Below are positions 1 to 39,189 of a stretch of DNA of 39,189 bases, piece after piece. The stretch is from an uncultured Frankiales bacterium. GTDB lineage: Bacteria; Actinomycetota; Actinomycetes; Mycobacteriales; SCTD01. The DNA lies in NCBI GenBank assembly GCA_946479905.1, contig CAMLIA010000016.1, forward strand, positions 1 through 39,189, read 5' to 3'. Position 1 is the stretch's first letter. Each line of letters starts with the position of its first letter. The notes under the pieces are model-generated. The model ran no database searches and was not told the DNA's origin. It was given only the letters and a program-made list of their open reading frames with translations. The position numbers and the translations under genes were made by a program.

Positions 1-2113
1 GCGTCTTCTCGCCCTCCTTGAGGCGCTCGAACAGCGACTCGAGGGTCGGGCGGCCGCGGCTGGCGGCGAGAGCGGCGGACCGCTCGCGGGCCTGCCGCTG
101 CTCGGCGATCTGCCGGGCGACGCGGTCCTCACCGACGACGAGGAAGTTGTCGCCGGCGCCGGGCACGGAGGTGAAGCCGAGCACCTGGACGGGCTGGGCG
201 GGACCGGCCTCGGTGACGTTCTCGCCGCGCTCGTTGAGCATGGCGCGGACGCGGCCGAAGGAGTCGCCGGCGACGATGGAGTCGCCGACGCGCAGGGTGC
301 CGCGCTGCACGAGCACGGTCGCGACGGCACCGCGGCCCTTGTCGAGCCGGGCCTCGATCGCGACGCCCTGAGCAGGCACCGACGGGTCGGCGGTGAGCTC
401 GAGCGCGGCGTCGGCCGTGAGCAGGATCGCGTCGAGCAGCTGCTCGAGGTTGAGCCCCGCCTTGGCCGAGACGTCGACGAACATCGTGTCGCCGCCGTAC
501 TCCTCGGCGACCAGGCCGTACTCGGTGAGCTGACCGCGCACCTTCGCGGGGTCAGCACCCTCCTTGTCGATCTTGTTGACGGCCACCACGATCGGCACGT
601 CCGCGGCCTGGGCGTGGTTGAGCGCCTCGATGGTCTGCGGCTTCACGCCGTCGTCGGCGGCGACGACCAGGACCGCGATGTCGGTGACCTTCGCACCACG
701 GGCTCGCATGGCCGTGAAGGCCTCGTGACCCGGGGTGTCGATGAAGGTGATCTCGCGGACACCGCCCTCGACGGGGTGGTGGACCTGGTAGGCGCCGATG
801 TGCTGGGTGATGCCGCCGGCCTCGCCCGCGGTGACGTCGGTCTGCCGGATCGCGTCCAGCAGCCGGGTCTTGCCGTGGTCGACGTGACCCATGATCGTCA
901 CGACCGGGGGCCGCGGCATGAGCTCGACGTCGTCGGCGTAGTCGCCGCCGAAGGACAGGTCGAAGCGGTCGAGCAGCTCCGCGTCCTCCTCCTCCGGCGT
1001 GACGATCTGCACGTCGTAGGACAGGTGCGCGCCGAGCAGCTGCAGCGTCTCGTCGGTGCACGACTGCGTCGCCGTCACCATCTCGCCGAGCTCGGTGAAG
1101 ACCACCTGCACGAGCGAGCCGGGGTTGGCGTTGATCTTGTCGGCGAAGTCGGACAGCGACGCGCCGCGGGGCAGCCGGACGGTCTCGCCGTTGCCGCGAG
1201 GGACACCGGGGCCCATCGTCGGCGCGGAGAGGTTGTCGAACTCCTGACGCCGCTGCTTCTTCGACTTGCGACCGCGGACCGGGCGGCCACCGCCGCCACG
1301 ACCGAAGGCACCGGGTGCCGCGCCGCCACGGGCGGCACCGCCGCGCGGGCCGCCGCCACCACCGGGACGGCCGGCGAAGCCGCCGCCGCCACCACCGGGA
1401 CGGGCGCCGTAGCCGCCGCCTGCGGCGCCACCGGGACCGCCACCGGGACGGGCCCCGGGACCGCCGGGGCCGCCGCCGGGGCGGGCACCGGGCATGCCGG
1501 GACGAGCGCCGGGTGCGCGCTGGGGGAACATGCCGGGGCCGGGACGGGGACCGCCCGGACCGGGGGGACCGCCCGCGGGACGGGGCGGGAAGGCACCGGG
1601 ACCGGGGCGCGGGCCACCGGGCGCCGGCATGCCGGGACGCGGGGCCGCGGGACGCGGCGGCATGCCCGGCATGCTCGCCGGGCGCGGACCGGCCGGGGAC
1701 CCGGGACGCGGCGGCAGCGGTGCAGCGGGGCGCGGCGGGAGCGAGCCGCCGTCCTCCGGCGTGGTGAAGGGGTTGTTGCCGGGGCGGGGGCCGGGCGACG
1801 CCGCGGGCCGGGACGGCAGCGGGGTCTCCTGCGGCGGGGCCGGCGCGGCCGGTGCCTCAGCGGCAGGGGCAGCGGGAGCCGGGGCGGCCGCGGCGGCCTT
1901 CTTGGCCGGGGCCTTCTTCGCGGGGGCCGGGGCGGCTGCAGCGGCAGCGGCCTGGGCCGGGAACGCCTCGCGCACCTTGCGGGCGACGGGCGGCTCGATC
2001 GTGGAGGAGGCGCTCTTGACGAACTCCCCGTTCTCGTTCAACCAGGACAGGAGAGCCTTGCTCTCCATGCCGAGCTCTTTCGCGAGCTCGTGGACGCGGG
2101 CTTTGCCGGGCAC
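1..2113 (-). CDS. infB: Translation initiation factor IF-2 (3' end outside window)
   Basis: IF-2 is the GTPase that places initiator fMet-tRNA on the 30S subunit and promotes subunit joining in the cytoplasm. About 704 codons are visible. The GTG start at 2113 follows GAAGGAG about 5 nt upstream. The N-terminus is an IF2_N-like helical domain (starting [14 protein letters not shown]), then roughly 250 residues rich in Ala, Pro, Gly and Arg, then the G domain. G1 GHVDHGKT is at residues 409-416, G3 DTPGHE starts at 459, G4 NKID at 513, and SAKAG follows. The window cuts the gene shortly after the domain behind the G domain, so the C-terminal fMet-tRNA-binding part is not seen. It lies about 90 bp after ylxR and is the last visible gene of the rimP-nusA-ylxR-infB unit. 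Identity is certain; only the 3' end is missing. Confidence 0.98.
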
Positions 2114-2204
2114 TGTGCTCCTTCTAGGAGGTCTGGCCCGGGTCTCTCCCTGGCCGTCGTGGTTACTGCATGGCGGTGCTCATCGGTGCTGAGTCATCGA
2201 GTGC

Positions 2205-2540
2205 TCATGTGCGCTTCTCGACCTGCTCTCGGGTAGGTGGACAGTTCTGCAGGTGCGCCCTCACGGGCTCGACGTCGAGCGGTCCTGGCACCCGGAGGGC
2301 ACGTGCGAACGCTCGGCGGCGGTCAGCGAGGTCGACGCAGGCCGGGTCGGGGTGCACGGAGGCGCCTCGTCCCGGCAGGCGACCGGCGGGGTCGACGGTG
2401 AGAGCACCGCCCACCACGACGACACGCAGCAGGGCTGACTTCGCGGCGCGGGTCCGGCACCCCACGCAGGTGCGGACCGGGCCCTCGACGGAAGCCGTTG
2501 CCGAGTCTACTCCTGAGCGCGCTTCACGCCTCGGGGGCAC
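2205..2540 (-). CDS. ylxR: YlxR family RNA-binding protein (DUF448)
   Basis: This is a small YlxR/DUF448 protein, a presumed nucleic-acid-binding factor almost always encoded between nusA and infB. The family signature is visible as RTCVGCR, then a GRLPGRGA segment, then a C-terminal basic helix with RRRAFARAL. The frame stays open to a GTG at 2576 deep inside nusA. I prefer the GTG at 2540 ([10 protein letters not shown]), which gives 111 residues, because a GGAG lies about 8 nt upstream and the family domain begins well inside. Either start overlaps the 3' end of nusA, consistent with translational coupling. The function of YlxR is only partly known; links to RNase P and to transcription regulation have been proposed for homologues. 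Confidence 0.88.
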
Positions 2541-3558
2541 TCTCTGGCTCCAGCTCGGGGTCCGGCTCCGTGTCACTGTGGATGTCGATGCGCCAGCCGG
2601 TGAGGCGGGCGGCGAGCCGGGCGTTCTGGCCCTCCTTGCCGATCGCGAGGCTCAGCTTGTAGTCGGGCACGACCACGCGGGCCGCCCGCTGGACCGGGTC
2701 GACGACGGTGACGCTCAGCACGGTGGCCGGCGACAGCGCCTCGGCGACGAACCGGGCGGGGTCCTCGTGCCAGTCGACGATGTCGATCTTCTCGCCGTGC
2801 AGCTCGTTCTGGACCGCCCGCACCCGGGAGCCCTGCGGGCCGATGCAGGCGCCCTTGGCGTTGAGCCCGGCGACCTTGCTGCGCACGGCGATCTTGGTGC
2901 GGTGGCCGCTCTCACGGGCCAGCGCGACGATCTCGACGGTGCCGTCGGCGACCTCGGGCACCTCCCGGGCGAACAGCCCTCGCACCAGGTCGGGGTGCGT
3001 GCGCGAGACGGTGATCTGCGGCCCGCGCTGGCCCCGGGTCACGGCGATGACGCGGCAGGTCAGCCGGCTGCCGTGGTCGTACACCTCGCCGGGCACCTGC
3101 TCGGCGGGCGGCAGGACGGCCTCGAGGGAGTCCTCCCGGGTGCCGAGCTTGACCATGACGTTGCGGTTCGGCGGGCCACCCGGCCGCTGGGGCGCCTGCT
3201 GGACGATGCCGCTGACCAGGTCGCCCTCGCGGCCGGCGTACTCGCCGAAGGTGACGTCGTGCTCGGCCTCGCGCAGCCGCTGCAGGATGACCTGCTTGGC
3301 CGTCATCGCGGCGATCCGTCCGAAGTCGGCGGGGGTGTCGTCGTACTCCCGGAGGACCGCGCCGTCCTCGCCGAGCTCCTGGGCCAGCACGGCGACCTCG
3401 CCGCTCTTGCGGTCGAGCTCGACCCGGGCGTGCGAGGCAGCGCCCTCGGTGTGGCGGTACGCCGTGAGCAGGGCGGACTCGATCGCCTGGACGACCAGGT
3501 CGAGCTTGATGTCCTTCTCGCGCTCGAGGCTGCGCAGGGCAGTCATGTCGATCTTCAT
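2524..3558 (-). CDS. nusA: Transcription termination/antitermination factor NusA
   Basis: NusA binds RNA polymerase and nascent RNA and modulates pausing, termination and antitermination. It has 344 residues. The N-terminal polymerase-binding domain is about 1-105 ([15 protein letters not shown]), S1 about 111-185, KH1 about 205-270 with GPQG at 240-243, and KH2 about 280-327 with GKEG at 307-310 followed by [16 protein letters not shown]. It ends in a short acidic tail and lacks the C-terminal AR repeats of proteobacterial NusA, as is usual in actinobacteria. The ATG at 3558 overlaps the rimP stop as ATGA and has GGAGGGG upstream. Its 3' end overlaps ylxR. The rimP-nusA-ylxR-infB order is the classical one, so identity and role are secure. 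Confidence 0.97.
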
Positions 3559-4028
3559 GCGTCGTCCCCTCCCTTGCTGAACTCCACCTGGACGACGGCC
3601 TTGCTGACCTCTGCCTGGAGCAGCGTGCGCGGCGTGCCGTCGACGTCGAGGGTGACGTCGGTGTCGGTGCTGGCCGTGACCCGTCCGGTCACGGTCTCGT
3701 CCGCGAGGGTGGCGGTCACCAGCCGGCCCTGGGCGCGCCGCCAGTGGCGGGGCTCGGTGAGCGGGCGGTCGACGCCGGGACTGGTGACCTCGAGGACGTA
3801 GGCGCCCTGCAAGAGGTCGGGGTCGGCGTCGAGCAGGTCGGAGACGGCGCGGGCCACGTCGGCGACGTCGTCGAGGTCCACCCCGCCGTCGCGGTCGACG
3901 ACCACGCGGACGACGCGGCGCTTGCCGGCCGGCGAGACGGTGACGTCCTCGAGGTCGAAGCCGGTGGCGGTCACGGCAGGTTCGAGGAGCTGGAGGAGCC
4001 GGGCACGGGACGCGGCCTGCGCTGGCAT
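3555..4028 (-). CDS. rimP: Ribosome maturation factor RimP
   Basis: RimP assists maturation of the 30S ribosomal subunit. The chosen start, ATG at 4028 ([17 protein letters not shown]), gives 157 residues and has GAAGGGGA about 6 nt upstream. The frame stays open further upstream to 4202, but that part is compositionally unlike the family and would cross the promoter region. The alpha/beta N-terminal domain carries the signature [17 protein letters not shown] around residues 79-95. An Sm-like C-terminal barrel follows. The stop overlaps nusA as ATGA, indicating coupled translation. It is the first gene of the nusA-infB unit and is divergent from the lipoprotein gene at 4114. Confidence 0.96.
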
Positions 4029-4072
4029 GCGAGTCCCCTTCCGATGAAGTTGGTGTGCAGTTGTCACCGCCG

Positions 4073-4078
4073 ACCATA
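4073..4078 (-). promoter_or_regulatory. Candidate -10 element of the rimP-nusA-ylxR-infB unit
   Basis: On the minus strand the hexamer is TATGGT, matching the TANNNT form of actinobacterial -10 elements. It would place transcription start about 35-40 nt before the rimP ATG, leaving room for the ribosome binding site. No convincing -35 hexamer was found 16-18 nt upstream, so the call rests on the -10 alone. Confidence 0.35.
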
Positions 4079-4113
4079 GCCGGGCCCGAGCGGTCTTCTG
4101 GCAGGCTGGCGGG

Positions 4114-4521
4114 GTGCAGCCCTCTCGACGGAGCGTCCTCGTCGCGGGGGCTCTCTCGCTGGCGGCGGGCTGCCGGGCCCGGCGCCCTGGCAGGCCGGCC
4201 ATCGACCCCGACGACGCGCTGCGGGCCGCTGCCCTGGAGCGCGAGCAGCAGCTGCTGGCCGCCTACGAGTCCGTGCTGCGGCTGCACCCGGCGCTCACTC
4301 CTCAGCTGCGGGGGCTGGCCGCCGACAAGGCGGTGCACGTCGCCGCGCTGGGCAGCTCGGCTCCCGTCACGTCCCCGGTCACGACCGTCGCGGGCCTGCA
4401 GGCGCTGGAGCGGTCGGCAGCCACCGCGCACGGCCGCGCCGCCGTGAGCGCGTCGCGGTCGCTCGCGCCCCTGCTCGCGTCGCTGTCCGCCTCGTCGGCG
4501 TGCGCGGCGGCGGTGCTGTGA
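4114..4521 (+). CDS. Small predicted lipoprotein, unknown function
   Basis: This is a 135-residue protein starting at GTG 4114. The N-terminus [20 protein letters not shown] is a lipoprotein signal: a basic n-region with twin Arg, a hydrophobic stretch and the lipobox LAAG-C. The mature part is Ala/Leu-rich and helical ([18 protein letters not shown]), resembling part of a ferritin-like helical bundle. It ends at TGA, overlapping the next gene as GTGA, so the two are probably co-translated and act together. A CAGGCT hexamer lies exactly 6 nt before the GTG and could be a -10 for a leaderless transcript. I cannot assign a function. The pair next to rimP is a common actinobacterial arrangement. 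Confidence 0.75.
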
Positions 4522-4931
4522 GCGACGCCGACGTCCTCGCTGAGCTGCTCGCCGCGGAGCACGCGGCGGTGTGGGCGTACGGCGTGCTCGGCGCCCATCT
4601 CGACGAGCACCGGCGGGTCGCCGCTCTCGCAGCCTTTGACGCGCACCGGCGGACGAGGGACAGCCTGCTCGCCCGGCTGCGCACCCGGAGGCTGCCGACT
4701 CCCGGACCCGCCGCGGCCTACGCCATGCCCGCGGGATCGCCGGTGCAGCAGGCGATCTCGCTCGAGTCGGGCCTGTGCGTCCTGTGGCGCGACCTGGTCG
4801 CCGCGACGGACAGCGAGGACCTCCGGGCGCTGGCCGTGCGCGCCCTGGCCGACGCCTCGGTGCGCGCCGTGCGCTGGCGGCAGGCCGGCCACCTCGCCCC
4901 GCTGACGGTCCCCCTGCCCGGGACGCCCTGA
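4518..4931 (+). CDS. Ferritin-like DUF4439 domain protein
   Basis: This is a 137-residue protein. The start GTG at 4518 overlaps the upstream stop as GTGA; a GTG 18 nt earlier is possible but less natural. The sequence is a helical bundle: [22 protein letters not shown], then a helix with [14 protein letters not shown], then a short loop with [12 protein letters not shown], then a helix with the [12 protein letters not shown] motif. The E-H spacing and [11 protein letters not shown] pattern are those of DUF4439, a ferritin-like family found beside rimP/nusA in many actinobacteria. Metal binding is not demonstrated for this family. No signal peptide is present, unlike its lipoprotein partner. 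Confidence 0.8.
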
Positions 4932-4957
4932 GCCCCACTCCCCCGAGGCCACGCGCA

Positions 4958-5005
4958 CCTCGCCCTCCACCGACGGCTCCCCGCACGCTCAGCCGGAGGG
5001 TGAGG
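4958..5005. terminator. Candidate hairpin terminator between convergent genes
   Basis: CCTCGCCCTCC (4958-4968) can pair with GGAGGGTGAGG (4995-5005), giving an 11-bp stem with one G-U wobble in the plus-strand RNA and a 26-nt loop. It lies between the convergent DUF4439 and HAD genes. There is no U-run, which is common for actinobacterial terminators. On the minus-strand RNA the wobble becomes a mismatch. Confidence 0.35.
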
Positions 5006-5028
5006 CGGCGGTTCGGAGGGCAACAGGA

Positions 5029-5736
5029 TCAGGGAAGTGCGCCTCGGGCCCAGGAGTCGAGGAGGTCGAGCAGGCCGGCCAGCTCCGCGATCGCGGCGTC
5101 GGGGGTGACGTCGAACCCGTCCACGTCGCGGCCGGTGAGCAGCACCGTGCGCAGGCCGGCCTGCTGCGCGCCGAAGACGTCGTCACGGGGGCGGTCGCCG
5201 ACGAACACGGCCTCCTCGGGGTCGACGTCCAGCTCGCTGAGCAGTGCGTGGAAGGCCTCGGCGTGCGGCTTCATGTGCGCCAGGTCGGACGTGTAGACGC
5301 GGCTGTCGAGCAGGTCCAGCAGGCCCGCCTCCTCCAGCCACCGCTCGTGCAGGTCGCGCGGCCAGTGCGTGTTGGAGAGCAGGCCGGTGCGCCAGCCGCG
5401 CTGCTGACAGCCGCGCAGCACGTCGGCGGCGCACGGGTCGTGGTCCACCCGCGCGTCCCAGGCGCCGTGGTACGCCGCGAGCGCGCCGGCGACGTCCAGG
5501 TGCGTCTCGGCCGCGACGGACCGGACGATCTCCTCGGTGCTGCCGCTGCCGGTGCCGTCGCCGATGCCGACCCGGGCGTGCCACCAGGCGTGCTCGGCGT
5601 CGAGCAGCCGCTGGGCGAGCGGCTCCGGGTCGTCGGGCGCCAGCACCCGCGCGGCCGCCCGCCACATCCCTAGCAGGTCGTCGTTGTTCGACGTGGACAG
5701 CGTGCCGCCCCAGTCGAACAGGACCGCCCGGATCAC
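5029..5736 (-). CDS. HAD-family hydrolase
   Basis: This is a 235-residue cytoplasmic haloacid dehalogenase-superfamily protein, probably a phosphatase with unknown substrate. Motif I is VLFDWGGTL (nucleophile Asp8). Motif II is LLSNTHW. Motif III is the Lys in AHMKPHAEAF. Motif IV is VFVGDRPRDDVFGAQQAGL. A helical cap follows motif I with many Trp and His residues. The second motif I residue that usually serves as acid/base (DxD) is Gly here, so classical phosphatase chemistry is not assured. Start is GTG 5736 (MIRAVLFD). It lies 70 bp downstream of proS on the same strand and may be read through from it or have its own promoter (see the palindromes just upstream). Confidence 0.85.
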   Translation of the reverse strand: MIRAVLFDWGGTLSTSNNDDLLGMWRAAARVLAPDDPEPLAQRLLDAEHAWWHARVGIGDGTGSGSTEEIVRSVAAETHLDVAGALAAYHGAWDARVDHDPCAADVLRGCQQRGWRTGLLSNTHWPRDLHERWLEEAGLLDLLDSRVYTSDLAHMKPHAEAFHALLSELDVDPEEAVFVGDRPRDDVFGAQQAGLRTVLLTGRDVDGFDVTPDAAIAELAGLLDLLDSWARGALP

Positions 5737-5745
5737 CGCGCGCCC

Positions 5746-5763
5746 CGTCGCGACGTCATGACG
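5746..5763. promoter_or_regulatory. Tandem CGTC-NN-GACG palindromes before the HAD gene
   Basis: CGTCGCGACG (5746-5755) and CGTCATGACG (5754-5763) are two perfect 10-bp palindromes of the same CGTC-NN-GACG form sharing two bases. They sit 10-27 bp upstream of the HAD GTG and downstream of the proS stop. The position suits an operator. No matching regulator is encoded nearby, so this is a sequence observation only. Confidence 0.3.
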
Positions 5764-5805
5764 GCCGGCCCGCGGCCAGGCTCAGCAGGTATGACGCAAG
5801 GGGAG

Positions 5806-7518
5806 TCAGGAGCGCACCTCGGCGACGAGCTCGGCGACGGCGTCGGCGATCGGGACCGCGCGGGAGGAGCCGGAGCGGCGGTCGCGGATCTCCACCGTGC
5901 CGTCGGCGGCAAGGGTCTTGCCGACGACGACGTAGGTGGGGATCCCGATCAGCTCGGCGTCCTTGAAGGCGACACCGGGGCTCACCTTGTGCCGGTCGTC
6001 GAGAAGCACCCGCAGGCCTGCCGCCTCGAGCTGGGAGGCCAGCCGGGCACCGCCCTCCTGCTGCTCGCCCTGGCCGGCGATGACGACGTGGACGTCGGCG
6101 GGTGCGACGGCCCGGGGCCAGATCAGCCCGCGCTCGTCGTGGGACTGCTCGGCGATCGCGGCGACCGCACGGGACACCCCGATGCCGTAGGAGCCCATCG
6201 TCACCCGCACCGGCTTGCCCTCGGGCCCGAGCACGTCGAGGGAGAACGCGTCGGTGTACTTGCGGCCGAGCTGGAAGACGTGACCGATCTCGATGCCCCG
6301 GTCGAGCGACAGCGCGGAGCCGCACCGGGGGCAGGGGTCGCCCGACCGGACCTCGGCGGCGGCGAGGAAGCCGTCGGGCGTGAAGTCACGCCCCATGACG
6401 ACGTTGCGGGCGTGCTTGCCCTCGACGTTCGCGCCGGTGACCCACGCGGAGCCCGAGGTGACGAGCGGGTCGACGACGTAGCGCACCCCGAGGTCCCCCT
6501 GGGGTCCGATGTAGCCGCGGACCAGGCCGGGGTGCTTGGCGAAGTCCTCGCCCTCGAACGCCACCACCTCGGCGGGTGCGACGTTGGCCTCGAGCCGCTT
6601 CAGGTCGACCTCGCGGTCGCCGGGGACGCCGACGATGAGCGCCTCCTCGGTGCCGTCGGGCTGGCGCAGCTTGACCACGACGTTCTTCAGCGTCTCCCCC
6701 GCGGTGATGCCGAGGAAGCTCGCGAGCGACTCGATGGTGGGGGTGTCGGGGGTGTCCACGACCTCGAGCGGTCCGGGATCGCCCGCCGTCGTCGTACCCG
6801 CCCCGATCTCGACGGCCTCGACGTTGGCGGCGTAGTCGCAGCTCGTGCAGGAGACGAAGCTGTCCTCGCCCGTGGGTGCGATCGCGAGGAACTCCTCCGA
6901 CGCCGACCCGCCCATCGCGCCGGAGACGGCCGACACGATCCGGTAGTCCATCCCGAGCCGGTCGAAGATCTTCACGTAGGCCGCGCGGTGCGCCTCGTAG
7001 CTGTTCTTGAGGCCCTCGTCGTCGAGGTCGAAGGAGTAGCTGTCCTTCATGAGGAACTCGCGGCCGCGCAGGATGCCGGCGCGCGGCCGCGCCTCGTCCC
7101 GGTACTTGCTCTGGATCTGGTAGAGCGAGACCGGCAGGTCCTTGTACGACGAGCACTCGCCCTTGACCATCAGGGTGAACATCTCCTCGTGCGTCGGCCC
7201 GAGGAGGTAGTCGTTGCCGCGCCGGTCCTTCAGGCGGAAGATGTTGTCGCCGTACTCGACCCAGCGCCCGGTCTCGTCGTAGACCTCGCGGGGCAGCAGC
7301 GCAGGGAACTGCACCTCCTGCGCGATCTCGTCCATCTCCTCACGGATCACCGTCGCGACGTTGTTGAGGACCTTCAGCCCGAGGGGCAGCCAGGAGTAGA
7401 TGCCGGGGGCGACGCGGCGGACGTAGCCCGCGCGGACCAGCAGCCGGTGGCTCGGGACCTCCGCGTCCGCCGGGTCCTCACGCAGGGTGCGCAGGAACAG
7501 CGTGGACATGCGGAGCAC
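5806..7518 (-). CDS. proS: Prolyl-tRNA synthetase, bacterial type with editing domain
   Basis: This class II aminoacyl-tRNA synthetase attaches proline to tRNA-Pro. It has 570 residues, normal for the bacterial type. Visible parts in order: N-terminal [28 protein letters not shown] near 107, motif 2 region [16 protein letters not shown] near 140-155, an inserted YbaK-like editing domain about 225-405, motif 3 [11 protein letters not shown] near 445, and a C-terminal anticodon-binding domain. A CxxC pair (SCTSCDYA) lies before the editing domain. The GTG start at 7518 (MLRMSTLF) is supported by GGGAGG about 7 nt upstream; the inner ATG at 7509 would be too close to that site. It is divergent from the exported protein gene at 7644. 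Identity is secure. Confidence 0.97.
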
Positions 7519-7643
7519 GGTGAGACCTCCCGATCGCGGTGAGCACTCAGCCTATTGCGCCTTGCAAAGTCCTTACACCGGGCAGACGCGCGTACGACGA
7601 CGAGGGCGCACAGTGGAAGCACCCCCGATCCGAGGAGCACGCC

Positions 7644-8120
7644 ATGAGCTGGACCCGCCGCCTCGCCGTCAGCACCGGCCTCGCCGTCGCGGCGGTCGGC
7701 ATCGCCGTACCGCTGTCACTGAGCACCACGTCCGCCTCGGCGACCAGCGCCGACCCCGTGGCCGCCGCCGTGCAGGTCCAGGGGAAGCTCCCGCAGGAGC
7801 TGAAGTCCGACCTCAAGGCCGCGTGGGCCGCCCCGGACGGACAGCGGGTCGCGGCGCTCCAGGCGGTGCTGCAGAAGGCCGTCGCCGGTGACTACGGCGA
7901 CAAGGTCCAGAAGCGCGCCACCCGCCTCCAGAAGCGGCTCGCCGCCATGGACCCGGCGCTCCGGAAGGACCTGCAGGCGGCGATCGAGCTGCCCAAGGAG
8001 CAGCGCCAGGCGGCCTTCCGCGACATCCGGCAGAAGATCCGCAGCGGGGCCTACGGCGAGGACGTCAAGCGCAACGCCCGGATCCTCAAGCACCTCCGGC
8101 ACCACCGGATGTTTGGCTAG
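7644..8120 (+). CDS. Small exported helical protein, unknown function
   Basis: This is a 158-residue protein starting at ATG 7644, with GAGGAG six nt upstream. The N-terminus MSWTRRLAVSTGLAVAAVGI, followed by a segment ending TSASA, is a Sec signal peptide. The mature part is Lys/Arg/Gln/Ala-rich and helical, with repeated segments of the type LPQELKSDLKAAWAAPDGQR, LRKDLQAAIELPKEQR and IRQKIRSGAYGEDVKR: two similar 'Lys-Asp-Leu ... Gln-Arg ... Gly-x-Tyr-Gly' units suggesting an internal duplication. There are no cysteines. It is not a family I recognise. It precedes yaaA by 9 bp, but the start of yaaA carries its own -10-like hexamer, so co-function is not implied. Confidence 0.8.
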   Translation: MSWTRRLAVSTGLAVAAVGIAVPLSLSTTSASATSADPVAAAVQVQGKLPQELKSDLKAAWAAPDGQRVAALQAVLQKAVAGDYGDKVQKRATRLQKRLAAMDPALRKDLQAAIELPKEQRQAAFRDIRQKIRSGAYGEDVKRNARILKHLRHHRMFG

Positions 8121-8123
8121 CCT
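8118..8123 (+). promoter_or_regulatory. -10 element of yaaA, inside the upstream stop codon
   Basis: TAGCCT (TANNNT type) overlaps the TAG stop of the preceding gene and ends 6 nt before the yaaA GTG, the geometry of a leaderless actinobacterial transcript. The GTG has no ribosome binding site. A -35 is not obvious. Confidence 0.4.
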
Positions 8124-8129
8124 GCTCCA

Positions 8130-8876
8130 GTGCTCGTGCTGCTGCCGCCCTCGGAGGGCAAGGCGAGCGGCACCGACGGACCGCCGCTCGACCTGTCCGA
8201 GCTTTCCTTCCCGAGCCTGACCGCGACCCGGAGGAAGGTCGTGAGCTCCCTCGTCCGAGCAGCGAAGCGGCAGCGGTCCGCCCTGCAGCAGGCGCTGCAG
8301 CTGTCCGCCGGCCAGCGCGGCGAGCTCGACAAGGACAGGGACCTGCTCATCGCCCCGACCCTGCCCGCGAGCGAGCTCTACACCGGGATCGTCTACGACA
8401 ACCTGAGCTACGCCACGCTGCCGACCCGGGCCCGCCGCCGCGCCGACGAGTCGCTGGTCGTGGCGAGCGCGCTGTTCGGGCTGCTCCGCCCGACCGACCG
8501 CGTCCCGTCGTACCGGCTGAGCGGGGCGACGGTGCTGCCGGGACTCGGCGGGCTGGCGCCCGTGTGGCGACCGGCCCTGGAGAAGGAGCTCGCGCAGCAC
8601 GGCTTCGTCGTCGACCTGCGGTCCGGTGCCTACGCCAACCTGGCGCGGGTCCCCGGGGCGGTGGCCGTGCGGGTGCTGCGCGACGCCGGCGGCAGGCGGA
8701 CCGTCGTCAGCCACGACAACAAGTGGACCAAGGGCCGGCTGGCCCGTGAGCTCTGCCTGCACGGTGCCGCCTCGGTGGCGGACGTGGCCGAGATCGGCCG
8801 TTCCGTGTGCGATGCCGTGGAGGTCGACGGCGACCGGGTGGACCTGCTGCTGACCGGGCTCGCCAGCGCGCGCTGA
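8130..8876 (+). CDS. yaaA: Peroxide stress protein YaaA (UPF0246/DUF328)
   Basis: YaaA-family proteins lower intracellular free iron and limit oxidative DNA damage in E. coli and bind DNA; the biochemical mechanism is unsettled. It has 248 residues from GTG 8130. Family hallmarks are all present: N-terminal LLPPSEGK, SELYTGIVYDNLSYATL, ALFGLLRPTDRVPSYRLS, VVDLRSGAYANLARVP, and SHDNKWTKGRLAREL near the C-terminus. No signal peptide. Neighbours are an exported protein gene upstream and ppk2 24 bp downstream on the same strand. Confidence 0.93.
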   Translation: MLVLLPPSEGKASGTDGPPLDLSELSFPSLTATRRKVVSSLVRAAKRQRSALQQALQLSAGQRGELDKDRDLLIAPTLPASELYTGIVYDNLSYATLPTRARRRADESLVVASALFGLLRPTDRVPSYRLSGATVLPGLGGLAPVWRPALEKELAQHGFVVDLRSGAYANLARVPGAVAVRVLRDAGGRRTVVSHDNKWTKGRLARELCLHGAASVADVAEIGRSVCDAVEVDGDRVDLLLTGLASAR

Positions 8877-8888
8877 CCGCGGGCGTGC

Positions 8889-8894
8889 CAGGAT
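8889..8894 (+). promoter_or_regulatory. -10-like hexamer before ppk2
   Basis: CAGGAT ends 6 nt before the ppk2 ATG at 8901. The identical CAGGAT-N6-ATG arrangement precedes the MDMPI-like gene at 18668 on the minus strand. The first base departs from the TANNNT consensus. An SD-type reading of AGGA at 7-8 nt is an alternative. Confidence 0.3.
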
Positions 8895-8900
8895 CCGGCC

Positions 8901-9722
8901 ATGGCGAAGAGCGTGCGCGACCAGCTGCGGTGGAACGGCGCGCTGCCGGATCCCCGTGACACCCCAGGGGTGAAGGGGAAGTCGACCGCCCGCAAGGAGA
9001 CTGCCGCGCTCGCCCCGCGGCTCGCCGACCTGCAGGAGCGGCTGTTCGCCAACGGCCACGTCGGAGGGCAGCAGCGGCTGCTCCTGCTGCTGCAGGGCAT
9101 GGACGCGAGCGGCAAGGACGGCACCGTCAAGCACGTCGTCGGGCAGGTCAACCCGGCCGGGTGCCGGATCACGTCCTTCGGAGCCCCGACCAAGGTTGAG
9201 CTCGCCCACGACTTCCTCTGGCGCATCACGAACGCGCTCCCCGCCGCGGGCCAGCTCGGCGTCTTCAACCGCTCGCAGTACGAGGACGTGCTCATCGTCC
9301 GGGTGCACGACCTGGTCCCGAGGGCGGTGTGGAGCCGCCGGTACGCCCGCATCAACACCTGGGAGAAGCGGGTTGCCGCACAGGGCACGTCGCTCATCAA
9401 GGTGTTCCTGCACATCAGCAAGGACGAGCAGAAGCAGCGGCTGCTCGAGCGCCTGGACGACCCGACCAAGCACTGGAAGGTCGGGACCGCCGACATCCCG
9501 GAGCGGCAGCGCTGGGACGACTACCAGCAGGCCTACCTCGCCGCGCTCGACAGGTGCAGCACCGACGACGCGCCGTGGTACGTCGTGCCGGCCGACCGGA
9601 AGTGGTACCGCGACTGGGCGATCAGCAACCTGCTGCTCGAGACGCTGACCGACCTGGACCTGAGCTGGCCGGAGCGCCCGGACCTGGACCTCGACGCGAT
9701 GCGCGCCGAGCTGCTCGGCTAG
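8901..9722 (+). CDS. ppk2: Polyphosphate kinase 2 family protein (class III-like)
   Basis: PPK2 enzymes use inorganic polyphosphate to phosphorylate nucleotides. It has 273 residues from ATG 8901. The P-loop is GMDASGKDGT at 66-75. NPAGCRITSFGAPT follows. The Walker B/lid region is FNRSQYEDV at 122-130, then WSRRYARINTWEK near 144-156, and the C-terminal WYVVPADRKWYRDWAI. The DGTVKHV, HDFLWRI and FNRSQYEDVLIVRVH wording is close to class III PPK2s known to phosphorylate both AMP and ADP, so energy salvage from polyphosphate is the likely role; class assignment is inference. Its stop TAG at 9720-9722 shares the palindrome CTAG with the stop of the convergent gene. Confidence 0.92.
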   Translation: MAKSVRDQLRWNGALPDPRDTPGVKGKSTARKETAALAPRLADLQERLFANGHVGGQQRLLLLLQGMDASGKDGTVKHVVGQVNPAGCRITSFGAPTKVELAHDFLWRITNALPAAGQLGVFNRSQYEDVLIVRVHDLVPRAVWSRRYARINTWEKRVAAQGTSLIKVFLHISKDEQKQRLLERLDDPTKHWKVGTADIPERQRWDDYQQAYLAALDRCSTDDAPWYVVPADRKWYRDWAISNLLLETLTDLDLSWPERPDLDLDAMRAELLG

Positions 9723-10099
9723 GCGGAACGGACCCGGAGCTCGACCCAGACCCGCTTGCCGTCGGCGTCGCCCTGCACGCCGTAGCGGCTGGACAGCGCG
9801 TCGACGAGCAGCAGCCCCCGGCCGCCCTCGTCGGACGACAGCGCTGCGCGCGGCCGCAGCGGCCGGGTGGAGCCGTCCCGGACCTCCAGCCGCACCCCGT
9901 CGCCGAGCGCCGAGACCGAGATCTGGATGTCGGTGCCGGCGTGCCGCACCGCGTTGGCGACGAGCTCGGTCACCACCAGGGCGACGTCGTCGCACAGGCT
10001 GGCCATCCCCCACGCCACGCACTGCGTCGTGACGATCTCCCGGGCCTCAGAGGCCGAGGCGGCGCGCGGCGGAAGCACTGCGACGACGACGTCGCTCAC
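9719..10099 (-). CDS. RsbW-like ATP-binding protein (anti-sigma factor / serine kinase type)
   Basis: This is a 126-residue GHKL ATPase domain on its own. The N-box is DVALVVTELVANAVRHAGTD, the G1 box LEVRDGSTRPLRP and the G2 box DEGGRGLLLVDALSSRYGV. Stand-alone proteins of this kind in actinobacteria act as anti-sigma factors or anti-anti-sigma kinases of the RsbW/SpoIIAB group. Start is GTG 10099 (MSDVVVAVLPP) with AGGAAGG 7 nt upstream; the frame is open further but lacks family similarity. No sigma factor or anti-anti-sigma gene adjoins it. A SigB-type promoter lies upstream (10140-10164), suggesting it belongs to a stress regulon. It overlaps the convergent ppk2 gene by 4 bp. Confidence 0.85.
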   Translation of the reverse strand: MSDVVVAVLPPRAASASEAREIVTTQCVAWGMASLCDDVALVVTELVANAVRHAGTDIQISVSALGDGVRLEVRDGSTRPLRPRAALSSDEGGRGLLLVDALSSRYGVQGDADGKRVWVELRVRSA

Positions 10100-10139
10100 G
10101 TGCGTGCCTTCCTGACGAACCCCCTGTGTGCGGAAGGGA

Positions 10140-10164
10140 GTACCCATCCCGCGGGAGTTCACTC
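10140..10164 (-). promoter_or_regulatory. SigB-type promoter of the RsbW-like gene
   Basis: On the minus strand GAGT (10164-10161) and GGGTAC (10145-10140) are 15 bp apart. This fits the GNNT-N14-16-GGGTAC/T consensus described for Streptomyces SigB promoters. It lies about 40 bp before the GTG of a gene of the anti-sigma type. The GNNT part is degenerate, so most of the support comes from GGGTAC and its position. Confidence 0.4.
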
Positions 10165-10611
10165 ACCGTCGCCGGGCGGCGCCTGCCACCAGGCGAGGAC
10201 GTACCCGTCCAGGTCGTACCTGAACAGCCCCACGCAGCCCTTCGCCGTCTTGCAGAAGACCGGCTGGATGTCCTCGGCCTCGCCACCGCCGCTGAAGTCG
10301 GAGGCGACGAGGCCGGCGTCGTCCTGCTTCCAGCCGTCGTTCTTCATCGCGAGGAACAGCGCGTCACTGGCGTCGCGCACGTCCCCGTGCGTGCGCACCG
10401 TCAGGAAGGTGCGCGGCCCGTTGAGGCTGTCGCAGCCCACGAGCTCGTTGCCGCTGTTGCAGTTGCTGCGGACGTGGGCCAGCGACTGGCCGGCAGGCAG
10501 CGGCAGGTCCGGTCGGGGCGGCACGGCCGCCCGCAGCCCCAGGAAGGTCCCGGCGGCGCCGAGCACGACGATCGCGGCGAGCCCCCCGACCAGGTTGCGA
10601 CGGTCGACCAC
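10159..10611 (-). CDS. Membrane-anchored protein, unknown function
   Basis: This is a 150-residue protein. I chose GTG 10611 (MVDRRNLVGGLAAIVVLGAA), which falls 23 nt after the MFS stop; the frame extends to 10662 inside the MFS gene but would put a basic stretch in front of the membrane segment. One N-terminal transmembrane helix (about residues 6-25) is followed by a likely extracytoplasmic domain. Four Cys occur as two pairs (NCNSGNELVGC; FCKTAKGC), plausibly disulphide-bonded outside the cell. DASDALFLAMKNDGWKQDD and LFRYDLDGYVLAWWQA are conserved-looking but not a family I can name. It is likely co-transcribed with the MFS transporter. Confidence 0.7.
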   Translation of the reverse strand: MVDRRNLVGGLAAIVVLGAAGTFLGLRAAVPPRPDLPLPAGQSLAHVRSNCNSGNELVGCDSLNGPRTFLTVRTHGDVRDASDALFLAMKNDGWKQDDAGLVASDFSGGGEAEDIQPVFCKTAKGCVGLFRYDLDGYVLAWWQAPPGDGE

Positions 10612-10633
10612 AGCCGGGACGGTACCCCGACGG

Positions 10634-11839
10634 TCAGGCCGGCTCGGGGACCCGCGCGGCACGGAGCGCCCGGAGACCGAGCGCCGAGGACGCGATCGTG
10701 AGCGCGCCCGTCGCCAGGGTGGCGAGGAACGCGGCCTGCGCGCCGTGCGCGTCGACGAGCAACCCGGCGAGCGCCGTGCCCATCGCGGCGCCCCCGAAGA
10801 TCATGCTGCCGTTCCAGGCGAAGGCCTCCGTGACCGTCCCGGCGGGCGCCGAGGACCCGATGAGGACGCTGTTGCAGGCGCTGAACGGCGCGATCGTCGT
10901 CCCCGCGACGAGCAGCAGCCCGCCCAGGAGCAGGACGTCGGGCGCCAGGACCGGGAGCGCCGCGGCGATGCCGTTCACCGTGACCAGCAGCGGCAGCTGC
11001 CGGGACGCGGCCCTGCTCAGGTGCAGCCCGCCGTAGACCAGCCCACCGAGGATCGAGCCGAGGCTCCACACGGCCAGCACGACCCCGGCGGCGGACCGGG
11101 TGTGGCCCTGCTCCTCCACGAAGGCGAGGACCCCGACCTCGATGGTGCCGAACCCGGTCCCGATCCAGAGGACGTTGAGCAGGCAGGCCCGCACGACCGG
11201 GCTCACCAGCGGCCCGAGCAGGCTGGTCGGGCGCGCCTCGTGCGGGACGACGGCCCGCACCCGGGGGTTGGCCGCCAGGCCCAGGGCACCGGCACCCGCG
11301 ACGACGCCGCAGGCGAGCACGCCCGCCTCCGGCGCCAGCAGGGCGAGGGCGCCGACCAGCAGCGGCCCGAGCACGAAGCACAGCTCCACGACGACCGACT
11401 CCAGGGAGTACGCCGTGGTCAGCTGCCGGCCCTCGACCAGCTGCCCCCAGAGGGCGCGCATGACCGAGCCCAGCGGCGGCACCGTGAAGCCGATGAGCAC
11501 GGCGGCCGCGGCCATCAGCGACGTCGGCGCGCCGAGGTCGGCGAGCAGGACGAGCAGCCCGAACGCGAGGGGCTGGGTGAGCCCGGTGAGGCGGAGGACC
11601 GGCGACGGCCCACGCCGGTCGGCCGCCCGCGCCCGGTACGGCGCCGCGGCGGCGAAGCTCAGCGCATACGCGGCGCTGACGAAACCGGCGTCGGCGTAGC
11701 TGCCGGTGGCCGCGCGGACCAGCAGCAGCAGCGCGAGCCCGGTCATGCCGAGCGCCAGCCGCCCGAGGACGCTGGTGATCAGGGCGGCCGCGGCACCCGG
11801 CGGCGCGAGCACCTCGCCGTACCTCCGGAACACCCCCAC
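10634..11839 (-). CDS. MFS transporter, 12-helix type
   Basis: This is a 401-residue integral membrane protein with about 12 hydrophobic helices, e.g. LALGMTGLALLLLVRA, LAFGLLVLLADL, LESVVVELCFVLGPLLVGAL and GVVLAVWSLGSILGGLVYGG. The R-x-A-D-R-R-G loop between helices 2 and 3 matches the MFS motif A region. No substrate can be deduced; the family contains drug and sugar exporters. The start is GTG 11839 (MGVFRRYGEVL), which lies 6 nt after a TAGGGT -10 element, so the mRNA is probably leaderless. It is followed by the membrane-anchored unknown gene. Confidence 0.85.
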   Translation of the reverse strand: MGVFRRYGEVLAPPGAAAALITSVLGRLALGMTGLALLLLVRAATGSYADAGFVSAAYALSFAAAAPYRARAADRRGPSPVLRLTGLTQPLAFGLLVLLADLGAPTSLMAAAAVLIGFTVPPLGSVMRALWGQLVEGRQLTTAYSLESVVVELCFVLGPLLVGALALLAPEAGVLACGVVAGAGALGLAANPRVRAVVPHEARPTSLLGPLVSPVVRACLLNVLWIGTGFGTIEVGVLAFVEEQGHTRSAAGVVLAVWSLGSILGGLVYGGLHLSRAASRQLPLLVTVNGIAAALPVLAPDVLLLGGLLLVAGTTIAPFSACNSVLIGSSAPAGTVTEAFAWNGSMIFGGAAMGTALAGLLVDAHGAQAAFLATLATGALTIASSALGLRALRAARVPEPA

Positions 11840-11845
11840 CCCGCC

Positions 11846-11876
11846 ACCCTAGGACCGCCCATGAGTGCTTACGGGC
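11846..11876 (-). promoter_or_regulatory. MFS promoter with overlapping palindrome
   Basis: On the minus strand TAGGGT (11851-11846) is a very good actinobacterial -10 and ends 6 nt before the GTG. Directly upstream, at 11857-11876, is the imperfect palindrome GCCCATGAGTGCTTACGGGC (7 of 10 symmetric pairs), covering the -10/-35 spacer, a usual place for a repressor operator. No TetR/MarR gene adjoins the transporter. Confidence 0.4.
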
Positions 11877-11905
11877 TTGCGATCTCGAGCGGCGGTCTCA
11901 GGGGG

Positions 11906-12652
11906 TCAGTCGGCGGGGACCCAGGAGGGCGGGCGCTTCTCGCGGAAGGCGGCGATGCCCTCGACGGCCTCGGGGCTGCCGAAGAGCGCGGCCGAGAGGG
12001 CCTGGGTGTGCTCGAAGGCCTGCTCGCGCGGCATCGCCGGCACCTCGCGCAGCAGCTGCTTCGACGCGGCCAGCCCCTGCGGGCTGCCGGCGACGAGCTC
12101 CGAGAGCAGCTCGGTCACGGCGTCGTCGAGGTCGAGCGGCGGCACGGCCCGGTTGATCAACCCGACCTCCGCGGCCCGGGCGGCGGTGATCTTGCGGCCG
12201 GTCAGGAACAGCTCGGCGGCGTCCGCCCGGGACAGCTTCGGCAGGCAGACCACCGAGATCATGGCGGGCGCCAGCCCGATCCGGACCTCGGTGAACCCGA
12301 AGGTGACGTCGCTGGCGGCCAGGCTCAGGTCGGCCGCAGCGGCCAGCCCGACGCCACCGCCCATGGCGGGCCCGCGCAGGACCGCGACGACGGGCTTGGG
12401 CGCGTCCTGCATGAGGGTGAGCACCTCGGGAAAGCCGAAGCGGGCCTCCTCCTGACCGCCGCCCTTCAGGTCGGCACCGGCGCAGAAGACCGGGCCGTCG
12501 TGGGTCAGCAGCACGACCCGGACCGCGTCGTCGGCGAGCGCCTTGGTCAGCCCGTCGCCCAGGCCGTTGATGAGGCGCGCGTTGAGCGCGTTGCGGTTGT
12601 CGACCTCGTCCAGGGTGAGGACGGCGACGCCGCGGGTGACCTCGTACCTCAC
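11906..12652 (-). CDS. Enoyl-CoA hydratase/isomerase family protein
   Basis: This is a 248-residue crotonase-fold protein that probably hydrates the enoyl-CoA (glutaconyl-CoA type) product of the carboxylase encoded upstream. Oxyanion-hole segments are visible: HDGPVFCAGADLKGG and GPAMGGGVGLAAAADLSLA. The catalytic-Glu segment FGFTEVRIGLAPAMIS follows, then a helical C-terminal tail. Start GTG 12652 (MRYEVTRGVAVLTLDEVDNRNALN) overlaps the AtuA-family stop as GTGA. It is the last gene of a five-gene overlapping operon. In Pseudomonas the equivalent position in the citronellol/geraniol pathway is AtuE (isohexenylglutaconyl-CoA hydratase); in leucine catabolism it is methylglutaconyl-CoA hydratase. 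The substrate here is not determined. Confidence 0.9.
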   Translation of the reverse strand: MRYEVTRGVAVLTLDEVDNRNALNARLINGLGDGLTKALADDAVRVVLLTHDGPVFCAGADLKGGGQEEARFGFPEVLTLMQDAPKPVVAVLRGPAMGGGVGLAAAADLSLAASDVTFGFTEVRIGLAPAMISVVCLPKLSRADAAELFLTGRKITAARAAEVGLINRAVPPLDLDDAVTELLSELVAGSPQGLAASKQLLREVPAMPREQAFEHTQALSAALFGSPEAVEGIAAFREKRPPSWVPAD

Positions 12653-14370
12653 AGGAACGCCTCCGGGACGTCGACGTGCTTGGCCCGGAGGTACTCCCCG
12701 AGCGACTTGGCCTGCGGGTCCAGCCGGGTGCTGGAGGCGACGCCCTCGCCGAGCAGCCCCTGCAGGACGAAGTTGAGGGCTCGCAGGTTGGGCAGCTCGA
12801 ACCGCTCGACGCGTCCGGCTTCCGGCAGCAGCTCCTTCAGCTTGTCGACGGTGAGCAGCTGCTCGAGCCAGGCGTACTGCTCGTCGGTCCGCACCCAGAC
12901 GCCGAGGTTCGCGTCGCCGCCCTTGTCCCCCGAGCGCGCTCCCGCCACCAGCCCGAGCGGCACCCGCCGGGTGGGCCCGGTCGGAACGGCGGCTCGACGG
13001 ACAGCGGGTACGTCGGCAGTGGTCGCACCCGTGAGGGTCGGCGCCACGTGGACCACCTCGTCCCCCAACGTGACCTCGTGCGTGAGGAGCTCGCTCGGGA
13101 TGAGCGCGGGCCAGTAGACGCCGTAGGCCTGGCTGCTGGACGGGCCGCCGAAGAAGCCGGGGTAGCTCGCGAGCGCGAGCTCGGTGATGGCTCCGGACAG
13201 CGCCCGGCCGAACTTGTCGGGGTTGGCGTCCTTCATCGAGACCCGCAGCTGCGCGACGGCGGTCTCGTTGCGCTGCGGGTCCTGCTGGTCGCTGCGGATG
13301 AGGTCGGTCTCGACGTGCTCGAAGTAGCCGCGCCCCCCTGGCAGGGCGGCGAACAGGCCGTCGAGGAGCAGCTCGGCCTTCTGCTCGATGTCGAGACCGA
13401 CGAGCAGGAAGGTGTAGGTGGCCTTGGTGGCGCCGGCGAGGTTGAGGCACACCTTGGACGTCACCGGCGGCGCTTCGCCCTTGACACCGCTGATCCGGAC
13501 CCGGTCCTTGCCGTCGTCGGTGAGGGTGATGCTGTCGAAGCGGGCGGTGACGTCGGGGTTGAGGTAGCGCGGGCCGCCGATCTCGTAGAGCAGCTGGGCG
13601 GTGACGGTGCCGGTGGTCACGGCGCCGCTGTGGGCCTCGTGCTTGGTGATGACGCTGGAGCCGTCGGCGGCGATCTCGGCGATCGGGAAGCCGGGGTGGA
13701 TGAGGTTCGGGACCTCGGTGAAGAAGGAGTAGTTCCCGCCGGTGGCCTGGGTGCCGCACTCGATGACGTGCCCGGCGACCAGCGCACCGGCGAGGGCGTC
13801 CCAGTCGTCGCGGGCCCAGCGGTGGTGGTGGGCGGCCGGCGCCACGACGATGGCGGCGTCGGTGGTGCGGCCGGTGATGACGATGTCGGCGCCGCGGTCG
13901 AGAGCGTCGACGATGCCCCAGCCGCCGAGGTAGGCGTTCGCGGTGAGCACGGTGCGGTCGCCGAGCGGTTCGCCGGTGTCGAGGTTGGTGAGGTCCCCGA
14001 GCTCGGCGATCCGCGGGAGGACGTCGTCGCCGGTCACGTAGGCGATCCGCGGGTTGAGGCCGAGTCCTGCGGCGACGGTCTCGACGGCCTGGGCGCAGCC
14101 GCGCGGGTTGAGCCCACCGGCATTGGCGACGACCTTGATCCCGCGTTCGAGGCAGGTCCCCATGACCTGCTCCATCTGCCGGACGAAGGTCTTGGCGAAC
14201 CCGCCGTCCGGGTTCTTCAGCTTGTCCTTGAACAGGATGAGCATGGTCAGCTCGGCGAGCCAGTCGCCGGTGAGGACGTCGATCGGGCCGTCCTCGACCA
14301 TCTCCCGGGCGGCGGCGAGCCGGTCGCCGTAGAAGCCGCTGCAGTTCGCGATCCGGATGGGCTCAGTCAT
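12649..14370 (-). CDS. AtuA-family protein (DUF1446, acyclic terpene utilisation)
   Basis: This is a 573-residue protein of the AtuA/DUF1446 family, required for acyclic terpene utilisation in Pseudomonas but without a proven biochemical activity. Visible features: N-terminal IRIANCSGFYGDR, DVLTGDWLAELTM, IKVVANAGGLNPRGCAQAV, GGWGIVDALDRGADIVITGR, and VIECGTQATGGNYSFF. The C-terminal about 110 residues (LGLVAGARSGDKGGDANLGVWV onward) match the small AtuA ferredoxin-fold-like domain. The start is ATG 14370 (MTEPIRIANCS), overlapping the biotin carboxylase 3' end by 8 bp. Its stop overlaps the enoyl-CoA hydratase gene. Its place between acyl-CoA carboxylase and hydratase genes suggests a job on a branched or unsaturated acyl-CoA; this is inference from context. 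Confidence 0.9.
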   Translation of the reverse strand: MTEPIRIANCSGFYGDRLAAAREMVEDGPIDVLTGDWLAELTMLILFKDKLKNPDGGFAKTFVRQMEQVMGTCLERGIKVVANAGGLNPRGCAQAVETVAAGLGLNPRIAYVTGDDVLPRIAELGDLTNLDTGEPLGDRTVLTANAYLGGWGIVDALDRGADIVITGRTTDAAIVVAPAAHHHRWARDDWDALAGALVAGHVIECGTQATGGNYSFFTEVPNLIHPGFPIAEIAADGSSVITKHEAHSGAVTTGTVTAQLLYEIGGPRYLNPDVTARFDSITLTDDGKDRVRISGVKGEAPPVTSKVCLNLAGATKATYTFLLVGLDIEQKAELLLDGLFAALPGGRGYFEHVETDLIRSDQQDPQRNETAVAQLRVSMKDANPDKFGRALSGAITELALASYPGFFGGPSSSQAYGVYWPALIPSELLTHEVTLGDEVVHVAPTLTGATTADVPAVRRAAVPTGPTRRVPLGLVAGARSGDKGGDANLGVWVRTDEQYAWLEQLLTVDKLKELLPEAGRVERFELPNLRALNFVLQGLLGEGVASSTRLDPQAKSLGEYLRAKHVDVPEAFL

Positions 14371-16258
14371 GCAGCACCACCAGCAGGTCACCGGCAGCGA
14401 CCTGGTCGCCGACGGAGGCACGCACCTCAGCGACGGTGCCGTCGGCTGGCGCGGTGATGCGGTGCTCCATCTTCATCGCCTCCACCACGACGAGCAGCTG
14501 ACCCGCCTGCACGACGTCGCCGGCCGTGACGGCGACGGCGATGACGCCGCCCGGGAGCGGGGCCACGAGACCACCCTCCACCACGTCCTTGTCCCGTTGC
14601 GGGAAGCGCGGCTCGAGGTGCAGCTCGACCTCGCCGACCCACCATCGGTCCCCGGCACTGCGGACGTCGACGCGGTGCCGGACGCCGTCGATCTCGGCCT
14701 CGATCGCGTGCTCGGTGACGGCGAGGACGCTGGCGTTCCAGGCCTTGTCGTTCGCGGTGACGTCGAAGCTGCCGTCCCGGCGGGCCCGGTAGGTGAGGTC
14801 GACCGTCACCTCTCCGCAGCGGTAGGTGAAGGCCTCGGCGGGCAGCACGCCGTTGCGCCAGCCCGGTGGGAAGCCACCGAGCGGCGAGGCCGCCCGGCGC
14901 CAGGCCTGCGTCGTCAGGGCGGCGAGCACCGCGCAGTGCTCGAGCTGAGCGACGTACACCTCCTTGGCCCGCGGCGGGTCGTGGCGGTCGATGAAGTCGG
15001 TGGTGGTGTCGCCTTCGAGGAAGGCGTCGTGCCGCAGGACCCCGACGAGGAAGTCGCGGTTGGTGACGGTGCCTTGAACGGCGGTCCGTTCGAGGGCGAG
15101 GGCGAGGGCGAGGGCGGCTTCGGTCCGGGTGGGGGCGTGGGTGATGACCTTGGCGAGCATCGGGTCGAACTCGACGCCGATGACGCTGCCGGACTCGATG
15201 CCGCTGTCGTAGCGGGCGCCGGGGGCGGGCTGCCAGGTCAGGACGGTGCCGGTGACGGGCAGGAAGTCGTTGGCCGGGTCCTCGGCGTAGAGCCGGGCCT
15301 CGACGGCGTGGCCGGTGAGGGTGACATCGGCCTGGGTGAAGGTGAGCGGCTCTCCCTGGGCGACGAGCAGCTGCTGCCGGACCAGGTCCAGGCCGGTGAC
15401 CAGCTCGGTGACGGGGTGCTCGACCTGCAGCCGGGTGTTGACCTCCAGGAAGTAGAACTCGCGGCCGTCGAGGAGGAACTCCACAGTGCCCGCGTTGCTG
15501 TAGCCGATGGCCTTCGCTGCGGCCAGCGCGGCGTCGCCGAGGCGTTCGCGGAGGTCGGCGTCGACCGCGGGTGAGGGGGCTTCCTCGATGATCTTCTGGT
15601 GCCGACGCTGGATGGAGCACTCGCGCTCGCCGAGGTGGACGAGGTTGCCGTGGCGGTCGCCGAGGATCTGCACCTCGACGTGCCGGGCACCGGTGAGGTA
15701 GCGCTCGAGGAAGACGGTGTCGTCGCCGAACGCGGCCTGTGCCTCCCGGCGGGCACCGGCCAGCGCCTCGCCGAGGTCGGCGGCGGAGGTGACGACGCGC
15801 ATGCCCTTGCCGCCACCGCCCATCGCGGCCTTCACCAGCACCGGGAAGTGACCCTCCGGCGCGTCCAGGGTCGGGACGCCCGCGGCGGCCATCAGCTTCT
15901 TGGCCTGGAGCTTGTCGCCCATCGCCGCGATCGCCTCCGGCGCCGGCCCGACCCAGGTCAGGCCGGCGTCGATCACCGCCTGCGCGAAGGCGGCGTTCTC
16001 CGACAGGAACCCGTACCCGGGGTGCACGGCGTCCGCGCCGGCGCGCTTCGCGGCGTCGAGCACCTTGCCGGCGTCGAGATAGCTCTCGGCGGCGGTCTGC
16101 CCGCGCAGCGCCACCGCGACGGTCGCCTCGCGGGCGAAGGGCGCCATCGCGTCGCCGTCGGCGTAGACCGCGATCGTGTCGATGCCCATCGCGTGGGCGG
16201 TCCGGATGACGCGACGGGCGATCTCGCCGCGGTTCGCGACCAGCAGCCGCCGGATCAC
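14363..16258 (-). CDS. Acyl-CoA carboxylase alpha subunit (biotin carboxylase + BCCP)
   Basis: This is a 631-residue protein carrying ATP-dependent biotin carboxylation and the biotin carrier. The N-terminal fold begins IRRLLVANRGEIARRVIRTA. The ATP-grasp glycine loop is AAMGGGGKGMRVV, RECSIQRRHQKIIEEAPSP follows, then EFYFLEVNTRLQVEHPVTE. The C-terminal biotinyl domain contains EAMKMEH with the biotin lysine at 596. The architecture is that of methylcrotonyl-, geranyl- and long-chain acyl-CoA carboxylases. Start GTG 16258 overlaps the carboxyltransferase stop as GTGA. The substrate is set by the partner carboxyltransferase; with AtuA and an enoyl-CoA hydratase alongside, 3-methylcrotonyl- or geranyl-CoA-like substrates are likely. 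Confidence 0.93.
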   Translation of the reverse strand: MIRRLLVANRGEIARRVIRTAHAMGIDTIAVYADGDAMAPFAREATVAVALRGQTAAESYLDAGKVLDAAKRAGADAVHPGYGFLSENAAFAQAVIDAGLTWVGPAPEAIAAMGDKLQAKKLMAAAGVPTLDAPEGHFPVLVKAAMGGGGKGMRVVTSAADLGEALAGARREAQAAFGDDTVFLERYLTGARHVEVQILGDRHGNLVHLGERECSIQRRHQKIIEEAPSPAVDADLRERLGDAALAAAKAIGYSNAGTVEFLLDGREFYFLEVNTRLQVEHPVTELVTGLDLVRQQLLVAQGEPLTFTQADVTLTGHAVEARLYAEDPANDFLPVTGTVLTWQPAPGARYDSGIESGSVIGVEFDPMLAKVITHAPTRTEAALALALALERTAVQGTVTNRDFLVGVLRHDAFLEGDTTTDFIDRHDPPRAKEVYVAQLEHCAVLAALTTQAWRRAASPLGGFPPGWRNGVLPAEAFTYRCGEVTVDLTYRARRDGSFDVTANDKAWNASVLAVTEHAIEAEIDGVRHRVDVRSAGDRWWVGEVELHLEPRFPQRDKDVVEGGLVAPLPGGVIAVAVTAGDVVQAGQLLVVVEAMKMEHRITAPADGTVAEVRASVGDQVAAGDLLVVLHD

Positions 16259-17895
16259 CGGAAGGCCCCGAACGACGGCTCCGGGCCCGAGCCGGTGCCG
16301 ACCACCGGGCCGCTGTGGCAGGCGGACAGGCACAGCCCGACCACCGTGCGGGTGTCCCGCGGGTCGATCACGCCGTCGTCGACGCCGCGGCCACTGGCGT
16401 ACATCGCGAGGGACTGCCGCTCCTGCACCTCGGCGACCGCGTCGGTGATCATCTTCTCCAGCGCCTCGTCGACCTCCTCACCCTTGCGCGCGGCCTGCGC
16501 GCGCCGGACGATCGACATCACCCCGGCGATCTGCTGCGGACCCATCACGGCGATCTTCGCCGTCGGCCACAGGAACACGAACCGGGTGCCGAAGCCGCGG
16601 CCGCCCATCCCGTAGTTCCCCGCCCCGTAAGAAGACCCGAGGATCACGGTGATGTGCGGCACCGAGCTGTTGGACAGCGCGTTGATCATCTGGCTGCCCC
16701 ACTTGACCATGCCGGCCTGCTCGTAGTCCTTGCCGACCATGTAGCCGGTGATGTTCTGCAGGAACACCAGCGGCGTCGAGGTCTTGTTGCACAGCTGGAT
16801 GAACTGCGACGCCTTCTGCGACGACTCGGGGAACAGCGGCCCGTTGTTGCCCAGCACCCCGACCGGGTAGCCGTGGATCTCCGCCCACCCGCACACCAGC
16901 GTCGTGCCGTAGCGGGCCTTGAACTCCTCGAACCTGCTGCCGTCCACGACCCGGCCGATCACCTCGCGGACGTCCAGCGGCTGGCGCAGGTCCTGCGACA
17001 CCAGCCCGAGCAGGTCCTCGTCGTCGAGCGCCGGCGGATCGGCCGGGCCGGACGGGCCCGGCCCTGCCTTGCGCCAGTGCAGGTGCCGCACCACGTCACG
17101 GGCCTGCCGGATGCCGTCGAGCTCGTCCTCGGCGAGGTAGTCCGCGAGCCCGCTGACCGACGCGTGCATCTCGGCCCCGCCGAGCTCCTCGTCGGTGGAC
17201 TCCTCACCCGTCGCGACCTTCACCAGCGGCGGCCCACCCAGGAAGACCTTCGCCTGGTCCTTGACCAGGATCGTGTACTCCGACAGCCCCGGCATGTAGG
17301 CACCGCCGGCCGTCGAGCTGCCGAACACGATCGCCACCGTCGGGATCCCGAGGCCCGACAGCACCGTGGTCTCGTAGAAGAACCCACCCGAGCCGGCGAA
17401 GTGGAACGTCGAGCTCTTGAGGATCTCCTCGATGTCGCTGCCCCGCGGCCGCAGGTCACCACCCGCCGACTCGATGAGCTGCACGTAGGGCATCCGGTTC
17501 TGCTTGGCGATCTGCAGCGCGCGGTCGATCTTCGGGATGGACGTCTGCGTCAGGGCTCCGCCGAGCACCGTCGGGTCGTGGCCGAAGATGACGCACTCGG
17601 TCCCGCTGATCGTCCCGATGCCGACGAGCGCGCCCCCGCCCACCGGGTAGTCGGTGTAGTACCCGGCCAGCCCGCCGATCTCGAGGAACGGCGTGTCCGG
17701 GTCGATCAGCAGCGCCACCCGCTCCCGGACGGTGAGCTTGCCGGTGGACCGGTGCCGCGCCACCGCCTTCTCGCTGCCGCCCTGCCCTGCGAGCTGGAGC
17801 TGCTCGTCCAGCCGTGCGAGCTGCTCGAGCATGTCCGACCGGTTCTTCAGGTACGCCTCGTCGCGGCGGTCGACCGCGGTGCCCAGGACCGTCAC
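16255..17895 (-). CDS. Acyl-CoA carboxylase carboxyltransferase (beta) subunit
   Basis: This is a 546-residue carboxyltransferase that moves CO2 from carboxybiotin to an acyl-CoA. The N-half has ERVALLIDPDTPFLEIGGLAG, VESAGGDLRP-type wording (LIESAGGDLRPRGSD), GSSTAGGAYMPGLSEYTI and FLGGPPLVKVATGEESTDEELGGAEMH. The C-half has GNNGPLFPESSQKASQFIQLC, FLQNITGYMVGKDYEQAGMVKWG and SYGAGNYGMGGRGFGTRF. These are the hallmarks of the methylcrotonyl/geranyl-CoA carboxylase branch rather than the propionyl branch. The residue that separates methylcrotonyl (Phe) from geranyl (Gly) enzymes was not assigned here. Start GTG 17895 overlaps the MDMPI-like stop as GTGA. Confidence 0.93.
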   Translation of the reverse strand: MTVLGTAVDRRDEAYLKNRSDMLEQLARLDEQLQLAGQGGSEKAVARHRSTGKLTVRERVALLIDPDTPFLEIGGLAGYYTDYPVGGGALVGIGTISGTECVIFGHDPTVLGGALTQTSIPKIDRALQIAKQNRMPYVQLIESAGGDLRPRGSDIEEILKSSTFHFAGSGGFFYETTVLSGLGIPTVAIVFGSSTAGGAYMPGLSEYTILVKDQAKVFLGGPPLVKVATGEESTDEELGGAEMHASVSGLADYLAEDELDGIRQARDVVRHLHWRKAGPGPSGPADPPALDDEDLLGLVSQDLRQPLDVREVIGRVVDGSRFEEFKARYGTTLVCGWAEIHGYPVGVLGNNGPLFPESSQKASQFIQLCNKTSTPLVFLQNITGYMVGKDYEQAGMVKWGSQMINALSNSSVPHITVILGSSYGAGNYGMGGRGFGTRFVFLWPTAKIAVMGPQQIAGVMSIVRRAQAARKGEEVDEALEKMITDAVAEVQERQSLAMYASGRGVDDGVIDPRDTRTVVGLCLSACHSGPVVGTGSGPEPSFGAFR

Positions 17896-18668
17896 GTCAG
17901 CGGCTCCCGGCCGGTGCCCGCGGGACCCGCGTAGGCCTGCGCGATCGACGCCCACTGCGTCGCTGTCTGCCCCTCGACCACCAGCGACAGGTCGGACAGG
18001 TGCCGGCGCTGGGTCACCAGCAGGGCGAAGTCGAGTGCCGTGCCCGTGATGCGGTCGGCCGCGTCCGCCGGGCCCCACTCCCCCGCACCAGGTCCGGTGA
18101 GCTCCACCCGGACGGGGACGGCCGGGTTCTCGACGCCGTGGACGAGGTAGGCGTACGGCCGGGCCTGCACGCCGAGATGGCAGACATGACGCAGCCGGTC
18201 GCTCGTGACCGGGTCGAGCCCGAGCGCGTCGGCGACGTCCTGGCCGTGTGCCCAGGTCTCCATCAGCCGGGCGCTCGTGAAGCTGGTCAGGCTCATGGGC
18301 GGTCCGTACCAGGGCACGCGCTCCGCCGGGTCGGCCTTGTCGAGAGCCGTCAGCAGTGCCGCCCGCCCCCGGCGCCAGTCCTCCAGGAGGTGGCCGCCGG
18401 TGTTGTGCCTGCCGAAGGCCACGTCGACGTCCTGCACGCCGCCCTCGAGCAGGGTCTTGACGTGCGTGCCGAACGCGTCGGCGTCGGACAGCGCGAGGAT
18501 CGCCGTCCCGTCGAAGTAGTGGAGGTGGCTGACGCAGTCGGCGATGTCCCACCCCTCCGCCGGCGTCGGCGTCCGCCACTGTTGCTCGCTGAGGTCCGCG
18601 ACGCGGGCGTCCAGGGCGACGTGCTCGGCCTCGAGGTCACGCAGCAGCGAGCTGAGGTCAGGTCTCAT
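17892..18668 (-). CDS. MDMPI-fold protein, TIGR03084-type (possible mycothiol-dependent enzyme)
   Basis: This is a 258-residue protein of the maleylpyruvate-isomerase/DinB helical-bundle fold with a C-terminal SCP2-like domain. The likely metal ligands are the His in ADCVSHLHYFDGTA and the Glu/His in METWAHGQDVADALG. Mycothiol is the thiol used by MDMPI relatives in actinobacteria. The family is often annotated TIGR03084 and is found beside acyl-CoA carboxylase/AtuA gene sets, but its reaction is unknown. Start ATG 18668 (MRPDLSSLLRDL) rather than the ATG at 18683; AGGA and a CAGGAT hexamer both lie just upstream. It is the first gene of the five-gene carboxylase operon and is divergent from the exported protein gene at 18779. 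Confidence 0.85.
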   Translation of the reverse strand: MRPDLSSLLRDLEAEHVALDARVADLSEQQWRTPTPAEGWDIADCVSHLHYFDGTAILALSDADAFGTHVKTLLEGGVQDVDVAFGRHNTGGHLLEDWRRGRAALLTALDKADPAERVPWYGPPMSLTSFTSARLMETWAHGQDVADALGLDPVTSDRLRHVCHLGVQARPYAYLVHGVENPAVPVRVELTGPGAGEWGPADAADRITGTALDFALLVTQRRHLSDLSLVVEGQTATQWASIAQAYAGPAGTGREPLT

Positions 18669-18702
18669 CGGCACATCCTGCACCGGCGCCTACCGGCCAG
18701 TA

Positions 18703-18724
18703 GCACGTGGTCCGCGTCACGTGC
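18703..18724. promoter_or_regulatory. GCACGTG...CACGTGC inverted repeat in the carboxylase-operon promoter
   Basis: GCACGTG (18703-18709) and CACGTGC (18718-18724) are perfect 7-bp inverted repeats with an 8-bp spacer, each half itself containing the palindrome CACGTG. They lie 35-56 bp upstream of the carboxylase operon start and about 55 bp upstream of the divergent gene at 18779. The size and position fit a dimeric regulator site, e.g. TetR type. No regulator gene adjoins. Confidence 0.45.
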
Positions 18725-18778
18725 GGTCGCGGCGGTCCGGCGCTTCAGAAAACGCCCCAACCTGTCGAAAGGGAAGCC

Positions 18779-19522
18779 ATGCGACCCCGGCAGCGTCGCG
18801 GCGTGCCCGCACGAGCGGCGGCCGCGCTCGCCGTGCTGCTCGCCGCGGGTCTGTCGGCGCTCGTGCTCGAGGCCAGTCCTGCCGGGGCAGCACCCCACCA
18901 GGCAGCCCACCAGCAGCCGCACCAGCACCGGCCGACCCCGAAGCCGTCGTCGAAGGTCCCGCCGGGTCACGCCAGCCCCACACCGTCCCCGACGCCCTCA
19001 CCCAGCGCCCGGGTCACGGCACCCGCCACGGCGGTGCCGTCCAGCACGACGCGCAGCACACCGTCGGCCGCGGCGACGTCGGCCGCACCCGCGGCGACCG
19101 CCCGCGCCGTCGCCCACCACACGACCCCGGTCGCGGTCGTCACGGCGAGGCCGACGGCCACCCGTCGGGCGGCGACCCCGCAGCCCACCGCGACCCACCA
19201 GCGGTGGCGCGAGGACGAGACCTTCGGCGCAGCCGCGCACTCGATCGCGAAGGTCGCGACGACCAGCCCGCAGCTGCCGCTGGGGGTGCTCGGCGCGGTG
19301 CTGCTCTTCCTGGCCGTGCAGAACCGGATCGACCGCCGCGACCCGAAGCTGGCGGTGTCCGATGCGTCGTCGTCGCTCGAGATGGAGTTCCACGCCGTCC
19401 GCCGCCGCACCCCCGAGCCGCCCCGCCGACGGACGGTCCCGCTCACCATCCGCACGGCCCCGGGCGCCATCACCGCCACTGACATCGCGGTGCCGGACAC
19501 CGCGCGCCCGACCGCTCGCTGA
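18779..19522 (+). CDS. Exported Pro/Thr/Ala-rich protein with C-terminal membrane helix
   Basis: This is a 247-residue protein from ATG 18779, with AAAGGGAAG upstream. The signal peptide covers about residues 1-38 (RAAAALAVLLAAGLSALVLE...AGA). A low-complexity His/Pro/Ser/Thr/Ala-rich stretch of about 110 residues follows, containing TPSPTPSPS-like runs typical of wall-spanning linkers. A transmembrane helix near 178-195 (LGVLGAVLLFLAVQNRID) is followed by a basic and charged cytoplasmic tail of about 50 residues. No LPXTG motif. No family recognised. The layout resembles actinobacterial wall-spanning membrane anchors. It is convergent with the PQQ-propeller gene, with hairpins between them. 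Confidence 0.8.
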   Translation: MRPRQRRGVPARAAAALAVLLAAGLSALVLEASPAGAAPHQAAHQQPHQHRPTPKPSSKVPPGHASPTPSPTPSPSARVTAPATAVPSSTTRSTPSAAATSAAPAATARAVAHHTTPVAVVTARPTATRRAATPQPTATHQRWREDETFGAAAHSIAKVATTSPQLPLGVLGAVLLFLAVQNRIDRRDPKLAVSDASSSLEMEFHAVRRRTPEPPRRRTVPLTIRTAPGAITATDIAVPDTARPTAR

Positions 19523-19540
19523 CACCTGAGGGGTTGAGCC

Positions 19541-19620
19541 GCCCCGAGTCGGGGCAGACCCGGACCAACTTCCCCTCCGGTCGCCGTCGTCGGGCCTGTC
19601 TTGGGGGCTGGCCCGGCGAC
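19541..19620. terminator. Two hairpins between convergent genes
   Basis: GCCCCGAGTCGGGGC (19541-19555) forms a 6-bp GC stem with an AGT loop 19 nt after the stop of the plus-strand gene. GTCGTCGGGCC (19586-19596) pairs with GGCCCGGCGAC (19610-19620) through 11 bp with one wobble and a 13-nt loop, 20 nt after the stop of the minus-strand gene. Neither has a clear U-run. Together they probably insulate the convergent units. Confidence 0.5.
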
Positions 19621-19639
19621 GTGCACCGAGACAGGCGGG

Positions 19640-21070
19640 CTAGGGCAGGCGGAACACCTGGATGGAGCCGTAGTCGTTGACCACCAGCCGGTGCCCTGCC
19701 ACCGCCACCCCGCTGTAGATCTTCGCCCCCGGCGACAGCGGCGCGCTCCACAGCAGCGAACCGGTCCTCGCGTCGAGTGCGACCGTCCCCTGCTCGGTGA
19801 CGTAGTAGGCGACGCCGTTGGCCAGCGCGACGTTGCCGCCGACCATCGGTACACCTGGGAGCACGGTCGCCCACTTGCGCGCGCCCGTCGCAGCGTCGAG
19901 CGCGTAGACGACCCCCGGGTTGGACGGCACGAAGAGCGTCCGCCCGTCCGTGGCGATCCGCCCGATCATCCCCCCTGCGAACGACATCGTCGGGAAGAGC
20001 TGGACGTCGTACGCCGTCGTCATCGTGTCGGCGTAGAACACGTGCAGCCAACCCGACTTCTGGGTGGCGGCGCCCATCAGCCGGCCCTTCGCGTTGCGCC
20101 AGAGGGTCGGGCCGTTGCCGAAGTCGACGTCGATCTGGCCGCACGTGGGCGAGGCGCCGTAGATGCCGGCGTTGTACCAGACCGTCCCGCCTGCCGTCTG
20201 GCACACGGGGTTGTCGTATCCGGTCACGCTGTCGGGCGTGCCCTTGTGGCTCGCGACGATCCGCCCGAACGTCGGGCGGCGGCGGTCGAGGTCCATCTTG
20301 ATGATGGCGTCGTCGTAGGCGTGCTCCTCGGTCTTCGACTCCGGGTTCGACGTCCCGACGTAGAGGTACTTCGTCCGCACGTCGATGGTCGGCGTTCCCC
20401 ACACGCCGCCACCGTGGTAGCCCTTCGCGATGTCGGCTCGCGGGATGGTGGTGCTCTTGTAGAGCACACGTCCGGTCGCCGCGTCGATCAGGCCGTAGCC
20501 CTGCATCGCCTCGGGGTCGTTGTCCGGCCCCGTCGTGAAGAGCACCTGGATGCCGTCGAAGACGATCGCGCTGGACTGCTGGGTCGTGTCGTGACCGAAC
20601 CAGATCTCCGGGCTCTGCCAGAGCAGCCGCCCGGTGTGGACGTCGAAGGCCGCAGCCTTGGGACGGCCGCTGTTGTTGAGACCGACGTGCACCCGGCCGT
20701 CGACCACGGTGACGGCGAAGGTGCCCATGGTGTCGGCGCCGCGCGAGGTCCAGACGGTGCGACCCGAGTCCAGGTCGTAGGCCACGATGTGGCCGCCGGT
20801 GTTGATGAAGACGCATCCGCCCGCGACGATCGGCGGTGGCGACTGGTAGTCGCTGGCGCTCACCTTCCACGCCGGCGTCAGGCTGCCGACGTTGCCGCGG
20901 TTCAGGGTGCGCTCGCTGTCCTGGCGCTGGGTGCCGGCGTAGTCGCGGCCGTACATCGGCCAGTCCCCGCCGGCTGTCGAGCCGCTGCAGGGCGCGCCCT
21001 TGGACGCGGAGGCGAGCGGCGGGACGGCACCGACGAGCAGCACGGCGACGACCAGGAAGGCGCGGCGCAT
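19640..21070 (-). CDS. Exported PQQ-type beta-propeller protein
   Basis: This is a 476-residue protein. The signal peptide MRRAFLVVAVLLVGAVPPLASA starts at ATG 21070. The mature part begins with DWPMYGRDYAGTQRQ, the opening seen in polyvinyl-alcohol-dehydrogenase-like quinoproteins. Propeller blades of the type AYDLDSGRTVWTS, AFDVHTGRLLWQS, LIDAATGRVLYKS, ALDAATGARKWATV and ALDARTGSLLWSA follow. No CxxCH haem motif and no adjacent Cys-Cys are present, so electron transfer by this protein alone is uncertain; a structural or binding role is possible. The ATG overlaps the upstream stop by one base (TGATG), pointing to coupled expression with the DUF1080-like protein. Confidence 0.85.
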   Translation of the reverse strand: MRRAFLVVAVLLVGAVPPLASASKGAPCSGSTAGGDWPMYGRDYAGTQRQDSERTLNRGNVGSLTPAWKVSASDYQSPPPIVAGGCVFINTGGHIVAYDLDSGRTVWTSRGADTMGTFAVTVVDGRVHVGLNNSGRPKAAAFDVHTGRLLWQSPEIWFGHDTTQQSSAIVFDGIQVLFTTGPDNDPEAMQGYGLIDAATGRVLYKSTTIPRADIAKGYHGGGVWGTPTIDVRTKYLYVGTSNPESKTEEHAYDDAIIKMDLDRRRPTFGRIVASHKGTPDSVTGYDNPVCQTAGGTVWYNAGIYGASPTCGQIDVDFGNGPTLWRNAKGRLMGAATQKSGWLHVFYADTMTTAYDVQLFPTMSFAGGMIGRIATDGRTLFVPSNPGVVYALDAATGARKWATVLPGVPMVGGNVALANGVAYYVTEQGTVALDARTGSLLWSAPLSPGAKIYSGVAVAGHRLVVNDYGSIQVFRLP

Positions 21071-22659
21071 CAGCCGTTCACCCCCGGGCCACCGGTGCAC
21101 ACCGGGTCGTGGAGCGACCGGCACTGGTAGAGCCGCACGTTGCGCCACGACAGGTTGCCCCAGTCGGAGGGCCGGTCCACCGTCGGCTGGGTCACCGCGT
21201 CGAAGCGGCCGTTGACGCCGTACTCGTAGGAGAAGTTCGGCTGCGACCGCAACGACAGCTGGTACGGCGCCGGGTCGGTCCACACGCTGCTCGAGTCCGT
21301 CACGGTGCGCCCGTTGATCCGTACGACGTGCCGCGCCCCGATCTGCACCACCTCGACCTGGCTCCAGTCCGGGTAGCTGTTGAGCTTCAGGCGCGAGGCC
21401 GGGTCACCGCCGCCGTCCTGCTCCCCCACCGTGCTGTCGAGCGCGTCGGGCACGAAGCTGTCGGTGACCGCGGCGGAGACCGAGTTGCCGAGCAGCCCGC
21501 CGGTGAGCCACTCGCCCGCCTGGCGCAGCTGGATCTCGTGGCCCCCGACGAAGATGCCGCCGTTGTCCCCGAAGTCCTGCATCTTCAGCTCGAAGCGCAG
21601 CATGACGTTGTGCACCTTCGGCGTGTACGTCAGCGAGCACCCGGGGTCGCCGACGAAGCCGAACGTCGCGTACGCCGTGTAGCCGGTGGGTGAGGCGGAG
21701 CGCGCGTTGCGCACGGTGCCGTCCTCGTCCATGACGCAGCCGTCGTGCGTCCAGCCGGCGAGGCTGTGCCCGAGGATCCGCTTGGTCCCGCGCGGGTCGA
21801 CCGGTGGGGTGTCGACGAGCTTCGCGCCGGTGCCGTTGAAGTCGACGGAGCTGACCTGCACCGGGGTCGCGCCGGCGACGACGGCGAGGAACAGCTCGGG
21901 CGCGCGGCCGGCGACCTTGCCGGTGACGGGCCACGGCTGGAGCTGCCAGCAGTTGGGGTAGCCGTACGTCGCCTTGAGGCTGGCGGCGTACGGCCAGTCG
22001 TTGGCGACGTCCATCGGGCCGACGACCGGCGGCCCGTCCGGGGTGTCCGTGCGCACCTCGAGCCACAGCGGCGTGACGTGCGGCTTGGTCAGCGGCACGC
22101 ACAGCCGCAGCGACAGCGCGTAGATGCTCGTCATGTCGACGTGCCCGAGCGACATGACGTCGCCGGTGGCCATCTCGACGGCCTTGTCGCGCCGGCCGGC
22201 CCGAGGGTCCTTGATCTGCGGTGTGACGACTCGCGGGTGCCCGGCGGCGACCTTGGCGTGCTCGAGCTCGAGGCGCTGGTACTGCAGCCGCACGGTGTCC
22301 CGCGTCGACCGCAGCGTGATGCTCAGCGCGTCACCCGCGTCCCAGCGGGTCGTCCGGACGGCCCGCTCGGTGGGGACGGCAGCGATGCCGATGCAGGTGC
22401 CGGGTCGCAACGGGTCGGCGACGGGCCTCGACGTGGGACCCGTCGCCGTGCGGCGCGGGGTGCGGACGTCGACCTGGACGCGGTCGGCGGCGCACCCGGA
22501 GCCGGCCAGCCGGTAGGCGACGCGGTCGCCGAGGTCGACGACCCCACCGGATCCGGGTGTGACGAAGGAGGGCGCGGACGCGAGGGCGAGCGGGGCACCG
22601 GCGAGGACGCCGGTCGCGGCGAGGAGCAGCGCGAGGCGCCGCGAGACGTGGTGTTTCAC
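21070..22659 (-). CDS. Exported protein with C-terminal DUF1080-like (concanavalin-fold) domain
   Basis: This is a 529-residue protein. Start GTG 22659; the signal peptide KHHVSRRLALLLAATGVLAG runs to about ALASA. The first about 300 residues are beta-rich and of no family I recognise. From about 330, segments typical of DUF1080 (3-keto-disaccharide hydrolase-like, concanavalin fold) occur: NVMLRFELKMQDFGDNGGIFVGG, WSQVEVVQIGARHVVRINGRTV and LSLRSQPNFSYEYG-like wording. Cys residues are numerous, as expected for an exported protein. It is coupled by TGATG to the PQQ propeller. A glycan-binding or carbohydrate-hydrolysing role is suggested by the fold but not shown. The start has only a weak ribosome binding site. 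Confidence 0.75.
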   Translation of the reverse strand: MKHHVSRRLALLLAATGVLAGAPLALASAPSFVTPGSGGVVDLGDRVAYRLAGSGCAADRVQVDVRTPRRTATGPTSRPVADPLRPGTCIGIAAVPTERAVRTTRWDAGDALSITLRSTRDTVRLQYQRLELEHAKVAAGHPRVVTPQIKDPRAGRRDKAVEMATGDVMSLGHVDMTSIYALSLRLCVPLTKPHVTPLWLEVRTDTPDGPPVVGPMDVANDWPYAASLKATYGYPNCWQLQPWPVTGKVAGRAPELFLAVVAGATPVQVSSVDFNGTGAKLVDTPPVDPRGTKRILGHSLAGWTHDGCVMDEDGTVRNARSASPTGYTAYATFGFVGDPGCSLTYTPKVHNVMLRFELKMQDFGDNGGIFVGGHEIQLRQAGEWLTGGLLGNSVSAAVTDSFVPDALDSTVGEQDGGGDPASRLKLNSYPDWSQVEVVQIGARHVVRINGRTVTDSSSVWTDPAPYQLSLRSQPNFSYEYGVNGRFDAVTQPTVDRPSDWGNLSWRNVRLYQCRSLHDPVCTGGPGVNG

Positions 22660-22712
22660 GCCTGTTGATTCGAGGACGAGGCCCGAAGACCTGCCTGCCG
22701 AGGTGGGCTGCG

Positions 22713-23975
22713 TCAGCCCATCACGGTGCCGGTGGAGTCGGCGTTGCGCTCCCGCAGCCTGCTGAAGGCGCCCAGGCCGATCTGGAGCCCGGTGTGCTCG
22801 CCGACGAGAGTGGACTCGCCCTTGATGACCTTGCTCATGATCTTGCCGACGACCGGCGCGTTCTTGAACTGGTTGCCACTGGTGCCGATGGCGACGTAGT
22901 AGCCGGGGCGCTCGGTCGCGTCGTAGACGGGAGTCCAGTCCTCGGTCACGTCGTAGACGCCGGCGACGCCGAGGGCTCGGCTGGGGACGCCGAGGTCGGG
23001 CAGCCGCCGCGCCGCGCGGGTGACCTGCGCCTCGAACACCGGCTGCGTCGGGTTGGGGTTGGCAGCGTCCGGGTCCTCGATCCACTCGAGCGGGTCGCAC
23101 TCGGGCTCGGTGCCCCCGACGAGCAGACCGTCGCCCGGCGTACCCCGCATGTAGATGCCGAGGTCGAGGTCAGCGATGCACGGACCGATGGCGTCGCCGT
23201 TGTAGCCGGCGGGCGCGGGGACGTGGTGGACCTCCTGCCGCATCGGGCGGGTGGTGACCGACCAGCCCTCGCCGACACCGGCGAGCTCGTTGAGGGCGTG
23301 CGACCAGGGTCCGGCGGCGTTGACGACCACCGGGGCGGACACGGTCGTGCCGTCGCTGAGCGCGACGCCGCCGCCGTCCAGCACCTCGGTGACGGTCTTG
23401 CCGAACAGGAACTGCGCACCGCGGCGGCGGGCGGCGTTGGCCAGGTTGACGGCGGCGAGCGCCGGGTCGTCGACGAAGCCGGCGTCGGGCGTCCAGAGGG
23501 CACCGAGGCGGCGCGGGCTGTCCTCCCAGAAGGCCGGGTCGTCGACGCGCTTGTTGGGCCAGTACTGACCGTTGTCGATGCCGGGGATCCGGCGCGCGAG
23601 CTCGTCGGCGTCCCAGACCTCGTAGGGGATGCCGGCCTGGTCGAACATGACGAGGACGCGCTCCATCGGCGCGATGTCGACGTCGAGGAAGGCCTTGCCG
23701 ACGCGGTGGAACCTCGCCATGCCGGCGTCGTCGACGCCCTCGAGGTGGTCGGCCCACTTCTCCCAGCAGTGCTTGGCCTCCCACGCGGTGGCGATGCCGT
23801 CCCACGTGGAGTAGTTGAAGCGGATCACGGCGCTGGACGCGCTGGTCGATCCCTGGCCGGGGGCCGACGCCTTGTCGACGACGACGACGGACAGGCCGTC
23901 CCGCGCCAGCTCCAGGGCGATCGACGAGCCGATGACCCCCGCACCGACGATGACAGCGTCTGCAGTCATGTTCAT
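22713..23975 (-). CDS. DAO-type FAD-dependent oxidoreductase
   Basis: This is a 420-residue flavoprotein of the D-amino-acid/sarcosine/dimethylglycine oxidase superfamily. The N-terminal FAD fold is ADAVIVGAGVIGSSIALELA, then VVVVDKASAPGQGSTSASSAV. The central VVNAAGPWSHALNELAG is the usual second FAD-contact segment, and the C-terminal GYYVAIGTSGNQFKNAPVVGK is typical of the sarcosine oxidase beta type. The oxidised substrate is probably an amine or (N-methyl) amino acid; it cannot be named. The start ATG 23975 (MNMTADAVIVG) is supported by a conserved regulatory element ending 41 nt upstream, at the same distance as in two other genes here. It lies downstream of pucR on the same strand but has its own promoter. 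Confidence 0.88.
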   Translation of the reverse strand: MNMTADAVIVGAGVIGSSIALELARDGLSVVVVDKASAPGQGSTSASSAVIRFNYSTWDGIATAWEAKHCWEKWADHLEGVDDAGMARFHRVGKAFLDVDIAPMERVLVMFDQAGIPYEVWDADELARRIPGIDNGQYWPNKRVDDPAFWEDSPRRLGALWTPDAGFVDDPALAAVNLANAARRRGAQFLFGKTVTEVLDGGGVALSDGTTVSAPVVVNAAGPWSHALNELAGVGEGWSVTTRPMRQEVHHVPAPAGYNGDAIGPCIADLDLGIYMRGTPGDGLLVGGTEPECDPLEWIEDPDAANPNPTQPVFEAQVTRAARRLPDLGVPSRALGVAGVYDVTEDWTPVYDATERPGYYVAIGTSGNQFKNAPVVGKIMSKVIKGESTLVGEHTGLQIGLGAFSRLRERNADSTGTVMG

Positions 23976-24012
23976 GGCACTCAGTCTTCCTGCGCGAGCG
24001 GGCCGCTCCCAC

Positions 24013-24049
24013 CTACCGGTGTCGAGGGTTCGTCAGGGCTCGTTCGTCA
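24013..24049 (-). promoter_or_regulatory. Copy 1 of the TGACGAAC-N24-GTAG element (oxidoreductase promoter)
   Basis: Read on the minus strand: TGACGAACG (24049-24041), 24 nt, GTAG (24016-24013). A second TGACGAACC (24035-24027) is inserted 14 nt after the first, making a tandem pair. TCGACACCGGTAG is shared almost exactly with copy 3. The GTAG begins 41 nt before the oxidoreductase ATG. The first half overlaps the stop codon of the upstream pucR gene. Two other copies with identical spacing exist at 27878 and 34301. Confidence 0.7.
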
Positions 24050-25252
24050 CTTGCCGAGAAGCCCCTGCAGACGGGCGAGCTTGAGCCCGAGGTGCAGGTC
24101 GAGCCGGGCCGCGCCGCTGTTGAGCGACAGGCCGGTGATCTCCTCGATCCGTCCCAGCCGGTAGTAGAGGCTCGTGCGGTGCACCTGCAGGCGCGCGACC
24201 GTGGCGCGCGAGTCGCACCCCTCGTCGAGCCACGTCTCGAGCGTCTCGACGAGCGGGCCCTCGCTGTCGGCGTCCATGAGGGCCCGCAGGCCGAGCGGGA
24301 TGGCGTCGGTCGGCAGGTCGTCGAGCGGCAGCTTGATGAGCAGCCGGTAGACGCCGAGCTCGTCCCAGGCGGTGATCGGCCCGAAGCCGGGGACCTTGCC
24401 GGCGACGTCGAGGGCCTCGCGCGCCCGTCGGTCGCTCGTCGCGGCGTCCTCGAGACCGCGGTGCACCTGGCCGATGCCGACCCGTACCTCGACGGTGTCG
24501 TCCAGGGTCTTCAGCAGGTCGTCACGAAGGGCCTCGGCGATGCCGTGGAGGTCCTGGGCGGTCGGCGCGCGACGGCCGGCCACGAGCAGCACGCCCCGGC
24601 CGCCGGCGCGCGACAGGGCCAGGCTGGTCAACGGGTTCGCCCGCCGACCCGCTCGCCGCAGCGCCGCGTCGAGCGCCGTGCGGACGTCGTCGCCGTTGTC
24701 GGTCTCGACCTGCACCACCAGCACGCAGAGGTGCGCCGCGGACGGCAGCATCTCCTCCTCCACGAGCAGCGCAGCGGCCGCTGACCGCACCGTCAGGTCG
24801 TCGGAGAGGACGTCCCGCAGCAGGTCGCGCTCGCGGGTGTCGCGCAGGTCGTCGAGCAGTCGCTCGCGGTAGAGCACCTGACCCGCAGCGGCAGCCGTCT
24901 CGACGGCGTCGGCGAGCTGCTCGTCGGTGAGCGACTCGTCGTCGTCGATGATCCAGAGGAACCCGAACAGCAGTCCCTGGCAGCGCACCGGCACGCAGAC
25001 GCGGGTCAGGAACTCCAGCTCTGCGACCCCCCGCACCCGGACCGGCTCCTCGGCGCTGGAGATGCCCTGGGCGAAGGCGTGCTCGACGACCTCGTCGGGT
25101 GCCCGCATCCGCATGACGCTCGCCACCCGGTGCCGGTCGACGTGCTCGTCGTGCGCGGTGTGCGTGATGAGGTTCATCTGCGGGTCGTCGATGGCGATCG
25201 CGCGGTTGATGCGCGCGGCCAGGCCGGTCGCGATCCGTTGCAGGTCATCCAT
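24047..25252 (-). CDS. PucR/CdaR-family transcriptional regulator (PucR1)
   Basis: This is a 401-residue activator-type regulator. The N-half resembles a GAF-like sensory domain (FLTRVCVPVRCQGLLFGFLWIIDD), the middle a degenerate GGDEF-like region (VRVGIGQVHRGLEDAATSDRRAREALD), and the C-terminus an HTH_30 domain at about 351-375 (TVARLQVHRTSLYYRLGRIEEITGL). PucR-family proteins control purine, amino-acid and amine catabolism in response to metabolites. It is the fourth gene of the S9 peptidase-cupin-lipoprotein-pucR unit, and its ATG 25252 overlaps the lipoprotein stop by 8 bp. Because the first gene of that unit carries the shared TGACGAAC element, autoregulation is a reasonable inference. 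Confidence 0.9.
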   Translation of the reverse strand: MDDLQRIATGLAARINRAIAIDDPQMNLITHTAHDEHVDRHRVASVMRMRAPDEVVEHAFAQGISSAEEPVRVRGVAELEFLTRVCVPVRCQGLLFGFLWIIDDDESLTDEQLADAVETAAAAGQVLYRERLLDDLRDTRERDLLRDVLSDDLTVRSAAAALLVEEEMLPSAAHLCVLVVQVETDNGDDVRTALDAALRRAGRRANPLTSLALSRAGGRGVLLVAGRRAPTAQDLHGIAEALRDDLLKTLDDTVEVRVGIGQVHRGLEDAATSDRRAREALDVAGKVPGFGPITAWDELGVYRLLIKLPLDDLPTDAIPLGLRALMDADSEGPLVETLETWLDEGCDSRATVARLQVHRTSLYYRLGRIEEITGLSLNSGAARLDLHLGLKLARLQGLLGK

Positions 25253-25538
25253 GTGCGCCTCCGGACGTCGAGCCGAAGGTACGCAGATCGCAGGCGCCGA
25301 GGGAACGGATCGCCCATCCCAGCAGGAACAGCAGCAGCGGCACGGCCCACACCGTCCCGTAGCGGCCGCCCTCGATCGTGAACGACGCGATGCGGAACGG
25401 CACGGTGACGGTGGCGCCGTCCTTCGGCCCGGTCAGCGACAGCCGGGTGTCCCGCACCAGGTCGATGCCGCTGAAGGCGCACCCGGAGACGGCCAGCAGC
25501 GCGGCTGCGGCCGTCCCGAGGCGCGCCGACGACGTCAC
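25245..25538 (-). CDS. Small lipoprotein with C-terminal membrane helix
   Basis: This is a 97-residue protein from GTG 25538, whose first codon overlaps the cupin stop as GTGA. The N-terminus MTSSARLGTAAAALLAVSGC has a lipobox (AVSG-C). A short beta-type region (LSLTGPKDGATVTVPFRIASF) follows, then a hydrophobic helix (VWAVPLLLFLLGWAI) and a Gly/Ser tail. It would be tethered outside the membrane at its N-terminus and span the membrane once. No family recognised. It is embedded by overlaps at both ends in the peptidase-cupin-pucR operon, so it probably shares their role or serves in sensing. Confidence 0.7.
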   Translation of the reverse strand: MTSSARLGTAAAALLAVSGCAFSGIDLVRDTRLSLTGPKDGATVTVPFRIASFTIEGGRYGTVWAVPLLLFLLGWAIRSLGACDLRTFGSTSGGAHG

Positions 25539-25891
25539 GGGCGGTAGACGGTGAAGACCTTGCGCAGCGTCTCGTGGACGGTCCACGTGCCGGTCCAGCC
25601 GAGCGGGAAGACCGCGGAGCTACCGGCGGTCAGCTCGACCTCGTCGGCGCCGTCCTGCTGCACGGTCATGCGACCGGACAGCACGTGGATGAACTCCCCG
25701 CGCTCGAGGAACTCCCAGCGGGAGGCGCCCGGCTCGCACTCCCAGGTGCCGCAGAGGATCTTGCCGTCCTCGCTGGTGAAGGGCACCAGCGAGCGGGTCA
25801 TGATGTCGCCCGTCAGCGGCTCGGCCGACGGCGGCCCGAGGGGCTTGTCCTCGAGGTCGGTGCGCTCGGCGGCGCGGAAGGCGATCGTCAT
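25535..25891 (-). CDS. Cupin-domain protein (Cupin_3 / DUF861 type)
   Basis: This is a 118-residue single-domain cupin. The core motifs are WECEPGASRWEFLERGEFIHVLSGRMTV (first histidine-type motif in degenerate form) and TAGSSAVFPLGWTGTWTVHETLRKVFTVY. The EFLERGEFIHVLSG wording is typical of the DUF861 group, which often sits beside DAO-type oxidoreductases and amine catabolic genes. The catalytic role is unknown; small-molecule binding is equally possible. Start ATG 25891 overlaps the S9 peptidase stop as ATGA, and its stop overlaps the lipoprotein start as GTGA. Confidence 0.85.
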   Translation of the reverse strand: MTIAFRAAERTDLEDKPLGPPSAEPLTGDIMTRSLVPFTSEDGKILCGTWECEPGASRWEFLERGEFIHVLSGRMTVQQDGADEVELTAGSSAVFPLGWTGTWTVHETLRKVFTVYRP

Positions 25892-27840
25892 GCGGTGGCT
25901 CCCATGTGCTTGTCGAAGAAGGTGAGGACGCGTGTGCAGTAGTCGGTGACGGCAGGGAAGGCGCGGGCGCCGTGCCCCTCCTGCGGGTAGATGACCAGCG
26001 TCGACTCGACGCCGTGCTCCAGCAGCGCCTGGTGGAACTCCTGGGCCTGGGTGGGTGGGGTGCAGCGGTCGAGCGCCCCTGCGACGTTGAGGCAGGGGGT
26101 ACGCACCTTGCTCGCGTGCGCGACCGGGCTGCGGGAGTGGAACTTGTCGCCCGGCACCTCCGGGTCGCCGTCGAGGAAGAGCGCGTCGAAGTAGGGGATG
26201 TTGCTCGTGAAGTGCTGGCTGTACCAGTTGGTCACCGGCGAGGTCGGCACCGCGGCCGCCCAGCGCTGGTCCTGGGTGACGAGCCAGGCCGACATGAAGC
26301 CGCCGTAGGAGCCGCCCATCAGGCCCACCCGGGCAGGGTCGACGATGCCGCGCTCGACGAGGGCGTCGACGCCGGACGTGAAGTCCCAGGTGTCGTCGCC
26401 GCCCATCTCGCCGAACACCTTGCGGGCGAACTCCTGCCCACGGCCGGCGCTGCCGCGCGGGTTGGGGTTGAGCACGGCGTACCCCTGGGCCACGAGGATC
26501 GGGGTCCAGGCGTAGAACAGCGACCACTGGTTGCGGAACGCCCAGACCGGGCCGCCGTGGATGTTCACCACGAGCGGGAACGGGCCCTCGCCCTCGGGGG
26601 TGCAGAGGATGCCCTCGATGCGCAGCCCGTCCGGCGCCGACCAGGCCACCGCCTCCGCCGTCCCGGCGACCGAGAGCAGGTAGTCGGTGCCGGCGTGCCG
26701 GTTGTCGAGCCGCACCTCGCGCTCGTCGCCGAGGACGACCACCTGCTGCGGCTGGGAGTAGCCCTCCTCGACGAGGACGACCCGGCCGTCCGCGGTCCAG
26801 GCAGCCTCCGGGTAGCGGGCCCCGCAGCTGGTGTCGGTGCTCGACCACAGCTCGGTCGTCTTGCCGGTGCGGACGTCGTGCACGGCGGCGACGGTCTCCA
26901 GACCGCGGATGCCGAGCAGCCCGACCCGGTCGTCGTCGATCCACTGGGTCGCGGTCACGTCGACGCCGGCGGTGTCGACGGTCTCGAGGGCGCCCGCGGT
27001 GCCCACCAGCAGGTCACCGGCGACGACCCACCGGTCGCTGCAGACGGCCTCGACGACGGCGAGCCGGGTCCCCGACGGCGACCCGGACGGCCAGCCCAGC
27101 TGCACCTCGGGGCGGTAGAGCTCAGCCACCGTCCCGTCGAGGTCGATGCGGTTGAGGGTGGCGGTGTACCAGGCGCCCTCGCCGGGCTGCGGGCTCGTGA
27201 CCGCGAGCACCGCGTCGGCGCCGAGCCAGCCGGCCTCCCAGGTGTTGAGCCCCTCGGGGGACAGCCGCGTCGTGGTCCCCGCGGCGAGGTCGTGCACCCA
27301 CAGGGAGCGCCAGGACTCCTCGTTCGCGCCGGTGTCGACGTGGGGGTGCCACTCGGGCAGGTCCTCGGCAGGCTTGTAGGTGGTGCCGCTCCCCTGGCCA
27401 CCGGCGAGGTCGGCCCCGAGGCCGGCGACGCCGAGCAGCACGCGTGCGCCGTCCGGCGACCAGGCGCAGTACTCCACGGTGCCGGGCACCGAGGTGGTGG
27501 TCTGCTCGTCGCCCTCGACCACCACGAGCTGGAAGCGGCCGGGCTCCTGCGCGTCGGACAGCACGGCGATCCGCCGGCCGTCCGGGGAGATCCGCGGCTG
27601 GCGGGCCGTCCCGTCCAGCACGCGCCGCAGCTCGCCGTCCTCGACGACGAAGCAGCCCTGCCGAGGCAGTCCCGCCAGCTCGTCGTAGACCAGGCCCGTC
27701 ACGGCGATCCGGGTGCCGTCCCCCGACACCGAGGGTTCGAGCAGCCGGTGCGGACGCCCGAAGGCGGGCTCGTGCAGGCGACGGAAGTGGTCCTCGACGC
27801 GCTCCCAGGTGGCGCTTCCCCGGAGGTCCTGTGCAGTCAT
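25888..27840 (-). CDS. S9 family peptidase, acylaminoacyl-peptidase/S9C-like
   Basis: This is a 650-residue cytoplasmic serine peptidase (no signal peptide). An N-terminal seven-bladed propeller (about 20-390, blades such as RQPRISPDGRRIAVLSD and VEYCAWSPDGARVLLG) gates a C-terminal alpha/beta-hydrolase domain. The latter begins LVVNIHGGPVWAFRNQW, with nucleophile GGSYGG Ser511, Asp591 in ALDRCTPP and His623 in EGHGA. Such enzymes cleave short peptides or N-acylated amino acids. Start ATG 27840 lies 6 nt after TACCGT, suggesting leaderless mRNA. It is the first gene of a four-gene unit (peptidase, cupin, lipoprotein, PucR regulator), all stop/start overlapped. Confidence 0.92.
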   Translation of the reverse strand: MTAQDLRGSATWERVEDHFRRLHEPAFGRPHRLLEPSVSGDGTRIAVTGLVYDELAGLPRQGCFVVEDGELRRVLDGTARQPRISPDGRRIAVLSDAQEPGRFQLVVVEGDEQTTTSVPGTVEYCAWSPDGARVLLGVAGLGADLAGGQGSGTTYKPAEDLPEWHPHVDTGANEESWRSLWVHDLAAGTTTRLSPEGLNTWEAGWLGADAVLAVTSPQPGEGAWYTATLNRIDLDGTVAELYRPEVQLGWPSGSPSGTRLAVVEAVCSDRWVVAGDLLVGTAGALETVDTAGVDVTATQWIDDDRVGLLGIRGLETVAAVHDVRTGKTTELWSSTDTSCGARYPEAAWTADGRVVLVEEGYSQPQQVVVLGDEREVRLDNRHAGTDYLLSVAGTAEAVAWSAPDGLRIEGILCTPEGEGPFPLVVNIHGGPVWAFRNQWSLFYAWTPILVAQGYAVLNPNPRGSAGRGQEFARKVFGEMGGDDTWDFTSGVDALVERGIVDPARVGLMGGSYGGFMSAWLVTQDQRWAAAVPTSPVTNWYSQHFTSNIPYFDALFLDGDPEVPGDKFHSRSPVAHASKVRTPCLNVAGALDRCTPPTQAQEFHQALLEHGVESTLVIYPQEGHGARAFPAVTDYCTRVLTFFDKHMGATA

Positions 27841-27846
27841 GGGCGG

Positions 27847-27852
27847 ACGGTA
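27847..27852 (-). promoter_or_regulatory. -10 element of the S9C peptidase operon
   Basis: On the minus strand TACCGT ends exactly 6 nt before the ATG, implying initiation of transcription at or next to the start codon. The same hexamer, 7 nt before the ATG, precedes the amidohydrolase gene at 33038. A hairpin-forming GTGGC-GTGT-GCCAC (27854-27867) lies in the -10/-35 spacer. Confidence 0.5.
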
Positions 27853-27877
27853 GGTGGCGTGTGCCACACCCGTCTGC

Positions 27878-27914
27878 CTACTGCGGGAGGAATGCGCGCC
27901 CACCGGGTTCGTCA
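27878..27914 (-). promoter_or_regulatory. Copy 2 of the TGACGAAC-N24-GTAG element (S9C peptidase operon)
   Basis: On the minus strand TGACGAACC (27914-27906) is followed after exactly 24 nt by GTAG (27881-27878), 41 nt before the peptidase ATG. Relative to the TACCGT -10, the GTAG half sits just upstream of where a -35 would be, the position of a class II activator site. Confidence 0.7.
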
Positions 27915-27973
27915 GACGTCGAGCCGCTCGACAGGTGACGCAACGGGAGCGCTCCGGATGCTCTCCCGGACGG

Positions 27974-28002
27974 ATGACCTCGGCCACCCCGCTCCCTAGG
28001 TT
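27974..28002 (+). promoter_or_regulatory. Leaderless promoter of the DUF885 gene
   Basis: ATGACC (27974-27979, 4 of 6 bases of TTGACA) and TAGGTT (27997-28002) are separated by 17 bp. The -10 ends 6 nt before the ATG at 28009, so transcription should begin at the start codon. The GGGAGG touching the ATG is too close to serve as a normal ribosome binding site. Confidence 0.55.
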
Positions 28003-28008
28003 GGGAGG

Positions 28009-29718
28009 ATGAGCACCTCTGGCCCCAATCCTGTCGGGCTCGCGCTTGCCGTCGTCGAAGACGCCTGGGAGGAGGTCCGGCGCTCGCCCTACATCGCCCG
28101 GGACCTCGGGATCCCCGTCGACCGGCTGCCCGAGGTCAGCGAGGAGGAGGCCTTCGCCTCGGGCGCCCGGGCCCAGCGCGTCCTGGACAGGATCGCCACG
28201 CTCGACACCACGCAGCTGCCGCACGAGCTGGCGCTGACCGTCGAGGTCGCACGCAACCAGATGGAGACCCGGGCGCGCGCGGGCGAGTGGTACTGGCTGG
28301 TCTTCGACCCGCTCGGGGTCGGCTTCTACGCCATGTACGCCCCCACCGCCTACGGCGGCGGCTTCCTGCTCGGCCAGCTCGCCAGCCTGTTCGCCGGGCA
28401 CGCGTTCGACCAGCCAGGTGACCTCGACCGCTACCTGGGGCTCGTGGCGGACTTCGGCCGGCTGGTGCGCCAGCTCGACGCCCGGACCCGGGGCCAGGCC
28501 GAGCGCGGCATCCACCTGCCCCGCACGCAGCTGGCGCAGGCGGTCTCCCTCATGACCGGCCTGCGCGCCACCGCCGCGGCCACCCTGGTCCCGTCCGACG
28601 CCCGGCTCGCCGACGCGGCGGCACGCGCCCTCGTCGAGGCGCGCGTTGCGGACGCGGTGCTCCCGGCGTACGACGAGACGATCGCCTGGCTGTCCCACCC
28701 GGAGCGGGAGGCTGCCGCGGGCGACGCCGTCGGGCTGGCGAGCCTGCCGGGCGGCGCGGAGGTCTACGCGGACCTCGTGCGGCTGCACACCACGCTCGAC
28801 CTCACGCCGGAGGAGGTCCACCAGCGAGGGCTGGCCCGGGTCGCCGAGATCCGCGCCGAGATGCAGGCCATCCTCGACGAGGTGGGCGCCACGCACCCGG
28901 CGCAGGAGCACATGGCCGTCCTCGCGCAGGACCCCGCCTGGCGAGCGGACGGCGCCGAGGCGATCACCGCCGTCTTCCAGCGGTACGTCGACCGGCTCAA
29001 GCCGCACGTGGACACCGCCTTCCGGTTCACGCCGAAGGCCGACTACGGGGTGGCGCCGCTGCCCGAGGCGCTCGCGTCCTCGATGACGTTCGGCTACTAC
29101 GACGTGCCCTCACCCTCGGAGCCCAGGGGCCGGTACCTGTTCAACGCCGGCAACCTCTCGCAGCAGTCGCTGGCGAACGTGGCCCCGCTGACCTACCACG
29201 AGCTCGTGCCCGGGCACCACTTCCACATGGCGTCGCAGCGCGAGAACGAGGGCCTGCACCCGCTGCGCCGCAACAGCTTCGTGAACGCCTTCAACGAGGG
29301 CTGGGCGGAGTACGCGGCGCACCTCGCGGGCGAGCTCGGGATGTACGAGCTGCCCGAGGAGCGCTTCGGGAAGCTGGTGATGGAGGCGTTCCTCACCACC
29401 CGCCTCGTCGTCGACACCGGCATGAACGCGCTCGGCTGGTCGCTCGAGCAGGCCCGCGACTACATGCGGGAGAACGCGTTCGTCTCGGAGTCCGAGATCC
29501 TCACGGAATCGGTGCGGTACTCATGCGACATCCCGGCGCAGGCGCTCGGCTACAAGATCGGTGACCTGTTCCTGCAGGACCTCCGGGCCGAGATGCAGAA
29601 GGCGCTCGGGGACCGCTTCGACCTGCGCGACTTCCACGACGCCGTGCTGCGGCCGGGCGCCTTGCCGCTGCGGCTCGTCGAGGCCAACGTCGCCCGCGCC
29701 ACGGCGGCGCTCAGCTGA
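28009..29718 (+). CDS. DUF885 family protein, putative metallopeptidase
   Basis: This is a 569-residue cytoplasmic protein of the DUF885 family, predicted zinc-dependent carboxypeptidase/dipeptidase-like enzymes. The active-site segment is YHELVPGHHFHM with HELVPGHH at 397-404, an expanded HExxH form, followed by FNEGWAEYAAHLAGELGMYE with EGWAEY at 430-435 (third ligand). The N-half is helical. The C-terminus SCDIPAQALGYKIGDLFLQDLR is typical of the family. It is the only plus-strand gene inside an island of minus-strand peptidase genes, divergent from the S9C peptidase and convergent with the prolyl oligopeptidase. The substrate is unknown. Confidence 0.9.
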   Translation: MSTSGPNPVGLALAVVEDAWEEVRRSPYIARDLGIPVDRLPEVSEEEAFASGARAQRVLDRIATLDTTQLPHELALTVEVARNQMETRARAGEWYWLVFDPLGVGFYAMYAPTAYGGGFLLGQLASLFAGHAFDQPGDLDRYLGLVADFGRLVRQLDARTRGQAERGIHLPRTQLAQAVSLMTGLRATAAATLVPSDARLADAAARALVEARVADAVLPAYDETIAWLSHPEREAAAGDAVGLASLPGGAEVYADLVRLHTTLDLTPEEVHQRGLARVAEIRAEMQAILDEVGATHPAQEHMAVLAQDPAWRADGAEAITAVFQRYVDRLKPHVDTAFRFTPKADYGVAPLPEALASSMTFGYYDVPSPSEPRGRYLFNAGNLSQQSLANVAPLTYHELVPGHHFHMASQRENEGLHPLRRNSFVNAFNEGWAEYAAHLAGELGMYELPEERFGKLVMEAFLTTRLVVDTGMNALGWSLEQARDYMRENAFVSESEILTESVRYSCDIPAQALGYKIGDLFLQDLRAEMQKALGDRFDLRDFHDAVLRPGALPLRLVEANVARATAALS

Positions 29719-29767
29719 TCTTTGCCCGGTCGGCACGCCGCGTCTCGGCGGCGGCCGGGCAAAGATC
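29717..29767. terminator. Strong bidirectional hairpin terminator
   Basis: GATCTTTGCCCGG (29717-29729) and CCGGGCAAAGATC (29755-29767) are perfect 13-bp inverted repeats. The 25-nt loop contains a second small hairpin (CGCCG 29736-29740, CGGCG 29746-29750). The left arm overlaps the stop codon of the DUF885 gene and the element ends 27 bp from the stop of the convergent gene. The AT-rich base flanks are symmetric, so it can act in both directions. Confidence 0.75.
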
Positions 29768-29793
29768 GCGTGGGGCACCCCTGCTGAGCGGGG

Positions 29794-31812
29794 TCAGACC
29801 TCGAGACCGAGGTGCTGGCAGACGAAGGCGAGCCACTCGCTGTTCTGCTCCAGCGCGACGCTCTTCTCGGTCGCCCAGCCGTGCCCGACGTTCTCCCAGA
29901 CCCGCAGCAGCACGGGCGCGTCGCCCTGCTGAGCGGCCTGCAGCCGGGCGGCGAGCTTGCGCGCGTGCCACGGCGAGCAGCGGGGGTCGGTGTCGCCGGC
30001 GTCGATGAAGATCGGCGGGTAAGCCCGGTCGGTGACGAGGTGGTACGGCGAGAACGTGAGCAGCCGGCGTACGTCGTCGGGGTCGTCGACGTCGGCGAAC
30101 TCGACGGAGATGGCGAACCGCCCGTAGTTCTCGCGGCAGGCGCCGATCAGGTCGAAGATCGGAACCCGAGGGACGACGGCGTCCCACAGCTCGGGTCGCT
30201 GGGTGACGGCGACGCCGGACATCAGCCCGCCGTTCGAGCCGCCCGTGACGGCGAGCGTCGTCGCGGTGCCGGAGGAGCGCAGGTCCTCGGCAACGGCGTA
30301 CAGGTCCTCGTAGCCGCGCTGCTTGTTGCCCATCCGGCCGCCCTCCCACCAGTCGCGGCCGAGCTCGCCACCGCCGCGGAGGTGGGCGTGCACGAAGATC
30401 CCGCCGGCGGCGACGAACGCCGCCATCGGGCCGGGGAACTGCGGCACCCACGGCGCGTTGAAGCCGCCGTAGGCGTAGAGCAGCGCGGGGCCGCCGGTCA
30501 CGTCGCCGGGGCGGAGCACGTGGTACGGCACGCGGGTGCCGTCGGCGCTGGTCGCCCAGCGGTCCTCGACCACGGCACCGGCCAGCGTCACCGCCGGCGG
30601 GTCGAGCTCGACGACGGGGTCCGTGCCGGGCACGTGCTGGTAGACGCCCCAGGAGGCGGTCAGTGACGAGAAGGCGAACAAGAAGCTGTCGCGGTCCCCC
30701 CGCGGTACGAGGTTCTGGTACTGGAACGGCTGCTCGGCGACGGTGCCGTTACCCGGCAGGCGCACCTCCTGCACCAGGTCGCCGTCGGCGGTGACGACGC
30801 GCACCCGGCTGTAGGTGTCGACGAACGCGTGCAGGTACAGCACATCGCCGACGGGGGTGACGGTCCGCAGCACCGCCTCGCTCTCGGGCACCAGGGTGGT
30901 CCAGCGGCTCGGGTCGGTTGCGTCGAGGTCGATCGCGACGAGCCGCCCCCTGGGCGCGTCCAGGTCGGTGATGGCGACGTAGCGGTTCCCGATCAGGTGG
31001 CCCTGCACGACGGCGTCCACGTCCGGGAGGAACGGGCGCCAGTGCAGCGCCGCAGGGTCGGTGAGGTCGGCCACCGCCACCGGGCGAGGCGAGGTCAGGC
31101 CCTGCACCGCGACGACGCGCTTGCCGTCCCAGGACGGCTGCAGCATGCGGTAGTCGCCGTCGTCGAGCCACGGCACGGCCACCTTCGTGGTGGCGGCGGA
31201 CGCGACGTCGAAGAGGACGACCCGCTGGGCGAGGTCGATCGCGGCACCCTCGATGACGGTCGCGAAGAACCCGCTGCTGTCGGGCAGCCAGGCGACGCCG
31301 CCGCTCCAGCCGTCCATCAGCCGGACGTCGGGAGCCGGCTGCTCGGCACCGGACTCGACGTCGAGGATCCGGATGGTGTTCTGCTCGCTGCCGTCGTCGC
31401 ACAGCCCGACGGCCAGCAGCCGGCCGTCAGGGGACGGCGAGAACCAGGAGAGGTACGGCGAGGGCTGCTGCTCCGCAGGGTCGTGGAGCACGCGCCCCTC
31501 GCCGTACGGCGTCTCGGAGACGAGCACGCTCGCCTGGGTGGCCCCCGGCGCGATCGTCGAGCGGAACCACAGCCCGGCCGCCTTGCGCGGCACGGCGCCG
31601 AAGCGGGCCGCGGAGTGCTCCTCGACCAGGTCGCGGAGCCGGGCGAAGCCCGACCACTCCCGCACGTGGGCAGAGGCGAGCTCGTTCTGCTGCTTCTGCC
31701 AGAGCCGCACCTCCTCCGACGTGCCGTCCTCGAGCCAGCGGTAGGGGTCCGGGGCGCGGACGCCGGCGAGCTCGTCCGGGACGTCCTGGACGCGGGTCTC
31801 GGGGTAGGTCAA
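29794..31812 (-). CDS. Prolyl oligopeptidase (S9A family)
   Basis: This is a 672-residue serine peptidase that cuts short peptides after proline. It begins TYPETRVQDVPDELAGVRAPDPYRWLED, the family's N-terminal signature. A seven-bladed propeller and the catalytic domain follow: ALLYAYGGFNAPWVPQF, HLRGGGELGRDWWEGGR, nucleophile GGSNGG Ser526, Asp in DAGDTDPRCSP, and His in ENVGHGW. No signal peptide, so probably cytoplasmic. The start is an unusual TTG at 31812, overlapping the amidohydrolase stop as TTGA; no ATG or GTG precedes the conserved N-terminus in frame, so TTG is well supported. It is co-transcribed with the amidohydrolase. Confidence 0.93.
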   Translation of the reverse strand: MTYPETRVQDVPDELAGVRAPDPYRWLEDGTSEEVRLWQKQQNELASAHVREWSGFARLRDLVEEHSAARFGAVPRKAAGLWFRSTIAPGATQASVLVSETPYGEGRVLHDPAEQQPSPYLSWFSPSPDGRLLAVGLCDDGSEQNTIRILDVESGAEQPAPDVRLMDGWSGGVAWLPDSSGFFATVIEGAAIDLAQRVVLFDVASAATTKVAVPWLDDGDYRMLQPSWDGKRVVAVQGLTSPRPVAVADLTDPAALHWRPFLPDVDAVVQGHLIGNRYVAITDLDAPRGRLVAIDLDATDPSRWTTLVPESEAVLRTVTPVGDVLYLHAFVDTYSRVRVVTADGDLVQEVRLPGNGTVAEQPFQYQNLVPRGDRDSFLFAFSSLTASWGVYQHVPGTDPVVELDPPAVTLAGAVVEDRWATSADGTRVPYHVLRPGDVTGGPALLYAYGGFNAPWVPQFPGPMAAFVAAGGIFVHAHLRGGGELGRDWWEGGRMGNKQRGYEDLYAVAEDLRSSGTATTLAVTGGSNGGLMSGVAVTQRPELWDAVVPRVPIFDLIGACRENYGRFAISVEFADVDDPDDVRRLLTFSPYHLVTDRAYPPIFIDAGDTDPRCSPWHARKLAARLQAAQQGDAPVLLRVWENVGHGWATEKSVALEQNSEWLAFVCQHLGLEV

Positions 31813-33038
31813 CGGATGTCCTTCACGACGGCGCCGGCCTTCATGACCAGCGCGGCCTGGTCGCGGTCGGTGAACGTCTTCGGCGACTCGAGCGGGTCGG
31901 TGCGCCAGGCCACGAGGTCGGCGACCTTGCCGACCTCGAGCGTCCCCAGCTCGTCGGACAGCCGCAGGATCTCGCTGTTGGTCTTGGTGGCCGCGACGAG
32001 GGCGTCCATCGGGGTCTCGAGCTCGGCGCGCAGCAGCAGCTCCTCGGAGCGGCCGGTCTGGTCGGGTCCGATGAGGTCGCTGCCGAGGCCCACCTTCACG
32101 CCCGCGGCGCGCGAGATGAGCACCGCGTCGAGCTGGCTCTGCCGGACCAGCCGGGCCCGGTCGGCGATCGCCTGCGGCAGGCCGACCGCGGCGGCGCTGC
32201 GCAGCAGCTGCTCGACCACCGCGAGGGTCGGGACGTGCGCCACGCCGTTCGCCGCCAGCAGGGCGGCGGTCTCCTCGTCGATCTCGGAGCCGTGCTCGAC
32301 GCACTTCACGCCGGCCTTCACGGCGTGCTGCACCCCGCGGTTGTTGTGCGAGTGCACCGTGACGTAGGTGCCGCGCGCGTTCGCCTCCTGCACGGCGACG
32401 GCGATCTCGTCCACGGTGAGCTGGGTGTCGCTGAGCTTGTCGTGGGTGGACACCACGCCGCCGCTGACGCAGAGCTTGAGGAAGTCGGCGCCGCGCCGGA
32501 AGGTCTCGCGGACGTTCTTGCGCATCTCGTCCACGCCGTCGGAGAGGAACGCGAGGCTGCACAGCCCCGGGATGTGGTGGGCCTCCCACAGGTCCGTGGG
32601 CTCCCACTCGGCGGCGAGGTGCCCGTGGCCCCCGGTCTGGCACTGGATCGGGCCGCACTGCAGGACCCGCGGGCCGCGGACCTTGCCCTTCGCGATGGCC
32701 GTGGGCAGGCCGCCGTCGATGCCGCCGGTGTCCCGGACGGTGGTGTAGCCGGCGTCGAGCGTCTGCGACGCGTTGTTGAACATGTCCGCGGCGATCTCCG
32801 CGACGCTCAGGCCGTGACCGAGCAGGTCGTTGATGCTGCTCGCGATGCCGAGGTGGACGTGCGCGTCGATGAGCCCCGGGGTCAGCGTGAACCCGGTCAG
32901 GTCCAGCGCGGTCGCGCCGGCGGGCGCGGTGCCCAGCTCCGCGATCCGGCCGTCGCGGACCAGCAGGTCCAACCCGTCGAAGGGGTCACGTCCGGTGCCG
33001 TCCGCGATCCGTGCGCCTGTCAGCCATGTCTCCACCAT
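31809..33038 (-). CDS. Metal-dependent amidohydrolase (imidazolonepropionase/Xaa-Pro dipeptidase-like)
   Basis: This is a 409-residue TIM-barrel amidohydrolase. Metal ligands are DAHVH (His60, His62), a carboxylated-lysine candidate in ADFLKLCVSGGVVS, His in YVTVHSHNNRGVQHAV, His in VKCVEHGSEIDEET, and Asp in VKVGLGSDLIGP. The C-terminal GTLEVGKVADLVAW is the usual end of the small beta domain. This branch includes enzymes hydrolysing Xaa-Pro and Xaa-Arg dipeptides, which would suit the prolyl oligopeptidase that overlaps its stop codon (TTGA). Start ATG 33038; TACCGT lies 7 nt upstream. The substrate is inferred only from context. Confidence 0.88.
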   Translation of the reverse strand: MVETWLTGARIADGTGRDPFDGLDLLVRDGRIAELGTAPAGATALDLTGFTLTPGLIDAHVHLGIASSINDLLGHGLSVAEIAADMFNNASQTLDAGYTTVRDTGGIDGGLPTAIAKGKVRGPRVLQCGPIQCQTGGHGHLAAEWEPTDLWEAHHIPGLCSLAFLSDGVDEMRKNVRETFRRGADFLKLCVSGGVVSTHDKLSDTQLTVDEIAVAVQEANARGTYVTVHSHNNRGVQHAVKAGVKCVEHGSEIDEETAALLAANGVAHVPTLAVVEQLLRSAAAVGLPQAIADRARLVRQSQLDAVLISRAAGVKVGLGSDLIGPDQTGRSEELLLRAELETPMDALVAATKTNSEILRLSDELGTLEVGKVADLVAWRTDPLESPKTFTDRDQAALVMKAGAVVKDIR

Positions 33039-33045
33039 GGCCGAG

Positions 33046-33051
33046 ACGGTA
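33046..33051 (-). promoter_or_regulatory. -10 element of the amidohydrolase-prolyl oligopeptidase unit
   Basis: TACCGT on the minus strand ends 7 nt before the ATG. It is identical to the hexamer before the S9C peptidase gene. No TGACGAAC element is present upstream, so this unit would not belong to the PucR-linked set. Confidence 0.4.
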
Positions 33052-33110
33052 CGAGGATCGGAGCCGGAGCGCGTTCGACCGCTGTAGAAGCCGCCGGCCT
33101 CCGGGTCCGA

Positions 33111-33138
33111 CTGCGGACGGTTCCTGCGTCCGACGCAG
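33111..33138 (-). terminator. Hairpin downstream of the second pucR gene
   Basis: CTGCGGACG (33111-33119) pairs with CGTC (33127-33130) and CGCAG (33134-33138), nine base pairs with a 3-nt bulge and a 7-nt loop. It lies about 45 bp after the stop of the second pucR gene and upstream of the amidohydrolase promoter. Confidence 0.4.
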
Positions 33139-33181
33139 CTTCCTATCCTCCGGCCATGGCGCCCGAGGAGCTCGTCCCTGG

Positions 33182-34264
33182 TCAGACCTGACGGGTGCCG
33201 AGGCTCTCGCGCAGCAGCAGCTGCACGACAGGTGCGTGGGCGAGGTTGTCCGCCGTCAGTCCGGTCAGCTCACGGGCCTTCGCCAGCCGGTACCGGAAGG
33301 TGTTGGGGTGCACCCCGACGCGCGCAGCGGCACCGGCCGTGTCGAAGCCCGCGGTCATCCAGGCGAGCAGCGTCGTCTGCAGCTGACCGCCTTGCGCCTC
33401 GTCCGCCCGGCGGAGCGCCCCTAGCGGGTCGGCGCCGATGAGCCCGGACAGCTGCACGATGGCCTCCGTGGCCTCGCGCGCCAGCATCTGCAGGGCGACC
33501 TGGGGGTCCGTCGGCTCGCCGTAGCCGAGGCCGAGCGCCTCGGCCGCGTCCAGGGCCGCGTGCGCCAGCCGGAAGGCCTCGCGCCAGTCGTCCGCGCCGT
33601 CACGCACGACCGCTGATCCCACCGCCCGGGCCTCGCCACCGGTCGCCAGGCGGGCGTGGACCGAGCGCCCGTCCGCGTCGGCAGGGAGGACGACGAGGAG
33701 GAGTCCCTCGACCTGGTGCAGGCGAACCGACAGGCCCGTGGTCACCGCGCGGCAGGCCGTCGCCGCCCGACGCAGGTTGTCGGCCCGGACCAGCAGCAGG
33801 CGCGCACGAGGGGCGTGTCCCGTCAGCGAAGGACCCCGGGAGTGCAGCAGGTCGTCGACCGTGGCGTCGAACAGCGGCGACAGTGCGCGCCCGACAGCCT
33901 CGTCGAGCTCGGCCCGCAGGGCACTGGAGCACCCACCGCTGGCACCCACGATCCAGGTGCGGACACCGTCGCCGTGCTCGACCACGTCGACGCGAAGGCC
34001 GTCGAGGCTGCCGTGCGGCGGCGTGCTGCCGCGCTTCCAGCGCACGGCCCGCCGCATCGGCGCCGTGACCCGACCGACGAGCGTGGTGACCAGCGGCGCG
34101 GGGCAGTCCCCGTCGGCAGCGCGGTGCAGCAGGACGTCGCCGTCCTGCTCGATCAGGACCCAGCAGCCGAGCCGCTGCCCGATCGCGGAGATGACCACGT
34201 CGAGGTCGCCGCGTCGGCCGGGCGCCGGCTGTGCCAGGGCATCGACGGCATCGAGGGCAGACAT
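33182..34264 (-). CDS. PucR-type transcriptional regulator (PucR2)
   Basis: This is a 360-residue protein. The C-terminal HTH_30 domain starts near 309 (AGAAARVGVHPNTFRYRLAKARELTGL), typical of PucR/CdaR regulators. The N-terminal domain (about 20-150) lacks the GAF-like wording of the other PucR here, and the middle contains a degenerate GGDEF-like region. Start ATG 34264 (MSALDAVDALAQ). Its promoter carries the shared TGACGAAC-N24-GTAG element, so it is either autoregulated or controlled by the other PucR protein. The ligand is unknown. Confidence 0.85.
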   Translation of the reverse strand: MSALDAVDALAQPAPGRRGDLDVVISAIGQRLGCWVLIEQDGDVLLHRAADGDCPAPLVTTLVGRVTAPMRRAVRWKRGSTPPHGSLDGLRVDVVEHGDGVRTWIVGASGGCSSALRAELDEAVGRALSPLFDATVDDLLHSRGPSLTGHAPRARLLLVRADNLRRAATACRAVTTGLSVRLHQVEGLLLVVLPADADGRSVHARLATGGEARAVGSAVVRDGADDWREAFRLAHAALDAAEALGLGYGEPTDPQVALQMLAREATEAIVQLSGLIGADPLGALRRADEAQGGQLQTTLLAWMTAGFDTAGAAARVGVHPNTFRYRLAKARELTGLTADNLAHAPVVQLLLRESLGTRQV

Positions 34265-34300
34265 GACCGCAGTGTCGCCCGGTGGCGCCCCAGGATCTCG

Positions 34301-34337
34301 CTACTGGTGTCGAAACCTGGAGCCCCCCGGTTCGTCA
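34301..34337 (-). promoter_or_regulatory. Copy 3 of the TGACGAAC-N24-GTAG element (second pucR promoter)
   Basis: On the minus strand TGACGAACC (34337-34329) is followed after exactly 24 nt by GTAG (34304-34301), 40 nt before the regulator's ATG. TCGACACCAGTAG matches copy 1 at all but one base. The first half contains the stop codon of the upstream SCP2-like gene, as copy 1 contains a stop codon too. Confidence 0.7.
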
Positions 34338-34730
34338 GACCGCAGGGAACTCCACGGGGACCGTCGCGACCGCGCGGGCGATCTCCATCACGGGGCCGAT
34401 CTCCGCGAGCACCGCGGCGTCGCCCTCGATGTCGAGCTGCGGGTCCAGCGGCTCGCCCGTGCGCGCGGACTGGGAGGCCTGGATCATGCGCCGCCAGTCA
34501 CCGACGAAGCAGATGTCGGGTGCCGGGTGCTCCTGCAGGGAGAACCGCGCGGTGTCGCTGAAGCTCAGCGTCCAGTGGACGTCCGCACCCGTCGGACCCG
34601 AAGTCAGCCGGTAGGCCATCGTGCGCGGCCGGCTCAGTCCGGCGCACGCCTCGCGCACCTCCGGCGCGTCCTCCAGCAACGCGTTCATCGAGGCGACGTG
34701 CTGCTCGGACATGAACTCCATGACGGTCAC
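34335..34730 (-). CDS. Small SCP2-like (sterol-carrier fold) protein
   Basis: This is a 131-residue protein if the GTG at 34730 (overlapping the peptidase stop as GTGA) is used; the ATG at 34722 (MEFMSEQHVASMNALLED) is an alternative. The sequence VHWTLSFSDTARFSLQEHPAPDICFVGDWRRMIQASQSARTG with LDIEGDAAVLAEIGPVMEIA resembles SCP2-type lipid/acyl-CoA-binding domains. The assignment rests on pattern resemblance, so other small alpha/beta folds are possible. It is the last gene of the GbsR-lipoprotein-DPP unit. Confidence 0.6.
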   Translation of the reverse strand: MTVMEFMSEQHVASMNALLEDAPEVREACAGLSRPRTMAYRLTSGPTGADVHWTLSFSDTARFSLQEHPAPDICFVGDWRRMIQASQSARTGEPLDPQLDIEGDAAVLAEIGPVMEIARAVATVPVEFPAV

Positions 34731-36949
34731 TCCCCCTTCAGGTGCTGGGCGAAGAACGCGGCGACCTTCTGCCAGAAGTAGCTGTCGTGCACGGTGTCGT
34801 AGCCGTGGTACTGCTCGGGCAGCACGACGAACTCGTGGTGCTTGCCGGCGCGGATGAGCGCCTCGCTCATCTTCATCGAGTCGGTCCAGGTCGCGTGGTC
34901 GGAGGACCCGCAGGCGAGCAGGAAGGCTGCCTCCAACCGCGCAGCGAGCGAGTAGTTCTCGGCCTTCCGATAGGCATCGGGGTCGGTCTGAGGGAAGCCC
35001 AGGTAGCACTCGTAGAGCACGGAGGAGTACGGGTCGAAGCCCGGCGCTGACGACACCCCCGCGGCGTAGACGTCCGGCTGCTCAGCGGCGAGGCGGAACG
35101 CCGCGTAGCCGCCCCAGCTGTGGCCGATGACGCCGACCTTCGCGTCGGACAGGAACGCGTGCCGCTCCTTCAGCTGCCGGACGGCGGCCGCGTGGTCGGG
35201 GACCAGGCCTCCGTTCCAGTCCCGGTCGACCACGTCGTGGAAGGCCTTGGACCGTTCCGGTGTGCCGCGCCCGTCGACGACGAACGTCACGTAGCCGAGC
35301 TGTGCCAGCGCGTGCGCGTCCTTGCCGAAGGTGCCCAGGAAGGCGTGCGGGGCGACGGCGATCTGCGGGCCGCCGTAGACGTACTCGATCAACGGGTAGG
35401 TCTTGGACGCGTCGAAGTCGGAGGGGAAGAACATCACGCCCCACAGCTCGGTCTCGCCGTCCGCGGCAGTGACCGTGAACTGCTGCGGCGGCGTCCAGAC
35501 GAGCCGTGACGGGTCAGCCGTCGAGAGCTCGCAGAGCAGCTGACCGTCCGCCCGGCGCAGCACGCTGCGAGGGGCGTCGGACGGGGTGGACCACGTGTCG
35601 ACGAGCACCTCTCCGGTAGGGGCGAACATGAAGCCGTGCACGCCTGGTCCCTCGGACAGCTGCTCGACCGGACCGCCGGCAAGCGGCACCCGGGCGAGAT
35701 GCACGTCGTACGGGCGTGCCTGGTCGCTGTGCGCGGTGAAGTACGCGTACCCGTCGGCGATCCGGTGCACGTAGTCGACCGGCCACTCCCCCTCGGTGAG
35801 CTGCCGGACCAGGTTGCCGTCGAGGTCGTACAGGTAGAGGTGCTTCCAGCCGTTGCGCTCGGAGAGCCACAGCAGCTGGTCGCCCTCGGGCGTGAGGAAC
35901 AGCCCCGTCTTCTTGCCAAAGTAGACGTCGTGGTGGATGCGGATGAACGTCTCGCCCTGCTCGGTGAAGACCGGCCGGACTGCACCGGTCGTGGCGTCGG
36001 CGAGCAGGACGTCGGCCCGCCGGCAGTCGCGGCTCAGCAGGAGCACCACGACGGCCGAGCCGTCCGGCAGCCAGGCGACGGGCACGGGGTAGGTGTCGGT
36101 GGTGTCGCCCAGGTCGAGCTCCACAGAAGGCTTGCCGTAGAGGTCGAGGACGTGGAGGGTCGTCCGCTCGAGGGTCCCGCCGGCCTGTGCGTGGTAGCGG
36201 TGGACGACCTCGTCCTCCCGCTTGAGGTAGTGGACCTGCGGCGCCAGGTGGACGCCGGTGTTGTCGACCTTGTAGGCCACGAGCCGCGACGCGTCGGGCG
36301 AGAAGTTGCAGACCGGGAACGCCATCCCCAAGGTGGCCAGCATCGGGTTCACGAGGTCGAACCGGTACTCGTGCACCGGGGTGCCGTCCGTCGTCAGCTG
36401 AACCGGGCGGCCGTCCTGGGCCGACCGGACCACGATGTTGCCGTCGACCGTGGAGACCAGGAACGCGCCGTCGGGGGACGTGAGCTCGTGCGCCTTCTGC
36501 GGGTCGACGAGGGGTTGCGTCCTGAGGAACTCCCGGGGGGTGCGCTTGGCGGTCTCCGACAGCCCGAGGAAGGTGTCGATCATGCTGTCGGCTGGGGCCT
36601 TGATGACCGTGCCGGTGTCGAGGTCGACGAGGAGAGCGGTGGCGCCGACCTGGGTGGCGACCAGTCGTGGACCGGCGAAGCCGACGTAGGCGAACGGGAG
36701 CCCCTGTCCCGGCGGCGTCTCCCCCGTCGTGACCCGGATCGCCTCGCGCAGCGCCGGGACGTCCGCGAACAGCGGCGACCGATCACCGGACGCGAGGTCG
36801 ACGAGCCAGCCCTGCCGGTCGTCACCCGTGCCCTCGACGAAGGCCAGCGACTTCCCGTCGGGTGACCAGGCCGGCGTGATCGTGCCGCCGGTGACGAGCT
36901 CGGCGAGACCGTCCCGGAACAGGTCGAAGCCGGGGTGTCCAGTGGGCAT
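34727..36949 (-). CDS. S9B dipeptidyl-peptidase IV-like serine peptidase
   Basis: This is a 740-residue protein without a signal peptide. The N-terminal part is a propeller (DGKSLAFVEG, DGAFLVSTVDGNIVVRS, YLYDLDGNLVRQLTEGEWPVDYV). The C-terminal hydrolase domain has YPLIEYVYGGPQ, FVVDGRGTPERSKAFHDVVDRDW, nucleophile GHSWGGYAAFR Ser611, Asp in CGSSDHATW and His in EQYHGYD. These are the hallmarks of DPP-IV-type S9 enzymes, which release dipeptides (often Xaa-Pro). Start ATG 36949, 15 bp after the ABC lipoprotein stop. It is the third S9 peptidase of the island, each of a different subfamily. Confidence 0.9.
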   Translation of the reverse strand: MPTGHPGFDLFRDGLAELVTGGTITPAWSPDGKSLAFVEGTGDDRQGWLVDLASGDRSPLFADVPALREAIRVTTGETPPGQGLPFAYVGFAGPRLVATQVGATALLVDLDTGTVIKAPADSMIDTFLGLSETAKRTPREFLRTQPLVDPQKAHELTSPDGAFLVSTVDGNIVVRSAQDGRPVQLTTDGTPVHEYRFDLVNPMLATLGMAFPVCNFSPDASRLVAYKVDNTGVHLAPQVHYLKREDEVVHRYHAQAGGTLERTTLHVLDLYGKPSVELDLGDTTDTYPVPVAWLPDGSAVVVLLLSRDCRRADVLLADATTGAVRPVFTEQGETFIRIHHDVYFGKKTGLFLTPEGDQLLWLSERNGWKHLYLYDLDGNLVRQLTEGEWPVDYVHRIADGYAYFTAHSDQARPYDVHLARVPLAGGPVEQLSEGPGVHGFMFAPTGEVLVDTWSTPSDAPRSVLRRADGQLLCELSTADPSRLVWTPPQQFTVTAADGETELWGVMFFPSDFDASKTYPLIEYVYGGPQIAVAPHAFLGTFGKDAHALAQLGYVTFVVDGRGTPERSKAFHDVVDRDWNGGLVPDHAAAVRQLKERHAFLSDAKVGVIGHSWGGYAAFRLAAEQPDVYAAGVSSAPGFDPYSSVLYECYLGFPQTDPDAYRKAENYSLAARLEAAFLLACGSSDHATWTDSMKMSEALIRAGKHHEFVVLPEQYHGYDTVHDSYFWQKVAAFFAQHLKGE

Positions 36950-36963
36950 GGCGAGGGGTCCTC

Positions 36964-38457
36964 TTAGCTCGTCGGGATGGGGCGAAGGGGTGAGGTGTAG
37001 CCGTAGCAGCTGCAGCTCGTGGAGTAGCGCAGGATCCGGTAGCCGGCGGCGCCGTCGTGGCGACCGCCCGCGAAGCTCATGGAGAAGGTCAGGGGCGAGG
37101 GGTACGACGGGAGGCTCTCGGCGGCGATCCGGAAGCCGCGGGTCGACACCTCGGCGGCGCGCGCCAGCACGCGCACCACGTGGTAGAGCTCGCCGCAGAG
37201 CATCTCCTCGACGTAGCGCGGTGCGCCCGTGTAGCTGTACCCCTGCTTGGCGAGGGTGGTGACGCACCGCCGCTCCTCGGCGTTGACGTAGCCCTTGAGG
37301 CGCGGGGTGGCGATGTCGGAGACCGGCATCCAGCCAGGACCTCCGCTGTTCTTGAGCTCACTCGCCGGCGCCGATCCCTCGAGGAAGCCTCCGCCGGCCG
37401 CCCGAGACGTGACCGTCCAGAACGGGTACCAGCGCTGGGAGTCCGCTGCCGTCATGTAGAACAGCGGCGACTCGTAGCTCACGATGTGGGTGACGCCGGC
37501 CGACCGCATCCGGAACATCATCGGCCCGCTGTCGCTCACCGTGGCTGAGGCGTCGGTGGCGTTGTAGGTCTCCTCCGAGACCACCTTGGCACCCGCAGCC
37601 TCCAGCAGGGGCCGCAGGACCTGCTTCGTGATGCGGGCGTAGTCCGGGTCGTCCTTGCGGATGACGCCGACCTTGTCGCCCGCCTTGATGAGACCGCTGG
37701 TGACCAGGGAACGCCCCAGCAGCAGGGCGTACCGCTCCGCGCCGATGTCGTCCGGCGCGTAGATCGGCCCGAGGCCCCGCATGAGCCGGTCCGAGGGGGC
37801 GATGTAGTCGGAGGTGTAGCCGACATCTCCCTTCGCGAGGCAGGCGTTCAGGGTGTCGGCGTGGCCAAGAGACGACAGCACCATGAAGACCGGGCTGTCC
37901 TGCGTGAAGAAGGTGCAGGCCGACTGGTAGGCACTGGCGTCGATGCCGCCGAGGTCGTGCGGGACGAGCTCGATCTTGCGCCCTGCGAGACCGCCGTGCG
38001 CGTTCTGGTCGGCGACCAGGGCCTTCATCTCCCCCAGCTCGTCGCCCTGGGAGTAACCCTTCACACCGAAGGCCCCGACGACCGTGCCGGCGCTGCCGAG
38101 GTAGAGGAAGCCGAGCTTGACGGTCGTCGGCGTGACGCCCTTGTGGTGTCCCGGGATCCTGCCGCCCGGTACGGATGGCCCACCCACCGCGGGCGGGCCC
38201 GAGGTTCCCGGTGCACTCCCCTGACCCTGCGCAGGAGCGCCCGTCGTACCTGTGGCGCTGGTGCCGTTGGTGCCCTGCGGCTGCTGCCCGCCGCTCGTCC
38301 CCGAGGTCCCGGACACCGCACCCGTACCGGTGCCGTTGCTGCTGCCGCCGGAGGTCGTGCTCAGCCCCTCGGTGTACCCCGACGTCTGCTGCACGGTGCT
38401 GCCGCACGCGGTGGCGGCGAGCGCCGTGACGGACAGCGCAGCGGCGAGCCGCCTCAT
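36964..38457 (-). CDS. ABC-type substrate-binding lipoprotein (Peripla_BP_6-like)
   Basis: This is a 497-residue lipoprotein. The signal MRRLAAALSVTALAATAC has a lipobox ending ATA-C. A Ser/Thr/Gly/Gln-rich linker covers about residues 19-100. The binding domain begins TTVKLGFLYLGSAGTVVGAFG and continues with GLAGRKIELVPHDLGG and KVGVIRKDDPDYARITKQ, the pattern of branched-chain amino-acid/amide-type solute-binding proteins. No permease or ATPase is encoded beside it in the window, so it may be an orphan sensor or binding protein, or its transporter lies beyond 39189. Its ATG 38457 overlaps the GbsR-like stop as ATGA. Confidence 0.87.
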   Translation of the reverse strand: MRRLAAALSVTALAATACGSTVQQTSGYTEGLSTTSGGSSNGTGTGAVSGTSGTSGGQQPQGTNGTSATGTTGAPAQGQGSAPGTSGPPAVGGPSVPGGRIPGHHKGVTPTTVKLGFLYLGSAGTVVGAFGVKGYSQGDELGEMKALVADQNAHGGLAGRKIELVPHDLGGIDASAYQSACTFFTQDSPVFMVLSSLGHADTLNACLAKGDVGYTSDYIAPSDRLMRGLGPIYAPDDIGAERYALLLGRSLVTSGLIKAGDKVGVIRKDDPDYARITKQVLRPLLEAAGAKVVSEETYNATDASATVSDSGPMMFRMRSAGVTHIVSYESPLFYMTAADSQRWYPFWTVTSRAAGGGFLEGSAPASELKNSGGPGWMPVSDIATPRLKGYVNAEERRCVTTLAKQGYSYTGAPRYVEEMLCGELYHVVRVLARAAEVSTRGFRIAAESLPSYPSPLTFSMSFAGGRHDGAAGYRILRYSTSCSCYGYTSPLRPIPTS

Positions 38458-38927
38458 CGGGCTCCCGCCTCGAACTCGGCGACCAGATCGGGGAAGCGCC
38501 GGGCGAGGAAGCGGTAGAAGTCACGCATCCGCGTCAGCTCCTCGGCAGCGCGCGAACCGGCAGGCACCTCGGCGAGGGCGCGGTCGGCGATGGCGGCGAG
38601 GGACCGGCTGGGTTCCGCCGCGGAGTCCATGGCGCGCACGAACGCGTCGGAGGTCAGCCGGTAGTGGTGCTGGCGCGTCCCCGGCAGCCCGAAGCGCTCG
38701 ATCATGCGCATCGCCTCCAGCATCGAGATCGCGCTCGAGAGGTGCCCCTTGCTCGTCCCGATCCGCTCGCACAGCTCCGCCGTCGACAGGAACGGCGGCT
38801 CGGCGAGCATGAGCTCCCCGATGACGCGCCCCACGAGGCGCGGCCAGCCGTGCGCCTCGAAGAGCTCCGAGAGGCTGAGCGGGAACGACTCCGTGGGAGG
38901 CGCGGCGGGACGACGAGCGTTCGGCAT
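38454..38927 (-). CDS. GbsR/MarR-type winged-helix regulator
   Basis: This is a 157-residue protein from ATG 38927 (MPNARRPAAPPTESFPL). The winged helix is about 45-95: FLSTAELCERIGTSKGHLSSAISMLEAMRMIERFG, then a basic wing GTRQHHYRLTSDAF. A C-terminal dimerisation helix contains RMRDFYRFLARRFPDLV. The reading frame is open to 39044, but that upstream part would cover a set of inverted repeats that look like operators, so the downstream ATG is preferred. It is the first gene of a regulator-lipoprotein-peptidase-SCP2 unit and is divergent from the partial gene at 39081. The control target is inferred to be that intergenic region. Confidence 0.8.
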   Translation of the reverse strand: MPNARRPAAPPTESFPLSLSELFEAHGWPRLVGRVIGELMLAEPPFLSTAELCERIGTSKGHLSSAISMLEAMRMIERFGLPGTRQHHYRLTSDAFVRAMDSAAEPSRSLAAIADRALAEVPAGSRAAEELTRMRDFYRFLARRFPDLVAEFEAGAR

Positions 38928-38971
38928 GTTTCCGAACACTGCCGGAGACTCGTCGGCCCCACAAGGGACGT

Positions 38972-39039
38972 CTGTCGAAACAGCACCGGGCGTCTGTTCG
39001 TCCGCTGTCGAAGCGGCGTGCCGGGATTCTCGACAGCGG
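38972..39039. promoter_or_regulatory. CTGTCGA repeat cluster, candidate GbsR operators
   Basis: CCGCTGTCGA (39002-39011) and TCGACAGCGG (39030-39039) are perfect 10-bp inverted repeats 18 bp apart. A further CTGTCGAAACAG (38972-38983) is a dyad with the same half-site, and CTGTTCG (38994-39000) is a weaker half. A related dyad TGTTTCCGAACA (38927-38938) overlaps the GbsR-like start codon. The cluster fills the divergent intergenic region between the regulator and the gene at 39081. Confidence 0.55.
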
Positions 39040-39080
39040 GCCATGCCCTGACTACCCGTTGCCTCTCTAACCTCCGAGCC

Positions 39081-39189
39081 ATGACCAGCCCTGTGCGCGC
39101 CCTCGCCGACCGTGTCTTCGCCTACCGGATCGAGAACGAGTGGTACCTGCGGCTGCGTCGCGGCCTGCCCGTCGAGCGGCTGCGGGTCG
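39081..39189 (+). CDS. Partial gene, N-terminus only
   Basis: The ATG at 39081 opens a frame that runs off the window after 36 codons (MTSPVRALADRVFAYRIENE, then basic). A TAACCT hexamer 7 nt upstream could be the -10 of a leaderless transcript. The basic, partly amphipathic N-terminus gives no family. It is divergent from the GbsR-like gene across the CTGTCGA repeats, so it may be the regulator's main target. Confidence 0.55.
   Translation, partial: MTSPVRALADRVFAYRIENEWYLRLRRGLPVERLRV

What the first reader, a model, noticed from the sequence alone, without database searches (positions are those of the whole stretch)
24013..34337. Three promoters share TGACGAAC(C/G)-N24-GTAG at fixed distance from the start codon: a candidate PucR regulon
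Seen on the minus strand: TGACGAACG at 24049-24041 with GTAG at 24016-24013; TGACGAACC at 27914-27906 with GTAG at 27881-27878; TGACGAACC at 34337-34329 with GTAG at 34304-34301. The gap is exactly 24 nt each time, and GTAG begins 41, 41 and 40 nt before the start codons of the FAD oxidoreductase, the S9C peptidase-cupin-lipoprotein-pucR1 unit and pucR2. All three genes are on one strand, and two of the downstream units encode PucR regulators. Inference: a class II activator site bound by PucR1 and/or PucR2, with autoregulation, tying peptide cleavage to amine/amino-acid oxidation.
Basis: partly seen in the sequence, partly recalled or inferred. Interest (0 to 1): 0.82.

Follow-up and report, generated by a model that had tools for sequence, protein, structure and literature searches.

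The report
PucR operators controlling peptide-breakdown genes
Several neighbouring genes for cutting up peptides in this bacterium appear to share the same DNA switch, a 16-base mirror-image site placed at nearly constant distances before each gene, which a PucR-type regulator most likely reads; the regulator family is known, but this switch and its gene set look new.

Summary
The three TGACGAAC(C/G)-N24-GTAG matches exist as described. The string itself is not the signal: it occurs 51 times in 8 related genomes, never at a homologous promoter. It cuts across two copies of a 16-bp imperfect palindrome, TTCGACA-NN-TGTCGAA: TGACGAAC is the right half of an upstream copy, GTAG of a downstream copy 32 bp away. 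A matrix from relatives' sites alone puts its six best window hits (0/200 shuffles reach six) before the FAD oxidoreductase, S9C peptidase, divergent DUF885, amidohydrolase and MarR genes; pucR2 has only a weak copy. Sites end 66-69 or 34-36 nt before the start codon, with -10-like nAnnnT 6-8 nt from it, so leaderless promoters probably explain the fixed distance. Two sites not used for the matrix, in a relative, obey the rule; a third site there does not. The palindrome precedes 19 of 29 relatives' pucR genes, all with a recognition helix like PucR1's (L112 set aside). PucR1 is the best candidate reader; PucR2 is not supported. Known regulator family, apparently undescribed operator and regulon; no binding data.

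The parts
24043..24058 (-).
   Evidence: 13.1 bits; 14.1 bits, gap 67; homologous site L091 CCCGGCAGGTGACGAA, 9.1 bits, gap 66
24011..24026 (-).
   Evidence: 8.5 bits, gap 35; L091 CTTGACAGTCGTCGGT 12.1 bits, gap 34
24028..24035 (-). Extra TGACGAAC half-site between the two slots
   Evidence: its 16-mer scores 6.3 bits
23983..23988 (-). -10-like AAGACT, 7 nt before the ATG of the FAD oxidoreductase (inferred leaderless promoter)
22713..23975 (-). FAD-dependent oxidoreductase (DAO family)
   Evidence: Pfam PF01266 E 6.7e-57; none of the 25 NCBIfam rows shown reaches its cut-off
24047..25252 (-). pucR1: PucR-type regulator (GGDEF-like domain + HTH_30), recognition helix HRTSLYYRL; proposed reader of the operators
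   Evidence: (PF13556, PF17853)
25245..25586 (-).
25535..25900 (-). Cupin (EutQ-like) gene, start approximate
   Evidence: PF05899; NF049940 below cut-off
25888..27840 (-). S9C-type prolyl-oligopeptidase-family peptidase, 650 aa
   Evidence: PF00326; the three closest relatives align from residue 1 or 2
27908..27923 (-).
   Evidence: rank 1, 15.4 bits; 14.6 bits; homologues L090 CTCGACACCTGTTGAA (gap 67), L092 TTCGACACTCGTAGAA (gap 66)
27878..27881 (-).
   Evidence: homologues have GTCG (L090) or GTCC (L092)
27847..27852 (-). -10-like TACCGT, 6 nt before the S9C ATG
   Evidence: TAGGGT in L090
27927..27942 (+). Second operator in the divergent S9C/DUF885 region: CTCGACAGGTGACGCA, ends 66 nt before the DUF885 ATG
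   Evidence: 14.1 bits; 14.6 bits, gap 66
27997..28002 (+). -10-like TAGGTT, 6 nt before the DUF885 ATG
28009..29718 (+). DUF885 protein, divergent from S9C; proposed regulon member
   Evidence: PF05960 E 4e-125
29794..31812 (-). Prolyl oligopeptidase (S9A) gene, start approximate
   Evidence: PF02897, PF00326
31809..33038 (-). Amidohydrolase resembling Xaa-Pro dipeptidases of the amidohydrolase superfamily
   Evidence: NF051886 248.6 bits, below its cut-off of 500; chains named amidohydrolase/prolidase in the PDB
33074..33089 (-). Operator, downstream slot, amidohydrolase-PREP promoter: TTCTACAGCGGTCGAA, ends 35 nt before the ATG
   Evidence: 14.6 bits; rank 1, 17.7 bits, gap 35; L094 amidohydrolase TGCGGCAATGGTCGCA, gap 66
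33046..33051 (-). -10-like TACCGT, 7 nt before the amidohydrolase ATG
33182..34264 (-). pucR2: HTH_30 regulator with a different recognition helix (HPNTFRYRL); a word-limited search scored 7,994 candidates and returned only itself
34299..34314 (-).
   Evidence: 7.7 bits, rank 25; 10.7 bits, rank 10
34329..34337 (-). TGACGAACC half-site in the pucR2 promoter; left half absent (16-mer 34331-34346 scores about 0 or below)
34271..34276 (-). -10-like GACACT, 6 nt before the pucR2 ATG
34335..34718 (-). Small ORF upstream of pucR2, start approximate; a 52% identical relative lies beside DPPIV in L102
34727..37267 (-). Dipeptidyl-peptidase IV-type S9 peptidase (longest ORF; real start probably near 36967, inferred)
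   Evidence: PF00930, PF00326
36964..38457 (-). Substrate-binding-protein-like gene (Peripla_BP_6)
   Evidence: PF13458 E 1.8e-8
38454..38927 (-). MarR-family regulator gene, overlaps the next gene by 4 nt; start inferred
   Evidence: PF12802, 28.8 bits against a cut-off of 27
38997..39012 (-). Operator, upstream slot, MarR promoter: TTCGACAGCGGACGAA, ends 69 nt before the inferred ATG
   Evidence: 14.5 bits; 16.3 bits, gap 69
38964..38979 (-). Operator, downstream slot, MarR promoter: TTCGACAGACGTCCCT, ends 36 nt before the inferred ATG, 33 bp from the upstream one
   Evidence: 14.8 bits; 12.8 bits, gap 36
38936..38941 (-). -10-like CAGTGT, 8 nt before the inferred MarR ATG

Best explanation
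The shared sequence is a set of operators for a PucR-type regulator, most likely PucR1 (24047-25252). One operator is a 16-bp imperfect palindrome, TTCGACA-NN-TGTCGAA, with half-sites 10 bp apart, the spacing expected for the two recognition helices of a PucR-type dimer. The promoters are probably leaderless, with a -10 box (nAnnnT) 6-8 nt before the start codon, so that the operators would occupy about -83 to -68 and -51 to -36, next to the -35 region. In response to an unknown signal (perhaps proline or a proline-containing peptide), PucR1 would activate the FAD oxidoreductase, the S9C peptidase unit with its own gene, DUF885, the amidohydrolase-prolyl oligopeptidase unit and the MarR-binding-protein-DPPIV unit, and perhaps pucR2. 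Shown here: sites, their conservation and geometry.
For: Palindromic motif search on 18 promoters of relatives, without window sequence, returned TTCGACAATTGTCGAA (log-likelihood ratio 56.6 against 31.6 +/- 2.5, maximum 38.3, in 150 shuffles). The resulting matrix ranks sites of five promoters 1-6 in the window, with a drop to 10.2 bits; a second matrix from 8 hand-picked relatives' sites gives the same six, with a smaller drop (12.8 to 11.7 bits); at 12.5 bits 0 of 200 shuffled windows reach six. Distance to start: FAD 67/35, S9C 67, DUF885 66, MarR 69/36, amidohydrolase 35, pucR2 34; relatives: FAD 67 (L089), 66/34 (L091), 68 (L093), 71 (L094, GTG start), S9C 67 and 66, amidohydrolase 66; M6 peptidases 69, 69, 70. 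Sites not used in the matrix: two in L095 end 67 and 66 nt before an S9C-like and another FAD-oxidoreductase-like start, each with nAnnnT 6 nt before it. -10-like nAnnnT at 6-7 nt in 12 of 16 starts against 5.2% of ATG/GTG triplets. Reader: with a 7-site matrix, 19 of 29 relatives' pucR upstream regions (20 of 30 counting L112, which was itself found through its site) score 14 or more, 6 of 13 non-redundant; shuffle means 0.17 (of 30) and 0.07, maximum 1; all have an HR[TA][ST][LV]YYR[LI] helix like PucR1's HRTSLYYRL. Module genes recur together in different orders. Precedent: GabR binds two inverted repeats just upstream of the -35 box (PMC7652997, passages); MabR's recognition helices are spaced for one turn (PMC11617747, passages).
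Against: No binding or expression data. 10 of 150 sets of random segments from the same loci matched or exceeded the motif-search score (those loci hold homologous coding stretches, but the control is not clean). The matrices are weak per site: with the first, shuffled windows average 1.2 hits at 13 bits and their best hit averages 13.8, up to 18.4, against 15.4 for the window's best; at 12 bits some shuffles exceed the window's six. With the second, shuffles average 1.4 hits at 12.5 bits, 5 of 200 reach the window's 11 at 10 bits and 2 of 200 its 2 at 16 bits. Many homologous promoters are not independent. pucR2's promoter scores poorly. Of 47 FAD homologues' upstream regions 5 score 12.5 or more, four of them sites used in the matrix and the fifth (L029) probably chance; 29 of 30 class-level loci lack TGACGAAC. 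L102's FAD and pucR promoters, L090's FAD and ten of the pucR genes show no good site. In L095 the divergent FAD start is 86 nt from the site and has a Shine-Dalgarno-like sequence. Two of 16 starts have no nAnnnT at 4-10 nt, one of them with a Shine-Dalgarno-like sequence. Activation rather than repression is inferred from position and family habit.
Confidence: 0.77

Rival explanations
1. The palindromes are real but are read by another regulator: PucR2, or the MarR protein at 38454-38927.
For: PucR2 sits in the middle of the cluster and its promoter has a weak site; the two strong sites at 38964-39012 lie directly before the MarR gene, the usual place for a MarR autoregulatory site (established knowledge).
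Against: PucR2 has another recognition helix and no relative in a word-limited search, yet the palindrome is conserved in relatives. The tblastn maps of L089-L105 show no MarR match, and the palindrome stands before pucR genes in 19 of 29 loci.
Confidence: 0.13
2. TGACGAAC and GTAG are promoter elements themselves (for example the -35 and -10 boxes of an alternative sigma factor).
For: Fixed spacing between two short conserved blocks at fixed distance from the start.
Against: 24-25 nt is longer than the 16-19 nt usual between sigma-factor boxes (established knowledge); GTAG is not kept in homologous promoters (GTCG, GTCC) while the palindrome is; single strong palindromes occur without the second block (L089, 33074-33089); a better -10 lies 6-8 nt before the start.
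Confidence: 0.04
3. Coincidence: two of the TGACGAAC copies include stop codons, GTAG is common, and the pattern occurs at many other places.
For: 51 exact matches in 8 related genomes, none at the homologous promoters; motif-search control 10 of 150; weak matrices.
Against: L091 keeps TGACGAACC at the same distance although its pucR stop codon lies elsewhere; matrices blind to the window recover the same sites; sites not used in the matrix obey the same distance.
Confidence: 0.06

Closest known systems
Corynebacterium glutamicum GabR (PucR-type activator of gabTDP), PMC7652997
   Same: Actinobacterial PucR-family activator of amino-acid catabolism; two inverted repeats immediately upstream of the -35 box, both needed for strong binding, bound region -87 to -23 (passages read)
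   Different: GabR lacks the GGDEF-like domain that PucR1 has; its 21-bp operator sequence was not compared here; serves GABA use rather than peptides
Bacillus subtilis AdeR and PutR (PucR-type activators of alanine and proline catabolism)
   Same: GGDEF-like PucR architecture (AdeR is PucR1's best NCBIfam match, 103.8 bits, below its cut-off of 700); inverted-repeat operators of 24 and 17 bp (as reported in PMC7652997)
   Different: From Bacillus; operator sequences not compared here, their own papers not read
Mycobacterium tuberculosis MabR (Rv2242), PMC11617747
   Same: PucR-family HTH with a GGDEF-like domain; dimer helices spaced about one turn, matching half-sites 10 bp apart (passages read)
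   Different: Regulates mycolic-acid genes; N-terminal globin-like domain; PucR1's N-terminus not modelled here

Membership tests
PucR-type regulator (PucR1 as reader) | C-terminal PucR HTH (PF13556) | tested here: met
   70.7 bits against a cut-off of 27
PucR-type regulator (PucR1 as reader) | GGDEF-like domain, present in about half of the family (PMC7652997) | tested here: met
   PF17853, 43.6 bits against 24.5
AdeR (NCBIfam equivalog) | Score above the curated cut-off | tested here: not met
   NF058503 103.8 bits against 700
Operator of a PucR-type dimer | Inverted repeat with half-sites about one turn apart | tested here: met
   Palindromic 16-mer from relatives (the search was constrained to palindromes); half-site spacing 10 bp; expectation from PMC11617747
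Operator of a PucR-type dimer | Two sites just upstream of the -35 region | tested here: inconclusive
   Slots at about 67 and 35 nt before the start fit if transcripts are leaderless; start sites not mapped; several promoters have only one good copy
Operator of a PucR-type dimer | Binding by the regulator | not testable with these tools
   Needs purified protein
Conserved regulon | Site kept in homologous promoters | tested here: met
   Met in L089-L095, close to a PucR gene or S9C; not in most FAD homologues: 5 of 47 score 12.5 or more
Leaderless promoter | -10 box 6-7 nt before the start codon and no Shine-Dalgarno sequence | tested here: met
   12 of 16 starts have nAnnnT at 6-7 nt; no SD-like sequence at -14 to -4 in 15 of 16 (DUF885 has GGGAGG directly at its ATG, outside that range)
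Leaderless promoter | Transcript 5' end at the start codon | not testable with these tools
   Needs transcript mapping

The most novel reading that the evidence does not exclude
A subclass of actinobacterial PucR regulators, marked by the recognition helix HR(T/A)S(L/V)YYR, commands a dispersed peptide-use regulon (secreted M6 proteases, S9 prolyl peptidases, Xaa-Pro-dipeptidase-like amidohydrolases, DUF885 and FAD amino-acid oxidoreductases) through one promoter design: a TTCGACANNTGTCGAA operator a fixed 66-70 nt from the start codon of a leaderless mRNA, so that targets can be predicted from sequence alone across genera.
Probability: 0.5. Interest if true: 0.6.

Novelty: new member of a known kind. 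Interest (0 to 1): 0.5.

Why it matters
Few PucR-type regulators have been studied and fewer have known sites (PMC7652997, passages). An operator defined by comparison, with a fixed geometry, would let targets be predicted in other actinomycetes, suggest a role for uncharacterised genes such as DUF885 and the FAD oxidoreductase, and point to proline-containing peptides as a likely signal or substrate.

Tried and rejected
Exact pattern in relatives: 51 matches against 15 for the reversed pattern, none at homologous promoters, so rejected as a signature. Palindrome with up to 2 mismatches: 77 forward matches against 44 for the reversed control in 8 genomes. I looked at all 9 sites of G637 and all 11 of G001, and 1 of G424's 13: in G637 6 overlap high-GC3 open frames (one of them before the frame's first start codon), 2 are the FAD and pucR/M6 intergenic sites and 1 is another intergenic place; in G001 6 overlap such frames and 5 do not, one of these being the S9C-promoter site at a contig end; the G424 one overlaps a frame. 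Prediction from the palindrome alone is therefore unsafe. RNA element: no Rfam family reaches its gathering score in the window. FAD homologues: of 30 class-level loci only L007 has TGACGAAC upstream; of 47 upstream regions 5 reach 12.5 bits (L036 dropped because its match begins inside the gene). PucR2 relatives: none but itself, word-limited. L003 was left out of the pucR count because its contig ends about 116 bases upstream. Papers: the listings of searches (titles and starts of abstracts) showed no PucR regulon of peptidases; PMC3634020, which holds 'PucR' and 'prolyl oligopeptidase', was not opened. PMC7652997, PMC11617747 and PMC4681348 were read as passages only.

Full report
What was checked. 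GTAG begins 41, 41 and 40 nt before the ATGs at 23975, 27840 and 34264. Two of the three TGACGAAC copies include the stop codon of the preceding ORF, promoter 1 has a second copy 14 bp on, and promoters 1 and 3 share TCGACACC(G/A)GTAG.

Why the string itself is not the signal. No whole genome is held for the window. In eight related genomes (about 76 Mb) the exact pattern occurs 51 times, 4-10 per genome (15 for the pattern read backwards), and none of the listed places is a promoter homologous to those here. In homologous promoters GTAG is replaced: GTCG before the FAD oxidoreductase in L091, GTCG and GTCC before the S9C peptidase in L090 and L092.

What is conserved. Loci with the FAD oxidoreductase, S9C peptidase, prolyl oligopeptidase, amidohydrolase or DPPIV, mostly beside a PucR gene, were found in other genomes in several gene orders. 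A motif search restricted to palindromes, on 18 promoters of those loci and with no window sequence, returned TTCGACAATTGTCGAA at width 16. Its score, 56.6, exceeds all 150 shuffles (maximum 38.3), but 10 of 150 sets of random segments from the same loci matched or exceeded it, probably because those loci contain homologous coding stretches. The matrix was then run over the window. Its six best hits are 27908-27923, 38964-38979, 33074-33089, 38997-39012, 27927-27942 and 24043-24058 (13.1-15.4 bits; the seventh has 10.2). No single hit stands out from shuffled windows (their best averages 13.8, up to 18.4); the number of hits at 13 bits does, six against a mean of 1.2 and a maximum of 5 in 200, though at 12 bits some shuffles exceed six. 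A second matrix from eight sites that I picked by hand from relatives gives the same six, 12.8-17.7 bits, the seventh being 11.7; at 12.5 bits none of 200 shuffled windows reaches six, mean 1.4. All six end within 69 nt of a start codon: FAD oxidoreductase, S9C, DUF885 (divergent), amidohydrolase and MarR (two).

Geometry. Sites end 67 nt (FAD), 67 (S9C), 66 (DUF885) and 69 (MarR) before the start codon, or 35 (FAD, weak), 34 (pucR2, weak), 36 (MarR) and 35 (amidohydrolase). In relatives the gaps are 67, 66 with 34, 68 and 71 (FAD in L089, L091, L093, L094), 67 and 66 (S9C in L090, L092) and 66 (amidohydrolase in L094); L102's FAD and pucR have no good site. Six promoters of unlike genes (FAD, S9C, DUF885, MarR, amidohydrolase of L094, M6 peptidase of L125) fall within 66-69 nt; for random positions in 155 the chance is of order 4e-8, but I chose the six and used the FAD and amidohydrolase groups in building the matrix, so this is a guide only. 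Upstream and downstream slots are 32-33 bp apart, about three turns of DNA. A hexamer nAnnnT stands 6 or 7 nt before 12 of 16 starts, against 5.2% of ATG/GTG triplets; homologous promoters are not independent, but among the window's six promoters it is five, the sixth being at 8 nt. No Shine-Dalgarno-like sequence was seen at -14 to -4 in 15 of 16. The simplest reading is leaderless transcription, reported for 264 mRNAs of Streptomyces coelicolor (PMC4681348, passages); that alone would fix the operator-to-start distance.

Check on sites not used. In L095 the second matrix finds two sites not used to build it, TTCGACAGATGTAGGT and TTCAACGGACGTCGAA (16.7 and 17.7 bits). They end 67 nt before an S9C-like start (TAGCGT 6 nt before it) and 66 nt before the start of another FAD-oxidoreductase-like gene (CAGGAT 6 nt before it). 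Against the rule, the third L095 site, which is in the matrix, lies 86 nt from the divergent FAD start, which has a Shine-Dalgarno-like sequence, and 24 nt from its pucR start. Most FAD homologues lack the operator: 5 of 47 upstream regions reach 12.5 bits, four of them matrix sites; L038 has a weaker site (11.1 bits) 35 nt before its start.

The reader protein. PucR1 has the HTH_30 and GGDEF-like domains and a recognition helix HRTSLYYRL; PucR proteins beside homologous modules have HRASLYYRL or HRTSLYYRL in L089, L091, L093, L094 and L095 (HRATLYQRL in L102), whereas PucR2 has HPNTFRYRL. With a matrix of seven target-promoter sites, 19 of 29 pucR upstream regions fetched score 14 or more (20 of 30 with L112, which was found through its site; 6 of 13 after removing similar ones; shuffle means 0.17 and 0.07, maximum 1). 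All have HR[TA][ST][LV]YYR[LI] helices; of the 17 with exactly HRTSLYYRL, 14 score 14 or more and all exceed 12. Ten of 30 fall below 14, including the HRASLYYRL proteins of L056 and L057 next to FAD genes, so autoregulation is not general. Of the 20, 16 have the site 12-24 nt before the pucR start codon (start by alignment; positions), in many, by eye, downstream of a TTGAC...TAGGGA-type promoter, a repressor's place; four lie at 53-87 nt. In the three loci examined (L124, L125, L126) the site is also 70, 69 and 69 nt before a divergent secreted M6 metallopeptidase gene, the activator's place. PucR1 itself lies downstream of the S9C promoter with its strong site.

Function. The module joins S9 peptidases of prolyl-oligopeptidase, DPPIV and S9C types, an amidohydrolase closest to an Xaa-Pro dipeptidase model (248.6 bits, cut-off 500) and to chains named amidohydrolase or prolidase, DUF885, and a DAO-family FAD oxidoreductase without an assigned substrate. 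Use of proline-containing peptides is a reasonable guess; B. subtilis PutR, a PucR-type protein, serves proline use (PMC7652997).

Comparison. PucR-type GabR binds two inverted repeats just upstream of the -35 box between -87 and -23, and both are needed for strong binding (PMC7652997); MabR's recognition helices are spaced for one turn of DNA (PMC11617747). If transcripts are leaderless, the sites here lie at about -83 to -68 and -51 to -36. The arrangement is the same kind; operator sequence and target set appear undescribed in the searches made (listings), which cover open-licence papers only.

Verdict. Observation confirmed; interpretation right in kind, wrong in the exact motif, too narrow in the regulon, and probably wrong about PucR2. 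A good, testable regulon prediction in a known family.

Noticed in passing
L124, L125, L126: In the three loci examined a PucR gene is divergent from a secreted M6 metallopeptidase gene, with one palindrome between them that by position could serve both directions.
   Followed up: partly
33182-34264: pucR2 returned no protein but itself from a word-limited search of 5.8 billion, unusual for a PucR-family gene.
   Followed up: partly
L002 10001-10243 and L001 89-507: Microtetraspora loci hold only N-terminal pieces of a PucR1 relative (40% and 59-70% identity), suggesting decay or frameshift.
   Followed up: no
L091 and L090: Two genomes each hold an FAD oxidoreductase about 80% identical to the window's, but with unlike upstream sequence: pucR and the operator in one, S9C directly upstream in the other, which looks like module shuffling.
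   Followed up: no
5806-7518: Class II tRNA synthetase with an editing domain (prolyl-tRNA-synthetase-like, name inferred) in the same window as the prolyl peptidases; probably unrelated.
   Followed up: no
12649-16333: AtuA-family gene beside a biotin-carboxylase subunit, perhaps a terpene or branched acyl-CoA pathway.
   Followed up: no
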